From NCBI RefSeq assembly GCF_900105755.1, contig NZ_FNTQ01000001.1, positions 1,054,001 through 1,118,000 on the forward strand: DNA of 64,000 nt, in the 5' to 3' direction. Source of the stretch: Streptomyces sp. Ag109_O5-10 (GTDB lineage Bacteria; Actinomycetota; Actinomycetes; Streptomycetales; Streptomycetaceae). The first letter of the stretch is position 1, and each line of letters starts with the position of its first letter. Shown here piece after piece: positions 1 through 64,000 of this stretch. The translations under genes and the position numbers were made by a program. Below the pieces are notes generated by a model, which was not told the DNA's origin, did not search any database, and saw nothing but the letters and a program-made list of their open reading frames with translations.

Positions 1-1
1 G

Positions 2-295
2 CAGCGGCGGCTGGAGGCGGGCGCGGTGACGGCCGCCGTAGGGGCGTACACCGGTCCGTTGCTGCCGGGTTCGCAGGCACCCGCGGTCGTGCGGCTCAGA
101 CAGCGGCTGGCGGACGGGCTGCGGGCCGCGCTGATCGGATGTCAGGACCCCGACCTGCTGGCGGAGTGGGCGCACGCCCCGTGGGGCGAGGACGACGTCG
201 AGGTGTGGCGGGCGCTGGCCGCGGTGCGGCCGACGGCGGTCGTACGGTCCCGGCTGGCGGCCCTGGAGGCGGAGCTGACGGCACCGGCCGGCTGA
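2..295 (+). CDS. C-terminal end of a GAF/helix-turn-helix regulator (partial)
   Basis: The reading frame is open at the left edge of the window, so only about the last 97 residues are present. The tail contains LRAALIGCQDPDLLAEWAHA and a C-terminal RSRLAALEAEL helix. From memory this resembles the end of the GAF-domain regulators that sit immediately upstream of ExaC-type aldehyde dehydrogenases in Streptomyces. The DNA-binding and GAF domains lie outside the window and cannot be verified. It ends 102 bp before the dehydrogenase start and on the same strand, so it may regulate that gene. The assignment rests on the short tail and on gene order. Confidence 0.6.
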   Translation, partial: QRRLEAGAVTAAVGAYTGPLLPGSQAPAVVRLRQRLADGLRAALIGCQDPDLLAEWAHAPWGEDDVEVWRALAAVRPTAVVRSRLAALEAELTAPAG

Positions 296-397
296 CCCGG
301 GTCTGCGGCGCAACGTGTTCGCAACGTCCGCTCCCCTAGCCTCCGCGCCGGGAGCTGCCCGACGGCGGGCAGCGCATCTGCAAGGAGGCAGGCCACC

Positions 398-1921
398 ATG
401 ACCCGTTTCGCGGCGCCCGGCACCGAAGGCGCGATCGTCTCCTACCAGGCGCGCTACGACCACTTCATCGGCGGCGAGTGGGTGCCGCCGACCCGGGGGC
501 AGTACTTCGAGAACCCGTCGCCGGTGAACGGGCAGCCGTTCACCGAGGTGGCGCGAGGCACCGCCGAGGACGTGGAGCGGGCGCTGGACGCGGCGCACGC
601 GGCCGCGCCGGGCTGGGGCCGTACGTCGGTGACGGAGCGCTCCGACATCCTCCTGAAGATCGCCGACCGGATGGAGGCCCACCTCGAACCGCTCGCGGTC
701 GCCGAGAGCTGGGAGAACGGGAAGCCGGTGCGAGAGACGCTGGCCGCCGACATCCCCCTGGCGATCGACCACTTCCGGTACTTCGCGGGGGCGATCCGCG
801 CGCAGGAGGGTTCGCTGGGCGAGGTCGACGACGACACGGTGGCCTACCACTTCCACGAGCCGCTCGGAGTCGTCGCGCAGATCATCCCGTGGAACTTCCC
901 GATCCTGATGGCCACCTGGAAGCTCGCACCGGCCCTCGCCGCCGGGAACGCGGTCGTCATCAAGCCCGCCGAGCAGACCCCGGCCTCCATCCACTACTGG
1001 ATGAGCCTGATCGCGGACCTGCTGCCGCCGGGCGTGGTGAACATCGTCAACGGCTTCGGTGTGGAGGCGGGCAAGCCGCTGGCGTCCAGCCCGCGGGTGG
1101 CGAAGGTCGCCTTCACCGGCGAGACCACCACCGGGCGGCTGATCATGCAGTACGCCTCGGAGAACATCAAACCGGTCACGCTCGAACTCGGCGGCAAGTC
1201 CCCGAACATCTTCTTCGACGACGTCTGGGCGCACGACGACGACTTCCGCGACAAGGCCCTCGAAGGGTTCACGATGTTCGCGCTCAACCAGGGCGAGGTC
1301 TGCACCTGCCCGTCCCGCGCCCTCGTCCAGCGCGGCCACTACGCCGAGTTCATGGAGGCGGCGGTCGCCCGCACCCGCCTCATCAAGCCGGGGCACCCGC
1401 TCGACACCGACACGATGATCGGCGCCCAGGCCTCCAACGACCAGCTGGAGAAGATCCTCTCCTACCTCGACATCGGCCGGCAGGAGGGCGCGAAGATCCT
1501 CACCGGCGGCGAACGCATCGAGCACGACGGCGAGCTGAAGGGCGGCTACTACGTCCAGCCGACCATCTTCGAGGGCGACAACCGGATGCGGATCTTCCAG
1601 GAGGAGATCTTCGGCCCGGTCGTCTCGGTGACGTCCTTCGACGACTTCGACGACGCGATCAAAATGGCCAACGACACCCTGTACGGCCTCGGCGCGGGTG
1701 TCTGGACCCGCGACATCAACACCGCCTACCGCGCGGGCCGTTCGATCCAGGCCGGCCGGGTGTGGACCAACTGCTACCACGCGTACCCGGCACATGCCGC
1801 GTTCGGCGGCTACAAGCAGTCGGGGATCGGCCGCGAGACGCACAAGATGATGCTGGAGCACTACCAGCAGACCAAGAATCTGCTGGTGTCATACTCGCCG
1901 AAGAAGCTCGGCTTCTTCTAG
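398..1921 (+). CDS. NAD-dependent aldehyde dehydrogenase
   Basis: A 507-residue aldehyde dehydrogenase of normal length for the family, oxidising aldehydes to carboxylates with NAD(P). Visible landmarks are the cofactor segment [20 protein letters not shown], the [10 protein letters not shown] glutamate segment, and the catalytic cysteine within [12 protein letters not shown]. The C-terminal [18 protein letters not shown] segment is typical of ExaC/AldA-like enzymes. The ATG start at 398 follows an AAGGAGG ribosome-binding site at the right distance. The last 19 codons are duplicated 34.9 kb downstream at 36731, showing that the 3' end serves as an attachment site for an integrative element. 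The coding frame remains intact because the incoming element restored the same C-terminus. Confidence 0.93.
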
Positions 1922-1929
1922 AGGCACGA
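1863..1929 (+). repeat. Left attachment-site copy (attL) in the dehydrogenase 3' end
   Basis: This 67-bp segment runs from inside the dehydrogenase gene through its TAG stop. It matches 36731-36797 with three mismatches, at 1882, 1891 and 1909, all at synonymous third codon positions. The longest identical blocks are accagcagaccaagaatct, tactcgccgaagaagct and ggcttcttctagaggcacga; the crossover should fall in one of them. An integrase gene ends 155 bp to the right. This is the usual geometry of an element that enters a gene's 3' end and restores it. Confidence 0.88.
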
Positions 1930-1932
1930 GGA

Positions 1933-1972
1933 AAGGCGCCTGACCTGGGGTTTCACCCGTCAGGCGCCCTTC
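1933..1972 (+). terminator. Rho-independent terminator after the aldehyde dehydrogenase
   Basis: GGCGCCTGA at 1935-1943 pairs with TCAGGCGCC at 1960-1968, closing a 16-base loop. It starts 13 bp after the stop codon. A related hairpin follows the duplicated gene end at 36799-36840, so the terminator forms part of the repeated attachment region. Confidence 0.85.
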
Positions 1973-2083
1973 GTGCAACCCACTCTCGACCGGGCCCGAC
2001 TTGCGTACTAACTCCCAATTCCTCCCACGACTGCACCCCTCCTGACCAGTGCTTCCGGACCAGTCACGGACCAAACCCCCGGT

Positions 2084-3479
2084 TCAGCCCTCGGGAACGT
2101 CAGCTTGACTGACGCGCTGCCACTCGTTCATGGACTGCTCGATGAGACGGTTTGCCTGCTCTCGAAGGCCGTCAAGGAACTTGGCGTAGTGGCGAAAGAG
2201 AACCTCGATGCTCTGGCCGGCGCGGCGGGCGCACTCGGCCGGGTCCACTCCGGAGTAGAGCCAGAACGAGATCCCGGCGTGACGGAGATCGTAAGGCCGC
2301 TTGGCCAGGCGAGAAGTGCGCTCAGTACGGGTCAGGGCGTATTCCCGGGCCCGCGCCCATGTGATGCCGTAGGCGGCAGCGTCCACGTAGTTGCCAGCCT
2401 GGTTCCGGAAAAGTCGACCGTCAGGTGCCACGTCGAACCGATTCACACGGGCACGCAGCACGCGTACGAACTGCGGCGGGATGGGAACAGGCCGCGTCGC
2501 GCTTGCCGCGCGACGCTTGAGCGAGTGCACCTCATGCACCTCACCGTCGTCGGTCCACTCCTTGCCAGACGTGACGACCCCGCCCGAGAGGTTCAACATC
2601 CCCCATCCCGTCTTTGGCAAGTGGCATTGCTCGATCCGAAGGTGGATGACCTCAGCTGGCCGCATAGCCGCGAAGTACATGCAACCGAAGAATGCTTCAA
2701 GATGAGGACCCCGCCCCCGCTGGCGAGCAACGGCCTCGAGCAGCCGAAGCACCTGGGCCGGATTGGGAACGGCGGCGGGATCCACCTCCTCATTGACTGC
2801 CGGCGCCTGCCACCGGAGCCCCTTGAGGGGATTCTCTGCGAAGTACCCCTTTTTCCACTGCAGTGTTGAGAGCTTCGTTGAACGCAGCCCTCTTGCGTCG
2901 GGCTGTTTTAGCCGCAGCCGCCTTGCCGTCCAGCTTGCGGCACATCGCATCGAGGGCCCGCCTCAGAACGTCGGCTTCCGCGAGGGCGCTGACCGGCAGC
3001 GAGTTACGCTTCATCCAGTCCAGCGCGTGGAGCCACTCCTCGGTGGGCTCGCACTCCCAGGCTTTCTTGTTGAATGCCCACGAGTACAGGGCACGCCGCA
3101 GTACCCGCGGATCGGAATACGCTGCGCCGGGGCGTACCAGGGCGGGCGTGACCGTAGCGAAGGCATCAGCCAGGGTGCGGCGGGTGTTCCCTGGCGTGCG
3201 CTCCCATCTCTGCTCGATGTATTCGTGCACCAGGTCGTACCACGTAGTGCGCTGCTTGATGGCCCGCAACTCGGATGCTGGCAGACCTGTGTGCTCGTCA
3301 AACGGCTCACCCTCGCGCGCGGCTGTCATCAGCTTCGCACGCCGGCTGTCAGCAAGCGCGAACGCGATGAAGGACTCAGACTTCTCTCGCCCGTTAACCG
3401 TCCACCGAATCTGGAAAGGCTTGCGCCGGTCGGGGCGCTCACGTATCTCCCAGAAGCGGACGTTATAACTCATCGCCAT
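2084..3479 (-). pseudogene. int: Tyrosine recombinase (integrase), split by a frameshift
   Basis: Two overlapping minus-strand frames together encode about 465 residues of a tyrosine site-specific recombinase of the actinobacterial integrative-element type. The N-terminal frame (3479 down to about 2850) holds the arm- and core-binding regions. The C-terminal frame (about 2855 to 2084) holds the catalytic domain: MRPAEVIHLR with the first arginine, YDLRHAGISFWL with the second arginine, and RHYAKFL with the nucleophilic tyrosine. The frames should join at EALNTAVEKG/YFAENPLKG. The break lies in a C4T5 run at 2846-2854, where removing one base restores one frame. That could be a real mutation or a homopolymer sequencing error. 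The gene sits beside the left attachment site, as expected, and its start overlaps the upstream excisionase-like gene. Confidence 0.85.
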
Positions 3480-3667
3480 CCAGGCGTATCCCTTTCACAC
3501 GCATCCCACCACGCATCCAGATCGGCGCGGCGGCAGCGCAGTTCACCATTGGGCAGCTTGATCATTCGGGGTGCCTGACCGCGAGCGCGCAGGCGATAGA
3601 AAGCCGACGGGCTCATCCTGATTTCCGCTAGGACCTCGGCGAGCTTGAGCGCAGGTGGACGAGCCAT
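3470..3667 (-). CDS. Excisionase-type helix-turn-helix protein
   Basis: A 65-residue basic protein with a MerR/AlpA-like winged-helix fold: LAEVLAEIRMSPSAFYRLRA followed by ELRCRRADLDAWW. This pattern is usual for excisionases and small DNA-binding partners encoded directly upstream of actinobacterial integrases. Its 3' end overlaps the integrase start by 10 bp, implying translational coupling. The expected role is controlling the direction of recombination. A regulatory DNA-binding role is the alternative. The ATG at 3667 was chosen because it begins just before the conserved fold. Confidence 0.75.
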   Translation of the reverse strand: MARPPALKLAEVLAEIRMSPSAFYRLRARGQAPRMIKLPNGELRCRRADLDAWWDACERDTPGWR

Positions 3668-4628
3668 TGATGTTTCCTCAGATGTTCCAGATATGTCGGC
3701 GGCCCAAGCAGCAGTGCTCGACTTGCACCGCTCCGCCGCAACTGATGTGCAAACTCTGTCAGTTACGGGGACTACTGGTCGCCGACATGAAGGGCCATGG
3801 TGTCCGAACGGCTCCACCGCCAAGCACAGCCGCTGAGAACACCTCAATGGTCGTCACGATCGCCGGTTTGGCCAACCGGCGATCGTGGTCTATGTTGCGC
3901 CCCGCAGGGCAACTCACGGACGACTGCAACGAACGAAACACAGGGGGCCAGTCGGCGCGATCGGAGAACGAGGCCGCGCCGTCCGTCACGAACGCCCCGA
4001 GTCCGTTGTCAACGCGGTCGCACAAACACAGAGGCACAGCGCCGGGGAGGAGCGGCGCAATCCTCTCGCTCCGATGTGGTCCATACGTTCAGGGCGCCAA
4101 GTGTCGAGCAGATGGGGGCGTTGAATCGGACCGATCGGAGAGCGGCATTCGACAGGGGTGCTCCTTGGGTCGGGGCCTCCGCGATGAGGCCGAGCAGCGC
4201 GAGGTGTCGGATGTCGTCATGGCCGACATGCAGGTCGGCCTGGAATCCTGAATCCCGCCACTGACCTGGTATTTTCCGGGACGTTGTACGTTGACATATT
4301 CCCAGAGGAGGTTCCAGTCCTTCGGGGCTATTTCTCGTCTGCCGTGGGCGAATGCCGAGCCGCGGGAAGGCCAACCGAAAGACGCAGGGGGCGTTCCGTC
4401 GGAGAAGAAGGGCAAGGCGTGCTCCTCCTTCACCTGACTCGGTCGCACCGTGATGTCGATGTGCACGATGCCAGGGACCAGCCCGGACGAGCGGCCGACA
4501 ACCTCCGAAAAGAAGGCGGCGGAGGTCACCGGCTACGCTGCAGACATACCAGTGGAGGGCGCAGGCAATTGGGGAGCGAAGTGAAACTGAAGAGCTACAA
4601 CACCTGAGTGTCGGAGTGTTCGTGAGGG
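3668..4628. other. Gene-poor stretch behind the excisionase gene
   Basis: No gene here can be supported with confidence. A minus-strand frame at 4089-4529 has a coding-like first half (LPFFSDGTPPASFGWPSRGS, then DWNLLWEYVNVQRPGKYQV), but its second half looks like random translation. It may be a decayed gene. The excisionase promoter must lie at the left end of this stretch, but no clear -35/-10 pair stands out. Confidence 0.4.
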
Positions 4629-4964
4629 TTACATGGATCCCTCTCCAGTTCCAGGGTCACGGCGCTGCACGGCCATGCAGGCAGTCGACACGGTACTGAG
4701 CCTCTGCTTGCCACTCGGTCGCGTGGCGTCATACGGGGCTTTGTAGGTTGCCATGCGCAACTCGCGAGGAGGAACTCGTATCCTTCGCACCTCGGTGACG
4801 TCCGTGCCGTACGTCTCGCGAAACTGGGCGTACTCGGTCTCGGTGGGCGCGTCGGCCGTCGTCATCTCCGCGGCCATAGAGTCAAGATCCCACTCCGACG
4901 GCACGACGGGGACCCGATTGAAGTCCATCAGTAGCGGACGGGCCGTCGTGCGGTCGACGTTCAC
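4629..4964 (-). CDS. Small hypothetical protein
   Basis: A possible 111-residue protein starting at GTG 4964. The first two thirds look coding (LLMDFNRVPVVPSEWDLDSM, EYAQFRETYGTDVTEV), while the last 30 residues are less convincing. No family is recognised. It would be divergent from the interrupted zinc-ribbon gene that begins at 4996, with only 31 bp between them, so the two could share a promoter region. It might also be a remnant. Confidence 0.35.
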   Translation of the reverse strand: MNVDRTTARPLLMDFNRVPVVPSEWDLDSMAAEMTTADAPTETEYAQFRETYGTDVTEVRRIRVPPRELRMATYKAPYDATRPSGKQRLSTVSTACMAVQRRDPGTGEGSM

Positions 4965-5049
4965 AGGTCACGCACTCGGGTGTGCCCGCGGCTCTGTGCC
5001 CCCCCTAAGACACCGTTTCCTTTGGTGCTGCTGGGTCGTTGGGTGATTT

Positions 5050-5870
5050 GTGACAGACCTGGTTGAGCGGCTGGTTCCGGATGACTTGTGGGTGCTGTTC
5101 CGGCGAGTGGTGCCACCCATGGAGATCAAGCGTCCGCAGGGCGGTGGACGGCGTCGGGCGGGTGACCGCGAAACGCTGGCCGCCATCATCTTCGTAGCCA
5201 ATTCAGGCTGTACGTGGCGGCAACTGCCGCCGGTCTTCGGCCCTGCATGGCCTACCGTCTACCGTCGCTTTGCCCAATGGAGTCGGGGGCGCGTCTGGGC
5301 CCGACTGCATCGCGTCCTCCTCGACGAGCTCGGTGCCCGAGGCGACCTGGACTGGTCGCGGTGCGCGATCGACTCCGTCAGCCTGAGGGCGTCAAAAGGG
5401 GGCTACTGACTGGACCGAATCCGACCGACCGTGGCAAGAGCGGATCGAAAATCCACCTGATCACCGACCGCAACGGCCTGCCCCTGTCGCTGGGCATCTC
5501 CGCCGCCAACACCCACGACAGCCTTGGACTCAAGCCGCTCGTGTGTGGCATCCCGCCGATTCGCTCCCGGCGCGGACCACGTCGACGACGGCCGGCGAAA
5601 CTGCATGCCGACAAGGGATACGACTACGACCACCTGCGCAAATGGCTCCGACAGCGGGGCATTCGTCACCGCATCGCCCGCAAAGGGATTGAGTCCTCAC
5701 ACAGGCTCGGTCGACACCGCTGGGTGGTCGAGCGCACGGTGTCCTGGCTGGCCGGATGCCGCCGCCTACACCGTCGCTACGAGCGCAAGGCCGAGCACTT
5801 CCTGGCCTTCGTAGGCATCGCCGCTGCCTTGATCAGCCACCGCAGGCTGGCACGCTCGCCGGCCGCCTAG
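5050..5870 (+). CDS. IS5-family transposase, expressed from two frames
   Basis: The first frame (5050-5409, 119 residues) carries the N-terminal IS4/IS5 domain (CTWRQLPPVFGPAWPTVYRR) and the first catalytic aspartate region (CAIDSVSLRA). The second frame, shifted by -1 and ending at 5870, continues with TGPNPTDRGKSGSKIHLITD, the LHADKGYD aspartate and the RRWVVERT-like RHRWVVERTVSWLAGCRRL glutamate region. The shift is expected at the A4G5 run near 5393-5401, a plausible programmed -1 slippage site. The second copy has exactly the same arrangement, which argues against decay. Together they give about 270 residues, normal for this group. Confidence 0.88.
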
Positions 5871-6403
5871 GCGAGGGCTCTGGCCAGACGGCGATAGCCC
5901 AGCTCCTGCGCGCCCAGAACCTGACGAAGCCTATCAAGGCCGCCAGCCTCCAACTCTCGCTGAGCGTCGATCTGACAGGCCCGTTCGTAGGACATCAGGC
6001 TGCCGCCAGGGTCAATCTCAAGGCCGATCGAACCCGGCCACAGGGCTGCGGTGCTTCGAGCAAGGGAGTGGATCTCTGGCAAACCGTAATGCTCATCAGG
6101 TTGCTCAAGCGCCTGCAAGATTCGCCCCATCAGCATGAAGCCGGCCTGGGTGAATGGTGCGGCACGGTCCACCGAGTAGCTGCTCTGAGCAGCATCCAGG
6201 CCGGACCGAGCATGTTGCAGTACATCCTGATCGAGCGTCCGACCTGGTGCGCCCCGCAGACCGGCCCGTAGACCTGCATCGGCAAGGTAGTACGGGTCAG
6301 CGAGTCCAGCCCGCTCAGCGAGGATGTACAGGGCCCCTCCGATCCGCAGTCCAGTCGAGCATGCCAGCGCCCGCGCCGACGTGCTGTCCAAGTCTCCGTG
6401 CAT
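5867..6403 (-). CDS. Passenger protein inside the IS5-type element, copy 1
   Basis: A 178-residue protein on the strand opposite the transposase. Its stop overlaps the transposase stop and its 5' end lies near the right inverted repeat. It is mostly helical and without cysteine-rich or membrane segments (LRIGGALYILAERAGLADPY, SSYSVDRAAPFTQAGFMLMG, SLMSYERACQIDAQRELEAG). I do not recognise the family. It has no transposase features, so it is passenger cargo rather than part of the transposition machinery. The identical gene in copy 2 shows it travels with the element. ATG 6403 is preceded by a GAGG-like ribosome-binding site. Confidence 0.65.
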   Translation of the reverse strand: MHGDLDSTSARALACSTGLRIGGALYILAERAGLADPYYLADAGLRAGLRGAPGRTLDQDVLQHARSGLDAAQSSYSVDRAAPFTQAGFMLMGRILQALEQPDEHYGLPEIHSLARSTAALWPGSIGLEIDPGGSLMSYERACQIDAQRELEAGGLDRLRQVLGAQELGYRRLARALA

Positions 6404-7088
6404 GATCGGACCAACCTCGCAGACATAGTGGATCAGGGCGGCCCCACCGTACTGCCACCATGAACCCGCACCCTGGCGTGACTACGGCCAAAGGAAACGG
6501 TGTCTAAGCTGCGGCTGCAATGTTGCCGAGGACTGCGCGAAGTGCGCCGTCTGCGGCTCGTCCCCCCGGGGCCGCGGCTGTGGGGACTGCGGCGGCGTTG
6601 GGGTAACGCCCAGGACCGCATTCGTTCTCCATCGGCAGCTGAGGGACCTTGCGGACAAGACGTACCGTGCCGCTTATGACCCCGACTTCTGGGAGCACAG
6701 CGTTCCGGTCAGCGCGGGGACTCAGTCGGACTGGTTCCTTCTTCACTGCGCTCGCGCGTACGACGACCTCGCGGCCGATCTACTTGCCGGCGGTATCCCG
6801 GAGCCGCGCTGTCTGGCCGAGAGCGTGCTATTCGGCTACGCCGTGGATGGCATCGGCGGGTTCAGTATCGAGTCCGTCCACGCGGACGAGGTCTATCAGA
6901 CCCTTCCGACCTCTCGGTTCGACTATGACTGGGAGTTCCTCGCTAATGAGAGCGGGCTGCTCGACGTCAGCGACAGGGCGCACGACTTCCTGGAAGCAGA
7001 CGTGGCCGAAGAAGACCTGTGGGACGAGTGGTTCAAGCCTTACACGGACGTCGAACCCCGGGCCACGACCCGCAGGTTCTGCTGCTGA

Positions 7089-7597
7089 CGGTCGCCCGAA
7101 CCCAAGCCATTGCTGGAACGGGCGTCCAGTCTGCTCGACTGGGCGCCCGCCCACGAGGACTCCATACCGAGCGGGCCACCGAGGAGCGCTGACCGAGCCG
7201 GCGGCGCGCCGGTAACCTGAAGGGCACCACGATCATGGTCGACGGCACCCGACTCCCGGCGCCGTACGAGCGGATCTCCGCCGAAGAGTTCGCGGCCTAC
7301 GAGCTGACCTCGATCGAAGACTCCACGGACGAGGACTGCGCGACCGGCGCCTGCCCGGTTCGGGTTGATGGGCTTATTCGAATTTGGTTCTGGTCGCGAT
7401 TTCGTGAATGATCTCGGACTTCTGGCTTGGCCTGCCCAGCTCTTGCTCCCGATCGGAAGACGGCAGCGTTCTGAGGTGGCGGAGTCGCCCGCCTCCCCGT
7501 GTCCAGCCGGGGCTCCCCGCCAAGGGTGCCTTCGGCGTCACTCACGCGATGGTGGCTTCACCCCCGTGCTGTCAGTGCCGCCTCCTACAGTGCTTCC
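7089..7597. other. Degenerate stretch with short coding-like fragments
   Basis: A plus-strand fragment at about 7202-7345 looks coding (MVDGTRLPAPYERISAEEF, AAYELTSIEDSTDEDCATG), but it has no good start and loses coding character before its stop at 7409-7411. A second fragment lies just before it in another frame. The stretch looks like the debris of one or more genes. No intact gene is supported. Confidence 0.4.
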
Positions 7598-8464
7598 ATG
7601 TCTGACAACGAACGGCCGCCCAACCGCAGGCTTGTTGAGGCCGTGTATCCCGCCGGCACCCACCTCGACCACTCCCGCGTCTCCTCCAACGGGATGCGCG
7701 GCAACGTACGCGACGACCGGGACAACTCGCTCATCGGCCAGGCCGAACTCTTCGACGTCCCCGACCGGTACGCCGCTGGCTACCAGGACGGCTACGACCA
7801 CCGGTCCCACGACGACGAGTTCCTCCGTTACCTCGGGGACCTGCTCGCCCGCGAGGTGGTCCAGTGGTTGGGGGACCTCGCATATGACGCGGCGGCCCGC
7901 GGCTTCGCCACCGCCCGCCCTCGCGTCAACGCCTGGGTGCGCCAACGCGTGGACAAGCTGCGCAGCCGCTCACCGAGGGTCGCTGCAGCCACCCGCCCCG
8001 AGCCCGCCCAGGAATCCGGTCCCGAGCACGTACCGCCGCGACCGGCCGCCGCGACCACGGGCCACCACCGGGTGGACCCCGTGCTGCGCGCCGACCAAGG
8101 CGATGCCTGCGCGAACGCCGCCCTGGAGCGGATCAGCGCTCGGGCGGTCGAGGTCCACGGGATGGCCGCGCGCTACGCCGATGACCTGCCTGCGGCCGAT
8201 GCCGCCGACGAGGCCATGCGCCAGGCCGTGGCTGCGGCTGCGCCAGGACTAGCCGCCGCCGCCCTTCAACTCATCGCTTCTGACGAGGCGCTGGGACTGA
8301 CCCCTGAGCAGCAGATGTACATGTGGGAGCGTGCCGCCGAACTCGACTTCGCCGTAGTCGAAGACCTCACTGGCACTCACACCACGCCAGCAGAGGACAT
8401 TACGCTGCAGAGCCTTGGTGCGCGAGGGGCTAGAGGCTCGGCCAGCGAACCAACTCAGCCCTGA
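7598..8464 (+). CDS. Hypothetical protein
   Basis: A 288-residue protein starting at ATG 7598. The N-terminal half has a DNSLIGQAELFDVPDRYAAG segment and a YQDGYDHRSHDDEFLRYLGD acidic patch. The C-terminal half is alanine-rich and helical (ERISARAVEVHGMAARYADD), ending in an EQQMYMWERAAELDF helix. No family or catalytic motif is recognised and no membrane segment is seen. The PIN-domain gene follows on the same strand after 113 bp, so the two may form an operon. An antitoxin-like partner role is conceivable but unsupported. Confidence 0.6.
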   Translation: MSDNERPPNRRLVEAVYPAGTHLDHSRVSSNGMRGNVRDDRDNSLIGQAELFDVPDRYAAGYQDGYDHRSHDDEFLRYLGDLLAREVVQWLGDLAYDAAARGFATARPRVNAWVRQRVDKLRSRSPRVAAATRPEPAQESGPEHVPPRPAAATTGHHRVDPVLRADQGDACANAALERISARAVEVHGMAARYADDLPAADAADEAMRQAVAAAAPGLAAAALQLIASDEALGLTPEQQMYMWERAAELDFAVVEDLTGTHTTPAEDITLQSLGARGARGSASEPTQP

Positions 8465-8577
8465 TCGCTCTCAAGGCTCGCGGATCTCGGTGGCCGCCTG
8501 CCGGGATCGGCTGCCACGATGTGGCTGGCGAAGTCGCCCGCAACGGTGCGGCAGCCCGAGAAGCAAGGGAGTCGTCC

Positions 8578-9519
8578 ATGTTGCTGCGGCCCGGGGTCAC
8601 CTGCGAGAAGGCGATCAGGTTCCTGGACGACCTGGTCCAGGGCGGCCTCAACGACGTCCGCAACTCCGTCCCGAACTTCGCCCAGCCGATGCTGGCGGGC
8701 GTGGAACCCTCGAAGCTGGCCGGGCCCGACCTGGTGGTGACGCTACGGCAGTACACCGAGTGGACCGCGACGACCGCCCGGCAACTGGCGGATGTCTTCG
8801 CCGACCCGGCGGTGCCAGCGCGGCTGCGCGGCGAGCACTACAGCCACATCGTGCACAGCCCCCTGACGCCCTACCGAACCGCGCTGCTGCTGCACTGGGA
8901 GTTGGACGAGCTGGCGACGTACTTCATGGAACTGCAGAACCAGATGCGGCAGACCGTGGAGGAGTACCGCAGCTACCGGCAGCGTGTGCTGGTCGTGGAC
9001 GCGAACACCCTGCTGCACTGTCAGCGCTTCGACAAAATCCCGTGGTCTCGGGTGTGCGGGAAGGGCCCGGCAACGCTGGTGATCCCGCACGTGGTGGTGG
9101 AAGAGATCGACACCAAGTCCTACTCCGAGGGCAGCGAAAAGATCAGGAAACGGGCGCGCGGGGTCTACGAGCTGCTGGGCGACGTCCTCAAGGGGCTGTC
9201 CACCGAAGGTCGCTTCGAACTGCACGACGGCACGGAGGTCCAGGTCCTACGCGACGAGCTTGGGCACCGACGCCTGCCGAACAACGACGACGAAGCCGTG
9301 GCCCGCGCGGCCCACCTGCAGCAGGCCATCGCACCGCGTCAGATCACCGTCATCACGCGCGACAACGGGATGCGCGGCAAGGCCATGACCTGGTGCCTGC
9401 CCTGGGGCTTCCCACCGGACAAGTACCTGATCCCCGAGGACGGCTTCGGTGCGAAGCACCGAGAGGCGAATCTCGCGAGTATCAGCGTCGACGTCCTCGA
9501 GGACGGTGACGACACGTAG
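8578..9519 (+). CDS. PIN-domain nuclease-like protein
   Basis: A 313-residue protein with a C-terminal PIN domain, the fold of many toxin RNases. The acidic active-site motifs appear in order: VLVVDANTLLHC near residue 140, VVEEIDTKSY near 178, RLPNNDDEAVARAA near 240 and ITVITRDNGMRGKA near 260. The N-terminal 130 residues are helical and of unknown function. ATG 8578 follows an AAGGGAG ribosome-binding site by seven bases, so it is preferred over upstream frame-open codons. The protein is about twice as long as VapC toxins, so an RNA-processing or defence nuclease role is also possible. Confidence 0.75.
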   Translation: MLLRPGVTCEKAIRFLDDLVQGGLNDVRNSVPNFAQPMLAGVEPSKLAGPDLVVTLRQYTEWTATTARQLADVFADPAVPARLRGEHYSHIVHSPLTPYRTALLLHWELDELATYFMELQNQMRQTVEEYRSYRQRVLVVDANTLLHCQRFDKIPWSRVCGKGPATLVIPHVVVEEIDTKSYSEGSEKIRKRARGVYELLGDVLKGLSTEGRFELHDGTEVQVLRDELGHRRLPNNDDEAVARAAHLQQAIAPRQITVITRDNGMRGKAMTWCLPWGFPPDKYLIPEDGFGAKHREANLASISVDVLEDGDDT

Positions 9520-9613
9520 TCCCGCCCGGACCGTGGCCTTCCGTGACGGCTACGACCGGTGCTTCATCGGCCCGCGCCTCTGAGTGGACCATTCACGGCG
9601 TCGCGGTCAGAAC

Positions 9614-9760
9614 GTCGGCGGGGGCGACACCACCATGGAGGAAGCCACTTTCCGCACCCGCTTCGCCCGCTCCGTGACCGTCGTCCACCGCCGCTCCACC
9701 CTGCGCGCCTCTCAGGTCATGCAGAGCCCAGCATTCTCGGACGACAACAGTGCGGTCAAG
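9614..9760 (+). pseudogene. Thioredoxin reductase fragment
   Basis: About 49 codons match the NADPH-binding region of thioredoxin reductase: [12 protein letters not shown], then [20 protein letters not shown]. No other part of the gene is present on either side. It is a stranded fragment of what is normally a housekeeping gene, probably brought in and truncated during element assembly. Confidence 0.7.
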
Positions 9761-9826
9761 AGGGTGTCTAGCTCGGTCGTCACGACCCGATGCTGGACGC
9801 CCTCCCCCACATACGGAACTACTGGT

Positions 9827-10795
9827 CTAGGCCAGGACGTCGACGCGCCCCGAGCACGCCCGCTGAATGGCCTGCAGGTCCGCCCGCGCAGGGCCGGCGC
9901 TTCCGCCGTGGACGGCTGTCCGCACCTTCGCCTCAATCTCAGCCACCACCTCGTCGGTGAGGAACGGCAGGCCGATGCGGCGGTAGCCGGTGTCCACGGG
10001 CGTGGACAGGCCGAGCTTGACGGCGTCCCAGGCCCGCAGCGCCGCCTTCTGCTCGTCGGCGTGGCCGCCGCCCGCCTGCCGCTCGCCGCGCAGCCGCCGG
10101 ATCCAGGGCTTCGCCGTGCTCGTCGTGCTGCGGCTGCGTGCCTGGTCGAGCTCGTCGAGGTCTCTCAGCAGGGTCTGCGTGTCGGCGTGGATCTGCGTGC
10201 ACAGCTTCCGCGCCCGGGCGAATGTCTTGTGGGTGACCACCGCGGCGGCCACCACGAGCGTCAGGCCAGTGGAAATCAGAGGCACCGGGTGTGTGGCGAC
10301 GAACCGTGCCCCCAGGAAGGCCACCACGGCGAAGATGCCGGTCACGTTCGCCAGCGCCCGGAAGACAGCCGCTCGCTGGATACGGCTCGCGAGCCGCTCC
10401 AGGACGTGGTCCTTCGGCTCGGCGATCCGAGACGTGATCGTCAGCGCGATGTAGATCAGTGCCAGCGAGAGCGCGGCCTGCCGGTAGTTGACCGGCTGCG
10501 CCGTGCCGTCGAAGACCTTGACCAGACTGACGATCGGGCCGGGGACCGCGAAGCTCCCGACGATGAACAGGATCACGAAGATTTTGAGGATGCCTTCACG
10601 GAGATGGTTCGCCTTCAGGTAGCGGTTCAGGGCTGGCATCCCGGAAAGCGCCACCACCCATCCGCTGATGAAGAGGAACTTGCCGAGCCCCCGCTGGCCG
10701 TCCCGGAAGAGCAGGTCGCCGTACATGATGCTCGCGAACCCGAGGGGAAGCAGCGCGAGTTGCCCGTAGGTGCGCACGGTGCGGACCGTTGTCAT
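9827..10795 (-). CDS. Multi-pass membrane protein of unknown function
   Basis: A 322-residue protein. The first 190 residues hold about six hydrophobic segments ([97 protein letters not shown]). The cytoplasmic C-terminal 130 residues are soluble and charged, with a helical [20 protein letters not shown] segment. No family is recognised. The layout of a membrane module plus a soluble helical tail is compatible with a membrane effector or a conjugation accessory protein, but nothing proves either. IS256 lies immediately upstream, so its native promoter may be lost. Confidence 0.65.
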
Positions 10796-10914
10796 GAGCC
10801 CACTGTGTGAGACCGCACCGGTCGGCCGTGCTGATTTGAGGTAGGCCAGAGGGTTCCGGCGCCGTACGACGGTTGTTGTTCGCTTACCTGCCCGGTCACG
10901 TCCGCTGGAGTGGT

Positions 10915-12245
10915 GTATCGCCGGCCACTCGGTGATCTCGTTTTGAGGCTATGCGGTGAGTTCGGTCGGGAGGACGGTCTCGTCGGTTTCTGACTCGATC
11001 GGGTGGAGCCGGGCCTTGGCCAGCAGGTCGAGTCCCATGTAGCGGCGGGCCTCGGTCCATTCGTCGTTCTGCTCGGCCAGCACGGCGCCGACCAGGCGGA
11101 TCAGCGCGGTGCGGTCGGGGAAGATGCCGACGACGTCGGTGCGACGTCGGATCTCCTTGTTCAGCCGTTCCTGTGGGTTGTTCGACCAGATCTGCCGCCA
11201 GATCTCGCGTGGGAAGGCGGTGAAGGCCAGCAGGTCGTGCTGAGCGGCGTCCAAGTGGGCTGCTGCCTTGGGGAACTTGGCTTCCAGGGCATCCAGAACG
11301 TGCCGCATCTGGGCCTGGACAGCGTCGGTGTCGGGTTGTTCGAAGACGGTCCGCAGCAGGGTGGCCACCCACGGCTGAGCGGACTTCGGGACCTGGCTCA
11401 GCAAATTTCGGGCGTAATGCGTGCGGCACCGCTGCCAGGATGCGCCGGGCAGGACCGCGCCGATCGCGTTCACCAGGCCGGTGTGCGCGTCGGAGACGAC
11501 CAGCTGGACACCGGACAGGCCGCGGGCGGTCAGGGAGCGCAGGAAGGCGAGCCAGCCCGCACCGTCCTCGGCCGTGGCGACGTCGATGCCGAGGATCTCG
11601 CGGTGTCCGTCGGCGTTGACGCCGACTGCGATCAGAGCGTGGACGTTGATGATGCGGCCGCCCTCGCGGACCTTCTGGGTCAGCGCGTCCACCCAGACGA
11701 ACGTGTAGGGCCCGGCATCGAGCGGCCGGTTGCGGAACGCGGTGACCTGATCGTCCAGATGCTTGGCCATCGCGCTGACCTGGGACTTCGACAGCTGGGT
11801 GACGCCGAGGGACTCGGCGAGCTTCTCGACGCGGCGGGTGGACACACCGAGCAGGTAGGCGGTGGCGACCACCGAGACGAGGGCCTGCTCGGCCCGCCGG
11901 CGGCGTTCCAGGAGCCAGTGCGGGAAGTAACTGCCCTGCCGCAGCTTGGGGACGGCGAGTTCGACGGTCCCTGCGCGGGTGTCCCACTCGCGCGGGCGAT
12001 AACCGTTGCGGTGATTGACGCGTTCCTCGCTGACCTGCCCGTATTCGGCATTGCAGAGGGCATCGGCCTCCGCGGACATGAGCGCGTCGGCGAACGTCTT
12101 GACCATCGCGCGCAGCAGATCGGGACTCGCCGCGGCGAGGTTGTCCTCGGCGAGAGCGTGCAGGGGCAGACTGTCTGGTGCGGTCATCGTGCTGATCTCC
12201 TTCGAGCCTAGACATCTCGAAGATCAGCCGGTGGCCGTTCTCATA
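10915..12245 (-). mobile_element. IS256-family insertion sequence
   Basis: The ends carry related inverted segments: CGGCCACTCGGTGATCT near 10922 and, on the other strand, CGGCCACCGGCTGATCT near 12235. They bracket a single mutator-type transposase gene. The exact termini and the target duplication could not be fixed by eye, so the limits are approximate. Confidence 0.75.
10949..12187 (-). CDS. IS256-family (mutator) transposase
   Basis: A 412-residue DDE transposase, full length for the family. It has the N-terminal FADALMSAEADALCNAEYG and NGYRPREWDTRAGTVELAVP segments. The catalytic region includes VWVDALTQKVR, the QLVVSDAHTGLVNAI aspartate, WQRCRTHYARNLL, and the C-terminal IWSNNPQERLNKEIRRRTDV glutamate segment. 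The gene appears intact, so the element may still be mobile. Confidence 0.93.
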   Translation of the reverse strand: MTAPDSLPLHALAEDNLAAASPDLLRAMVKTFADALMSAEADALCNAEYGQVSEERVNHRNGYRPREWDTRAGTVELAVPKLRQGSYFPHWLLERRRRAEQALVSVVATAYLLGVSTRRVEKLAESLGVTQLSKSQVSAMAKHLDDQVTAFRNRPLDAGPYTFVWVDALTQKVREGGRIINVHALIAVGVNADGHREILGIDVATAEDGAGWLAFLRSLTARGLSGVQLVVSDAHTGLVNAIGAVLPGASWQRCRTHYARNLLSQVPKSAQPWVATLLRTVFEQPDTDAVQAQMRHVLDALEAKFPKAAAHLDAAQHDLLAFTAFPREIWRQIWSNNPQERLNKEIRRRTDVVGIFPDRTALIRLVGAVLAEQNDEWTEARRYMGLDLLAKARLHPIESETDETVLPTELTA

Positions 12246-12529
12246 TCCGGACCCTCACTCCGACGCCGGGACAAACACCCGGATCAGGTGGGAACCGGTA
12301 CACCACTTCCAGAGACGCAACCACCTGCCCGCGCCGCACTCGGATTGCGCGTGCCGTCAGCTGCTGCTCGGAGACATGCCTGCCCCGACCCGCCCGCGCG
12401 TGGGCTTTCGCAGGCCCAGTGACCGGCTGGTGAGTGATTGGCCGACGACTTACTACCAACCCATTGACTGTTCCGAGCCGAACGGCGGTGATCGAACCCG
12501 AGGGATCCCGCTGACACCGGTACAGCTCG

Positions 12530-13948
12530 TCACGACTGCCGATCAGGTATGGGCTCTTTCCCGGATTGCTGCCCGCTGTTCTCAGAGGAGCTGGTGGGGC
12601 CGCCCGCCGATAGCCGCGACTTTCCGTGCAGCCAGTTCCACACGGTCTTGGAGTCGGTGCCCAGCCGTGCGGCTAGCGACACGGTGGACGGCCGCTGCTT
12701 CGTGGGCATGCTCCAGTATGTCTCGCGCAGTTCGCGCACCCGAGCGTCGGAAATCTTCACCATGCGGTGGGCTTCGCCGCGTGCATGGTTTGTCCGTGCC
12801 TCCGCCTCGGGCTCCAGCTCGCCGGTGGGGCCGCCTGCTTCTTGGCGGCCGGCCCCGCGCAACCAACGGTGAATGGTCCCCCAGTACACGCCATGCCGCT
12901 GGGCAAGGACTTCGAGCTTAGGCCGCTTCCCATGAGGAGCGTTCCAGTACTCCTCCCGCAATGCCCTGACCTCCCGGTTGGACACCTTGGTCGCGAAGTG
13001 GTCATCTCCCCGGTCATACTTGCCCTGCGCCAGACGATCATGCATGTTCTGCTTTTGTGTCCCCAGCTTGAGATGGCGCGGGTTGCAGCAGCCCGGATTA
13101 CTGCCCCCAGGACACAGATGCCGAACAACAAGATCACTGTCGATACACGCCAGGGTCAGACCGTGGTGCAGGACATAAGCGACCCGGGCAGCCTGCGTGT
13201 GGCGACCTTCCCAATACACGAAGCCGTATCCGAAGTCATGCCGACTCGCCGCCATCCAGGGCCAGCACACGGCGTCGCCGCCGCTGCGGTCTATCTTCCG
13301 CCAGAACTCCGCCTCGAGTGCCTTTCGTGCCAGCTCTTTCAGGTCGCCGCTCGTCACCCTCCGCCCGCCGGGAGGCGGTGGGATCAAGGTTCGCACCGCG
13401 TGGGGGCCAGGCCGGTCCCGATGAAGGCGAAAGCGGTCCGTCATGTTGTCTCGCTGCGAGCCAACCGTCAGGTGTGCCGGATTGCAGCAGGGGGGATTGG
13501 CGCATAGATGCCGAACGAGCCTGTGTGCGGGAAGGTTCGAGGCCAGGCCATGAGCCAGCACATACGCAACCCGATGAGCACTGACGGTACCGATCAGAGT
13601 CCGTCCGGCGTAGTACTGGCCGTAGCCGTCGATGTTGAGCGCGCCGAGGAAGGGCCAGCATTCAGTCTCGCCCGGTGACGTGTCCACTGATGTCCAGAAC
13701 TGTGCCTCCCGCAAGGCTCTGCGCCCTGGCGTTTCTGCGCTGCCGCGGTAGGTGCGCGGTCGTGGTAGCGGCAGGGACGTAGGCCGGGGGAGGTGACGGT
13801 AGCTCCGGCCCCCGACGATGCCGTCGATCACAGCACGCGATACACCCAGTTCGTCTGCAGCCTCCGCCCTGGTGGTGTGGCCGCCGGCCATGGACTGGAG
13901 TACCCACTGGGCTTGTTGGTCGCTCAAGGAGCGCTGGTTGCGTGGCAC
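12530..13948 (-). CDS. Protein with two HNH-type domains and repeated helix-turn-helix segments
   Basis: About 472 residues. Two zinc-type HNH modules occur in tandem: VRHLCANPPCCNPAHLTVGS near residue 145, and VVRHLCPGGSNPGCCNPRHL near residue 255. Each is preceded by a similar segment (ECWPFLGALNIDGYGQYYAG and VCWPWMAASRHDFGYGFVYW). An N-terminal HTH (RAEAADELGVSRAVIDGIVG) and two C-terminal HTH units (LAQRHGVYWGTIHRWLRGAG and LAARLGTDSKTVWNWLHGKS) flank them. This matches the style of phage and mobile-element homing endonucleases, but duplicated. The start is uncertain: the frame is open to 14140, and GTG 13948 was chosen because sequence conservation-like character begins there. Confidence 0.72.
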   Translation of the reverse strand: MPRNQRSLSDQQAQWVLQSMAGGHTTRAEAADELGVSRAVIDGIVGGRSYRHLPRPTSLPLPRPRTYRGSAETPGRRALREAQFWTSVDTSPGETECWPFLGALNIDGYGQYYAGRTLIGTVSAHRVAYVLAHGLASNLPAHRLVRHLCANPPCCNPAHLTVGSQRDNMTDRFRLHRDRPGPHAVRTLIPPPPGGRRVTSGDLKELARKALEAEFWRKIDRSGGDAVCWPWMAASRHDFGYGFVYWEGRHTQAARVAYVLHHGLTLACIDSDLVVRHLCPGGSNPGCCNPRHLKLGTQKQNMHDRLAQGKYDRGDDHFATKVSNREVRALREEYWNAPHGKRPKLEVLAQRHGVYWGTIHRWLRGAGRQEAGGPTGELEPEAEARTNHARGEAHRMVKISDARVRELRETYWSMPTKQRPSTVSLAARLGTDSKTVWNWLHGKSRLSAGGPTSSSENSGQQSGKEPIPDRQS

Positions 13949-14225
13949 ATCCGGACGGTACAAGGGGGCACTGACAACACACGCCCGGAATACATGGACT
14001 CCTCTCCCAACGAGTGCAATCGCAAAGTGGGCGAACCCTAGAAGCGTCACAGGAACACGGACCGCATGAAGCGCCAACCGCATCGTGCGCGCCAGCGCAG
14101 CCGGTCTCTGACGAAGCCGCACCGGAGCGCTCTGATGCACTTCGTCGTCTCACGGCTCGGCTCAAAGTCCCGTCAGGACGGACCCCGGCGGGGCCTCACC
14201 GTATCACTCGCCTATCACACTGCCC

Positions 14226-15326
14226 CTATAACGGAGGTGACGACTGCACTGGTCTGACCAGGTGGAAGACCTCCCGGGCCGCGTAGCGCTTGAGGCTTCG
14301 GACTATCTCGCGCCGGGTCTTGCCCTCCTTGCTGCGGCGCTCGTAGTACTCCTGGGTGCGCGGGTCGACGCGCAGGCGGGTCTGCACGATCCGGTGCAGG
14401 GCCGCGTTGGCTTGCCGGTCGCCGCCGCGGTTGAGGCGACGGTACTGCCGACTGCCCGAGGAACGCTCGACGGGGCTGACCTCGCACCGCGCTGCAAACG
14501 ACGCTTCACTGCCCAGGCGTTCCGGGTTGTCTCCGATCGTGATCAGCAAAGTGACGGCCGTATCCGGACCGATGCCCACCACCGCGAGCAACTGCGGAGC
14601 GTGGCGTTCCACCAGCCGGGTCAGGCGGCCTTCCAGGTCCTGGATCTCTTCGCTGAGCTGACTGATGCGCCTGGCCAGCAGGCACAGGGTGATGTGCGTA
14701 GCGTGGAGCACCGCCCCTTCGTCGGCCTCGTGGTTCAGGCTGTCGTCGACGAGCCGTGCGCAGGTGCGGAAGAGTTCTGCATTGCCCAGCCCGGCAAGTT
14801 CCTCTCTCAGCTGCGGATCGGCACGGATGAGGACGACCTTGAGCTGGTTGATCGCCTGGGTGCGGGCCTTGACCGCCGAGTCCTTGGCCAGTTTGTACAT
14901 CCGGGCGATCTCCACTGGCCCGTCGCCAGTCTTGGCCTGGGCGCGCGCCCGTCCGCTCAGCACTGCACGGGCCGCGTTCTCGGCATCGAGCGGGTCGGAC
15001 TTGCCTCGCCGTCGGCGGTCGGCCCGGTCGAACCGGTTCACATCGAAAACGTCCACGCCCTGGGCCAGCAGGTAGCGGGACAGGGCCGCCCCGAAGGAAC
15101 CGGTCCCTTCCACTCCGGCCCGGCGCACCGTACCCGACGCCCTGGCCCACCCCAGCAGGTCTCGGTATCCAGCCGCGGTGGCCGGAAACTCGTCGGTGCC
15201 GATCACCTCCCCCACCAGGGACAGCAAAGCGGCCACATGGGCATCCCGGTGCGTGTCCACTCCCAGGACCACCTCCGCCGCTGGCCGGCGCCGACGAGGA
15301 CGCGAAGCGGAGGACGTGCCGGTCAT
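14226..15326 (-). CDS. IS110-family transposase
   Basis: A 366-residue DEDD/serine transposase. The N-terminal RuvC-like domain has VVLGVDTHRDAHVAALLSLV, GVEGTGSFGAALSRYL and the KSDPLDAENAARAVLSGRAR segment. The C-terminal Transposase_20 domain has LLAVVGIGPDTAVTLLITIG and FAARCEVSPVERSSGSRQYR, which includes the serine region. It is full length and apparently intact. IS110 elements lack classical inverted repeats and depend on a structured RNA made from the non-coding end upstream of the gene. Confidence 0.93.
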   Translation of the reverse strand: MTGTSSASRPRRRRPAAEVVLGVDTHRDAHVAALLSLVGEVIGTDEFPATAAGYRDLLGWARASGTVRRAGVEGTGSFGAALSRYLLAQGVDVFDVNRFDRADRRRRGKSDPLDAENAARAVLSGRARAQAKTGDGPVEIARMYKLAKDSAVKARTQAINQLKVVLIRADPQLREELAGLGNAELFRTCARLVDDSLNHEADEGAVLHATHITLCLLARRISQLSEEIQDLEGRLTRLVERHAPQLLAVVGIGPDTAVTLLITIGDNPERLGSEASFAARCEVSPVERSSGSRQYRRLNRGGDRQANAALHRIVQTRLRVDPRTQEYYERRSKEGKTRREIVRSLKRYAAREVFHLVRPVQSSPPL

Positions 15327-15540
15327 GCTCGTTCCCCTTCCAGGCCGACGGCTTGTCCCGTAGCCGGCACCGGGCCGTGCGGACGGTCAGAATCGTGATG
15401 ACGCCTGTCCGGCAAGCCCCTATCGAGACACGCCCGGTCAGCCCGAGACCAGCAAACGCACTATCCCCGGGTCGGCGGTCGACACAGTGTGATCAGGACA
15501 CCCCGGTCAGAGATCTCAGGAGTCAGACCCCCTGCGTAGG
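15327..15540 (-). ncRNA. Candidate bridge-RNA region of the IS110 element
   Basis: This is the roughly 200-bp non-coding stretch directly upstream of the IS110 transposase. In IS110 members this end is transcribed into a bridge RNA with target- and donor-binding loops. I see several short self-complementary GC-rich segments (for example around CCGGGTCGGCGG and CCGACGGCTTGTC), but I did not derive a fold. The assignment rests on family knowledge and position. Confidence 0.35.
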
Positions 15541-15688
15541 AAAGCGCCCACCTACTCTTCTCCGTCTGACTGGCTTGCAGCCACGTCAGCCCGCTCGTCC
15601 GAGCGAATTGACTCGAAGCGCCGGCCGCCTACCCCAAGAACTGGCACCATGCCGCCGTCGTGCGTCACTTCGAGTAGAAGGCGGGCCA

Positions 15689-17101
15689 TTGGAACGGCGG
15701 GTCAGTGAGCGGCAGCTGTCGGTGTTGCAGTGGGTGGGAGCCGGGTGCCCTGCCGGCGTATGGGAGACCAGCTCCTACAAGACCACCTGCCAGGCACTGC
15801 ACAACCGTGGCCTGGTCACGGTCTCCCGGAAGGCCGGGCAGTGGAGCGTCGCCCTGACAAGCGTCGGTCGGCACTACCTGGCGCACGGCACGTACCCTCC
15901 CCGCGGATCACGCCCGCGGAAGACCCAGGCCGCCGGTCCACGACCTAAGTCCACCAGAGCGCAGGAAACTCCGGCCACCGAGCGGAAGCCAAGCCCTCCC
16001 TCACATCCTCGTGTGACGCTCACGGAGCAGCTGTTACAGGAGCTCGCGGAGGCCGGCGGCAAGATCGTCAAGAGCGGCAGCGGTCCCGACTTGGAGAAGT
16101 GGCCGTCCCGCGTCGCCGCCGCACGCAGATCCGGAAGGATCCCGGAGACGAAGGAGCTGTACGGAAACTGGTGCCGCGACGGGTACGAGATCAAGCTCGT
16201 CGACATCCCCGCCTGGCGCCTTGCAGTCCTCGACCCCGTCCCCGTGCCCTCGCGGCTCACTCGGCCGCACACCGTTGTCCAGGCCATGCAGAACGAACGC
16301 CAGCCGCTCGGCCTGACCAAGCCCGTCCAAGGACGCGCTCTCCGACTCATCCAGGCACTGATCACCACTGCCGAGGCCGAAGGACACACCTGCTCAGCCG
16401 GGCAGACCGGCTACGCACCCCCGTCTCATCGCCGCCGCAGGGCACATCCTCACTTCACCATCACCGCACAGGGCCAGCCCGTGGGGTTTCTCGTACTCCA
16501 GGAACAGGACCGGACCGAGCACGTCGCCACCGAGAAGGAACTCGCCGACGCCAAGAAGCACTCCTGGGTCAGAATCCCCCGCTTCGACTACACCTCATCC
16601 GAACGCCTCCGTATCATCCTCAGCGGCGGCCAGCCACACCGGGCGAGCGAATGGGCCGACGCTCCCGGCCGCGCCCTCGAAGAGCAGCTCGCCGAGATCG
16701 CACAGGAGGTCACCCTCCGCGGCGAAGCCGCCGAACGCAGACGCCAGGACGAGGCCGAAGCGGCACGCCAGAAGCGCATCCGCTGGGAAGCCGCCATGGA
16801 ACAAGCCCGCATCCGCTACGCCGAGGCGTACCGCGTCAGGCACCTAGAAGCCCAGGAATCGGCATGGCGCCACGCCACCCAACTGACCCAATACGTGAGC
16901 ACCGTACGCACGCGAGTCGAGGCCATGCCTCCGGGCCAGGCCAGAACCGACGCCGAGGAATGGATCAGCTGGGCAGCGGCCACCGTTGAGCGCCTCGACC
17001 CATTGAACACACCGCCCCGGCTGCCCGACATTCCCAAGCCACAAGCCGACGACCTGAAACCCTTCCTCGGACACTGGAGCCCTTACGGTCCCACCTACTG
17101 A
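15689..17101 (+). CDS. Hypothetical protein with winged-helix start and coiled-coil tail
   Basis: A 470-residue protein. The frame is open far upstream, but the region before 15689 overlaps IS110 non-coding DNA and looks random. TTG 15689 is preceded by a GAAGGCGGG ribosome-binding site, so it is the likely start. Residues 1-65 resemble a winged helix (QLSVLQWVGAG, CQALHNRGLVTVSRKAGQW). The middle part has DIPAWRLAVLDPVPVPSRLT and a PHFTITAQGQPVGFLVLQEQ region. A long charged coiled coil (RGEAAERRRQDEAEAARQKR) follows near residue 350. No family is named. The element context suggests a mobile-element-specific protein. Confidence 0.7.
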   Translation: MERRVSERQLSVLQWVGAGCPAGVWETSSYKTTCQALHNRGLVTVSRKAGQWSVALTSVGRHYLAHGTYPPRGSRPRKTQAAGPRPKSTRAQETPATERKPSPPSHPRVTLTEQLLQELAEAGGKIVKSGSGPDLEKWPSRVAAARRSGRIPETKELYGNWCRDGYEIKLVDIPAWRLAVLDPVPVPSRLTRPHTVVQAMQNERQPLGLTKPVQGRALRLIQALITTAEAEGHTCSAGQTGYAPPSHRRRRAHPHFTITAQGQPVGFLVLQEQDRTEHVATEKELADAKKHSWVRIPRFDYTSSERLRIILSGGQPHRASEWADAPGRALEEQLAEIAQEVTLRGEAAERRRQDEAEAARQKRIRWEAAMEQARIRYAEAYRVRHLEAQESAWRHATQLTQYVSTVRTRVEAMPPGQARTDAEEWISWAAATVERLDPLNTPPRLPDIPKPQADDLKPFLGHWSPYGPTY

Positions 17102-18012
17102 ACGCCCGCACCGCGCATGGTGCGCCCACAACCGCGGTTCAGGAGCTCTTCGCGACCGGTTCAATCGCGGCACACCGACCTGGTGGGTCATCGGAAGATG
17201 TCGGCCTGGACGCAGGCAGGAAAGCAGCAGGTCAGAGATGATTTTGGGTCCCGGATGAGGGCCGCCGGGAGCCCGGAGCGTCAAATGAGCGTCACGGCCC
17301 TACGTCGGTTCGGCACCGGAACTCTGGCACATCATGGCTTCCCGTAGTACGCAGCGACTCCACCGGTACGGAGGCTCACGCCGTTAGAGTCGCGTCGGCG
17401 CGCCCAGTGCGTACGAGAGGCCCGCCGTCGAAGGGGCAGTGTGATCGAAGTTCGCTGACGGGCCGCTCCGGACCGGGGAGGCTTGTCCCGCCTGTTGCAC
17501 GCCACCCGGGGACGGAGCCGCCTATTTTGATCATCCTGGACACGAACATGCTGTGGGGTGTCTCCCCTGACAACGGCAGCGTCGACCTGCTCAAGCCCAT
17601 ACAGGCAACGGGGCGCAAGGCGTCGCCGTCCCGTGGACGGTCATGGAGGAGCTGGCCGCGCAACGGGCGCCGCCTAGGTCATTCTCGACGACGAGGAGCC
17701 TCGCGTGTGGCTTCATTTGGACGGGGATCATGCCTCGTTCGCCGGGATGAAGATCTGCGGATTCGACCTGGGGCCGGCCCCGGTGCTCGACCTTGACCGG
17801 CCATCGGAGATGAGCTGATTCCTGCGGTCGTGCCGTCCCGACCATGCGACCGTCGGTCAGGTCGTGCCGTTGACTGACGCAGTGGGTGCACCTGCCCCCC
17901 GAATACGGCTCACAGAGACATGGCGAACAGGCCGAGGACGTCGAAGAGGGGCTTGTCGGTGGGCACCGCTACTATCCAGGATGCCTCACGGGACGACGGA
18001 CGGAGTCAGGGA
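17102..18012. other. Non-coding stretch with a decayed PIN-domain gene
   Basis: At 17521-17660 a plus-strand fragment reads LIILDTNMLWGVSPDNGSVD and continues, after a +1 shift, with a VAVPWTVMEELAAQR-like sequence. This is the N-terminus of a PIN-domain protein. A further fragment at about 17680-17818 (DHASFAGMKICGFDLGPAPV) may be its tail or a different gene. Nothing intact is present. The rest, 17102-17500, shows no gene. Confidence 0.5.
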
Positions 18013-18519
18013 ATGGGCTACGTGAACGAAGCAGCGCTCAAGCGGAAGTTGGGTATCCCGAACTGGCGGAGCCTGTCCAAGGCCAAGGTGCTCAAGTTCG
18101 CGGCAGCGATGCCCGAGATGGCCACCGAGGTGCGGCTCAAGCTCATCGAGCAGTTCCCCGCCTTCAAGGACTTGGGCAAGGCCGACATCGATGCGGTCAC
18201 AGAGGCACACAAGTCCACTCTCGCAGCCAACGAGAACAGTCAGAACCACTTCTACAAGGCTTCGCAGGACCAGCGGGACGCTCTGCAGTCCGACCTCGGT
18301 CGGGACGACCTCAGCTGGGCGCAACGGGAGGCCCTTCACGACCGCCTCGACCAAAACGTGCAGCGGGTAGGCGAGAAGGACAGCGAGAGCAAGCAGTTTC
18401 TGGGGGCGGGGATGAAGGTGGTGGCAGCCGCCGGTGCAGCCGCCCTCGGGCTGGGCGTGGTATTCGTCGGCGGCAAGATCGCTGGAGCGAGCGAAGACGG
18501 TTCCGAGGAATCCCAGTAG
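18013..18519 (+). CDS. Small helical protein with a C-terminal membrane anchor
   Basis: A 168-residue protein starting at ATG 18013, preceded by a GGGA motif. The first 130 residues are charged and helical (AALKRKLGIPNWRSLSKAKV, FAAAMPEMATEVRLKLIEQF, NSQNHFYKASQDQRDALQSD). Residues 135-158 form a glycine-rich hydrophobic segment (AAAGAAALGLGVVFVGGKI) before an acidic tail. No family is recognised. It converges with the 484-residue gene at 18557, with 37 bp between their ends. A tail-anchored helical protein inside a defence-rich element could be a membrane-acting effector or a regulator; this is speculation. Confidence 0.6.
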   Translation: MGYVNEAALKRKLGIPNWRSLSKAKVLKFAAAMPEMATEVRLKLIEQFPAFKDLGKADIDAVTEAHKSTLAANENSQNHFYKASQDQRDALQSDLGRDDLSWAQREALHDRLDQNVQRVGEKDSESKQFLGAGMKVVAAAGAAALGLGVVFVGGKIAGASEDGSEESQ

Positions 18520-18556
18520 GACTGAGGCTGGTCCTCTGGAGTGGACCCACCGCGGG

Positions 18557-20011
18557 TCAGTCGGCGGGTGACTCTGCCTCCGGCATGTCGTGCTCGATTC
18601 CGGCATGCAGGGTGCGGCCGCCCGATGGGATCACCTCGACGAGGCGTTCCTCCTCCGCGCGGGATAGATCCGTGAAGAGTCGGATGGACGTGTTCACGAG
18701 CTCCAGCAGGGGGACACTGCCGCGAGGCGGCTTCACCGAGGCGGTCCGGGTGGAGAAGTTGTACCTCACCGGTACGCCACTTGGCGGTAGGGCTTCGAGA
18801 TTCTTGACCAGGGTTCCTGGTCCGAGGGATTCGCTGAGGTGGCGGAGCCGGTCCCCATGCAAAGCGCCCACCTCTCCTTCGTACGCCACCTTCCCACCAC
18901 CGTTGACCAGTGTGATGGCCTTGAGGCTCAACCCTAGGAGCGGCAGACGATTGCCGACCTCGTCGAGGGCCGGCAGTTCGTACGCCGCTCGTGCCGCCGA
19001 CGATGTCAGGTGCTCGACCTTCTGTGCGAGCGTGAGAACGAAGCCGGGCGCGTCGAAGCTCAGGACTCCCTCGCCCGTAGTCCAGTGCAGGGGGGCTGCG
19101 CCACGGCGAGCGGCGACAGAGGAAGGGGCTACGCCGCAAACCCGGGCGTTCCATGTGCTCAGCGCGGCGCGCATAAGGTGCTGGAGATTGTCGGTGGCGG
19201 TGATCCTGCCGTGTCGCAGCAGATCGGTCAGAGTGATCTCACGGGCGATACGGCTCCAGAAGTTCCCATCAGGGATCTCCTGGCCTTCGAGGAGGTAATC
19301 GAGCGACGACTCGTCCAGTTGCTGCGGATATTTGGGCACGCGTTCGAGTGCGGCTACCGTTGCACCACTAGCGCGCCATAAGGTACCCAAGAAGGCCGTC
19401 AGGCGGCGCGCGATCGGTGGGGACAGCGTGTCCGAGGCAAACGCCAGCGCGTCCTCAGTCCCCTCACGCTCACCGCGGCGGGCTGCCTGCGCGCCGGTCG
19501 TCATGGCACGGGCCAGCCGGGACACGGAGCGCTCGTCAAGGAGGCCCTGGCCCCCTTCAATGACGGTGTTCGCGATCAGACGCCTCAACGCAGCGTCGGC
19601 CGACTCGCCAGCGGTCAGCTCCGCGAAAGCCGCCAAGTCCAAGACCAGGGTGTGGTGGTCGATCGCGAGCGAATCCAGGGCGCGGGCATCGAAGGACGGG
19701 CGGAGAGCGCCGAGCGCCAGAATAATGGGCCGGTCCTGGCGAGCAAGGCGCCTGATGTCGAACCCGAGCTCGTCCGCGTCCGTCGTGCTGCGCAGGTAGA
19801 CGTATCGGTCGCTGAGGTCGTCGTCGTGCGGCCATCGCATGACCAGGTCCGGCATGTGGGTGTGGTTGTAATATCCGGTGCGCCTGGTCCGGATCTGCGG
19901 ATTGATCTGCCGAAGGTGCTGTTCGAGGACTCGTTTGATTTCGGCGAACGAGCGGTACGGGTCGTCCGCCTCGAGTGCCTCCGCGATCGACGATGCGACG
20001 GCGTTCACCAC
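18557..20011 (-). CDS. Hypothetical protein, partner of the PD-(D/E)XK-like gene
   Basis: A 484-residue protein starting at GTG 20011 behind an AAAGGGGG ribosome-binding site. The start overlaps the stop of the upstream nuclease-like gene by a few bases, so the two are translationally coupled. Segments include HTHMPDLVMRWPHDDDLSDR near residue 50, PIILALGALRPSFDARALDS near 95 and a C-terminal beta-rich part (VPVRYNFSTRTASVKPPRGS). No catalytic motif stands out and no family is recognised. Tight coupling suggests the two products act together. After the IS insertion upstream, expression may depend on a promoter within the IS. Confidence 0.62.
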   Translation of the reverse strand: MVNAVASSIAEALEADDPYRSFAEIKRVLEQHLRQINPQIRTRRTGYYNHTHMPDLVMRWPHDDDLSDRYVYLRSTTDADELGFDIRRLARQDRPIILALGALRPSFDARALDSLAIDHHTLVLDLAAFAELTAGESADAALRRLIANTVIEGGQGLLDERSVSRLARAMTTGAQAARRGEREGTEDALAFASDTLSPPIARRLTAFLGTLWRASGATVAALERVPKYPQQLDESSLDYLLEGQEIPDGNFWSRIAREITLTDLLRHGRITATDNLQHLMRAALSTWNARVCGVAPSSVAARRGAAPLHWTTGEGVLSFDAPGFVLTLAQKVEHLTSSAARAAYELPALDEVGNRLPLLGLSLKAITLVNGGGKVAYEGEVGALHGDRLRHLSESLGPGTLVKNLEALPPSGVPVRYNFSTRTASVKPPRGSVPLLELVNTSIRLFTDLSRAEEERLVEVIPSGGRTLHAGIEHDMPEAESPAD

Positions 20012-20687
20012 TCCCCCTTTAGGGTCAGCTCGTGCGCCAGGATGGCCCGCCACTCGGTGAGGGGCAGCAAACCCTCCTGCTTCTCTGACAGGACGATCCG
20101 CCACACACGCTCGGACACGCTCTGGACCGCGTTCGCGTCGATCCTCTTCCTGGCCTCGTCCTCGGAGACGTCACCGAAGATGCGTTGCCGGTGTTGGACG
20201 ACAGCGGACTCGATCCTTTGCGGCTCGTGTAGTTGCGACCAACTGTTCACATTGAAGGGGGCCCAGGTGATCCACATGTAGTGATCACCGAAGAGGTACT
20301 TCTCCTGGTGCGCGACGTAGCACTTGGCGAGGAACTCGACGAAGTGAGTGCCCTGGTCCGCCGGCCCCTGATAGTGCTTGACCTCCGCGCAGAACTGGTC
20401 GCCATGGTACGGGGCGCCCCGCATCGACCCGCCCAGGTCGAAGGAGAAGGTCTGTCCGCCCTCCGGCCAGGCGAGTGTCAGTTTCCTCGCCCAGGCGTCC
20501 GAGTCCGTGTTCGCGAAGGCCCCACAAATCCGCATCGTGCCCTCGAGGTAGAGCTTGGCTCTCTTCGCTCCCGAGATTCCCTTTAAGACACCGTTTCCTT
20601 TGGCCGTAGTCACGCCAGGGTGCGGGTTCATGGTGGCAGTACGGTGGGGCCGCCCTGATCCACTATGTCTGCGAGGTTGGTCCGATC

Positions 20688-21224
20688 ATGCACGGAGACT
20701 TGGACAGCACGTCGGCGCGGGCGCTGGCATGCTCGACTGGACTGCGGATCGGAGGGGCCCTGTACATCCTCGCTGAGCGGGCTGGACTCGCTGACCCGTA
20801 CTACCTTGCCGATGCAGGTCTACGGGCCGGTCTGCGGGGCGCACCAGGTCGGACGCTCGATCAGGATGTACTGCAACATGCTCGGTCCGGCCTGGATGCT
20901 GCTCAGAGCAGCTACTCGGTGGACCGTGCCGCACCATTCACCCAGGCCGGCTTCATGCTGATGGGGCGAATCTTGCAGGCGCTTGAGCAACCTGATGAGC
21001 ATTACGGTTTGCCAGAGATCCACTCCCTTGCTCGAAGCACCGCAGCCCTGTGGCCGGGTTCGATCGGCCTTGAGATTGACCCTGGCGGCAGCCTGATGTC
21101 CTACGAACGGGCCTGTCAGATCGACGCTCAGCGAGAGTTGGAGGCTGGCGGCCTTGATAGGCTTCGTCAGGTTCTGGGCGCGCAGGAGCTGGGCTATCGC
21201 CGTCTGGCCAGAGCCCTCGCCTAG
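20688..21224 (+). CDS. Passenger protein inside the IS5-type element, copy 2
   Basis: The same 178-residue protein as in copy 1 (for example LRIGGALYILAERAGLADPY and the HSLARSTAALWPGSIGLEID region), on the strand opposite the transposase and converging on its stop. Its function is unknown. Exact preservation in both copies indicates that it belongs to the unit that moves. Confidence 0.65.
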   Translation: MHGDLDSTSARALACSTGLRIGGALYILAERAGLADPYYLADAGLRAGLRGAPGRTLDQDVLQHARSGLDAAQSSYSVDRAAPFTQAGFMLMGRILQALEQPDEHYGLPEIHSLARSTAALWPGSIGLEIDPGGSLMSYERACQIDAQRELEAGGLDRLRQVLGAQELGYRRLARALA

Positions 21225-22041
21225 GCGGCCGGCGAGCGTGCCAGCCTGCGGTGGCTGATCAAGGCAGCGGCGATGCCTACGAAGGCCAGGAAGTGCTCGG
21301 CCTTGCGCTCGTAGCGACGGTGTAGGCGGCGGCATCCGGCCAGCCAGGACACCGTGCGCTCGACCACCCAGCGGTGTCGACCGAGCCTGTGTGAGGACTC
21401 AATCCCTTTGCGGGCGATGCGGTGACGAATGCCCCGCTGTCGGAGCCATTTGCGCAGGTGGTCGTAGTCGTATCCCTTGTCGGCATGCAGTTTCGCCGGC
21501 CGTCGTCGACGTGGTCCGCGCCGGGAGCGAATCGGCGGGATGCCACACACGAGCGGCTTGAGTCCAAGGCTGTCGTGGGTGTTGGCGGCGGAGATGCCCA
21601 GCGACAGGGGCAGGCCGTTGCGGTCGGTGATCAGGTGGATTTTCGATCCGCTCTTGCCACGGTCGGTCGGATTCGGTCCAGTCAGTAGCCCCCTTTTGAC
21701 GCCCTCAGGCTGACGGAGTCGATCGCGCACCGCGACCAGTCCAGGTCGCCTCGGGCACCGAGCTCGTCGAGGAGGACGCGATGCAGTCGGGCCCAGACGC
21801 GCCCCCGACTCCATTGGGCAAAGCGACGGTAGACGGTAGGCCATGCAGGGCCGAAGACCGGCGGCAGTTGCCGCCACGTACAGCCTGAATTGGCTACGAA
21901 GATGATGGCGGCCAGCGTTTCGCGGTCACCCGCCCGACGCCGTCCACCGCCCTGCGGACGCTTGATCTCCATGGGTGGCACCACTCGCCGGAACAGCACC
22001 CACAAGTCATCCGGAACCAGCCGCTCAACCAGGTCTGTCAC
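21221..22041 (-). CDS. IS5-family transposase of copy 2, two frames
   Basis: The N-terminal frame is 22041-21682 and the C-terminal frame ends at 21221, joined by a -1 shift at the A4G5 run near 21690-21698. Motifs are as in copy 1: AIDSVSLRA, TGPNPTDRGKSG, LHADKGYDYD and RHRWVVERTVSWL. Conservation of the two-frame layout in both copies supports programmed frameshifting. Confidence 0.88.
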
Positions 22042-22326
22042 AAATCACCCAACGACCCAGCAGCACCAAAGGAAACGGTGTCTAAGTGGGCGTCCTCTCC
22101 TACCACGGTGAGAGTCTAAGCGCCGCGGAGGGGCGGCGGCTGATGGCCGCACTAGCGAGCGGTCCCTGATTCAGAGCAAGGGAGTGCTGTGCAGACAACC
22201 TGGCGGTGCCGCGAAGGAGCGGAGCGGACCACAGGATCCAGGCAGGCAGGGCGACAGCCTCTGTTCAGGCGGCAAATGACCGCACCAGAGCGCCGCACGT
22301 GTGTTGTGCTCCTTCTCCCTGAGTCG

Positions 22327-22779
22327 TCAGGCGACGATCACACAGACGAGAAGGAGGGATAGCCCATACAGGGCTATCGCGAGGTGCAGCCCTACCCACA
22401 GGCGGTGAAGCCGAATGCGGTGCAGCCGGGGAAACTCGCGGTAGTGCGCCGCGCGTGCCCGGGCGAGCCCCTCATCGGACCCCAGCACGCCCCGGGCCGC
22501 CAGGTCTTGGGTCAACGCCCGCGCCTGGGCGAGGTGGTAGGAGGCCCGCTCGTAGTACTTGGCCACCGCCACAGCCCCGTAGACTCCAGTCGTCGCGACG
22601 AAGAGGCACAAAGGCAGGACGTTCAGCGTGAACTTCTGCTGGACGATCAGACCGCTCAGGGCTGCCGTGACGATGAGCAGGAGGTTCGTCAATGTGGAGC
22701 GCTGGGTCTCACACTGCCGCAGTTGCTCGCGGTGCTCCTTCCAATAGGCGCGTATCGCCTCTTCCGATGTCTCGGCCAT
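22327..22779 (-). CDS. Small membrane protein, divergent from the DUF4062 gene
   Basis: A 150-residue protein with about three transmembrane segments: LTNLLLIVTAALSGLIVQ and VLPLCLFVATTGVYGAVAV, a charged helical loop, then LWVGLHLAIALYGLSLLLVC at the end. The N-terminus is a charged helix (EEAIRAYWKEHREQLRQCET). The layout resembles small membrane proteins of the RipA/SLATT type found beside sensors in defence islands, but that is a resemblance only. It is divergent from the DUF4062 gene at 22858, with 78 bp between starts, so both probably share a control region. ATG 22779 was chosen over TTG 22782. Confidence 0.62.
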   Translation of the reverse strand: MAETSEEAIRAYWKEHREQLRQCETQRSTLTNLLLIVTAALSGLIVQQKFTLNVLPLCLFVATTGVYGAVAVAKYYERASYHLAQARALTQDLAARGVLGSDEGLARARAAHYREFPRLHRIRLHRLWVGLHLAIALYGLSLLLVCVIVA

Positions 22780-22857
22780 CAAACCCCCAGTTGAATGCTG
22801 GCACCAGCCACCCGGTTCACCTCACAGCAGAACCCTCAGCAGTGGAGACACCGTAAC

Positions 22858-23982
22858 GTGAGGATCTTCATCAGCAGTGCCCGCAAGGGTCTGGAGGAGG
22901 AGCGCGACGCCCTTGACGGGCTGGTCCGCGCTCTCGGTCACACCCCGGTCCGGTTCGAGGACTTCTCAGCTCAGACCACGCCGAGCCGGGAAGCCTGCCT
23001 GAAAGCTCTGTCGACCGCCGACGCGTGCCTCTTCCTCCTAGGCCCGAACTACGGCCACGTGTTCCCCGAGACAGGGCAGTCAGCCACCCATGACGAGTGG
23101 GTAGCAGCCCAGCAAGCAGGTCTGCCCCGCCTCGTCTATCGCAAGCTGAACGTGACCTTCGAGCCCAGTCAGCACGAGTTCGTACGCGTAGTGGAGGCGT
23201 ACGCCACCGGAGTATTCCGCGACAGCTTCCGCACGGCCGCAGACCTGCTCCCTAAGGTCGCCGGGAAGATCCGGGAGCTGGAGTCGGGCCCGTCCCCCCT
23301 GGCCTTCGCCAAGCTGACCCAGCCACCCGCCCTGCACTGGACCCTCGAGGAGGGTACAGGCGGCCTGCAGACCGCTGGCGTGACCACCCTTCTGGAACTG
23401 CACGTCCTACCACTGGACTCTGCTGGCTACTCGGCCAGGGAACTGGAGGCGCTCGGCCACTCGCTGCCGGGCCGTGTGCGCCTCACCGGTATGGTCGAGG
23501 ACGATGTCCCCCTCAGCTCTTCCCGACCGCAGGACCATATGGCCGTCTCCGTCCCGGCCAGCCGCCCCCGTTCGTGGGACACGCCCCGTCCGGGCCAGCT
23601 CGTAGAGGTCCGCCTGTACAAGACGGGCCAGCTCTCCACCCGGGCCCTGCTTCCCCAGGACAGTATGGGGCCGATCCTCGATCCCAATGCCCTGCCCAAG
23701 CAGATCGCCGAACTGCTCAAGTTCACTGGCTCGTTGGACATCATCAGGCAGGACCGCATCGTGGTGGCTGCCGGCGTGTCGGAGCCCGCTATGACCAGCA
23801 TCGATACCTTCGACCCACGTCAGTCACGGCGCACAGCCAGTCTCGCTGGCTTCGGCCGGCCATTCGCCCTGCGTACCGAACCCGACGAGTCCGTCACCCT
23901 GGCGGCCCTGCAGGCCGGAGCCGATGAAGTCGCCGAACATCTCGCGCGGGCACTGATCGCGCGCCACCCCTCCGCTGCCTGA
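22858..23982 (+). CDS. DUF4062-domain protein
   Basis: A 374-residue protein whose first 110 residues fit DUF4062, a TIR-like/Rossmann fold found at the start of many signalling and NTPase proteins. The opening VRIFISSARKGLEEERDALD, PVRFEDFSAQTTPSREACLK and ADACLFLLGPNYGHVFPETG segments are characteristic, and THDEWVAAQQAGLPRLVY follows. The C-terminal 250 residues (GVTTLLELHVLPLDSAGYSA and later) are unrecognised and lack a visible NTPase motif. The GTG start at 22858 begins right at the conserved beta strand and has a GGAGA site upstream. Pairing with a small membrane protein suggests a sensor/effector pair, which is inference. Confidence 0.75.
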   Translation: MRIFISSARKGLEEERDALDGLVRALGHTPVRFEDFSAQTTPSREACLKALSTADACLFLLGPNYGHVFPETGQSATHDEWVAAQQAGLPRLVYRKLNVTFEPSQHEFVRVVEAYATGVFRDSFRTAADLLPKVAGKIRELESGPSPLAFAKLTQPPALHWTLEEGTGGLQTAGVTTLLELHVLPLDSAGYSARELEALGHSLPGRVRLTGMVEDDVPLSSSRPQDHMAVSVPASRPRSWDTPRPGQLVEVRLYKTGQLSTRALLPQDSMGPILDPNALPKQIAELLKFTGSLDIIRQDRIVVAAGVSEPAMTSIDTFDPRQSRRTASLAGFGRPFALRTEPDESVTLAALQAGADEVAEHLARALIARHPSAA

Positions 23983-24370
23983 GGCCGTTTCGAGCAAGCG
24001 GGCACGGCCGCCGCCTGCTCTCGTTTGACGCTTGAAAAGGTCCGAAGCGGCTTGGCGATCGACGCCCTCTTCTGCCAGCGACTGAAGCGGACGGTCGACC
24101 TACTGAGCACACCACCCTGACCGGACCGTCCAGACGAGTTCCACCGCGTGAATCATGTACCGGCCGGAAGAGTGCAGGTCGAACGCCAGTGTCACCTCGT
24201 GTCTCCGGGGCCGCACGGTCCAATCGCGCCCCAACCTCGACACTGGTGCCCGAGTCGAAGGCGCGGACCGGCCTCCGTACACGTCGCGCCTCTGTTGGCA
24301 GGGCGTGATCAGACGCGATAGCCTGCCGGGCTGCCTTGTTGCGGAAGGCGGCAGAAGGGAGGGGAGCCCC
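23983..24370. other. Intergenic stretch before the methylase-like operon
   Basis: No gene is supported. A minus-strand fragment near 24110-24240 (RPRRHEVTLAFDLHSSGRYM) looks weakly coding but has no start context. The promoter of the downstream operon should lie in the right half; no convincing -35/-10 pair was identified. Confidence 0.4.
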
Positions 24371-25678
24371 ATGCCGAATCACAGGTCCGACATCGCCGAG
24401 GTTCGTGCCGCGATGCGTGCCGTCGGCTACACGATTCTGCAGGTCGAGCCGCGGCTTGAAAACTTGTCGAACTTTCGGCCGGATGTATTGGCGTGGGCGT
24501 CGAATGCCGACGGGGAACTCGTGCCGTGGGCCGTTGTCGAGTGCAAGACCAAGAAGCTCCGGCAGCCCGAGCTCGTCCTTCCCTCCCTGGCGGGCAGCCG
24601 GGACCTGCTGGGTACGCTCGAGCACTACGCGGTGATCAATGGGCAGTGGTTCAAGGCCGACCGTGGTGTCCGGTCCTTGCAGCCGGTCGACGGCCCAACT
24701 CCGCCCGAGCACGGCTCGCAAGGCTTGGTCACCGACAGGTCGCTGGCTACATCCCTCCTGGTGCAACGTCTGTGGTTCGAGGCGGACCGTCTCCGCAACT
24801 CCGGGGTCTCAGCCGACCGGTACTTTCCTTCCGGGGACGTCCTGACGTCTTCCCGAAATGGGAGGCCGGGTATCGAACTGCCCGACGGTGGGTTCGTGCC
24901 GGTTCGGGCAGACGTACTCTGGCGCGCGAAGCGGGACGCGTTGACCGAGTTCGCCTCTCGTGGCAGGCACCGAGAGTTCAGCTCACCCCGAGTGGTTGCC
25001 TCCGCCGTTTCGGCGCTGGTTGAGAAGCATCTGGCTGGCACCGTCTTGGATCCGTTCTGCGGAACCGGATCGTTCCTCTGGACGGCCTTGGACCGTGCTG
25101 CGGAGCAAGGCGTCGCGGCGGAGTTCATCGGCTACGAGTTCGACGCACAGCTCGCCGAACTCGCGGCAGGGATCGGTCGGGACGCGCCGAGGCACGTGGT
25201 GATCGAGAAGGGCGACTCCTTCCAGAGGGACCTCGCGGATGCCGACGTCGTTGTCACGGCGCCGCCTGTCGGTCTCTCCCTGGCCGACCGCCACCTTCTC
25301 CTGGACGGATCGACCACGTCCGACGGCAATGTCGCAGCGCTGGACAAGTGTGTGCGGGCGCTGAAGCCCGGAGGACGCGCTGTCCTGCATATCGCTCACT
25401 CGTTCACCTTCGCGGACCGGTACGCGGCGTACAGGAGGTTCCTGGCCGAGAACTTCCACGTAGCCGCTCTTATCGGTCTTCCGGCAGGAGCGATCACAGG
25501 CACCGGTGTCCGTTCCGTTCTCGTCGTCATCGACCGCACTGAGCCCGCGGAGACGCTGGTCGCCCATCTCGGTGAGGACTGGGAGACGCAACTCGGCCCG
25601 GAAGGTCCCGGGCTGAATGCCGTCCTGGAGTTCGTCGACGCAGAAGACGACCGGCCACGTACCGCAGGACGGTCATGA
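24371..25678 (+). CDS. N6-methylase-like protein with N-terminal nuclease-like domain
   Basis: A 435-residue protein. The first 110 residues resemble the type I restriction R-subunit nuclease domain: NFRPDVLAWAS, then WAVVECKTKKLRQPE, giving D...ExK. The second part is an HsdM-like methyltransferase: GTVLDPFCGTGSFLWTA (SAM motif I, near residue 224), FIGYEFDAQLAELA, LKPGGRAVLHIAHSF, and a C-terminal ALIGLPAGAITGTGVRSVLV typical of HsdM. The catalytic motif IV position reads TAPPVG instead of NPPY/NPPF, losing the asparagine and the aromatic residue, so methylation is doubtful. ATG 24371 follows GGGAGGGGAG. Its stop overlaps the next start (ATGA), showing an operon. Confidence 0.82.
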   Translation: MPNHRSDIAEVRAAMRAVGYTILQVEPRLENLSNFRPDVLAWASNADGELVPWAVVECKTKKLRQPELVLPSLAGSRDLLGTLEHYAVINGQWFKADRGVRSLQPVDGPTPPEHGSQGLVTDRSLATSLLVQRLWFEADRLRNSGVSADRYFPSGDVLTSSRNGRPGIELPDGGFVPVRADVLWRAKRDALTEFASRGRHREFSSPRVVASAVSALVEKHLAGTVLDPFCGTGSFLWTALDRAAEQGVAAEFIGYEFDAQLAELAAGIGRDAPRHVVIEKGDSFQRDLADADVVVTAPPVGLSLADRHLLLDGSTTSDGNVAALDKCVRALKPGGRAVLHIAHSFTFADRYAAYRRFLAENFHVAALIGLPAGAITGTGVRSVLVVIDRTEPAETLVAHLGEDWETQLGPEGPGLNAVLEFVDAEDDRPRTAGRS

Positions 25679-26844
25679 GCAGCTTCTTGACAGTTGATCT
25701 GCGGGGCGAGGCCGACTGGGATCCAGGACGCCTGGTTGGTTCCACCTTCGCTTGGCCGACAGCGGCGCCGGTGGTCCCATTGCGTGCACTCGTTACCAGT
25801 GTCCGACCGGGGAGTGTCGCGACCGCTGGTTCCCCAGTCATCACGCCCGCCGCCCTGGTGGCGCGGACCGGGGCGATTCGGCGGCGGAGCACCAAGTACC
25901 AGGGCAAGGCATTCACCGTCGGAACGCGCGGCCTTCGGCGTGGTGATGTCCTGGTGCCGCCCTCGCCGTCCGGGCCGGCCGTTCTTGTCGACGACCGGCT
26001 GAACGGTGCGCTCCTCTCATCCCGGTTCACAGCCCTCCGGCCTCTCGATCCGGTGTTTTCCCGGTGGATCTGGGCCGTGTTGAACTCGCGGGCGGGACAG
26101 GCCCGTCGGGCGTCGCTGGCCACAGGTACCACTATGGCGTCCGTGAAGACGCCGGATCTGCTGGAGATGGGCGTGCCCCTGCCGCCCCTTGTGGAGGTCC
26201 AGCGGCTCGACAGAGTGCTGGCTTCGATCGAGGCGGGAACGCATCGCGAGGAGGAGCCGTCGGAGTCGACGTGGTGGGTCACGGCTGACCTTCGGCTCCG
26301 GGACGACTGGGGGATCATGCTCGCCACTCCTCGTCCCGAGCTCCTGGAGGACGGCGAACCGCTCGGTTCCTTCGTACGGGAGATGAAGCCGTCCCGCTCA
26401 ACCCGCGGCTTCGACGTGCCGACGGAACTGCCGGGCACGCTTCCGGTCGTGGACGTGAGTGTCCTCGGGGGCCGTCCGACCCGGCGATGGGCCGCGCCGC
26501 AGTCCACCACCGTCACCCTCATCGCCCCGGGCGACCTCCTCATCGCCCGCGTGGGCGAGTACTCGTACGCCACCGTCGCGCAACGCCCGGCCGTCGCGGA
26601 TCCGGGCGTCTTCGTCCTCCGGCTGCATGACCAGTCACAAGGACCTGCGCTCGCGCACTTCCTGAACGGGCGCGAGGGGCAGACCAGGAGGCGCATGTTC
26701 TTGCGGGGCGTGACGGTTCCGTCCTTGCGGAGGACGGATATCGAGAGATTCCCGATCCCAGCAGAAGCCCTCGAGTTCGAAGGAAACGTCGAGCCGGACG
26801 TGGGGTTGGCGGACCAATTGGAGCACGTCTTGTGGACCGCATGA
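25675..26844 (+). CDS. Type I specificity-subunit-like (HsdS-like) protein
   Basis: A 389-residue protein overlapping the methylase-like gene by 4 bp. It has two target-recognition-like halves. The first runs from VVPLRALVTSVRPGSVA to SVKTPDLLEMGVPLPPLVEV, the usual end of a recognition domain. The second runs from EPLGSFVREMKPSRS to GVTVPSLRRTDIERFPIPAE. The repeated T-x-x-L/I-x-x-x-x-P pattern at each end is characteristic of HsdS. The usual long coiled coils joining the halves are short. It would direct the complex to DNA. With the upstream motif degenerate, it may supply recognition without modification. Confidence 0.78.
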   Translation: MSSFLTVDLRGEADWDPGRLVGSTFAWPTAAPVVPLRALVTSVRPGSVATAGSPVITPAALVARTGAIRRRSTKYQGKAFTVGTRGLRRGDVLVPPSPSGPAVLVDDRLNGALLSSRFTALRPLDPVFSRWIWAVLNSRAGQARRASLATGTTMASVKTPDLLEMGVPLPPLVEVQRLDRVLASIEAGTHREEEPSESTWWVTADLRLRDDWGIMLATPRPELLEDGEPLGSFVREMKPSRSTRGFDVPTELPGTLPVVDVSVLGGRPTRRWAAPQSTTVTLIAPGDLLIARVGEYSYATVAQRPAVADPGVFVLRLHDQSQGPALAHFLNGREGQTRRRMFLRGVTVPSLRRTDIERFPIPAEALEFEGNVEPDVGLADQLEHVLWTA

Positions 26845-27782
26845 GCTGCACGCTTTCGCCCCTCGTCTACGCCGAGCTGTACCGGTTGCTTGCCGCGGAC
26901 AAGCAGCGGTACGACGACATCGAAGAGCGGCTGAGCGAGATCGGGTACGCCCCCGCGTGGCTGAGTACCGCTGCCGACGCCTACGACGAGTACTGGGCGA
27001 TGCAGCTGGAACTGGCCGGTGCGGAAGGCGTCGGGAACATCTCGGTCGGGAGTGCCGAGCATGCCCTCCTGGCTACCTGGGTACTGGCCGGCCTTCGCAA
27101 CACAGGCGACGACAACACGCTGAGTTCGGCGCTCAGGGCGAACGTCCATAGGCGTGCGGTCAGCGAGATCCCAGATCTAAGAATGCCTCTGCCATCGGTC
27201 CTCAACCCGGTCATATACGGGTGGACTCTCGGCGCAGTCGTCAGCCTGAGTTCGACTGACGTCCCAGTCGAACCCGTCGCTCCGGCGAGCATGCCTGACG
27301 ACGATAACCTCGTCGCGGCGTACCTCGGGCTCGTCAACCACGTCCTTGCGCTGGAGGGCATGGCCGAGCCGTGGCCCGAGATGATGCAGACGTCCACTTA
27401 CTGGCGCGGTTACGGGATCGCAGAGGCACTGAAACCGGGGGCCGGGGATGGCGGCCGAGCACTCCTGGAACTGCTAGCGGAATCGCGGCCGTTGCTCTCG
27501 CAGCCAGTCTTCTCCCAGCTCAACAACCACTTCAGCCGCTTCGGGGCGCGCCGGAACGCCCTGTCACACGTCACGGACGATGCGCGTCGTCCAGAACGGT
27601 TCGTGAAAGTCGTCGAGGACACGCATGGCTGGGAGCACCTGCGGGTGACCCTCCGTGGCCTCACGCAGTTCGTCTGCCAGGAGGTCTCTCGCCTGCTGTA
27701 CGAGGAAAACCCACCACCGGCTCTTCGGAACGATCCGTGGAGCTACCTCGTGCGGGAGATGCCTACGGAGTGGTGGGCTTAG
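26841..27782 (+). CDS. HEPN-like hypothetical protein, third gene of the operon
   Basis: A 313-residue, mostly helical protein that starts at ATG 26841, overlapping the HsdS-like stop (ATGA). Near the C-terminus RFGARRNALSHVTDDARR contains an R-N-x3-H motif inside a helix, the signature of HEPN RNases. The SQLNNHFSRFGARRNALSH stretch fits the second core helix. The N-terminal half has AYDEYWAMQLELAGAEGVGN and is unrecognised. If active, it would cleave RNA, a common abortive-infection output. Membership of the operon links it to the methylase-like and HsdS-like products. The motif is clear; assignment to the fold is moderately sure. Confidence 0.62.
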   Translation: MSCTLSPLVYAELYRLLAADKQRYDDIEERLSEIGYAPAWLSTAADAYDEYWAMQLELAGAEGVGNISVGSAEHALLATWVLAGLRNTGDDNTLSSALRANVHRRAVSEIPDLRMPLPSVLNPVIYGWTLGAVVSLSSTDVPVEPVAPASMPDDDNLVAAYLGLVNHVLALEGMAEPWPEMMQTSTYWRGYGIAEALKPGAGDGGRALLELLAESRPLLSQPVFSQLNNHFSRFGARRNALSHVTDDARRPERFVKVVEDTHGWEHLRVTLRGLTQFVCQEVSRLLYEENPPPALRNDPWSYLVREMPTEWWA

Positions 27783-28028
27783 AGGCGTGCGACGAGAGTA
27801 CAGAAACTGAATGCCCACGGCGTCAGAGAGCTAGCTCGTCCGAAGGGCAACAGGCTGTCCGCCGGGCTCGCAACCATCGCCCGTCAATCCCTGTTCAACA
27901 GCACCATCTCCGATTCAAGGGCTGGGCGCCGACACACCAGATCGCAAGCCGTCGCCGGGCTGCACACGCGGCTCTTGGCGGATGTGATCGCCTCCGGCGC
28001 CCCATCTAGGAGCACCACGGCTGGCTGC

Positions 28029-31000
28029 CTATCTATCCTCCTCGAGTTGGTACACCCGGCTGTGCGCCCCTCTGACGCCCGTAACCGTCACACTGCTGCT
28101 CGGACGGCAAGTCAGCTGCTGGAGCGGCTGCGGGATGATGCGTACAGAGACGGGGCCGGCCCCGGACTCCAGTCCGGAGACGACGACGAGGAAGAAGTCG
28201 TCACTCTCCACTGCTCGCTGGAATTCCGCGGGCGTCAGCAGCACCGTGTCCGGCTCGGTGTCTTTGTATGCCTTTAGTTCGTAGAACCTCGACAGTGCGT
28301 CCACCGCGTCGGCGCCGAGGCCACGCTGGGCTCGTAGGTCGCGCAGCCAGTCATCGTCGGCGGCGAGTGCCTTGCGCACCACGTCCAGAGCCACCTTTTC
28401 CTGCTCCAGGCTCGTGTAAGCGCGCGGTGGCGTGTGCTGTTGGGGGATCGCTGATCCGGCGCGGGGCTGCGGCAGGCCGGACGTTCCCGATGTGTACCCG
28501 CTCGGCCGTGCGGTGGGCGCGTCCGCGGCCGAGGACCTCGGTGGCGTGATGATGCCGCTCGGGTCGACGAGCCGGAGTCTGCCGGGGTCGACGAGCTTGC
28601 GCGGTGGAGCGGCGGGAGCCGCAGGCGGGGCTGACGGCCCCGTCGCGGGCGGCGGTCCGCCGGGGACAAGCGGGAGGATCACCGCCGTGCGTGAGGTACC
28701 GGCTGCCGTGCCGGCCTGCGCCTTGGTTGCGGTACGCCGTTGGTCCACCTCGCTTCCGAGTTCCCGGAGCCGTCGTTCGCGTTCGGCCTCCGCCGCTTCC
28801 CGGTCGCGCCGCACCTGATCGTCGGCAAGGCTCAGTTGTACGGCCGTACGGCCCTTCTCGGCCTGGTCACACGCTGCTCCCCAGGCGAGGGCCACCTCGC
28901 GGCGGCTGCCCGGAAACCGGGCGGCGATCGACCGGCCCACCCCGGATGTGCGTGTCAGAGCGGCAGTGTCACGCACGTACAACGTGCCCGAGGACCAGTC
29001 GATCCCGGCGTCCACGGGCACGTGCACCGTCTCGCCCGTGTCCGGAAGATCGAGGCAGCAGGCCAGGTGAGGGGCGATGCATACAGTCAGGTCAGCCAGC
29101 TGGTCCCACGAGCAGTCCAGGGACTGCGCAACGCTCGCGGCGTTGCGCTGCAGGTCCTCGCGGAGGTGGGTGACGGCTGACCGGACCAGCGCTGTGGCGT
29201 CCGGGTCCGCCAGGGCCGGGCCAGGGCTGTACACGGTGACATGCTCTGCGGCGAGCTCGCTCACGCGCAGGGCTCCGATCAACGGCCGGAACTGCTCCAA
29301 TTCGGCTCCCGGGCACCACACCGCACGTTCCCGGCCCAGCGCCTCGGCTACAACCGGGTCTTCGACGGCGTACACGGGCCGCTTGCTTCGCCAGCCCTGG
29401 CTCGTCCAAAGAGGGAGGCGTCCCAGGCGCTTGGCCGTCAACGCGCCGGGATGAGTACGGCCCAGAGCGGCGAGCATCTTCAAGGTCTCCAGGACGATGG
29501 ACTGGGTCGTCCCGTCCGGATCGTCCCGACCCTGCTTCCGGTCCTGCTGTGCCAGCTCCTTGATCACGGCCGTGGCGTCGTCCACAGTCGGCAGGCGCAC
29601 TGCGAGCCGCTGCCAGAACTCCTCGCTGCCTGGAAACGTGGGAGCGAACGCACGGAGCGGACCGAAGAGCGGCGCTCCGCGCAGGCACTGGCTCGGCCGG
29701 CGCCAGCCGGAGTCCGTGAGGACGAGGCCGCTCCCATCGCCGAATGCCCGAAGGACCGAGCCCAGGGACATCTCCCCCGAGGCTCTCTCGCCACGGCCAA
29801 AGACGCGCTCTGCCAGGGCTTGGTAGAGGATCAGCGCCGCGGGCACATCCCTGTCGCCGCCCTCTTCCTCCCGTCGGCGCAGGCGCCGCAGACATTCCAC
29901 GAGGTCCTCCGTGCGGGCCTCTGCAGAAATGCCCAGGGCGCGCAGCACATCACTGCGTCTGCCGACCAGTTGCTGGATCTCGGGATGGAGGAATCGCTCG
30001 TCGTCCGCCCCGTACACCGCGACCGTGCCGGTGGTCCGCATGCGGAGTCGAGCCGGGGCAGACAGTGCGCCGTTACCGGCGTCCAGCCATGGTGTGTCGC
30101 GCAACTGCCAGAGCCAGAAAGCTGCGGTTCTGCCTCGATTCTGCCATGCGTAGTAGTCGTAGACGGCATCCACCTCGTCGTGGTCGGAGAAGCGGCTCCA
30201 TGCCCGCCCGAGGACGTGAAACAGCGCTGCCGCCCTGCGCCTGCGGAGCTGCGGGTCCTGCTCCGCCGCTATGCCAGAGGCGACGGCACGTAGGTCGGGG
30301 CTTTCGTAGTCGTCGAGCGTGAAGGTCGCTTCCAGAACGCGCAGGGCATCAGTGCGTGCTCGAGGTCCCGAAATGACTTCCGCCGGCAGCCCCTTCGGGC
30401 TCTGCGTGAAGCGTTCCCGCGCCCCCGGGTGCCTGCGCAACCTGGGCGCGGTCTCCGCGCCCAGGAGCCTCAGGAACTTACGGGCGCCCATCCCGGCGCC
30501 GCCGCGCTGCAGGACCTCGGCGTACCGAGGCCGCAGCCACACCAGCCCGGCCGTGCGACCGGCGGCGAAGGCGAAGCTCTCCTCGCGTTCCGAACTGTCC
30601 AGTCGGGCGGGTAGGTACGCCCGGGCGGGAGCGACGTCGATGTCTTCACGCTTTCCGGCGCGGTCGTAGCGATGCCCCTGCAGCCAGATTGCGTGGCCCA
30701 CGTCGCGCCCCAAGGTCTCACGCTCGTGGTCCGGCACGCGTGCGAATCCGTCGCGCAGTTCGATGAGCTGGTCATCTGTCAGCCGCAGTACGTTCGGGCC
30801 GCTGCTCCCCGCCGCGCCGATGGCCGCGAGGCGCCGGATCACGGCCACCGCGTCCGCGTCGGTCAGCAGCGCCTCCCGCGTACGGAGCCATGTCCTCACC
30901 GACCGCGCCTCGTCGGTGTCGGCGAGGAATGCCGGATGGATTTCCCGGGAGAATCCGAGACTGGCGCCGAGGCCCCGCGGGGCGTCGGTGAACACCGCTG

Positions 31001-32612
31001 GCTCCGCGGGCCGGGGCACACGGTGACGGCTCCCTGAGCTGTCCACGAGCCAGCGGCTCGACAGCAAGGAGGAGTAGATATTCGAGGCAAGTCCCACCGC
31101 GGCGAGGCGGATGTTCGCCTGCGGCGACCGGGTTTCGTCGTCGAGGAGGCGTAGCGCGTCGTAAAGGTCCACCGTCGCGGGAACCGCACTGTCGTGGTTC
31201 TCCCAGTCCGCCAGCACCTCGCGCCATCGACCGTCCTCGTCCCGCGCCACCTTGGGCAGCACGGCGGTCCGCTCGGCGACGCGGGAGATCTCTTCTTCGG
31301 TGACCACGCCCACCAGCGTCTCGTCCTCCACCGCGAGATCATCCAGGCCGAGCGGCCCGTAGCCCGGGACGTCCAGGACGAGACCGTGGGACACGCCCGC
31401 CCTGGCACGGTCGAGGAGTAGTCGCTCCAGCGCGGCGACCGGGTCGCGGGAGTCGCGCATGTCGTCGGGGAGCGGCACGGCGCGCCAGGCCCGTGCCGGA
31501 TCCCACCGGAACTGCCACAGGGCGGCGGCCGTCCACAGGTCACCCACCAGTTCATTCAGTGCGCGGTTCCACGGGGTGTCGTCGAGCGCCTGACGGCTGG
31601 CGATCGGATCGAACTGGGCGCTGATACAGAGGGACAGAGCGGTGTCCGCGACCGGAAGACCGGCGTAGATCCGCCCGGCGTCATCGGGTCCGAGAGGAAG
31701 AGCCACAGCGATTGCGGTGGTGGACCCCACCGCCTTGTGAGACCGGGTGATCCCGGAGGGGCTGGGAACGGTCGTACGGCAGATCAGCCACCGGGACCCA
31801 TCGCCGGCGCGTGCCTCGCCGGTCTCCACGTCGGCGCTCTGACCGCCCACCACGGCCTTGAACGGCTCGCCGGTCTCACGGTCGAGCGCCAGCCGGTGCC
31901 GGACACGACCTTGTTCGTCCAGGTGCGTGACGCTGCCGACACTGCCGAGGAAAAGCAGCGCGCTGTCCCCCCACTCGGCAAGCCACGCGTCCACCTCGCC
32001 CGCGCCGAGCACGCCCGGCTCCAGAGGAACCCGTAGAACCGTCCAGGCGTCGCCCGCGAACCAGTCAGGCAACGGGAACGGCCTGGCCACGGCGATGTCA
32101 GGATCGCCGACCCGGAACCGGTAATGCCCGCAGTGAACCTCCAGATGCGGGGAGAGGGACTGTAGGGTCATCAGGCCGATCCCGAACCTACCGGTGGATT
32201 CCGCCTGCTCTGCCTTGCTCGTCAGCCAGGGCATCGCCAGGGCCAGAACGTCCGGCAACCGTACGGGACTGCCGTTGTGGGCGACGATGAGTTCCTGTTC
32301 CCTCGTCAGAATGCGTACGTCCGTGGCGCCGAGGTCCTCGGCGTTCTGCACGATCTCCGAGAGTCCCTGGAGACGGTCGCTCGACAGATTCCCCGCGTGG
32401 TCTCGGGTACGTCTCAGCGCGTGCCGTACTTGACCGTCCAGTCGCGCGAACCGGCTGCCGAGTCGCTCGACCGCCGCCTCAGTCGCCGCCTCACCCTCCG
32501 GCTCCGGTACGACGGCTCCTTCTGGGATGCCCTCCATGGAGAAGAGCGCATCGGCGGACGCAATTCCCCGCTCCACTGCATCTGTTCGACGCACCGCATC
32601 CCCCGTGGTCAT
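28029..32612 (-). CDS. Giant sacsin-like GHKL ATPase with C-terminal DUF3883-like domain
   Basis: A 1527-residue protein convergent with the methylase-like operon (247 bp between ends). Near residue 80 the N-terminal HSP90-like ATPase has GLSEIVQNAEDLGATDVRIL (the N-box with E and N), IVAHNGSPV (a D/H-x-G variant) and STGRFGIGLMTLQSLSPH (G2 box). About 1200 residues of unassigned, beta/alpha regions follow. The last 150 residues look like a DUF3883/PD-(D/E)XK domain: QEKVALDVVRKALAADDDWL, RFYELKAYKD with the E-x-K pair, and LLTPAEFQRAVESDDFFLVV. A proline-rich linker precedes it. ATG 32612 has GGGGGAC upstream. Similar architectures occur in defence islands; here it may power or sense for the neighbouring operon. 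Confidence 0.82.
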   Translation of the reverse strand: MTTGDAVRRTDAVERGIASADALFSMEGIPEGAVVPEPEGEAATEAAVERLGSRFARLDGQVRHALRRTRDHAGNLSSDRLQGLSEIVQNAEDLGATDVRILTREQELIVAHNGSPVRLPDVLALAMPWLTSKAEQAESTGRFGIGLMTLQSLSPHLEVHCGHYRFRVGDPDIAVARPFPLPDWFAGDAWTVLRVPLEPGVLGAGEVDAWLAEWGDSALLFLGSVGSVTHLDEQGRVRHRLALDRETGEPFKAVVGGQSADVETGEARAGDGSRWLICRTTVPSPSGITRSHKAVGSTTAIAVALPLGPDDAGRIYAGLPVADTALSLCISAQFDPIASRQALDDTPWNRALNELVGDLWTAAALWQFRWDPARAWRAVPLPDDMRDSRDPVAALERLLLDRARAGVSHGLVLDVPGYGPLGLDDLAVEDETLVGVVTEEEISRVAERTAVLPKVARDEDGRWREVLADWENHDSAVPATVDLYDALRLLDDETRSPQANIRLAAVGLASNIYSSLLSSRWLVDSSGSRHRVPRPAEPAVFTDAPRGLGASLGFSREIHPAFLADTDEARSVRTWLRTREALLTDADAVAVIRRLAAIGAAGSSGPNVLRLTDDQLIELRDGFARVPDHERETLGRDVGHAIWLQGHRYDRAGKREDIDVAPARAYLPARLDSSEREESFAFAAGRTAGLVWLRPRYAEVLQRGGAGMGARKFLRLLGAETAPRLRRHPGARERFTQSPKGLPAEVISGPRARTDALRVLEATFTLDDYESPDLRAVASGIAAEQDPQLRRRRAAALFHVLGRAWSRFSDHDEVDAVYDYYAWQNRGRTAAFWLWQLRDTPWLDAGNGALSAPARLRMRTTGTVAVYGADDERFLHPEIQQLVGRRSDVLRALGISAEARTEDLVECLRRLRRREEEGGDRDVPAALILYQALAERVFGRGERASGEMSLGSVLRAFGDGSGLVLTDSGWRRPSQCLRGAPLFGPLRAFAPTFPGSEEFWQRLAVRLPTVDDATAVIKELAQQDRKQGRDDPDGTTQSIVLETLKMLAALGRTHPGALTAKRLGRLPLWTSQGWRSKRPVYAVEDPVVAEALGRERAVWCPGAELEQFRPLIGALRVSELAAEHVTVYSPGPALADPDATALVRSAVTHLREDLQRNAASVAQSLDCSWDQLADLTVCIAPHLACCLDLPDTGETVHVPVDAGIDWSSGTLYVRDTAALTRTSGVGRSIAARFPGSRREVALAWGAACDQAEKGRTAVQLSLADDQVRRDREAAEAERERRLRELGSEVDQRRTATKAQAGTAAGTSRTAVILPLVPGGPPPATGPSAPPAAPAAPPRKLVDPGRLRLVDPSGIITPPRSSAADAPTARPSGYTSGTSGLPQPRAGSAIPQQHTPPRAYTSLEQEKVALDVVRKALAADDDWLRDLRAQRGLGADAVDALSRFYELKAYKDTEPDTVLLTPAEFQRAVESDDFFLVVVSGLESGAGPVSVRIIPQPLQQLTCRPSSSVTVTGVRGAHSRVYQLEEDR

Positions 32613-33353
32613 CCCTGTCCCCCGCATACCTCGACACTCCCCACGACACAGGGTAACGAAGCCAGCGCAATCAGCACACGTCAACCCGAGACCTGTCGCC
32701 GTATAGCCCGAGCCCAAAAACAGCCCCGACCCGCTGCTCAACGGGTTGAGCCCGACAAGCCGATCGACCCGCGCTACCTGATCCAGGACGACCACTCCAC
32801 GCTCCGTCAGAAACAGTGATCGGCAAGGACAACGACTTCAGCTACGGCATCATGTCCCCGAGGAAGCCCACCGGCCGGTTTGGCCTCCGCCGGGGGCACA
32901 GGTGCGAGATGCGCGGCTCGGATCATGACCGGCGGGCGGGGGGATCGCCGGAACGCTCAGCCCTCGATGTGATAGCGGCTCTGAGACACGACGGCTTGGC
33001 GGATCTTGGTGGTGAAGTCGGCCGTACGGGCGATCCGGTCGACGCCGCCGGCCTTGTTACGACGCAGGACGCTCTTGAAGTTCTGCTCCAGCGTTCCTGT
33101 CATTCGGAACATCAAGTCGTCGCTGAGATGGTCAAGATCGATGTTGAGGAGGTCCCGCGGCGACGGCTGCCGTAGCCGTGTGAGGGTGTAGGCGGACATG
33201 GCCGCCAGCGGGTACAGCCAGTTCTCGAGCGAATCCCCCAGCAAGGGACGGTCTTCGGCGTACCGAGTGAGGAACATGCGCAGCCTGGTGTGCACGTCGA
33301 GACACAGCCGGTAGATGTCCAGATCGTGCCGCGGCGAGAAGATCTGGGCCTAG

Positions 33354-34795
33354 TAGGGCTTGGTCAGGTTCGTATTGGGGTGGGTATGTCGTGGTGGCAG
33401 GTGGGGCAGGCGCCGGTCCAGAGGGCGAGGAGTGTTTGCAGCTCGCGGACGGTCTGGTAGAGGCTCAGTCCTGCGCCGTGTCTTTTGGGTCTCGTGCCAG
33501 CCGTTGGAGTGTGCAGAAGGCGTGGGCGGCGGAGACGAGGGTGACGTGGTGGTGCCAGCCGTTCCAGGTGCGGCCCTCGAAGTGGGCCAGTCCCAGGGCT
33601 TGTTTCATCTCGCGGTAGTCGTGCTCGATGCGCCAGCGGAGCTTGGCCAGCCGCACCAGGGTGGCCAAAGGCATGCCGGAGGGCAGGCTGGACAGCCAGA
33701 ACTGCACCGGTTCGCTCTCGTCGGCTGGCCATTCGGCAAGCAGCCAGCGCTCGGGCAGTTCCGGTTCGTCGGCCGGCTTGCGGATGCCGCGTCCGGCGGG
33801 ACGGATGCGCAGGGCGACGAACCGCGAGTACATGCGCCTGAAGCCGCTTCGGCTGTTGCCCGGCCGGGATCCCTCTCGCCAGGACACCGGCCGAGCGGCC
33901 GTCCGGCCGGCCGCGATGACCAGGTCCTTCACGCTCTGCGGCGGGTCGGGGTACTGCATCTTCGACGGCCGGCCGGTGCCCGCGTAGGCGGGCTGGACGG
34001 GCCGGGCATCGGCAGGGTGAGCGGTGTGGCGGCCGGAGATGCCCACCGCATAGGGCAGATTGCGTTCTTCCAGGCCGCTGCGGAAGGCGGCGGCGTCGCC
34101 GTATCCGGCGTCCGCGACGACGAGGGGAACGTCGATGCCCCACGACCGTGCTTCGTCGATCATGTCCAGGGCCAGCTGCCACTTCTCCACGTGTCCCGTC
34201 TGGGCGGGGATGCCGCAGCGGGTGCGGCGGGCGACCTTGGCCGCATCTGCCTCGGGCGAGGCCGGGTCCCAGCCGGCCGGCATGAACAGCCGCCAGTCGA
34301 TCGCGGCCGAGGCACGGTCGGTGGCCAGGTGCAGCGACACTCCCACCTGGCAGTTGGTGACCTTGCCCGCGGTTCCGGTGTACTGCCGGGACACGCACGC
34401 CGAGGCGTCCCCGTCCTTGAGGAACCCGGTGTCGTCGACGATCAGCGCTTCCGGCCGGATCGCGTCCTGCATCTTCCAGGCCAGGCGGGCCTGCACGTGC
34501 GCCGGATTCCACGGGCTGGTCGTCACGAAGTGGGCCAGTGCCTGCCGGTTGCCGTCCTCGCCGAGGCGGGCCGCCATCGGCTCCACCGACTTGCGCCGAC
34601 CGTTCAGCAACAGTCCCCGCACATAAACCTGTCCCCATCGCCGCTGGTCAGCACGGAAGAAGCCGTCGAACAACTCCGCCGTGAACGCCTCCAGGGCCTC
34701 CCGGACCCCGACCATCTCCTCAGGTGTCACACCACCTCAACGACACCCACCGACCAACGGACACGCCATCCACAAATGAACCTGACCAAGCCCTA
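33354..34795 (-). mobile_element. IS701-family insertion sequence
   Basis: The 1442-bp element has inverted ends TAGGGCTTGGTCAGG and CCTGACCAAGCCCTA. It is flanked by the 4-bp repeat CTAG (33350-33353 and 34796-34799), the duplication expected for IS701. It lies inside the AIPR pseudogene. Confidence 0.9.
33465..34730 (-). CDS. IS701-family transposase
   Basis: A 421-residue DDE transposase, full length. Segments include ALIVDDTGFLKDGDASACVS with the first aspartate, PLVVADAGYGDAAAFRSGLE with the second, and AKLRWRIEHDYREMKQALGL with the glutamate region. It begins with EEMVGVREALEAFTAELFDG. The frame is intact, so the element may be active. Confidence 0.93.
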   Translation of the reverse strand: MTPEEMVGVREALEAFTAELFDGFFRADQRRWGQVYVRGLLLNGRRKSVEPMAARLGEDGNRQALAHFVTTSPWNPAHVQARLAWKMQDAIRPEALIVDDTGFLKDGDASACVSRQYTGTAGKVTNCQVGVSLHLATDRASAAIDWRLFMPAGWDPASPEADAAKVARRTRCGIPAQTGHVEKWQLALDMIDEARSWGIDVPLVVADAGYGDAAAFRSGLEERNLPYAVGISGRHTAHPADARPVQPAYAGTGRPSKMQYPDPPQSVKDLVIAAGRTAARPVSWREGSRPGNSRSGFRRMYSRFVALRIRPAGRGIRKPADEPELPERWLLAEWPADESEPVQFWLSSLPSGMPLATLVRLAKLRWRIEHDYREMKQALGLAHFEGRTWNGWHHHVTLVSAAHAFCTLQRLARDPKDTAQD

Positions 34796-36142
34796 CTAGT
34801 GCTGGTCGTCGAGCAGCAGCGCGTCGGAGTGCCGCAGCGCGGTGTGCGGTTCGCGCAGTATGAAGGCGGTGAACTCGCGGGCGAGCCGGGCCATGCTGAC
34901 GACCCGGTCCAGTGGGAACCCGAGGTTGCGGTAGTAGCTGGCCCGGCGCTCGTAGTAGTAGCCGCCCGCGTGGCCGAGGCTCTCCTCGATGTCCTTCTGG
35001 ATGGACTCTGTGGCGCGCAATGCGCCGGCGGGCAGTTGGGTCTGGCTGTTGGTCGCCCGGATGATGCGGTCGCGAGCCGTGCCGTTCTCAGGAGCGACCA
35101 CGATCTTCACCAGGAGGGACCGATCGCGGTGCTGGCCGCCGTTCTGGAATTAGCTGTAGATCTCGTGGCTGGTCTGTAGCCCGTTGACGATCTGAGGCTC
35201 CCTGACCACGATCTTCTTGCCGGCGATCTGGGCGGCGTCCGCGACGACGGTGACGCCGTTGTTAAACCACCAGAAGTCCTCGCCGGTACCGGACCTCAGG
35301 GTCTCACCGATGGCGTTGTTGACGGCGGTGGATCCCGCGTAGTCGCGCACGTTTGACTCGAACAACTCCAGGCGCAACGCCTGGTTGTCGGACGTGATGA
35401 AGCGGTAGTACTCATCCAGCCGCGCCAGACATACGTATCCCTCGCCGAGCGACGTGCTCATCGGCGTTTCGGTGAACACCAGTTGTGCGACGGCTTTTGC
35501 TCCACGGGCAGTCCGCTCGCGCAAGTCAGCAGCGTTGAGGTACTCCAAGTCAGCACGCGTATCGGACGTGATCTTCGCAAGTTCCCGCCTGAGCCGGTCA
35601 CCCTTGGCCTTTACGTTGGGGTGCGGCGTCTCTGCCGACTTGTTCGCATAGATCACCTTGATGTGAACCTGCGGGAACGAAGACGCCAGTTCCTCGAGGA
35701 TGTACAGGAAGCGGCGCGTACGCTCAAGCAGTTTGGCATTGGTGTGCGGAACCAGATCCTCCTCCTCCCGGCCCATATCCAGCAGAGCCGGCAGATGGAA
35801 GTGAAGCTTCTCGATCACAGACTCCTGGTAACCCGACGAGTTCTTCGCCTGCAGGATGACCAGCTCGATCTTGCCAGCACGTGGCAGAAGGAACTGATGC
35901 GCGTCGGCGGTGATGTAGCGCTCGTCCACGAACGTCCAGATACCGTCAATTCCGCAGTCGTGCGCACCGTCGACGATGCCGTCCGTGATCTCGTCGTTGT
36001 CCAGGTCCCAGTCCTGCAGCGCCTTGTCCGCGGCGAAGAACGTGAAGAAGTCGTCCCGGCTCTTGTCCGGCGCGAGCTTACGATGCTGGTCCTCCAAGAT
36101 GCGCTCCAGCAGCCGCTGATCATTGCTCTGCACCGACACCAC

Positions 36143-36730
36143 GCGAGACCCCCAATCTCCGCACCGGAACAAAGAGATGTTGGCAGGCTTACGCGACCAT
36201 GAACAGCCCGCAGACGAGAAGCCCGTGCGCCCCTTGGTGGGGGCAGGCATCGCCTCAGACCCTCCAAGGGCATTCGAATTTGCAGACGCGAAGGCTACGA
36301 CCTGTTGGTCGCAAGGGCCCCGGGCCGCATCTACCGCAGGCGTATGTCATCACTACGCCCTCGCGTCAAGTGCTCGCTGGAGGAGAACCCAGGGGGTGCG
36401 GTGCCACCGCCGGAACTGCAGCACACCCGCTCGGAAGCACCCTCCGACCGCGTCTGCAGGGGCTTGCCGTCGAACGCCTCTCTCACAGGCGTTGTCACAC
36501 GTCTGTCACCAACTACGCCGACTCCCCCGGACTGCGATGCCTGACCTGCGACTACGCACCCGCCCTGGACTGACGTGGACGCCCGAAGACGGTCTTTACA
36601 ACCTGTGCCATGTAGTACCGCACACGAAGCCACGAGACAGGAAAGATCCGGACCATAGGCGGACCAACCGAGCCGCAACGGCCACCTCCTACACCATCAC
36701 TGCAGTTCAGGGGCTCGCAAGCGCTATACC
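36143..36730. other. Non-coding end of the integrative element
   Basis: No gene is supported between the AIPR start and the right attachment copy. The stretch has several related short motifs, such as GTTGTCACACGTCTGTCACC near 36490, that could be integrase arm sites, but this is only suggestive. The control region of the AIPR gene lies at its left edge. Confidence 0.4.
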
Positions 36731-36797
36731 ACCAGCAGACCAAGAATCTTCTGGTGTCGTACTCGCCGAAGAAGCTGGGCTTCTTCTAGAGGCACGA
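36731..36797 (+). repeat. Right attachment-site copy (attR or internal att)
   Basis: This 67-bp segment repeats the aldehyde dehydrogenase 3' end including its TAG stop, with three synonymous differences from 1863-1929. Upstream of it the dehydrogenase reading frame is absent, so it is a gene end without a gene. It marks the right limit of the 34.9-kb element. Confidence 0.88.
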
Positions 36798-36798
36798 A

Positions 36799-36840
36799 AA
36801 AGGGCGCCTGAACTGGGAAACTCCCCATCAGGCGCCCTTC
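36799..36840 (+). terminator. Terminator copy following the right attachment site
   Basis: GGGCGCCTGA at 36802-36811 pairs with TCAGGCGCCC at 36828-36837. It is followed by TTCT and preceded by AAAA. It corresponds to the dehydrogenase terminator at 1933-1972, but the loop sequence differs. Confidence 0.82.
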
Positions 36841-36855
36841 TCCACAACTGTTCAA

Positions 36856-36967
36856 TCAGCAAAGCGAAAAGATACTTTGCTCCAGATTTTCCCGCCGGTA
36901 CGCCAGCGCCTCGCATCTGGTCCGGACCAGGAACTTCGCGTAGTGGCGGAAGAAGACCTGGATGCCT
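36856..36967 (-). pseudogene. C-terminal tail of a second tyrosine integrase
   Basis: Reading the minus strand from about 36967 gives GIQVFFRHYAKFLVRTRCEA and then a short tail to TGA at 36858-36856. It includes the nucleophilic tyrosine (HYAKF) in the same context as the integrase at 2084-3479 (EVLFRHYAKFL). The DNA around 36930-36965 aligns with 2178-2215 at most positions, but the rest differs, so this is the tail of a related, not identical, integrase. It lies 59 bp from the attachment copy, the same order and orientation as at the left end. Confidence 0.72.
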
Positions 36968-37039
36968 CAGGAGGTCGGCACCGGAAGACGTGGCGCCTGA
37001 CTCTTGACACCCTCGATGAACTGGCCCGGCTCCTGCGTC

Positions 37040-37207
37040 GTCACACTGAACCCGATGACCAGGCGGGAGGGGCTCCGGATCCTCGGACGCCGACTGGGCA
37101 CGGCGCGGGTTGGGGCCGAATGCGCCGCCGCCGAGGAGATCGTCGAGCTGTGCGGAGGACTGCCACTGCGCTGGGACCTGGTCACCGGCCGGGAAGGCGG
37201 GTCGTGA
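37040..37207 (+). pseudogene. Fragment of an NB-ARC/AfsR-type regulator
   Basis: About 55 codons resemble the end of an NB-ARC NTPase domain: EGLRILGRRLGTARVGAECA, then AAEEIVELCGGLPLRWD, with the typical CGGLPL motif. No start, P-loop or downstream domains are present. It overlaps the 3' end of the VOC gene on the other strand. Confidence 0.6.
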
Positions 37208-37625
37208 CCTCCTGCAGGGCCCACCCGTTGCCGTCCGGGTCGTGGAAAGCCGCGAACGAGCCGTAGCTGGTGCGCTTCGGATCCGGGCCGTTGAGCCGTC
37301 CCTCCTGCGTGCCGCGGTGGAAGACCCCGCCGGCGTCGTGGAAGATCTCGCCCACCTCGACGCCACGGCCGACGAGTTCGGCGCGGGCCGCCTCGATGTC
37401 GGAGACGATGAGGTGCAGGCCCTGCACTGAACCCGGTGCCGCCGTGGTGACCCCGGTACCGAAGAGAATCGAGCACTGCGAGCCGGGGGGCGTCAGATGC
37501 ACCACCCGGTAGCCGTCGTCGGCGACATGGTCCACGTCCAGCCGGAATCCGGCCTTCTCGTAGAAGGCCTTGGCCCGGTCGACATCGGAGACGGGAAGCA
37601 CGACTACTTCGAGTTTCAGATCCAT
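37182..37625 (-). CDS. VOC-family (glyoxalase/bleomycin-resistance-like) protein
   Basis: A 147-residue two-module VOC protein. LEVVVLPVSDVDRAKAFYEK opens the first beta-alpha-beta-beta-beta unit and GLHLIVSDIEAARAELVGRG the second, ending in AAFHDPDGNGWALQEV. Members bind a metal and act on small electrophiles, or sequester antibiotics; the substrate cannot be read from the sequence. ATG 37625 has an AGAGAAGG site. Two CGTCACC-N9-GGTGACG-like operators lie 43 and 81 bp upstream, suggesting control by the CGNR regulator encoded at 49302. Confidence 0.85.
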   Translation of the reverse strand: MDLKLEVVVLPVSDVDRAKAFYEKAGFRLDVDHVADDGYRVVHLTPPGSQCSILFGTGVTTAAPGSVQGLHLIVSDIEAARAELVGRGVEVGEIFHDAGGVFHRGTQEGRLNGPDPKRTSYGSFAAFHDPDGNGWALQEVTTRLPGR

Positions 37626-37667
37626 CTGTGCCTTCTCTCTTCCGCGGACGGACGCCTACCGTCACGG

Positions 37668-37728
37668 CGTCACCGGTCTAACCGGTGAGATGATGACAGT
37701 CGATGAGTCACCGGTCAAACACGTGACA
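37668..37728 (-). promoter_or_regulatory. Two CGNR-type operator sites upstream of the VOC gene
   Basis: Site 1 (37668-37690) is CGTCACC-N9-GGTGAGA. Site 2 (37706-37728) is AGTCACC-N9-CGTGACA, a weaker match. Both have the 9-base spacer seen at four other places in this window. They overlap the presumed promoter of the gene starting at 37625. Confidence 0.6.
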
Positions 37729-38040
37729 CATGGGATGAGTGACTGGGCGGCCCGCGCCTCCGGGTCGGCGCATCGGGACGCGGCGAAGGGGTACCGACCA
37801 CATCCACGGCGACGGGACCGCTCCCCCGTTTCGCCGAGTCCCGGCCACGGTTGAGCAGGACGGCGGCGGCCGCTCCCCCGTCAGTGGTGCGGGCGAGGGT
37901 CCGCACCGCTGACGGGGTGCACCGAGACGACCCTTGCACCCGGAGAGAACAGGGGCACGCTCATCATGACCACACCGCACGCGGGACCCGCCGTCACAGC
38001 ACGGGAGCCCACCACCCGCCGCTGACGGCCGGTACGGAGC

Positions 38041-38790
38041 TCACCGGGTCCGTTCGCGTGCGGGGCGGCGCACGGTGTGGCGTTCCGCGGGGGGTTGTTC
38101 GTCGCGGATGTCGGCGAGGAGTGCGGTGATGGCGGCCATGATGTCTTCGGTGGCGTCTTTGAGCACATCAGAAGTGAGAGCCTTGCCCGCATACCGGCTC
38201 AGGTCGACGGGCGGTCCGGCCACCACATGGACGGGCTGACGGAGGACCGGCCGCAGTCGCCGGTCGCCACGGCCGCCCCGCGCATAGGGCGGGGCGATCC
38301 GGTGGGCACCCCACTGGGCGACCGGGATGACGGGCGCACCGGTCGCCAGAGCGATCCGTGCCGCACCGGACCTGCCGGTCATCGGCCACATCCGGGGGTC
38401 CCGGGTGACGGTGCCCTCGGGGTAGACGGCGACGCAGTCCCCGTTGTTGACGGCGTCCACCGCGGCGCGGAGCGCGAGCGCGGCGTCGGCGGTTCCGCGG
38501 TGGACCGGGATCTGGCCCGTCCTGCGCAGCATCATGCCGACGAAGGGAATGGTGAACAGCGAGGCTTTCGCGAGCAACCGTGGCGGCCGGCCGCTGTCGT
38601 ACTGGAAGTGCCCGTAGGTGAGCGGATCGAAGTACGAGATGTGGTTGACCACAGTGATGAAGCCGCCCTCCGCCGGTATGTGTTCGTGCCCGCGCCAATG
38701 GTGTTTGACGAACAAGGCCAGCACCGGTTTCACGATGGCGGCTGCCAGCCGGTACCAGAAGCCGTAGGGGCTGCGCGGGTTGCCGGGCAC
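38041..38790 (-). CDS. 1-acyl-glycerol-3-phosphate acyltransferase (PlsC-like)
   Basis: A 249-residue membrane-associated acyltransferase of the PlsC family, transferring acyl groups to lysophospholipids. The catalytic NHISYFDPL (H-x4-D type) is near residue 50, the acceptor-binding VAYPEGTVTRD-like VYPEGTVTRD near 123, and VIPVAQWGAH near 157. The hydrophobic YRLAAAIVKPVLALFV near the N-terminus is a likely membrane helix. GTG 38790 has an AAGGAGG site five bases upstream and is preferred over ATG 38829. It is probably chromosomal and not obviously linked to its neighbours. Confidence 0.87.
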   Translation of the reverse strand: MPGNPRSPYGFWYRLAAAIVKPVLALFVKHHWRGHEHIPAEGGFITVVNHISYFDPLTYGHFQYDSGRPPRLLAKASLFTIPFVGMMLRRTGQIPVHRGTADAALALRAAVDAVNNGDCVAVYPEGTVTRDPRMWPMTGRSGAARIALATGAPVIPVAQWGAHRIAPPYARGGRGDRRLRPVLRQPVHVVAGPPVDLSRYAGKALTSDVLKDATEDIMAAITALLADIRDEQPPAERHTVRRPARERTR

Positions 38791-39047
38791 TCGGGTCCTC
38801 CTTGGTTGCGTGCGCTGCGAGCAGGCCACGTCCCCCTGTCGTCCCGGGTTCCTGACAGGTTCGGACGCTGGTCACACCGACAAATATACTTGATCCTGCA
38901 ATTTATTCGGATCGAGAGACCGATGCCTGACAGCCGGACCAACCCCCTGGACCGGCGGGCGACGGGCTGGGGCGGCCCGCGTGAGTGAGGGGCCCTGTCG
39001 TTCCCCGGAACGCGACTCCCTGGAGTTCCGTTCCCAGGAGATCCGCC

Positions 39048-39270
39048 GTGCCCGGTTTCACTCCCGTCCGCTCCGCTGTGGCGCCGGACGATGCCACCAC
39101 CACGCCTGGAGGGTCGCGAGCGGCCATGGCTGCCGCTCTGCTGGGCACGTTCGTAATGACGCTGGACGCGCTGATCGTCAACGTGACTCTGCCATCGGGC
39201 GTGGGGTCGGCGGCGGCATGACCGGCCTGCGGTGGGTCGTGGACGGTTACACCTTGACGGAACTCGTCAC
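39048..39270 (+). pseudogene. MFS transporter N-terminus, truncated and frameshifted
   Basis: GTG 39048, with a CAGGAG site, begins a short frame containing AALLGTFVMTLDALIVNVTL, the first membrane helix of a drug-efflux MFS protein. The frame is lost at about 39187. GGGMTGLRWVVDGYTLTEL, the next expected segment, continues in another frame until about 39260. There the sequence switches to a different gene (the XRE remnant). Only about 70 of the usual 450 or more codons remain. Confidence 0.7.
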
Positions 39271-39276
39271 CCCCTT

Positions 39277-39890
39277 GGGTCAGCATCGACTACTACGCCC
39301 GCCTCGAACGCGGCAGGGAAACGCGGCCCAGTCCTCGGTCGTCGACTCCCTCGCCCGCGCACTGCGGTTGCAGGAGGAGGAGCACGAGCATCTGCGCAAT
39401 CTGGCCGCCCGGACCGCCGCCCCGGCCGCACCGTGCGGCCGGGCGTCCGCCTGCTGCTGGAGCACCCGCGGCCGAGCCCCGCCTACGCCCTCAGCCGCAC
39501 CCTCGACAAACTCGCCGCCAACCCCGGCGGCCTGCACCTCTACGCCGGCACCGACCCCGACGCCCCGACCTCGCCCAGTTCGTCGGCGAACTCCTCCTCA
39601 AGAGCGGGGACTTCGCCCGTCTGTGGGAGCGTTACGACGTCCGTCCGCACCGCCCCGGCACCAAGCACTTCCGCCACCCCCAGGTCGGCGACCTCACCCT
39701 GGGCTACCAGACCATGCAGCTCGAAGGCACCCCGGGGCACCGTCTCGTCGCCTACTACGCCGACCCCGCGACACCCGACCACGACGCGATGCTCCTGCTC
39801 GACATGCTCGGCACCCAGCACGCCCCCGAGTCCGTCGACCGTGTCGACATGCCCTCTCCTGACCAGCGCCGCGAACCGGGACGGCGCTGA
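39277..39890 (+). pseudogene. XRE/MmyB-type regulator remnant, multiply frameshifted
   Basis: Pieces in three frames match a helix-turn-helix regulator with a MmyB-like ligand domain: SIDYYARLERGRE (39277), SSVVDSLARALRLQEEEHEH (39335), LLEHPRPSPAYALSRTLDKL, and finally FARLWERYDVRPHRPGTKHF with HPQVGDLTLGYQTMQLEGTP to the stop at 39890. The DNA-binding helices are missing because the 5' part is fused to the MFS remnant. At least two indels separate the frames. Confidence 0.72.
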
Positions 39891-40104
39891 CCGGACCTGC
39901 CGAGGTGCGCGCACTGCCCGGTCAGGCCGGCGCGGTACACCGCCGACGAGGCCGAGTGCCGGTGGTGGACGGAACGCGGACGCCCGCCAGGGCACGAGCG
40001 GCGTCGCCGCCGGGGACGACGGGCCGGCCGGTCCGGCACCTGCCGGGGTCGTGGGTCGGCGAACTGACGACGGCACCTGTCCGCCGAGCACGTCCGCCGA
40101 CGAT

Positions 40105-40746
40105 TCACCGGTCCGCCCAGGCCTGGTCCAGCGCCTGCGTGAACGCGTCCGGCGACTGCACACCGCCCACCCCGTACCGCCGGTTCAGCACGAAGAAGGG
40201 CACGCCGGTGACGCCGAGGTCGGCCGCCCGTCGCTCGTCGGCCCGCACCTCGGCGGCGAACGCGTCAGGGTCGTCGAGCACCGCGCGCGCCTCATCCGCG
40301 TCCAGCCCCGCTTCGACGGCGAGAGCGACCTGGGTCTCCCGGTCGTAGACCGAACGCTCTTCCGCGAAGTTCGCCTGGAAGGCGAGGCCCATGAGCTCGG
40401 CCTGCCTGCCACGGGACTTGGCGAGGTGAATGAGCCGGTGCAGGTCGAAGGTGTTCCCGAAGACGCGCCCACCGACGCGGAATGCCAGACCGACTTCCCG
40501 GGCCAGGGCCGCAGCCTGCTCTTCTCTGGCGACCTGCTGCTCACGGGTGCGCCCGTACTGCGCGGCGACCGCGTCGATGATCGGCACCGAGCCGTTCTCC
40601 GCCCGCGGGTTCAGCTCGAACGACCGGTGCACCACCTCCACCTGGTCACGGTGAGCGAAGGCGGCAAGACCCCGATCGAAGCGCGCCGTTGCGACGTAGC
40701 ACCAGGGGCAGGCGATGTCAGTCCATATTTCGACACGCATGTTCGA
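40105..40746 (-). CDS. DsbA-family (FrnE-like) thioredoxin-fold oxidoreductase
   Basis: A 213-residue thioredoxin-fold protein of the FrnE group. The redox motif CPWC is at residues 14-17 (EIWTDIACPWCYVATARF). The helical insert has NTFDLHRLIHLAKSRGRQAE, and the cis-proline region is LGVTGVPFFVLNRRYGVGG. FrnE-type proteins act as cytosolic dithiol oxidoreductases; the substrate is unknown here. ATG 40746 begins just before the fold. A TAGACGAC/ACGTCTA palindrome lies 77 bp upstream with a TATTAT -10-like box beside it, linking it to the TetR regulator at 45393. Confidence 0.87.
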   Translation of the reverse strand, partial: SNMRVEIWTDIACPWCYVATARFDRGLAAFAHRDQVEVVHRSFELNPRAENGSVPIIDAVAAQYGRTREQQVAREEQAAALAREVGLAFRVGGRVFGNTFDLHRLIHLAKSRGRQAELMGLAFQANFAEERSVYDRETQVALAVEAGLDADEARAVLDDPDAFAAEVRADERRAADLGVTGVPFFVLNRRYGVGGVQSPDAFTQALDQAWADR

Positions 40747-40822
40747 CATATCCCGTCGTCCGTTGGCCGTTTGTGATGCGTCGACCACCTGACAGGCAGG
40801 ACAGCCGACCGGTCAGCCATAA

Positions 40823-40840
40823 TAGACGACCGGACGTCTA
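40823..40840 (-). promoter_or_regulatory. TetR-type operator upstream of the FrnE-like gene
   Basis: TAGACGACCGGACGTCTA is a near-perfect 18-bp palindrome. It is followed, in the direction of the FrnE gene, by TATTAT. A further GACCGGTC core lies at 40807-40814. It matches sites upstream of four other loci here. Confidence 0.65.
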
Positions 40841-40900
40841 CTAACCTCGGGGTACCCACCGACCCACCCCCGCTTCCCGCTGCACGGTTGAGCTACACGG

Positions 40901-41596
40901 TCACTTGAGGACCCCGAGGAGCCGGTCGGCGAGGACGGCCGCCGAGTGAGGGTTCTGCCCGGTGATGAGGTTGCGGTCCTCCACCATGTACGGCTCCCAG
41001 ATCGGGCCCCGGCTGAAGTCGACGCCGACCTTCGCCTTCAGGTCGGTCTCCAGCAGCCACGGCGCCCGTGAGGCCAGGCCGACACCCTCTTCCTCCTCGT
41101 CCGTGAAGCACGTGACCCGGTAGCCCTTGAACGGGGACTCGCCGTGGATCCTGGTGGCCAGCATCGCGGCCGGGGCGTGGCACACGATGGCGAGTGGCCT
41201 GCCCGAGGCCAACTGTGCCGTCAGCAGCCGGCCGGCGTCGGCGTCGAAGGCCAGGTCGGACATCGGACCGTGACCGCCGGGCAGGTACACCGCGTCGTAG
41301 TCCTCCAGGCGCACGTCCGACAGCTTGAGCGGCCGCCGCATCACCTCGGCGGAGCGGATGATGGCCTCAAGCTCCAGGGCCCCCTCCTCACCACCGGCCA
41401 TCGAAGGCCGCAGGCTCATCATGTCGACGTTCGGGACCACACCGCCGGGCGTCGCGACCACGACATCATGGCCGGCTTCCGTGATCGCCTTGTAGGGCAT
41501 CGCGAACTCTTCCGCCCAGTACCCCGTCGCATACCTGGTGCCGTCCTTGAGCACCCAGTACGTCGCCCCACTCACTATGAAGAGGACTCTCGCCAT
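40901..41596 (-). CDS. DJ-1/PfpI-family (Hsp31-like) protein
   Basis: A 231-residue class I glutamine-amidotransferase-fold protein. The nucleophile elbow is LAIVCHAPAAML, with the cysteine. DYDAVYLPGGHGPMSDLAFD and the N-terminal GYWAEEFAMPYKAITEAGHD (with the partner glutamate) fit Hsp31-type glyoxalase III/deglycase proteins, which remove reactive carbonyls. ATG 41596 follows AGGAGGT at good distance. It lies in a cluster with a FrnE-like and an Rv2466c-like protein around shared operators, supporting an electrophile-detoxification role. Confidence 0.87.
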   Translation of the reverse strand: MARVLFIVSGATYWVLKDGTRYATGYWAEEFAMPYKAITEAGHDVVVATPGGVVPNVDMMSLRPSMAGGEEGALELEAIIRSAEVMRRPLKLSDVRLEDYDAVYLPGGHGPMSDLAFDADAGRLLTAQLASGRPLAIVCHAPAAMLATRIHGESPFKGYRVTCFTDEEEEGVGLASRAPWLLETDLKAKVGVDFSRGPIWEPYMVEDRNLITGQNPHSAAVLADRLLGVLK

Positions 41597-41859
41597 GGCA
41601 CCTGACCTCCTAATCCTCGGAACTGCTCGAACGAGCCGGAGGATGCGTGGGATTCAGCTCGGGGCTCATGCCCGACCAGGCATGCGAGCCGGTTCTCTCA
41701 TTGCACGTCCGGCCCCAGGGCCGGGCAACTCGGCGGCGACCCGGGCCCTGCCGCGTACCGCCCCGCCTCCCACCGCGGACCCCGCCCAGCGGACGCGACA
41801 CGCGAAAGGGGCGACCGCCGGAGGTGACGCGCCGCGCACCATCGGGCGTGCACTCACCT

Positions 41860-41930
41860 TTGACACTGGTGAAGTGGTCACATAACGTAATAGTCGACCG
41901 GTCTAATATTTCGACCGACAGGTCGCCGAC
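41860..41930 (+). promoter_or_regulatory. Promoter with TetR-type operator, upstream of the nitroreductase-like gene
   Basis: TTGACA (41860-41865), a 17-base spacer and TAACGT (41883-41888) form a good promoter toward 42089. TAGTCGACCGGTCTA (41891-41905) covers the expected transcription start, and a second half-similar element (TCGACCGACAGGTCG) follows at 41911. Binding there should block transcription. Confidence 0.62.
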
Positions 41931-42088
41931 CGTCTCGTACTCGGCAGTGACACCGTGCGTCCGGTGGAGCAGAGGCAGCGGCAACCGGCCGCCCGGACCG
42001 AGCTGTTGGCCGCCACCGGCTTCCGCGCCGACGACCGACTCTCCCTGCGCCCACAACAACACCCCCGGCATCGGCAAGAGGAGTTCCC

Positions 42089-42742
42089 ATGACCGCGCCC
42101 GCCTCCCCCGAATCCCCGACCCCCGTGGACTTCTGGTTCGACCCCGTCTGCCCGTGGACCTGGCTGACGTCCCGTTGGCTCCTCGATGTCGCCGCCCGGC
42201 GCCCTCTGCAGGTGTCCTGGCACGTCATGAGCCTCTCCATCCTGAACGAGAACCGGCTGGACGAACTGCCCGAGCGCATCCGCGTGCTCATGGGCGATGC
42301 CTGGGCGCCGGTACGTGTGCTGACCGCCGCCCGCCTCCACCACGGATCCGAGGTGCTGGAACCGCTGTACACCGCCCTGGGCGCCCGGTACCACCTGGAG
42401 CAGCAGCCGAAGAACCGGGCCACGCTCGAAGCGGCCCTGCGGGACGCGGGGCTGCCAGCCGAACTGGCGGGCGCCGGCGACACGGACCGTTACGACGAGG
42501 AGCTGCGCGCTTCGCACGCCAACGGAATCACCCTCGTCGGCCAGGACGTCGGCAGCCCGATCATCGCCGTGCCGGGCACCGACCCGGTCGGCGATCCGGT
42601 CGCCTTCTTCGGACCCGTCGTGAACCCCGCCCCCAAGGGCGAGGACGCGGCCCGGCTCTGGGACGGCGTGCTCGCCGTGGCCTCCGCGCCCAGCTTCTAC
42701 GAGATCAAGCGCACGCGCACCGGCGGTCCCGACTTCAGCTGA
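42089..42742 (+). CDS. Mycothiol-dependent nitroreductase-like (Rv2466c type) DsbA-family protein
   Basis: A 217-residue thioredoxin-fold protein with CPWT at residues 21-24 (DFWFDPVCPWTWLTSRW). The helical insert includes NENRLDELPERIRVLMGDAW, and the end is PSFYEIKRTRTGGPDFS. The CPWT motif and these flanks match the mycobacterial Rv2466c group, which uses mycothiol to reduce nitro compounds and handle oxidative stress. ATG 42089 has a GAGGAG site. A strong promoter with a TetR-type operator lies about 200 bp upstream. Confidence 0.85.
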   Translation: MTAPASPESPTPVDFWFDPVCPWTWLTSRWLLDVAARRPLQVSWHVMSLSILNENRLDELPERIRVLMGDAWAPVRVLTAARLHHGSEVLEPLYTALGARYHLEQQPKNRATLEAALRDAGLPAELAGAGDTDRYDEELRASHANGITLVGQDVGSPIIAVPGTDPVGDPVAFFGPVVNPAPKGEDAARLWDGVLAVASAPSFYEIKRTRTGGPDFS

Positions 42743-42813
42743 CGCGCGTGCCCCACGGCTTCCGGTGACGGCTGAAGTCGCCGGATGGCCGCGCTCACAC
42801 CCCCCCGACGTCA

Positions 42814-43365
42814 TCAGCCCGACCCGCCGGGGATGCCGTACACCGGTGTGAGCCTCGCCCGCGCCAGACCGTGGGCCACGAGTCGGAAGCCGAGCCAGGC
42901 GGGGCTCGCCGTCGTCGTCACGTCGTCGAGAGCGGGCACGTCGAGCGCGTGAACGACGAACATGTACCGGTGAGGCTCTTCCCCCGGCGCAGGTGCGGCG
43001 CCGAGGAACCCGCGCCGGCCGGCGTCGTTGGTCAGCGCCCGCGCCCCGGCGGGCAGGCTCGCTCCGTCGACGTCTCCCGCACCGGCGGCAAGTCCGTGCA
43101 CCGACGCGGGGATGTCGTGCACGGCCCAGTGCCAGAAACCACTGACCGTCAGCGCGTCCGAGTCGAAACATGTGACGGCGAAGCTCCTCGTGCCGGACGG
43201 ATACCCGCTCCACTCCAGATGCGGGGAGCGGTCCCCGCCAGGACGGCCGAAGATGGCGCTGCGCTGCGCCACGTCCAGGGTCTTCCCGTCGGCGATGTCG
43301 TCGCTGCACAGCGTGAATGCCGGCACCGGGGGCAGCGCGTCGTAGGGATCGGCAGAGTGAGGCAT
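42814..43365 (-). CDS. PEBP-family (YbhB/YbcL) protein
   Basis: A 183-residue phosphatidylethanolamine-binding-like protein. FTLCSDDIADGKTLDVAQRS opens it, SPHLEWSGYPSGTRSFAVTC contains the conserved anion-site segment, HWAVHDIPASVHGL has the GxxH-type histidine, and HRYMFVVHALDVPAL closes the fold. Its biochemical role is unknown in bacteria. ATG 43365 has a GGAGACG site; upstream open frame is not needed. It converges with the nitroreductase-like gene, with 71 bp between ends. Confidence 0.85.
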   Translation of the reverse strand: MPHSADPYDALPPVPAFTLCSDDIADGKTLDVAQRSAIFGRPGGDRSPHLEWSGYPSGTRSFAVTCFDSDALTVSGFWHWAVHDIPASVHGLAAGAGDVDGASLPAGARALTNDAGRRGFLGAAPAPGEEPHRYMFVVHALDVPALDDVTTTASPAWLGFRLVAHGLARARLTPVYGIPGGSG

Positions 43366-43463
43366 TGCTCGTCTCCGTACTCTCCACCCGACCGGGGTCG
43401 CACCGTCCTGTGCCCGTCGTGTGCGGAAGTGCGAGCCTCGGCCCGATATCCGGTCGCAACGCC

Positions 43464-43772
43464 CTACAGGGTAGGCGCGGCTCCGGACGGCCGCCCGCGG
43501 GCGGGTGCCTCCCTCGTCGTCTGCGCGCCGGTCGAGGCGACCGGCCGCGCCGCCACCTCCGTGGCAGACGGCATGGCGGCTATCTCGTCGCGCGGGCGAC
43601 GCGCGGCGGCGGTAAAGGCAGGCTCGGTCAGCAGCCTGCCGACGGCGGAGATGACCGATTCCGGCCCCTGCTCCCCCGCGGGGAGCGCCAGTCCGGCTCC
43701 CGCCGCCTGGGGACGAGCGGCCTGACGCGCCTGGCCGGGCATTCCCGGCATCACGACCATAAGAATACGCAA
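43464..43772 (-). pseudogene. Macrolide-type glycosyltransferase with a large internal deletion
   Basis: The frame starts with MRILMVVMPGMPG, the first strand of a GT-B glycosyltransferase. It then jumps to GAGLALPAGEQGPESVISAV and LLTEPAFTAAARRPRDEIAA with MPSATEVA, the family's C-terminal helices. The intact gene at 52985-54172 shows the expected order with about 300 residues in between. The reading frame survived the deletion, but a 102-residue product lacks both active-site and acceptor regions. Confidence 0.72.
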
Positions 43773-43891
43773 GGCGGCGCAATGCCTCTCTTATTGCACA
43801 CTCAAGTATGTATGCCTACCGGGCGAGGCGAACTCGGACGCCGGGTCGGACAGCACCCCGCGACGCACAGGTGCCCTCCGGGAAGGTCGCT

Positions 43892-45223
43892 TCAGGCCTC
43901 GGAAGCCGCCTCCGCCGTGACCGGGAGTTGCTCGTGGCCGGATGTGGGTCCGGTGCGCGGCACAGCGTTCGGTGTCGGCATGGCGTGCGGGAACCTGACG
44001 CGCAGCGCCAGGGCGGCCAGCGCCGCGGCCAGGACGATGCCGGCGGCCAGGAGCAGGGCGCGGTGGTAGCCGTCGTGCAGGAGCGGCGCCGCCACCAGTG
44101 GGCCGAGGATCTGACCCACCGAGTACCCGGCGGTCAGCAGGGCGACGGCACGCGGGAACCGCAGATGTGCCCCCGCCCCCAGGGCCAGGGTGCTCACGCC
44201 GATGAAGGTGGCGCCGAACAGCACCGCGGAGATCAGCGCGGGCGCGACTCCCCCCACCAGCGCGGGCAGGGCGATGCCCACGGCCTGGACTCCGAGCGCG
44301 GCGAGCAGCAGGTCCGGCCGCGACCAGCGGCGTCCCAGACCGGCCCAGAGGGCGGCGGAGGGGATGGCCGCCAGCCCCACCAGCACCCACGCGCCGCTGC
44401 CGATCCAGCCGGGCGATCTCTGGTTGATGGCTGCGACCAGGAAGGTGCCGGCGATGATGTAGCCGATTCCCTCCAGCGTGTAGGACGCGAACAGGGCACC
44501 GAACCAGCGGTGGGTCCGCGGCCCCGTCGCCCCGGCCCGGGCAGCCGGTGCCGAGGGAGCCGGCCGGGGAGCGGGCTCGGGGCGCAGGCCCCACGCACCG
44601 AGGGTGAGCACCGCGGCCAGTGCTGCCGAGGCCCACCACGCGGCCTGCCAGTTGCCGACCGTGCGCAGCACGAGGACGAGCGCGCCGGACAGCGCGATGC
44701 CCGCCCCGACTCCGCCGAAGGCCCAGCCTGGCAGGTGGGCCGGGTGCTCCCGCAGATGGCTGAGCAGGGAGCCGGCGGCGATCACGAAGACCATCGCGCT
44801 GAAGACGCCCGCGCCGAGCCGCAGGAGCAGCCAGACGGTGGTGCTGTGTGTGAGCGCCATCCCGGCCAGCGTGGCCACCAGTGCCAGCAGACTGCCGCGC
44901 AGTACCGCGGCAGAGCGCATCAGCCGGGGGGCGAGGGTGCCCGCCAGTGCCCCGAGCAGGTAGCCCACGTAGTTCGCGGTCGCCAGGTTCGCTCCGGCAC
45001 CGGTCGACAGTCCCGCCTGGGCGTGCATCAGCGGAAGGATGGGGGTGTACACGAAGCGGCCGACGCCCATTCCCGTCGCCAGCGCGGCCGCGGCCTGCAG
45101 GACGTGGGGCCACGGTGACCGCGGCACGTCCCTCGCGGCGGAGGACGTGTCGCGCAGGGCTACGGTGACCGGTTCGCGGCCGGTGCCGGGAACCGTGGAG
45201 CCGGTGTTTCGCCTACTTGCCAT
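43892..45223 (-). CDS. YbfB/YjiJ-family MFS transporter
   Basis: A 443-residue transporter with about 12 hydrophobic segments. The opening ATGMGVGRFVYTPILPLMHA is the typical first helix of this group. Others include YVGYLLGALAGTLAPRL, GVGAGIALSGALVLVLRTVG and YTLEGIGYIIAGTFLVAAIN. The central loop is proline/alanine-rich. The substrate is unknown. ATG 45223 was chosen; open frame extends to 45421 but has no better site. It is divergent from the TetR gene, so their control regions adjoin. Confidence 0.82.
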   Translation of the reverse strand: MASRRNTGSTVPGTGREPVTVALRDTSSAARDVPRSPWPHVLQAAAALATGMGVGRFVYTPILPLMHAQAGLSTGAGANLATANYVGYLLGALAGTLAPRLMRSAAVLRGSLLALVATLAGMALTHSTTVWLLLRLGAGVFSAMVFVIAAGSLLSHLREHPAHLPGWAFGGVGAGIALSGALVLVLRTVGNWQAAWWASAALAAVLTLGAWGLRPEPAPRPAPSAPAARAGATGPRTHRWFGALFASYTLEGIGYIIAGTFLVAAINQRSPGWIGSGAWVLVGLAAIPSAALWAGLGRRWSRPDLLLAALGVQAVGIALPALVGGVAPALISAVLFGATFIGVSTLALGAGAHLRFPRAVALLTAGYSVGQILGPLVAAPLLHDGYHRALLLAAGIVLAAALAALALRVRFPHAMPTPNAVPRTGPTSGHEQLPVTAEAASEA

Positions 45224-45365
45224 GGGGACAGCGTGTGCACGGCGGTCCGGCGAAATCCACGACCTGTTTCCTCGCTGCTGCGAACCTCGGTCTCCCACCG
45301 GCCGGGGCGGCCTCGTGACCGGCGCGCACGCGGGCCGAACGGTTGCTGCCGACCGGCCGGGAGAA

Positions 45366-45388
45366 GTAGTCGATCGGTCGTATACTTC
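45366..45388 (+). promoter_or_regulatory. Operator and -10 box of the TetR gene; likely leaderless start
   Basis: A palindrome-like AGTAGTCGATCGGTCGTATA overlaps a TATACT -10 box at 45381-45386. The ATG at 45393 lies only six bases after the box, so the mRNA should begin at or next to the start codon. The overlap implies autoregulation. Confidence 0.65.
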
Positions 45389-45392
45389 TGGC

Positions 45393-46010
45393 ATGGGACG
45401 GACGAGTGATGCCAGGAACAAGATCCTTACCGCCGCTCGGTCACTGATGGAGCAGCGGGGCTACTCAGCGCTGGGCGTCGCCGAGATCTGCAAGACTGCT
45501 GACGTACCCAAGGGCAGTTTCTACTACTTCTTCGACTCCAAGGAAACCCTGGCCCTCGCCGTGATCGACCAGCACTGGGCCGACGAGCAGCGCGAGTGGG
45601 AGTGCGCGCTGGACGGCGACGCCGAGCCCCTGCAGCGGCTGCGGCGGCTCTTCGAGTCCATGGAGACGCAGCAGCAGGCCGGGCAGGACGGCTGCGGATC
45701 GGTCCTCGGGTGCATGTTCGGGAATCTCTCCCTGGAGATGAGCAATCACGCCGAGGCCGTGCGCCGACGCCTGCAGGAGATCTTCGAGACCCAGGTGGAA
45801 CTGGTCGCTTCGGTCGTCGTCGAGGCCCAGCAGCGGGGCGAGGTGACCGTGGCCGACGCGCACGCCGTCGCCCGCTCCATGGTCGCCCTGACCGAGGGCC
45901 AGGTGCTCTTCGCCAAGCTGCACAACGACCCCGCTCAGCTCGGCACGCTCTGGCCGAACTGCCGCGCCCTGCTGGGCGTACAGGATCAGCAGGTTCCGGC
46001 GCACGCCTGA
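45393..46010 (+). CDS. TetR/AcrR-family regulator
   Basis: A 205-residue repressor-type protein. The N-terminal helix-turn-helix is ALGVAEICKTADVPKGSFYY followed by FFDSKETLALAVI. The ligand domain contains GQDGCGSVLGCMFGNLSLEM, with Cys101 and Cys107, and further cysteines at 33 and 71. In NemR-like relatives such cysteines sense electrophiles. Related palindromes occur in front of this gene and of FrnE-like, Rv2466c-like, muconolactone-isomerase-like and VOC genes, so it probably controls a local regulon. Electrophile sensing is inferred. Confidence 0.86.
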   Translation: MGRTSDARNKILTAARSLMEQRGYSALGVAEICKTADVPKGSFYYFFDSKETLALAVIDQHWADEQREWECALDGDAEPLQRLRRLFESMETQQQAGQDGCGSVLGCMFGNLSLEMSNHAEAVRRRLQEIFETQVELVASVVVEAQQRGEVTVADAHAVARSMVALTEGQVLFAKLHNDPAQLGTLWPNCRALLGVQDQQVPAHA

Positions 46011-46411
46011 CCCGGCCGTGGGCACCGGCGCACCGTCGTGCACGACGGTGCCCACGGCTGGGCTGTGACAGGCCGCGCCGGTGTTCCGGCCGACCTCGCA
46101 GACACTCTCACCGGCGATCAGGGCGTCCAGGGCCGGATCGCCGCGGCCCACGCCCGACCACGGCGCCCTTACCAGCACCTGTCCCTCGCCGCGGGCTCCG
46201 GCAGTCGCCCGTCGCACATGTCGCCGTGACCCGACGAGCAGGGCCGGACCGCACGCGCCGCCCGGTTGACCGACGTCCTCCCGAACGACCGGGACGGCCG
46301 GTGGTCGACACGTGTCGGGCGCCCGGTCGCGCCTCCGCCGACATGTGTGTCGACAGCTGACGTCACCTCATCCTCGCGCCCACTCCGTCCAGCGGTGCAC
46401 CGATCTCCATA

Positions 46412-46434
46412 CGTCACCTGCTTGACCGGTGACG
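46412..46434 (+). promoter_or_regulatory. CGNR-type operator upstream of the hydrolase gene
   Basis: CGTCACC-N9-GGTGACG is a perfect match to the repeated motif, 60 bp before the start at 46494. Farther down, TACGTATGTACGTA (46461-46474) is a separate palindrome that could bind another regulator. Confidence 0.65.
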
Positions 46435-46493
46435 GATACCGTGGAACAGTCATCCCGCGCTCACTACGTATGTACGTATGACGGAGGCCCCTC

Positions 46494-47561
46494 ATGATCA
46501 ACAGACGTACCTTCAGCAAGGCCGCGGGCATCGGCACAGGAGCGGCCGCGGCCTCACTGGCCGGGTTCCGGACAGACGCGGAGGCCTCGCCCGGTCGCCG
46601 TCGGCGGCTGGACGCCCCGACGCCGACTGTGCCCACGGTGACCCCCGGTACGCACACCTCTTTCGCCCGGCTGAAGCAGGTCAGGGCCGGTGCGCTGGAC
46701 GTCGGCTACGCCGAGGACGGCCCCAGGCACGGCCCGGTCGTCATCTGCCTGCACGGCTGGCCCTACGACATCCACAGCTACGTCGACGTCGCCCCACTGC
46801 TCGCCGCGCAGGGCTACCGGGTCATCGTCCCGTACCTCCGCGGCCACGGCACGACGCGGTTCCTCTCCTCCCGGACGTTCCGCAACGCCCAGCAGTCGGC
46901 GGTCGCCCTGGACATCATTGCCCTCATGGACGTCCTCAAGATCGACAAGGCGCTGCTCGCCGGCTTCGACTGGGGCTCCCGCACCGCCGACATCATCGCG
47001 GCCCTGTGGCCCGAACGCGTCAAGGGGTTGGTCTCCGTGAGCGGGTACCTCATCACCAACGTCGAGGCACAGAAGAAGCCGCTGCCCCCGAAGGCCGAAT
47101 ACGCCTGGTGGTACCAGTACTACTTCAGCACCGAGCGGGGCCGTCTCGCCATGGAGGACAAGACGGACCGGCACGATCTGTGCCGGCTCGTCTGGGACAC
47201 CGTCTCCCCCACCTGGCACTTCGACGACGCCACCTTCGAGCGGACGGCGACCGCGTTCGAGAACCCCGACTACCCGGCCATCGTGATCCACAACTACCGC
47301 TGGCGCCTTGGGCTCGCCGACGGCGAACGCCGCTACGACCGCTATGAGAGGCAACTCGCCACCCGGCCCGTCATCGAGGTGCCCACCATCACTCTGGACC
47401 CCGAGCGCGACCCGTTCACCGCGCCCGGCAACGGGGCGGCGTACCGGGACCGGTTCACGGGTGCGTACGCCCATCGCACGCTGACCGGCATCGGCCACAA
47501 CCTGCCGCAGGAGGCCCCCACCGCCTTCTCCCAGGCGGTCGTCGACGTGGACCACTTCTGA
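46494..47561 (+). CDS. Secreted alpha/beta hydrolase (dehalogenase/epoxide-hydrolase-like)
   Basis: A 355-residue protein with a Tat-type signal peptide (MINRRTFSKAAGIGTGAAAA). The hydrolase fold shows VVICLHGWPYDIHSY (oxyanion hole), LLAGFDWGSRTADIIAAL with a nucleophilic aspartate instead of serine, and TGIGHNLPQEAP with the catalytic histidine. An aspartate nucleophile points to haloalkane dehalogenases or epoxide hydrolases. It would act outside the membrane. ATG 46494 has an excellent GGAGG site, and a CGNR operator lies upstream. The substrate is unknown. Confidence 0.84.
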   Translation: MINRRTFSKAAGIGTGAAAASLAGFRTDAEASPGRRRRLDAPTPTVPTVTPGTHTSFARLKQVRAGALDVGYAEDGPRHGPVVICLHGWPYDIHSYVDVAPLLAAQGYRVIVPYLRGHGTTRFLSSRTFRNAQQSAVALDIIALMDVLKIDKALLAGFDWGSRTADIIAALWPERVKGLVSVSGYLITNVEAQKKPLPPKAEYAWWYQYYFSTERGRLAMEDKTDRHDLCRLVWDTVSPTWHFDDATFERTATAFENPDYPAIVIHNYRWRLGLADGERRYDRYERQLATRPVIEVPTITLDPERDPFTAPGNGAAYRDRFTGAYAHRTLTGIGHNLPQEAPTAFSQAVVDVDHF

Positions 47562-47563
47562 GA

Positions 47564-48202
47564 TCAAGCCCCCGGGGTCCTTCGACCCGATGCCGGCCGC
47601 CACCGGGAGTGGTGCCGCGCGGCCCAGGACCTGCTCACGTATCCCGTTCGCATCCCACGCCTGGCCTCGGGGTCCCGGTACGCCATGCGCAGGTGCCCGA
47701 GCACGACGGCGGCGATCGTCCAGGCGAGGCAGTCGTGCACGAAGATGGCGCTGGTGCGCGAGATGAACGGCAGGAAGCCGAGGAACCACATGAGCAGGCC
47801 GGTGAACATCATCACCAGCACCGCGCCGGCGATCCATCCCGCATAGACCTTCTGCCCCGCGTTGAACTTCCCGGCAGGTCGCGCCTGCGGCTGTGTCCGC
47901 CGCCTGCGGACGGCCCTCAGCCACTGCCGGTCGTAGACCGCGAAGCGGTTCAGCCTGCGCAGGTCCGCGCGGAAGTCCGCGGAGAGCAGTCCCAGCAGGA
48001 ACGGGCCCGGCAGGCAGATGCCCGACCACTCGTGGACGGCGGCCACGAGGTGGCGGCGGCCGACCAGCTCGGCCAGCGGGCCGAAGTACAGGCAGGCCGC
48101 GGTCGCCAGGCACAGCAGCATGAGCCAGCCGGTCGCCCGGTGGACCAACCGTTCCGCCCGGCTGAACCGGCGGACCTGCCCGGACGGGTCACGCCGCTCC
48201 AT
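47564..48202 (-). CDS. Cytochrome b561-like membrane subunit
   Basis: A 212-residue protein with four hydrophobic segments (GWLMLLCLATAACLYF, SGICLPGPFLLGLLSAD, GWIAGAVLVMMFTGLLMWFL, LAWTIAAVVLGHLRMAY). Histidines in RLVHRATGW, AAVHEWSG, FVHDCLAW and LGHLRM could hold b-type hemes. It overlaps the end of the molybdopterin oxidoreductase gene by 14 bp and probably anchors and feeds electrons to it or takes them from it. ATG 48202 was chosen for that overlap and because upstream residues look random. Confidence 0.8.
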   Translation of the reverse strand: MERRDPSGQVRRFSRAERLVHRATGWLMLLCLATAACLYFGPLAELVGRRHLVAAVHEWSGICLPGPFLLGLLSADFRADLRRLNRFAVYDRQWLRAVRRRRTQPQARPAGKFNAGQKVYAGWIAGAVLVMMFTGLLMWFLGFLPFISRTSAIFVHDCLAWTIAAVVLGHLRMAYRDPEARRGMRTGYVSRSWAARHHSRWRPASGRRTPGA

Positions 48203-48911
48203 CGCTCCGGTCCGCACCGTCGAGCCAGCCGTCGACCGCATAACCGCGCTCCTCCCAGAAACCGGGGACGACCTTGTCGGTCACCGTGATGCCGGACAGC
48301 CACTTGGCCGACTTGTAGAAGTACATGGGAGCCACGTAGAGGCGCACCGGTCCCCCGTGCTCGTGGGTGATCGGCTTGTCCTGCATGGTGAGTGCCACCA
48401 AGACGTCCGAGCGTCGCGCCTGCCCGAGAGTGAGGCTCTCGGTGTAGGCGCCGTCGAAGCAGGTGAACCGGAGGGCCGCGCCCTCGGAACGCACACCGGC
48501 CGCGTCGAGCAGGTCCGCCAGCCGCACGCCCTCGAAGGGCGTGTCGTCCACCCGCCACCCGTCCGTGCAGAGCACGTCGTGCACGACACGCGTCTGGGGC
48601 AGGGCACGCAGCTCGGGCAGCGTGTAGGTCTTCGGTCGGTCGACCAGCCCGTCGATCCTCAGCTCGTAGTCGGACTCGGTCTTGCGCGGCACCGAACCGA
48701 CGACGCTGTAGTAGCGGAAGCCGCCGGGGTTGGGGAGCAGACCGGTCAGCCCCGTCGCGTCGACCCGGGAGGCGGCGTCCAGGGCGCTCTGCCAGCCGCG
48801 TTGCAGATAGGGGGCGGCGGCGAGGCCGACCGCGCCCGTGGCCAGCATGCCCAGCAGCGCACGTCGTCCCACCGGTGCGCCGTCGGCGTTCCGTCTCGGC
48901 TGTCCCGCCAT
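48189..48911 (-). CDS. Molybdopterin-dependent oxidoreductase (sulfite-oxidase/MsrP-like)
   Basis: A 240-residue catalytic subunit. The N-terminus has a twin-arginine type GRRALLGMLATGAVGL segment. The cofactor domain shows YELRIDGLVDRPKTYTLPEL, and VVHDVLCTDGW carries the cysteine that ligates molybdenum. RLADLLDAAGV and GGPVRLYVAPMYFYKSAKW are typical of the fold. With the cytochrome b partner downstream the pair resembles MsrPQ-like methionine-sulfoxide or sulfite redox systems. ATG 48911 was chosen. A CGNR operator (49140) lies 229 bp upstream in the divergent region. Confidence 0.84.
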   Translation of the reverse strand: MAGQPRRNADGAPVGRRALLGMLATGAVGLAAAPYLQRGWQSALDAASRVDATGLTGLLPNPGGFRYYSVVGSVPRKTESDYELRIDGLVDRPKTYTLPELRALPQTRVVHDVLCTDGWRVDDTPFEGVRLADLLDAAGVRSEGAALRFTCFDGAYTESLTLGQARRSDVLVALTMQDKPITHEHGGPVRLYVAPMYFYKSAKWLSGITVTDKVVPGFWEERGYAVDGWLDGADRSDGAA

Positions 48912-49139
48912 GTTCAGTCCTTCGTCACGGTGGCCGGCCACTCGGCCGGCACATCTCATCGGTGACGGTCGAGCACGGACCGCGGAGGGGCCGTCCGTCG
49001 CCTTCCGAGGCGTCGCCGCGCCGCCGCATGGCAGGACGTGGCGGGGTTTCGTCGCACGGGGGTCCTGAAGTGCGCACCGGGGGTGTGCAACCTCGGATCG
49101 GACCGGCCGGCTGGGCCTCTCGACCCCCGGGTGTCAATT

Positions 49140-49302
49140 CGTCACCGGCTTAAGTGGTGACGATAGTGGCACGGCTTCGCGAAGGGTGTCAACGTGTCGA
49201 CGGCGCGCATCGACCGCGGGGCGAGGGTGGGTCCGCCATGCCGGGCCCCGCATGAGCTGCGGCGCTTGCTCCCACCAACAATCACCTGTCAAAATGGTGA
49301 CG
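49140..49302 (+). promoter_or_regulatory. Two CGNR-type operators, one spanning the regulator's own start codon
   Basis: Site 49140-49162 is CGTCACC-N9-GGTGACG (perfect). Site 49280-49302 is AATCACC-N9-GGTGACG and ends on the G of the GTG start at 49302. Together they would give autoregulation, and the first may also control the divergent oxidoreductase operon. Confidence 0.65.
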
Positions 49303-49865
49303 TGAATTACGAGCATGCTTTCGTCTGCGGCAACCCGGCCCTCGACTTCGCCGCGACTCTGCGTGCCCGGCGCACGGTGCGGTACGAGATGTTCGCCACC
49401 CCGGACCGGCTGGACGCCTGGTTCCTCGAGTCCGGGCTCGTCGACGAGATCGCGCCCGCCGACGAGGCCGACGTCGAACAGGCCAAAGAGGTGCGGGAGG
49501 CGATCTACGCCCTCGTGACCGCCCGCCACCTCGGGCAGAAGTACGACGAGGGAATGCTGCGCAGGCTCAACCGGGCCGCCGGCATGCCTCCGGCGACACC
49601 GCAGCTCACCCGCACCGGGCGCCGTACCGAGGCGACCGCCGAACAAGCGCTGTCCACGGTCGCGCGGCATGCCGTGGAACTGCTCGGCGGGCCGGACGTC
49701 CCCCTGATGAAGGAGTGCGAAAACCCCGAGTGCACCCGTGTCTACATCGACCGCTCCCGGGGGATGCGCCGCCAGTGGTGCGGCATGGAGTCCTGCGGCA
49801 ACAAGTTCAAGGCCGCCGCGTACCGTGCCCGCAAGAAGACCTCGCCGCGGGCCGCCGCCGGCTGA
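49302..49865 (+). CDS. CGNR zinc-finger regulator
   Basis: A 187-residue protein of the CGNR family (ABATE domain plus zinc finger). FVCGNPALDFAATL opens the ABATE-like domain. The C-terminal finger has KECENPECTRVYIDRSRGMR, WCGMESCGNKFKAAAYR with four cysteines and the CGNK variant of the family motif. These proteins are transcription regulators. GTG 49302 is chosen because the conserved part begins there and the upstream GTG at 49194 only adds unrelated residues. Operators at and upstream of the start suggest self-control and a six-site regulon in this window. Confidence 0.85.
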   Translation: MNYEHAFVCGNPALDFAATLRARRTVRYEMFATPDRLDAWFLESGLVDEIAPADEADVEQAKEVREAIYALVTARHLGQKYDEGMLRRLNRAAGMPPATPQLTRTGRRTEATAEQALSTVARHAVELLGGPDVPLMKECENPECTRVYIDRSRGMRRQWCGMESCGNKFKAAAYRARKKTSPRAAAG

Positions 49866-49969
49866 ACGGCGGCCGCACGCACGGCGGCAGTGGCCCGCAC
49901 CGGCCGTCGCCCATGGCAGCCGACGCCCCGTGGCCCACGTAGGACCGACCCGGACAGCCGACCAGGGCA

Positions 49970-50263
49970 TCAGCTCGCGCGGCCCGGGTCGTTGGGGTGG
50001 GGCTGCAGGGGGGTGACCACCGCGGTCATCCAGGACCACAGGGGCAGGCTTCCGAGGACCTTCTCCCGCAGCTCCGCCTCGTCGTCGGCGCACCACACCC
50101 CGATGCTCCGCAGTTCTCCGACCGGGCGCCACAACCGGTACAGGTGCCCCTGGGCTGCGAGTTCCTTCGCCCGCACCGCCTCGGCGGCCCGGATCCGGTC
50201 GACCTCGGATTGATCGGTGCCCTCGGGCACCGTGGTGGTGATCTCGACCAGGAATTCCTTCAT
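49970..50263 (-). CDS. Muconolactone delta-isomerase-like small protein
   Basis: A 97-residue protein starting at ATG 50263. EFLVEITTTVPEGTDQSEVD opens it, EAVRAKELAAQGHLYRLWRP follows and GVWCADDEAELREKVLGSLP ends the fold. The match is to the muconolactone-isomerase-like family of dimeric alpha-beta-barrel proteins (CatC/YciI-like). Some act in aromatic degradation, but many have unknown substrates. Two TetR-type operators lie about 220 bp upstream. Confidence 0.78.
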   Translation of the reverse strand: MKEFLVEITTTVPEGTDQSEVDRIRAAEAVRAKELAAQGHLYRLWRPVGELRSIGVWCADDEAELREKVLGSLPLWSWMTAVVTPLQPHPNDPGRAS

Positions 50264-50482
50264 GACCTCGTCTCCTCTCGGACCGGTCCCGGGGCGAGGG
50301 CTTCAGCCGGGCCCGGAATCCGTCGCCATGCCCCGCGGCTGGTTCCGGCCCGGGGACCTGCATGGTCGGCTCGTCGTCACCGGACGGCGAGCCGTCTCGG
50401 GTGCCGGGGGCGCTCCGCGCGAACACCGGCCGACACATGGCCGCCCGTCACGCGGCGGCCCAGGCCGGCCAGGAGCCGCGAA

Positions 50483-50522
50483 GTAGACGACCGGTCGCCT
50501 ACGTTAGGCGGCCGGTCGTCAC
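50483..50522 (-). promoter_or_regulatory. Pair of TetR-type operators
   Basis: GTAGACGACCGGTCGCCTAC (50483-50502) and GTTAGGCGGCCGGTCGTCAC (50503-50522) lie back to back. Both share the GACCGGTC or GGCCGGTC core of the other TetR-type sites. They could control the isomerase-like gene to the left or a lost gene (the SDR remnant) to the right. Confidence 0.55.
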
Positions 50523-50696
50523 GTGTCAAAAGGCGAGCACTCGAAATGCGTCCCCTGGGGGCTTCTCTCCTACCGGGACACCTGCCCCGCCCTTCGCGCT
50601 CGGCAGGCCGGGAGGTCCGAACCGCTCCAGGCTGAGACTCACCGGTTCCCAGCACAGCTCACACGTGTGACGCTCACCGTCTGGAGAATCATCGCG

Positions 50697-50760
50697 AGCA
50701 CCCCCTCGAAGAAGGCCGCCGTCATCGCCGGTGCCTCCCAGGGCATCGGCGCCGGTCTCC
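50697..50760 (+). pseudogene. Short-chain dehydrogenase N-terminal remnant
   Basis: STPSKKAAVIAGASQGIGAG is the nucleotide-binding start of a short-chain dehydrogenase (TGASQGIG type). The frame then loses all similarity within 15 codons. Between 50264 and 50885 no other gene is seen. Its placement right of the double operator suggests the lost gene was part of the regulon. Confidence 0.6.
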
Positions 50761-50885
50761 AGCTCGGCACACGTATGACGCTAACCGGTAGAAGGTGAGC
50801 TTGTGAATCGCCGATCGGGCCGGCCCCCGCACGGCGGGCATCGGCATGCCGAGGGGTGCCGACCTCCATGGACGTCGGCACCCCG

Positions 50886-51284
50886 TCACACGGGGCGCTC
50901 GTAGCAGGCCCAGGCCACGTGCGACTCGTGGAGGGTCACCGCGACCTGGGAGATGCCGAGCGCACTCCTGCCCAGCGCGCCCGCGTGGATCCGGTCGACG
51001 AGACGGTCGGCGATCAGCGCCGCCAGGTACTCCGTGGACGTGTTGATCCCCTTGAACTCCGCCTGGTCGTCGAGGTTGCGGTAGTTGAGATCACCTATCA
51101 CCGCCCGGAGCTCCGCTCCGGCCAGGCCCATGTCGACGACGATGTTGTCGTCGTCCAGTTCAGGGCGGCGAAATGTGGCGTCCACGACGAACGTCGCCCC
51201 GTGCAGCCGCTGGGCAGGCCCGAAGACCTCGCCCCGGAAGCTGTGGGCGATCATCATGTGGTCACGGACGGTAATGCTGAACAC
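50886..51284 (-). CDS. 6-pyruvoyl-tetrahydropterin-synthase-like protein with changed metal ligands
   Basis: A 132-residue protein in the QueD/PTPS fold: [60 protein letters not shown], and [17 protein letters not shown]. The usual C-x3-HGH metal/catalytic signature is replaced by AQRLHGATF, lacking the cysteine and the second histidine of HGH. Only His-His pairs elsewhere remain. Classic activity is therefore uncertain. GTG 51284 follows GGGGAG with a seven-base gap. Its neighbours give no pterin pathway context. Confidence 0.78.
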
Positions 51285-51692
51285 CAGAACTCTCCCCAAA
51301 CTCTGTGCTGTCGGAACCCGCGCCGCGGGCGGGTGGTGGCGACCTCTGCCGAAGACATGTCCGGCCGCCGAGCAGCGGTCGCGCACGGGACGTGTCAGCC
51401 GGGCGTCCTGAGACACGTGTGCATCTCGACGCGCCCGCCGGACCCGTGCGGGTCCGCCGGTCTCGCGGCCAAGACCGCCGGAGCGGAAGGAGCATACTCC
51501 TCGGGGTCGGCGGCGGAAGACGCCTCCCGCCGTCGGGAAGGACGGCCGACACTGGAGGTGTCTTCCGGCCCACACACGAGCACCTCGACGATCGCCGTCG
51601 TCACGGGCATGATCGGCCGACCGCTCGGTATGCCGCCACCCACAGCTGTAGGTAGCATGCGCAGCGTCATCGATGAGAGGGAGTGAACGGTT

Positions 51693-52298
51693 GTGACGAG
51701 CCAATCGGCCGCCACGCTCCGGTCGCGATATGTCGACCAGGCCGTGTCGGATCTTGCGGAAAATCGCCGACGGCAACGGGAATTGACCGAGAAAATCACG
51801 GCGTTGCAGCAGGAAGAGGCCCTGCTGATGGACATCCTGTCTCTCGCCGAACGATACGAAGGCCTGTCGGACTCGTCGCGACCGCCCGAGGAGACACAGA
51901 GCGAGTCGGTGCCCGGCCAGGGAAGGCATGTGAGCGGCGCCGTCCCCGGTGCGCCAGGCGGGGCACCGGAGCGGATGTCCGGGTCAGCCGGCAGGCGGAA
52001 GGCCGTGGGCGCGACCGGGTCCGGCACGGAGGAGAAGTCGCGTCACCCCTTGCTCGGAGACATCCTCATGGACCTGCTGCGTGGCCATGACGAACCACGC
52101 CTGGCCAAAGAGCTGCGGGACGAGCTCCTGGAGAAACACCCGGACCGGTCTCCGACACCCCAGGTGGTGCGGAACACCCTCGAGTCACTGGTGGCAAAAG
52201 GACGCGTCCGTCGGCACCGCCAGAAGCGCTCGGTGTTGTACACCCCTCGCGAGCCCGAAGAGCGCGTCGCCTCCGGGACCGGCGCGGACGCCGGCTGA
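51693..52298 (+). CDS. Coiled-coil/winged-helix protein
   Basis: A 201-residue protein. Residues 15-50 form a coiled coil ([20 protein letters not shown]). A flexible Pro/Gly/Ser linker spans 60-110. The C-terminal part ([40 protein letters not shown]) reads as a winged helix with a basic recognition region ending in SVLYTP. It is probably DNA-binding, but no named family is recognised. GTG 51693 has a GAGAGGGAG site. Confidence 0.7.
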
Positions 52299-52486
52299 CC
52301 GGGCGGACCGACGCACCAGGTCAGATCATGCGGTCGGCGGGCAGAACGCGTGCGGGGCACATCAGCACGCACCAGCACCAAGTTCGCCCTGCAACCATGT
52401 AACGACTCAATGCGGGAATCCCTTCGGCGTCACTCAAGCCGTACACACGGCGGCTGTAACGTGCGTGCGCCATTTAGGCTGTGCTC

Positions 52487-52942
52487 ATGGCAGACGTGAC
52501 GACCATCGAACCCCTCAACAGTGACGAGGAGGCGTTCCTGCGAGCCCTGGGCAGAGTGATGACGCTCCTGCCCCGCGTAGTCGACGCGGACATGCTCGCA
52601 GAACATTCGGTCACCGGTACCGAGTATATGGTTCTGGTGCACCTCTCGGAGGCGCCGCACAACCAGATGCGGATGAGTGAGCTCGCCGGCATGTGCGGAC
52701 TGTCACTGAGCGGTATGACCAGGGTGGTGACCCGGCTGGAGTCGCAGTCGCTGGTGACCCGGCGCAAGGCGCCGGACGACGGCAGGGCGTGGCTGGCCGT
52801 CCTGACCGATGCCGGATGGACGCAGTTGAAGCAGGCATGGCCCACCAACCTCGCGAGCGTACGACGTCACGTCTTCTCACGCTTGGAAGGCTGTGACGTC
52901 GCCGCTGCCGCCAAGGTCCTGGACCGCATAGCGCCCAGCTGA
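52487..52942 (+). CDS. MarR-family regulator
   Basis: A 151-residue MarR protein: VTGTEYMVLVHLSEAPHNQM, the recognition region SELAGMCGLSLSGMTRVVTR, and the wing SLVTRRKAPDDGRAWLAVLT. It should bind palindromic DNA as a dimer and respond to small ligands. ATG 52487 is preferred over GTG 52481. It converges with the glycosyltransferase gene, with 42 bp between ends. Its targets are not visible here. Confidence 0.87.
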   Translation: MADVTTIEPLNSDEEAFLRALGRVMTLLPRVVDADMLAEHSVTGTEYMVLVHLSEAPHNQMRMSELAGMCGLSLSGMTRVVTRLESQSLVTRRKAPDDGRAWLAVLTDAGWTQLKQAWPTNLASVRRHVFSRLEGCDVAAAAKVLDRIAPS

Positions 52943-52984
52943 CGGTCAGCACGCCGACGGAGCCTCTCGGGTATGCCGGAAGAC

Positions 52985-54172
52985 TCACGAGGCTCGGTCC
53001 GTCACACTCGTCCGCGCCCGGCGCTCGCGTTCCCCGTGTACCCACGCCACCAGCTGTCGGGCCACCTCTGCCGCCGACGGCATGACAACGATGTCGTCCT
53101 GGATGCGGGCCGCCGCGGCGGCGAACCGTGGTTCGGACAGCAGCAGCTCGATCCCCGACGCGATCATCGCGGGGTCCGCGGTCCGGGCCGGGAACACGAT
53201 CCCCGCCCCGGCCGAAGCGAGGCGCGCCGCCCGCTCCCGCTGCTCGGGCGACTCCGCGACGACGACAGCGGGGATACCGCGGGCAACAGCGGCCAGCGTG
53301 ATCTCCGGGCCGCCGTCGTGGACCACCGCGCGGACGGCCTCCCAGTCGTCGTCGGCCGGGAAGCCGCCGCACAGCCGTATCCGGCCGTGTTCCGCACCGA
53401 GCTCCTCGGCCCGCCTGTCCCCCGCGACCACCGCCAGGTCGACCTGCAGCGTGCGCAACGAACGGACCACCGAACCGAGTTCCAGCGACGTCTCGGCCTC
53501 CGCACCGAGGCCGACCAGCACCAGTGGCCGTCCGGTGGCGGCGCGTGGGTGCTTCAGCGGGCTCCCGGCCGGCCTCAGGGCGGGTTCGGGTCTCAGCGCG
53601 ATGCGGTCAGGGGGATGCTGCCACCCCTCGCGCTGCAGGCTCGGCGGGCACAGATCCAGCAACCGGTGCCCGGCGGGCACCCGGGAGGGCGGTCGAAGAC
53701 CGCGATCGGCATAGCGCGGGCGTACCGCTGCCGTGAGGGCGTCGAGTTCTTCCGGGTCCGGCACAGGACCCGTGACCGCCACCGCGCACAGCACGCCGAG
53801 CACGCTCGCGACCAACGGGCCCACGAAGTCGCGGTCTTCGCAGATGATCAGGTCGGGCGCCCAGCCATGCGCCCGATCCACCGCCTCGTCCGCCATGAGA
53901 TCCACCCGCGCTCCGGCGAAGAGCTCCACCGTGAGCTCCCTGTCCGAGCTGAACAGGATGTCGGCGCCGAGCCGTCGGGCGACCTCGGCGGTCAACTCAT
54001 CTGAACCCGGCCCGAGGGACATCACCTCGAAGCCCTCCGGTTCAAGCCAGGGGGCCGCCTCCGCGGCAGTCGAGAAGGCGACCTCGTGACCTTGCCGGAT
54101 CAGCTCTCGGGCCAGCGGCAACATCGGCAGGAGACGTCTGCGGAGAGGGGTGCTGAAGAAGAGAATGCGCAC
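52985..54172 (-). CDS. GT-B glycosyltransferase (macrolide-glycosyltransferase type)
   Basis: A 395-residue glycosyltransferase of family GT1. MRILFFSTPLRRRLLPMLPL starts the N-terminal domain. The C-terminal donor-binding domain has RPLVLVGLGAEAETSLELGS, VHDGGPEITLAAVARGIPAV (a variant of the HGGxGT motif) and ESPEQRERAARLASAGAGIV. It probably moves a sugar to a small hydrophobic acceptor, as in natural-product tailoring or antibiotic inactivation. GTG 54172 has an AGGAAG site. A deleted relative lies at 43464-43772. Confidence 0.82.
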   Translation of the reverse strand: MRILFFSTPLRRRLLPMLPLARELIRQGHEVAFSTAAEAAPWLEPEGFEVMSLGPGSDELTAEVARRLGADILFSSDRELTVELFAGARVDLMADEAVDRAHGWAPDLIICEDRDFVGPLVASVLGVLCAVAVTGPVPDPEELDALTAAVRPRYADRGLRPPSRVPAGHRLLDLCPPSLQREGWQHPPDRIALRPEPALRPAGSPLKHPRAATGRPLVLVGLGAEAETSLELGSVVRSLRTLQVDLAVVAGDRRAEELGAEHGRIRLCGGFPADDDWEAVRAVVHDGGPEITLAAVARGIPAVVVAESPEQRERAARLASAGAGIVFPARTADPAMIASGIELLLSEPRFAAAAARIQDDIVVMPSAAEVARQLVAWVHGERERRARTSVTDRAS

Positions 54173-54396
54173 GGTGGGGACTTCCTGACTCGGCGTCGCC
54201 CCAGGCCGACCCGGCCACTGGCCGACCCGCGGGAGCGCGCCGGCCCGCTGCCCGCGGCGTACCGCCGAGGCGGCATCACCACGAGGGCGACTGTTTCGAT
54301 TGGCTCGTTACACGCGTAGGGCGCGGACCCCCCCCCGCGTGTGCGTGTGTGCGAGCGCCGCCCGACATGCGGCGGCGGTCAACCGGCGGTGCGATC

Positions 54397-54978
54397 TCAC
54401 GCAGTCGGCACGGTCGCCGTCGTGGCGGCCGCCTGAGCCGCCTGAGCCGCCTTGGTCGTCACTTCCGCGGCCGCCCGGGAGGCCCGCCCCGTGACCTTCC
54501 AGGCGAGCATGCTCATCCCCGCCGCCGGTGTGGGGGGAAAGACCCCCAGCTGACCGAGCATCGCGATGTCGTCGCGTACCGCCTCGTGCCGGATGACCTT
54601 GCCGTCCCGCAGGTCGAGGACATGAATCTGCTCGAAGTCGATCTCCCGGCCGGTGGGCGGCACCACCTGGTCCACCGCACCGTCCTTGAACAGGACGAAG
54701 GCGCCGCTGTGACGGCCCTGCATCCGCAGCCGGACCCACACCTGGTCGTCATTGTGGATCGTCTCCAGGAAGGGCAGCCGCAGTTCCTCGAACGCGGACC
54801 GCATCCACGCGCTCGATGCCAGCACACCCGCGGGGCCGGCGATGCGGCACGCCGCGGGGGCCACGGACGCCTCGCGGTTGTGGAATTCCTCGTGCACTAC
54901 TCGGACGGCCAGCGCGGGATCCCCTGTCTCAAGCACTTTGAAGAGTCCCGCGGCGAGGTCCGTGGCAGTCGTTCCCAT
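54397..54978 (-). CDS. SnoaL/NTF2-like protein
   Basis: A 193-residue cone-fold protein. FKVLETGDPALAVRVVHEEF opens it, VWVRLRMQGRHSGAFVLFKD and FEQIHVLDLRDGKVIRHEAV give the beta sheet, and DDIAMLGQLGVFP ends the domain. An alanine-rich helical tail follows. Such proteins serve as polyketide cyclases, isomerases or binding proteins. ATG 54978 was chosen because the fold begins there. No partner is obvious. Confidence 0.78.
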   Translation of the reverse strand: MGTTATDLAAGLFKVLETGDPALAVRVVHEEFHNREASVAPAACRIAGPAGVLASSAWMRSAFEELRLPFLETIHNDDQVWVRLRMQGRHSGAFVLFKDGAVDQVVPPTGREIDFEQIHVLDLRDGKVIRHEAVRDDIAMLGQLGVFPPTPAAGMSMLAWKVTGRASRAAAEVTTKAAQAAQAAATTATVPTA

Positions 54979-55415
54979 GGTGTAGACGCTCCATCTGGGG
55001 GTGTTCGGCCGACGTCCGGGGGACAACGATGCCGCCCTCACATGACCTGGCACCGTTCCCGGTCCTGCGGGGCGCTTCGCGGCGCCGCCGCCGACATGAC
55101 GGTCTCGTCACCGGAGCGGCCGCGGACGGCGAGCAAGCAGTGCTGCCCCTGTCGACTGTCGACCAAGTTGATTGACGCCGCAAGTTTAACGGCACGGTCA
55201 CACACTCCATGCCGACCGACTGGTTGGCACGGTGGCCCCCGCCCGGTCCGACAACCCTGCACACCGGCCGCCACCTGCGGTTTCTCTCATCCTTAGGGTG
55301 AAGTCTGGAGCGCTCGACCACCGCCGTAGTCGTTCTGGTCACACTTCCACGGAACGTGCATGGTGTGATTCCATACCGACAGCGGCCGAGCGGACGGCTC
55401 CCGCCGTCCGTCTCG
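54979..55415. other. Intergenic stretch, no gene seen
   Basis: The control region of the SnoaL-like gene should lie at its left end. An AT-rich patch near 55165-55190 (GTTGATTGACGCCGCAAGTT) has a promoter-like look but no clear -10. Nothing else can be supported. Confidence 0.35.
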
Positions 55416-55610
55416 TCACAACCCGAGATCCAACGCCAGGCAGGAGAAGTGGTTCCAGGAGCCCTCGGCGTTGTAGGAGACGATCTCCGCGCCGCTCGGT
55501 GCGGCCTTCTTCTCCTCGACCATCTCCTGGAACCGGACACGTTCCGGCAGCTTGCCGAACCTGGCGAGCCGCGCCGCCGCTGCCGCGTCCGTCGCTGAGT
55601 CGTTTGCCAC
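55416..55610 (-). CDS. Small 64-residue protein under a CGNR-type operator
   Basis: Starts at GTG 55610 behind GAGGACACC. Sequence features: a short alanine-rich start, then RLARFGKLPERVRFQEMVEE and KKAAPSGAEIVSYNAEGSWN. It is soluble and the family is unknown, though the LARFGKLPERV motif looks conserved in character. A perfect CGTCACC-N9-GGTGACG operator (55679-55701) lies 69 bp upstream, so it may belong to the CGNR regulon. Confidence 0.62.
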   Translation of the reverse strand: MANDSATDAAAAARLARFGKLPERVRFQEMVEEKKAAPSGAEIVSYNAEGSWNHFSCLALDLGL

Positions 55611-55678
55611 GGTGTCCTCGCTCTCGTCACGTCGAACCGCTTCGCGCGGCCCGGTGACCACAAGGCTGCACCCGAGTG

Positions 55679-55701
55679 CGTCACCAGTCAAGGCGGTGAC
55701 G
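55679..55701 (-). promoter_or_regulatory. CGNR-type operator upstream of the 64-residue protein
   Basis: CGTCACC-N9-GGTGACG matches the other sites exactly in both arms and spacer length. The centre reads AGTCAAGGC, close to the reverse complement of the centre at 46412. Confidence 0.62.
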
Positions 55702-56018
55702 ATTGCGTTCGCATCACACCGCAAGAAGGCGGGGAACCAAGTCGTCACCGAAAACGTGGCACCGTCACGTTTTTCTCGTACGTGTGAAAGGTGAACGCAC
55801 GGCACGGATGAAACGACTCCGAGGTCACCGCGTCGTGCGACGTTCACCACACCCCGTGGCACACATCGGTCAGCGCACCCACCCCACCGCGGCACGACCG
55901 GCGAGACGCTCCCAGGACTATGGGGGACGCACCGGAACCGGGTGGGGAGGCCGGGCCGGAACGGCGATGGGCGAGCCGGCCACGAAGACGCACGTCCCCC
56001 CTCCGTGTGACGCACGCC

Positions 56019-56693
56019 ATGGGAACCTGCCCCGCCGATTGGACAAAGCCTCACGTGGACTACTCATTGCACACCCGGATACGGGCTGGCGACCCCGAGG
56101 CGTTCCGCGAGCTCTTCCGTGACCACGCCCGACTGGTTCACCGGCACGCGGTACGCGTGACCGGGGACTGGAGCGGCGCCGAGGACATCGTCTCGCTGAC
56201 CTTCTTGGAGGCATGGCGACTGCGCGCCAAACTGCGGGACGAGGGCGACAGCCCGCGCCCCTGGTTGATGGGCATCGCCGTGAACGTACTGCGCAACACC
56301 ACCCGCGCCGCGCGCCGCCATCAGCGGGCCCTGCAGCGCCTGCCGGCCAGGGAAACGGTCCCGGACTTCGCCGACGCACTCGTCGGCCGTATGGCCGATG
56401 CCGACGAACTGGCCGCAGCCCAGCGCGCGCTGAGGAAGATGAACCGGAGTGAGCGCGAGGTCTTCACGCTCTGTGTGTGGTCCGGACTCGGCTACGCGGA
56501 AGCTGCGGCCGCGCTCGGCGTCCCGGTCGGCACCGTGCGCTCGCGCCTGTCCCGGGCTCGCAGACGGCTGAGCAGGCTGGCCGAGGAGGAGCTGAGGAGA
56601 CGCAGGGAACCGCCGCCGCGCAACGGACAAGTACAGGGCGGCCGCGGTTCCGCGGCCCGGTCACACGAGTCGTACGAGGAGAGGTCCGAATGA
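56019..56693 (+). CDS. ECF RNA polymerase sigma factor
   Basis: A 224-residue extracytoplasmic-function sigma factor. Region 2 is AFRELFRDHARLVHRHAVRV with GAEDIVSLTFLEAWRLRAKL. Region 4 is EREVFTLCVWSGLGYAEAAA, then LGVPVGTVRSRLSRARRRL. ATG 56019 was used; GTG 56055 is an alternative starting just before the domain. Its stop overlaps the next start (ATGA), so it is coupled to a membrane-anchored protein likely to act as its partner or anti-sigma factor. Confidence 0.88.
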   Translation: MGTCPADWTKPHVDYSLHTRIRAGDPEAFRELFRDHARLVHRHAVRVTGDWSGAEDIVSLTFLEAWRLRAKLRDEGDSPRPWLMGIAVNVLRNTTRAARRHQRALQRLPARETVPDFADALVGRMADADELAAAQRALRKMNRSEREVFTLCVWSGLGYAEAAAALGVPVGTVRSRLSRARRRLSRLAEEELRRRREPPPRNGQVQGGRGSAARSHESYEERSE

Positions 56694-57754
56694 TCCGCAA
56701 GAAGTCACGGCCCGAGGGGCCGCTGGACTACGCGGAGCTGGCCCGTTTGCTGCCGGCACCGGGAGACCCACACCTGTCGCTCGACCGTCATCTGCTTCTC
56801 GAGGAGCACCTGATGAACGAGATCCAGCCCACCGCGGCCGTCCCGGCGCCCTCCCGCCGCCCCGCACGCCGTGTCCTGGTGATCGGTGTCCCGGCCACCG
56901 CGGCCACCCTGGCCGGCGCGTTCGCGTTCACCGCGCTGACCAACTCCGGGGGCGGTGATCCGGCCGCGGCCACCCCGCCCCCGGTCGCGGCGCCGGTCGT
57001 CCGCGTCGAGCCCGGCAGCACGGCCCAGCTCGCCTCCACCGTCGAGCACATCGCGGCCGCCGCGACGGCCCGCACGATGCCCGAACCCGGGCCGGGCCAG
57101 TACGTCTACGTGAAGAGCGAGGTCTCCTACCTGACCGTCTCCCACACCGACACGGACGACTCCAAGGCCTGGGTCCAGCCCCTGCACATCCGCGAGGTCT
57201 GGAAATCCCCCGACGGCAAGCACGGCTGGCTGGACGAGCCCGGCTACCAGGCCAAGGGCGGCACCACCATCGACAGCGCCGTCGAGAACAGCTTGACCGC
57301 TCCCTCCTACGACTACCTCAAGACCCTGCCCACCGACCCGGACGCCCTGCTGAAGAAGATCTACAAGGAGACCAGGGGCCAGGGGAACTCCCCGGACCAG
57401 CAGGCGTTTTCCACGGTCGGCGACCTCCTCGACGAACAGCTCGCACCGGCGAAGCTGAACGCGGCGCTGTACCGGGCCGCGGGCAGGATCCCCGGGGTAG
57501 TCGTGGTGAAGCATGCCAAGGACGCCGCGGGACGCGAGGGCATCGCCCTGGCCCACGTCGACCAGAAGACCGGCGAGCGCACCGAGTGGATCTTCGACCC
57601 CGAGACGTACGCCTACCTCGGCAGTCGTGCCGTCCAGGTGGAGCAGGCAGACGGCGTCGAGCCCGGCACGGTCACCGAATCCACCGCCGTGCTGGAGCGA
57701 GCTGTCGTCGACGCCCAGAAGCAGCGCCCCGGTGCGGAGGGTGGCCGTGCATGA
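56690..57754 (+). CDS. CU044_5270-type membrane-anchored protein, sigma-factor partner
   Basis: A 354-residue protein. The first 55 residues are cytoplasmic (LDYAELARLLPAPGDPHLSL). LVIGVPATAATLAGAFAFTA near residue 65 is the membrane anchor. The rest is exported, with QYVYVKSEVSYLTVSHTDTD and REGIALAHVDQKTGERTEWI. This layout fits the proteins coded after ECF sigma factors in Streptomyces and named CU044_5270 family; some may hold the sigma factor at the membrane. ATG overlaps the sigma stop by four bases. Confidence 0.82.
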   Translation: MIRKKSRPEGPLDYAELARLLPAPGDPHLSLDRHLLLEEHLMNEIQPTAAVPAPSRRPARRVLVIGVPATAATLAGAFAFTALTNSGGGDPAAATPPPVAAPVVRVEPGSTAQLASTVEHIAAAATARTMPEPGPGQYVYVKSEVSYLTVSHTDTDDSKAWVQPLHIREVWKSPDGKHGWLDEPGYQAKGGTTIDSAVENSLTAPSYDYLKTLPTDPDALLKKIYKETRGQGNSPDQQAFSTVGDLLDEQLAPAKLNAALYRAAGRIPGVVVVKHAKDAAGREGIALAHVDQKTGERTEWIFDPETYAYLGSRAVQVEQADGVEPGTVTESTAVLERAVVDAQKQRPGAEGGRA

Positions 57755-58561
57755 GAACGTGATCGCCGCGTCGGGCGGTGCGTACGTGGCCACTTGCGCG
57801 GTGTCCGTCGCGCGCGGGCGCCGCACGGCCGGCCGGAGCTGACGGCAGGCAGCGCAACACGCCGGGGAAGCAGCCCGCTCGGGCGAGTCGCGGGCGGCCT
57901 GCTCGTACGGCGAACTGCTCGGTGAACGGGCCGCTACCGGCGCCCGGGCATGCAGCGGCCGGTGGCTGGACACCGCGTTCCCGGACCGGTTCCGGGGGCA
58001 TCAGGTCCCGGCTGGGCGGCAGAGCCGTGGTGCTGGTATCGGAGAACGGGGGCCGACCAGGGTTCTGGGACTCATGGGACACGGGCGCTCCCCGATGTCC
58101 TTCCGCGCCGACCACTCGGTGGTCGAGGACCTGCCGTCGATCTCCAGCCCGCGGCAGGCTGTGGGCGCCGAAACGCCGGTCCCTGGCGATGGCGAGGCCC
58201 GAGCAGGCGGTTCACGGACAACGCAGCGCGCAGGTCTGGCCGGGAGCTGCGGGGTCAGGATCCACCAGGAAAGCCGGACCCGTCGATCTCAGCGCTCGTG
58301 CCGAGGCCGACGGGCCGTCCAGAGCCGTCCACCCGGGGAACATGAAGATCGACGGCGGGTGTCCACCCGCCAGTGCGAGGCGGAGATCGCCCCGGCGCTC
58401 GTCCGGCAGCCAGACCGCCGACGCCGCGGCGCTCGGTCGGCGACCGGCCTCGCGGGCGGTGCCGTGGAGGACGTCGGGGAGATCCGCATCGCGTACGGTC
58501 GCCCACCACCTGTCCGTGCCGCTCGGCTAGCATGACGAAGCAGCGGGACTCCACCGTGCCC
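57755..58561. other. Gene-poor stretch
   Basis: I see no gene that can be supported. Several long GC-driven frames exist on both strands, but none has consistent coding character or a recognisable motif. It may hold decayed genes. Confidence 0.4.
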
Positions 58562-58693
58562 TCACTGGAACAGCGGCGTCTCGGCGAACAGACTCTTGAG
58601 CTCCTGCAGCGATTCCGGACCGTCCTTGACGTCGAACAGGTCGGAGCAGCCGGAGATCTGTGCGGTCGTCAATTCGTCAATTCCCCCGCGCAT
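58562..58693 (-). CDS. Possible 43-residue small protein or peptide
   Basis: ATG 58693 opens a short frame: MRGGIDELTTAQISGCSDLF, then DVKDGPESLQELKSLFAETP and LFQ. Codon third positions become strongly G/C after the fifth codon, and a GTGGAA site precedes the start. The acidic, helical sequence with one cysteine is unlike the random frames nearby. It could be a small regulator, the tail of a decayed gene, or a precursor-like peptide. The function is unknown. Confidence 0.4.
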   Translation of the reverse strand: MRGGIDELTTAQISGCSDLFDVKDGPESLQELKSLFAETPLFQ

Positions 58694-58817
58694 TTCCACG
58701 TGTTACCGGCGCGCACCCTGAAGCCCGCCCCAGGCACGCACTTCGACGGGCTCGCCCCCCGTGCACCTCGCGTGAACGTTGTCATGACAGGCGACCGCAC
58801 ACCTACGACCTGTTTTC

Positions 58818-59249
58818 TCACTGCTGAGAGGCGGCGCCTTGCACATGTCTCGGGGCCCACAGCTCCCAGGCGATGCCGTCGGGGTCGGTCACGGAGATGA
58901 ACTCCGCGTAGCCGGCGTCCCGTACACGCGAACGGGATACTCCGAGGTCGTCCAGGCGTCGGGCCCAGTCGTCCAGGGCGGTCCGGTCGGTGACGGCGAG
59001 CGAGAAGTGGTCGAGTCCGGTGCGGGAAGGATCGAACATGTCGCCACTGCGTCGCAGGGGTTCGTGGACGGCCAGGGCGAGCCCACTGTCGGCGTGCCGC
59101 ATGAGCTGCCGGGGATGTCCTGCCTCGGCAGGCCCGGGCCGCACCCCGCCGACGGGCTCGAATCCCAGTACGCGCTCGTACCAGTCGACGCTGGTGTCCA
59201 TGGAGCGCACCACGATGGCGATGTGGGCGATCCCGGTGAACGTGCTCAT
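58818..59249 (-). CDS. VOC-family protein
   Basis: A 143-residue glyoxalase-fold protein: GIAHIAIVVRSMDTSVDWYE and VLGFEPVG in the first module, GLDHFSLAVTDRTALDDWAR and FISVTDPDGIAWELWAP in the second. The H (AHIAI), H (DHFSL) and E (WELW) residues provide a metal site. The substrate is unknown. ATG 59249 has an AGAGGGGAA site. A TetR-type operator about 165 bp upstream links it to the regulator at 45393. Confidence 0.84.
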   Translation of the reverse strand: MSTFTGIAHIAIVVRSMDTSVDWYERVLGFEPVGGVRPGPAEAGHPRQLMRHADSGLALAVHEPLRRSGDMFDPSRTGLDHFSLAVTDRTALDDWARRLDDLGVSRSRVRDAGYAEFISVTDPDGIAWELWAPRHVQGAASQQ

Positions 59250-59413
59250 GTTGCGTTGTTCCCCTCTCATGGTGCCGTCGGAGGAACCGACCGGAGCCGG
59301 GCAGACGGGCGGCGACGGCGGGCGACGGAGGCGGAAGGGAGGCGTCGTCACGGCGCCCGGAGTAGTGCTGCGCCCGGCGTGTTCCGCCTTCGCGCCGAGG
59401 GCACCGCGACCGA

Positions 59414-59432
59414 CTAAGCGACCGGTCGACTT
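59414..59432 (-). promoter_or_regulatory. TetR-type operator upstream of the second VOC gene
   Basis: TAAGCGACCGGTCGACTTG shares the central GACCGGTC palindrome and flanks with the sites at 40823, 41891, 45366 and 50483. Confidence 0.58.
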
Positions 59433-59904
59433 GTCATGAAACGTACGTGGCCGAGCAATGGGAGTCAAAGCCCCCGACCGCCTGGGCCGGGGCTCGTCTC
59501 CTCCCACGTGGTAGGCACGAACTCCCAGGACGTCGGATGCGGCCGGGACGAGTGCATCCGTAGGCGCCGGCTCTCGATCAAGATCCGGACCGCTTCCGGG
59601 CCCTTCGGCTGGCCGGTCCCCGCTTCGATCGGGTCAATTTTCGCTGGTCGACGATCGAGCCTTCGCGCTGCTTTCCGACGCCCAAGGGAGTCTCGCCCGG
59701 AGCAGTCGTGGAACGAACGGCGCCGAACGACATCACGCCACGAGCCACCGGAAGGTGGGCACCGCTTTCACCCCCCGCCTGTTCCGGCCGTCGGCGTGAC
59801 GCGATCGTGCCGAGGCACCCGCTGCGGGTATTCCGCTCCGTCGGGAAGCGGAGATCCCACAGGCAATGGATCATCCCGTCCCGATCTCCGGGTACCGTCA
59901 GGGT

Positions 59905-61590
59905 ATGAGTCATCCACACCCCGAGCTGAAAGCCGCGCCGCCCCTTCCCGAAGGAGGGCTGCGGGTCATCGCCCTGGGCGGCCTGGGTGAGATCGGCCGC
60001 AACATGACCGTCTTCGAGCACGCGGGCAAGCTGCTCGTCGTCGACTGCGGCGTACTGTTCCCCGAGGAGACCCAGCCAGGCGTGGACGTGATCCTGCCGG
60101 ACTTCACCTCGATCCGGGACCGGCTGGACGACATCGTGGCCGTTGTCCTCACCCACGGCCACGAGGACCACATCGGCGGCGTGCCGTACCTGCTGCGGGA
60201 GCGGTCCGACATTCCCGTCGTCGGCTCCAAGCTGACCCTGGCGTTCCTGGAGGCCAAGCTCAAGGAACACGGCATCCGGCCGCGCACGGTGCGGGTGCGG
60301 GAGGGCGACCGGCGCGGTTTCGGGCCCTTCGACTGCGAGTTCGTGGCGGTCAACCACTCCATCCCCGACAGCCTCGCGGTCGCGATCCGCACCCGGGCCG
60401 GGATGGTGCTGCACACCGGCGACTTCAAGATGGACCAGTTCCCTCTCGACGACCGCATCACCGATCTGCGCGCCTTCGCCCGCCTCGGCGAGGAGGGCGT
60501 GGACCTGTTCCTCACCGACTCCACCAACGCCGAGGTGCCCGGCTTCACCACCTCCGAGCGAGAGCTGAACCCGGCGATCGAGCAGGTGATGCGCACCGCG
60601 CCGCGCCGCGTCATCGTCTCCAGCTTCGCCAGCCACGTGCACCGCATCCAGCAGGTCCTGGACGCCGCCCACCAGCACGGCCGCAAGGTCGCCTTCGTCG
60701 GCCGGTCGATGGTCCGCAACATGGGCATCGCCCGTGACCTGGGCTATCTGAAAGTCCCCTCCGGTCTGGTCGTGAGCACGAAGGAACTGGAGAAGCTCCC
60801 GGACCACAAGATCACACTGGTGTGCACCGGCTCCCAGGGCGAACCGATGGCCGCGCTGTCACGGATGGCCAACCGCGACCACATGATCCGCATCGGCAAG
60901 GACGACACCGTCCTGCTCGCCAGCTCCCTCATCCCCGGCAACGAGAACGCCATCTACCGGGTGATCAACGGACTCACCCGGTGGGGCGCCCACGTGGTCC
61001 ACAAGGGCAACGCCAAGGTGCACGTCTCCGGGCACGCCAGCGCCGGCGAACTCGTCTACTGCTACAACATCGTCAAACCCCGCAACGTCATGCCCGTGCA
61101 CGGCGAATGGCGCCACCTGCGGGCCAACGCCGACCTCGCCATCCGCACCGGTGTCGACCCCGAACGGGTCGTCATCGCCGAGGACGGCGTAGTCGTCGAC
61201 CTGGTCGACGGGCGCGCGTCCATCACCGGCAAGGTCCCCGCCGGCAACGTCTACGTCGACGGCATGGAAGTCGGCGGCGCCACCGAAGCGTCCCTCAAGG
61301 ACCGCCTCACCCTCGCCGCCGAAGGCGTGGTCACGGTGGTGGCGATCGTCGACGCGGACACCGGCGCCCTCGCGGAGGCCCCCGACTTCCTGGCCCGCGG
61401 CTTCGTCCACGACGACGCCACCTTCGAGCCGGTCATCCCGGTCATCGAGAAGACCCTGGCCACCGCGGCCGAGGAGGGCGTCGGGGACGCGCGTCAACTC
61501 GAACAGCTCCTCGCCCGCGCCGTCGCGAACTGGGCGTTCCGCACCTATCGCCGCAAGCCCCTCATCATCCCCGTGATCATCGACGCCTGA
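59905..61590 (+). CDS. rnj: Ribonuclease J
   Basis: A 561-residue RNase J, normal length. The metallo-beta-lactamase signature VVLTHGHEDHIGGVPYLL, the HTGDFKMDQFPL segment, DSTNAEVPGFTTSE and the beta-CASP VIVSSFASHVHRIQQVLDAA are present. LPVHGEWRHLRANADLA-like MPVHGEWRHLRANADLAIRT and the C-terminal FRTYRRKPLIIPVIIDA complete it. It processes and degrades RNA with 5'-exo and endo activity. It is not beside dapA, the usual neighbour of the Streptomyces housekeeping rnj, so it may be a second copy. ATG 59905 starts the conserved region. Confidence 0.9.
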   Translation: MSHPHPELKAAPPLPEGGLRVIALGGLGEIGRNMTVFEHAGKLLVVDCGVLFPEETQPGVDVILPDFTSIRDRLDDIVAVVLTHGHEDHIGGVPYLLRERSDIPVVGSKLTLAFLEAKLKEHGIRPRTVRVREGDRRGFGPFDCEFVAVNHSIPDSLAVAIRTRAGMVLHTGDFKMDQFPLDDRITDLRAFARLGEEGVDLFLTDSTNAEVPGFTTSERELNPAIEQVMRTAPRRVIVSSFASHVHRIQQVLDAAHQHGRKVAFVGRSMVRNMGIARDLGYLKVPSGLVVSTKELEKLPDHKITLVCTGSQGEPMAALSRMANRDHMIRIGKDDTVLLASSLIPGNENAIYRVINGLTRWGAHVVHKGNAKVHVSGHASAGELVYCYNIVKPRNVMPVHGEWRHLRANADLAIRTGVDPERVVIAEDGVVVDLVDGRASITGKVPAGNVYVDGMEVGGATEASLKDRLTLAAEGVVTVVAIVDADTGALAEAPDFLARGFVHDDATFEPVIPVIEKTLATAAEEGVGDARQLEQLLARAVANWAFRTYRRKPLIIPVIIDA

Positions 61591-61679
61591 GCCACGGCCG
61601 GGCGGCACGGTCCCGGTTCCGGTGGCGGCCCCGCGAGCATCGAGCTCCGGCACGCCCGGACCGGACGGCGGCGAAGCCG

Positions 61680-61716
61680 CCGCCCACGGCGAGGCGGATC
61701 GCCTCGCCGTGGGCGG
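61680..61716 (+). terminator. Perfect 17-bp hairpin after RNase J
   Basis: Arms at 61680-61696 and 61700-61716 are exactly complementary, with a 3-base loop (GAT). There is no T-run, as is common for streptomycete I-shaped terminators. It lies 90 bp after the RNase J stop. The rest of 61591-61978 shows no gene. Confidence 0.75.
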
Positions 61717-61978
61717 CCGGCAGGTCCGCGAGGGAGCAAGGCGCGCAACACGGGCCGCGCGCCCTTGGACAAGGCGGTGCTCTCATCCCGGAATGCCGGT
61801 TCGACGGCGCCACCGCCCCGAGCCAACCGCATCTGGGCCATTCCCCCGGGCGAGTCCGCCGGCTACGCCCCGCCCGCGACGCGCGCACAGGCGCGCGCAC
61901 GTCGCGGGCCACTGCACAGGACGCGCGCGTGGATGGCGCGCGGGCCGGTGAAGCGGTCAGATCGCGGGACTCCTCGAC

Positions 61979-62221
61979 TCAGCCGCCGCTCTTGCGCCTG
62001 AACGACCGCTGGCTCGCGGCCGGGCCGTGCGCCGAACGTACCTTCGACGCATCGGACTTGGCGGCAACATCAGCGGCGTCCGCCTGCGCACCGCGCTTGC
62101 GCGCCAGGGCTTCGCGGAACTTGCGCTTGAGGTCGTAGTTGCCTTCGCTGTCCGGCTCCAGAGGGGGTGTCTCGGGGGCAGCCGGCTCCGAACCTTCCGT
62201 CGATGCGGGCTCTGCGGTCAT
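61979..62221 (-). CDS. DUF5302-domain small protein
   Basis: An 80-residue protein typical of actinobacteria: an acidic, proline-rich start, then SEGNYDLKRKFREALARKRG in the conserved core, and a basic tail (SQRSFRRKSGG). Its function is unknown; the basic tail may bind nucleic acid. ATG 62221 follows GGAGGT. It lies between RNase J and an RNA helicase. Confidence 0.85.
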   Translation of the reverse strand: MTAEPASTEGSEPAAPETPPLEPDSEGNYDLKRKFREALARKRGAQADAADVAAKSDASKVRSAHGPAASQRSFRRKSGG

Positions 62222-62379
62222 GGTGACCTCCTGGGTTCGGGGGTGGGCAAGCACAGCTTGTCATGCCGGGCGCAGTGCGAGGCGCCGGCAACGTCATCCC
62301 GCTCCGTTTCGGCGGGTATCCCTCTTCGGCCGGGCCGGGGGTTGTCGATCCCGTGGCCAGGCTGCCGGGGCAACGGCTC

Positions 62380-63795
62380 TCAGCCGTTGCGACGCACGAG
62401 GGCGGCCCTGCGGGCCTCGGCGAGCTTGCGGGCCTCGGCGGCCTTCGGAGACTTGCCGCCGGCGCCGCGGGAGGTGCCCTTGCTGGTGCCGAGGCCGCGG
62501 AAGGGAGCGTTGGTGTTCTTGGGTCGGGGGACGGCGGGCCCGCCGTCGAGCGGGATCCCGGAGGGAGTCTTGGCGCCGGTGATCCGGCTCAGCTCCGCCT
62601 CGCCCGAGCGCACCTTGGTGACGGTCGGCTCGATGCCGGCCCCGGCCAGCATGCGGCTCGTCTCGCGGCGCTGGCCCGCCAGCACGAGCGTGACCACGCT
62701 GCCGGACTCACCGGCGCGGGCGGTGCGGCCCGCCCGGTGCACATAGTCCTTGGCGTCGGTGGGCGGGTCGACGTTGACCACGAGATCGAGGTCGTCGACG
62801 TGCAGGCCACGGGCCGCGACATTGGTCGCCACCAGAACGGTGATCTGGCTGTTCTTGAACTGCGCCAGGGTCCGGGTGCGCTGTGGCTGGGACTTGCCGC
62901 TGTGCAGGGCCCCGGCCTGCACCCCGCTGGCCCGCAGATGCCGGGTGAGCAGGTCGACGGCGTGCTTGGTGTCGAGGAACAGCAGTACGCGGCCGTCGCG
63001 GGCGGCGATTTCCGTGGTGACGGCGTAGCGGTCAGGGCCGTGGACGACCAGAAGGTGGTGCTCCATCGTCGTGACCGTGCCCGCGGCCGGGTCGACCGAG
63101 TGGACGACGGGGTCGTGGAGGTAGCGGCGGACCAGTTGATCGACGTCGCGATCGAGAGTGGCCGAGAAGAGCATCCGCTGACCGTCCGGATGCACCTGGT
63201 CGAGCACGTCGGTGACCTGCGGCAGGAACCCCAGGTCGCACATCTGGTCGGCCTCGTCCAGCACGGTGATTCGCACCCGTCCCAGGCGACAGGCGTTGCG
63301 CTCGATCAGGTCGTGCAGGCGTCCGGGGGTGGCGATGACCACCTCGGCTCCCTGGCGCAGCGCGGCGATCTGCCGGCCGATCGACGTTCCGCCGACGACC
63401 GTGGCGATCCGCAACCGCAGTGCCTCGGCGTACGGCGCCAGCGCCTCGGTGACCTGCTGGGCCAGCTCCCGGGTGGGCACAAGGATCAGAGCGAGGGGTT
63501 GCTTCGGTTCGGCGCGCCGCCCGGCTGTACGTGTCAGCAGCGGCAGGCCGAAGGCGAGCGTCTTGCCTGATCCGGTGCGCCCGCGTCCCAGGATGTCGCG
63601 CCCCTTCAGGGCATCGGGCAGTGTGGCGGCCTGGATCGGAAAGGGATCGCGCACCCCGAGTTCGCTCAGTGTCCGCAGCACCGCCGTCGGCAGTTCCAGA
63701 CCGGCGAAGGTGACGGCCGGGAGCAGCGCCGGGGCCGTTGCCTCGGGCTGGGCGGGACCGCCGTGAGCGATGCCGGAGTCATCGGGATGCTTCAT
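62380..63795 (-). CDS. DEAD-box RNA helicase
   Basis: A 471-residue ATP-dependent RNA helicase. Motifs in order: FPIQAATLPDALKGRDILGR (Q region), GRTGSGKTLAFGLPLL (I), ILVPTRELAQQV (Ia), VVIATPGRL (Ib), ITVLDEADQMCDLGF (II, DEAD), MLFSATLDRDV (III), VLVATNVAARGLHVDDLDLV (V) and DYVHRAGRTARAG (VI). The C-terminus is basic (SKGTSRGAGGKSPKAAEARK), fitting RNA binding. It probably helps RNA remodelling or decay; RNase J lies nearby. ATG 63795 was chosen as the residues upstream are unrelated. Confidence 0.92.
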   Translation of the reverse strand: MKHPDDSGIAHGGPAQPEATAPALLPAVTFAGLELPTAVLRTLSELGVRDPFPIQAATLPDALKGRDILGRGRTGSGKTLAFGLPLLTRTAGRRAEPKQPLALILVPTRELAQQVTEALAPYAEALRLRIATVVGGTSIGRQIAALRQGAEVVIATPGRLHDLIERNACRLGRVRITVLDEADQMCDLGFLPQVTDVLDQVHPDGQRMLFSATLDRDVDQLVRRYLHDPVVHSVDPAAGTVTTMEHHLLVVHGPDRYAVTTEIAARDGRVLLFLDTKHAVDLLTRHLRASGVQAGALHSGKSQPQRTRTLAQFKNSQITVLVATNVAARGLHVDDLDLVVNVDPPTDAKDYVHRAGRTARAGESGSVVTLVLAGQRRETSRMLAGAGIEPTVTKVRSGEAELSRITGAKTPSGIPLDGGPAVPRPKNTNAPFRGLGTSKGTSRGAGGKSPKAAEARKLAEARRAALVRRNG

Positions 63796-64000
63796 GAACA
63801 GCCTTCCGCAGGGGGACGTACCGAGGAAGGCCCGGCAGGTGTGAACAGCCCGCGCACAGGACGACCGGAACAGGCAGAATTGCCCACCGCGACGACCGCG
63901 CAAACACGTGAGGCTACCACATGGCATAAGTCGCCGGGCAGAAGTGCGCCGTGCCCGAGAACCTCCGTCCCAAGGCGCCCCCGGTCCGTGCCCTCGCTTG
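63796..64000. other. Upstream region of the helicase, no gene seen
   Basis: The 5' region of the helicase gene reaches the right edge of the window. No further gene, clear promoter or structured RNA can be supported in it. Confidence 0.3.

What the first reader, a model, noticed from the sequence alone, without database searches (positions are those of the whole stretch)
24371..32612. Candidate undescribed defence system: nuclease/methylase-like, HsdS-like, HEPN-like operon plus a giant GHKL-DUF3883 protein
Three genes overlap by ATGA junctions. The first fuses a D...ExK nuclease-like domain to an HsdM-like fold, the second is HsdS-like, and the third has an RNALSH HEPN motif. A 1527-residue GHKL ATPase with a nuclease-like tail converges on them. 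DNA recognition, an RNase-like output and a large ATPase, without a classical HsdR, do not match type I restriction, BREX or DISARM as I know them.
Basis: partly seen in the sequence, partly recalled or inferred. Interest (0 to 1): 0.85.

Follow-up and report, generated by a model that had tools for sequence, protein, structure and literature searches.

The report
Three-gene restriction-like defence with dead methylase
Next to an already named giant defence gene, this Streptomyces carries a rare three-gene unit that looks like a DNA-recognising restriction enzyme whose methyl-adding half has lost its key residue, tied to a probable RNA-cutting toxin; no description of it was found.

Summary
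The genes are real and where stated, but they are not one system. The 1527-aa GHKL protein is a full-length match to PADLOC's TmtA (Tiamat; 1883.5 bits). Relatives of it lack the other three genes in 7 of 7 further Streptomyces loci read, and two divergent lineages of the other three lack it.

The first three genes are a conserved unit, intact and in the same order in 5 loci of three lineages. Gene 1 fuses an HsdR-like PD-(D/E)xK domain to an HsdM-like methyltransferase, gene 2 is HsdS-like, gene 3 keeps RNALSH. This resembles type IIB enzymes (BsaXI, BcgI) with one striking difference: the catalytic Asn of motif IV (NPPF/Y) is Ala in all six copies that include it, while 28 of 31 other methyltransferases looked at keep Asn. 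The same change in TspGWI abolished methylation and left reduced cleavage (PMC2700111, passages).

Best reading: a DNA-recognition complex that can no longer methylate, tied to a HEPN-type RNase as an abortive arm, rather like PrrC with its type I enzyme. HEPN assignment and mechanism are inferred.

The parts
24371..25678 (+). Gene 1 (435 aa): HsdR-like PD-(D/E)xK domain fused to an HsdM-like, motif-IV-degenerate N6-methyltransferase
24371..24730 (+). PD-(D/E)xK domain, residues 1-120; D38 (24482-24484), E57 (24539-24541), K59 (24545-24547), invariant in 5 of 5 intact members
24938..25555 (+). HsdM-like methyltransferase domain, residues 190-395
   Evidence: PF02384 E 1.2e-13; PDB M subunits E 7.4e-10 and weaker
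25049..25078 (+). Motif I DPFCGTGSFL (SAM binding), retained
25256..25273 (+). Motif IV TAPPVG: Ala297 in place of the catalytic Asn of NPPF/Y; Ala in all six copies that include it
25675..26844 (+). Gene 2 (389 aa): HsdS-like specificity subunit; ATGA overlap with gene 1
26832..27782 (+). Gene 3 (316 aa): helical protein with R-x4-H motif, probable HEPN RNase; start GTG 26832 or ATG 26841
27552..27569 (+). RNALSH motif of gene 3 (residues 241-246)
28029..32612 (-). TmtA (Tiamat-type) GHKL/sacsin ATPase, 1527 aa; a separate neighbour, not part of the three-gene unit
22795..23982 (+). DUF4062 protein (395 aa), upstream neighbour found only in the window-like Streptomyces copies
22327..22782 (-). 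Small hydrophobic protein (151 aa), divergent partner of the DUF4062 gene

Best explanation
Two neighbouring systems lie here. One is a stand-alone Tiamat-type TmtA. The other is a compact three-gene unit. Gene 1 (nuclease + degenerate methyltransferase) and gene 2 (HsdS-like) most likely form a complex of two fused chains and one S subunit, as in BcgI/BsaXI, that binds a sequence chosen by gene 2 and uses SAM, if at all, as a cofactor. Because the catalytic Asn of motif IV is Ala, the complex cannot methylate DNA; its output is cutting by the HsdR-like PD-(D/E)xK domain and/or triggering of gene 3, a HEPN-type RNase that shuts down translation in the infected cell (abortive infection). Shown: gene content, co-conservation, intact nuclease residues, loss of the motif IV Asn, independence from TmtA. 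Inferred: the complex, HEPN activity, the coupling, phage defence, and how the host's own DNA escapes (target absent from the genome, or recognition of a modified base).
For: Three-gene unit: in order and intact in 5 loci of 3 lineages: window, L002 and L055 (94-99% identical to the window), L056 (67-69%), L004 Arthrobacter (44-45% to the window for genes 1 and 3, about 40% for gene 2). dN/dS window-L056 is 0.26-0.27 for all three genes, so all are under purifying selection. D38, E57, K59, D227 and G231 of motif I, Ala297 and R241/N242/H246 are invariant in 5 of 5. Motif IV controls: 28 of 31 other methyltransferases keep Asn, 2 have His, 1 could not be located. TspGWI, with the same HsdR-like nuclease + HsdM-like layout: N473A in NPPY gave no methylation and reduced but present cleavage (PMC2700111, passages). 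In M.TaqI the Asn side chain contacts the target adenine (PMC3874165, passage). Structural look: residues 1-121 on HsdR 3h1t, 121-435 on type I M subunits. BcgI-like enzymes are 2RM:1S (PMC3874165, passage). HEPN genes are linked to R-M systems in at least 16 clades, with PrrC held in check by its type I enzyme (PMC3710099, passages). The 5 loci without intact genes 1-2 also lack an intact gene 3, as expected if gene 3 is harmful alone.
Against: No HEPN family or fold match for gene 3: the motif is short and the model failed. Degenerate motif IV is not unique to this unit: 2 of 31 controls have HPPF, and one of the four solved structures aligned (lmo1582, 2f8l) has DLPV there. The whole-length match to BsaXI has an rmsd of 14-15 A, so it holds by domains only. 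Only three lineages are known; the three closest intact copies are not independent. In the decayed loci one deletion may explain the loss of several genes at once, and gene 3 of S. silvae, though it has a stop at codon 13, could restart at a TTG just after it. L056 lies among ordinary-looking genes, not an obvious defence island (by eye), so context does not prove defence. No relative was found in plasmids, phages or viral contigs by the searches made.
Confidence: 0.55

Rival explanations
1. Conventional type IIB-like restriction-modification pair whose methyltransferase still works with an unusual motif IV, plus an accessory HEPN toxin.
For: Motif I (DPFCGTGSFL) is intact. Type IIB enzymes combine a fused nuclease-methyltransferase with a separate S subunit (PMC3874165, passages). 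Some other methyltransferases depart from NPPF/Y (HPPF in L039, L040; NPPH in L046; DLPV in lmo1582).
Against: The Asn side chain contacts the target adenine in M.TaqI, and N473A abolished methylation in TspGWI. The aromatic after the two prolines is also lost in two of three lineages (V, L, F).
Confidence: 0.13
2. PrrC-like guard: the gene 1-2 complex mainly holds gene 3 in check, and phage anti-restriction proteins that hit the complex release it. DNA cleavage is secondary.
For: PrrC is held inactive by its type I enzyme and freed by the T4 Stp peptide (PMC3710099, passages). None of the 5 loci lacking intact genes 1-2 keeps an intact gene 3.
Against: Conservation of D, E and K across about 45% identity points to selection for cutting. 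Gene 3 shows no ABC ATPase domain (no family matches).
Confidence: 0.2
3. All four genes are one system.
For: The arrangement is kept in the window, L002 and L055.
Against: Those three are one close group. Seven of seven other TmtA loci read lack the trio. In S. silvae and Arthrobacter SW1, which have the trio, a TmtA query found nothing in the genome; L056 has none in 19.9 kb; L057 keeps a TmtA without stops (98.6% identical) after genes 1-2 were lost.
Confidence: 0.04
4. A decaying relic of a type I/IIB system without function.
For: Five of 10 loci with any trio sequence are broken.
Against: The five intact copies have no internal stops; dN/dS is 0.26-0.27 between window and L056; motifs are invariant.
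Confidence: 0.08

Closest known systems
Tiamat (PADLOC TmtA, PDLC03968)
   Same: The giant protein matches it over residues 4-1526, 1883.5 bits, with a sacsin-type ATP-binding domain (NF047352, 66.1 bits against a cut-off of 50).
   Different: Nothing shown to differ. PMC10482375 (passage) names Tiamat among systems of unknown mechanism enriched in Actinobacteria.
Type IIB restriction-modification enzymes BsaXI / BcgI
   Same: Nuclease and methyltransferase fused in one chain plus a separate S subunit (PMC3874165, passages); the gene 1 model aligns over 1-425 with BsaXI, though with an rmsd of 14-15 A.
   Different: Gene 1 is 435 aa; the BsaXI chains are about 915. Motif IV lost its Asn. A HEPN-like third gene follows.
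TspGWI-type fused enzymes
   Same: N-terminal HsdR-like PD-(D/E)XK plus HsdM-like module without the ATP-dependent translocase (PMC2700111, passages).
   Different: Natural TspGWI has NPPY and methylates; this family carries Ala naturally and has a separate S subunit and a third gene.
PrrC with its type I enzyme PrrI, and other HEPN genes in R-M operons
   Same: A probable HEPN RNase encoded in an operon with DNA-recognising restriction parts (PMC3710099, passages).
   Different: No ABC ATPase domain detected, no HsdR translocase, no working methyltransferase expected; gene 3 matches no family in the libraries searched.
MADS (Mad2 methyltransferase, Mad5 S subunit)
   Same: Best PADLOC hit of gene 1 is mad2 (9.5e-26); gene 2 hits mad5 (1.4e-11).
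   Different: Far below the NCBIfam cut-offs (26.2 of 720; 28.3 of 400 bits); no other mad gene in the listed hits of the ten proteins scanned. The mad2 model matches all 246 of 246 genomes searched, so it is not diagnostic.

Membership tests
Tiamat (TmtA) | Full-length match to a TmtA model | tested here: met
   PDLC03968, residues 4-1526 on 4-1483 of 1486, 1883.5 bits
Tiamat (TmtA) | Anti-phage activity | not testable with these tools
   no experiment possible
Type I restriction-modification | HsdR with ATP-dependent translocase in the locus | tested here: not met
   none of ten proteins scanned in 18557-36250 is called HsdR; gene 1 carries only an HsdR-like nuclease domain
Type I restriction-modification | HsdS subunit | tested here: met
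Type IIB (BcgI/BsaXI-like) | Fused nuclease-methyltransferase chain plus separate S subunit | tested here: met
   by sequence and a moderate model only
Type IIB (BcgI/BsaXI-like) | Intact N6-methyltransferase motif IV (NPPF/Y) | tested here: not met
   TAPPV/L/F in all six copies that include it
Type IIB (BcgI/BsaXI-like) | Cleavage on both sides of the site | not testable with these tools
   needs purified enzyme
HEPN superfamily (gene 3) | R-x4-6-H motif in a helical protein | tested here: met
   R241NALSH246 in 5 of 5; secondary structure from a low-confidence model is all helix
HEPN superfamily (gene 3) | Match to a known HEPN family model | tested here: not met
   no hit in Pfam, NCBIfam or PADLOC
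HEPN superfamily (gene 3) | HEPN fold | tested here: inconclusive
   model pLDDT 35.8
PrrC/RloC | ABC ATPase domain joined to the HEPN domain | tested here: not met
   no family match in gene 3
MADS | mad2 and mad5 above curated cut-offs together with the other mad genes | tested here: not met
   26.2 of 720 bits, 28.3 of 400 bits; no other mad hit listed for the ten proteins (for genes 1 and 2 only the best 25 hits were listed)
BREX / DISARM | PglZ, BrxC or DrmA/B-type components in the locus | tested here: not met
   no such hit listed for the ten proteins of 18557-36250 scanned; gene 1 has only a trivial BREX-6 methyltransferase hit, 9.6 of 900 bits

The most novel reading that the evidence does not exclude
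A restriction system without self-modification: a type I/IIB-like enzyme whose methyltransferase half has been turned into a pure DNA reader (perhaps of methylated or otherwise modified adenine, which a pocket without the Asn could accept), using HsdS for sequence choice and firing both a DNA nuclease and a HEPN RNase. That would be a modification-reading (type IV-like) or modification-blind defence built from type I parts.
Probability: 0.25. Interest if true: 0.8.

Novelty: new variant of a known kind. Interest (0 to 1): 0.5.

Why it matters
Restriction enzymes of types I to III normally tell self from non-self by methylating their own sites. Here the recognition parts (HsdS, SAM-binding motif I) and the nuclease residues are kept across three lineages while the residue needed for methyl transfer is gone. 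If the unit protects against phages, it must spare host DNA in another way, and it links DNA recognition to a probable RNA-cutting arm. Both points can be tested with a three-gene, 3.4-kb construct. For annotation, the result separates this unit from the Tiamat gene beside it.

Tried and rejected
Four-gene system: rejected on co-occurrence. DUF3883 tail: PF13020 found nothing in the genome and the protein gave no such Pfam hit; only an impression by eye. MADS membership: weak hits far below cut-offs, and the mad2 model is unspecific. Search for the unit on mobile DNA: no match in plasmids (genes 1 and 3), phages (gene 3 only) or viral contigs (genes 3, 1, 2, two short peptide patterns each). 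Fold of gene 3: model useless, so no fold search was made with it. Terminator or promoter between gene 3 and TmtA: none found by consensus scan, which says little in a high-GC actinomycete. Specificity domains of gene 2: 68-70% identical between window and L056 in the approximate TRD stretches (borders by eye), against 60% and 73% in the other two stretches, so no sign of the usual diversification; no control HsdS pairs were measured. Literature: searches for HEPN with HsdS/HsdM or R-M, for inactive methyltransferase domains, for type IIB S subunits and for PrrC listed no paper I could recognise as describing this combination; I saw listings and passages, read no paper whole, and the library lacks most subscription journals. 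The origin of the name Tiamat (a 2022 discovery screen) is recalled, not read.

Control counting: the methyltransferase loci used as controls were L007-L015 (9) and L034-L040, L042, L044-L046, L048 (12), which gave 19 Asn and 2 His, and L060-L069 (10), which gave 9 Asn and 1 not located (L066). L006, L041, L043 and L047 are the trio itself and were left out. Four PF02384 rows had no locus and were not read (one of them the trio of S. albogriseolus). For L037, L039, L040, L046 and L048 the motif was picked by eye from a listing. The controls came from three searches of different reach and are not a random sample.
Full report
What is there. The window lies in a 9.46-Mb genome whose closest relatives for these genes, at 93-97% protein identity, are Streptomyces albogriseolus and S. 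silvae. Three genes on the + strand (24371-25678, 25675-26844, 26832-27782) face a 1527-codon gene on the - strand (28029-32612), with 247 nt between the ends.

The giant gene is known. It matches PADLOC's TmtA model PDLC03968 from end to end with 1883.5 bits and carries a sacsin-type ATP-binding domain (66.1 bits against a cut-off of 50). DUF3883 was not detected. Tiamat is named among systems of unknown mechanism enriched in Actinobacteria (PMC10482375, passage).

It is separate from the other three. A 401-residue part of TmtA is found in 8 of 150 genomes of the genus, the own one included. About 20 kb was read at each of the seven others, and none holds genes 1-3. These copies are 36-54% identical, one (L032) 90-92%; L025 is interrupted and L032 frameshifted, L026 and L027 have no stops, the other three were not checked. 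Conversely, TmtA is found in 1 of 4 genomes of another collection that carry the trio or a remnant: S. albogriseolus yes; S. silvae, Arthrobacter sp. SW1 and S. caelestis no. It is also absent from the 19.9 kb around the divergent trio L056, while L057 keeps a TmtA without stops (98.6% identical) beside a mere fragment of gene 3.

The three genes form a unit. Ten loci with any part of it were found: the window, L002-L005 and L055-L059. Five are intact, all with the order 1-2-3: window, L002, L055 (94-99% identical to the window), L056 (67-69%) and L004 from Arthrobacter (44-45% for genes 1 and 3, about 40% for gene 2). Five are broken: L003 (frameshift in gene 1 near residue 340, stop at codon 13 of gene 3), L005, L057, L058 and L059 (fragments). 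In none of the five is gene 3 intact, although in L003 it could restart just after the stop. The unit is rare: gene 3 was found in 1 of 150 and, with an alignment, 6 of 392 genomes of the genus (three of these six are fragments), 1 of 396 in the phylum, the own one, and 1 of 245 in the Arthrobacter's family, its own. dN/dS between window and L056 is 0.26-0.27 for each gene.

Gene 1. The N-terminal 120 residues have the order of a PD-(D/E)xK nuclease, with D38, E57 and K59 invariant, and superpose on an HsdR fragment (3h1t, Z 10.5, rmsd 3.2 A over 111 residues) in a second look at Foldseek's matches. The rest resembles type I M subunits; the whole length aligns with BsaXI only with an rmsd of 14-15 A, that is, domain by domain. 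The model is moderate (mean pLDDT 51.8), so this supports rather than proves the fold. Motif I is intact. Motif IV is TAPPVG in the window, L002, L003 and L055, TAPPLH in L056 and TAPPFG in L004: the Asn is Ala in all six copies that include it. Of 31 other methyltransferases looked at, 28 keep Asn, 2 have His and 1 could not be located. Of the four solved structures whose alignments were shown, three have NPPF and one, lmo1582, has DLPV, so loss of the motif is not unique to this unit. One actinobacterial methyltransferase with an N-terminal D...ExK stretch, L068, has NPPF, so such a layout need not go with a lost Asn. In TspGWI, which has the same nuclease-HsdM layout, N473A abolished methylation and left reduced cleavage (PMC2700111, passages).

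Genes 2 and 3. Gene 2 is HsdS-like and shows no faster change in its approximate recognition stretches than elsewhere. Gene 3 has RNALSH inside an invariant RRNALSH stretch but no family match and no usable model. HEPN RNases are often linked to R-M operons, and PrrC is silenced by its type I enzyme until the phage disables that enzyme (PMC3710099, passages). The HEPN reading is therefore likely but unproven.

How it most likely works. Genes 1 and 2 make a DNA-recognition complex that can bind and cut but not methylate; gene 3 is an RNase arm that stops growth when the complex meets its target or is attacked. How host DNA is spared is open: the target may be absent, or the altered pocket may read a modified adenine. 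The last idea is the boldest that the evidence leaves open.

Compared with what is known. Architecture: type IIB (BsaXI/BcgI), membership failed on motif IV. Logic: PrrC-type coupling, membership failed on the ABC ATPase. Type I, MADS, BREX and DISARM: defining parts not met among the ten proteins scanned. Overall a new variant of a known kind, next to an already known gene.

Noticed in passing
window 32957-36250 (-): An AbiU-like (AIPR) gene lies in three pieces (PADLOC AbiU positions 1-313, 326-422, 450-535), with a transposase-like ORF (33465-34730, judged by eye; PADLOC gave no hit) between the last two.
   Followed up: partly
window 22327-23982: A divergent pair, small hydrophobic protein and DUF4062 protein, travels with the unit only in the window-like Streptomyces copies (window, L002, L003, L055), not in L056 or L004.
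   Followed up: partly
window 18557-20631 (-): Two overlapping ORFs without a family match in three libraries (one weak hit, E 0.31) are 94-97% conserved in L055, where they sit about 180 bp from the small hydrophobic gene. In the window about 1.7 kb lies between, holding transposase-like ORFs (21221-22041, by eye).
   Followed up: no
L039 and L040 (PF02384 hits in the own genome and S. silvae): Two related methyltransferases carry HPPF instead of NPPF at motif IV: possibly another naturally inactive group.
   Followed up: no
PADLOC model PDLC04134 (mad2): Matches 246 of 246 actinobacterial genomes at E 1e-15 or better, and all 14 control genomes, so mad2 hits alone do not show MADS.
   Followed up: yes
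L059 9236-9532: A deletion scar joins a piece of gene 1 (motif I region) to the tail of gene 3: a relic of a further lineage, about 36-45% identical.
   Followed up: partly
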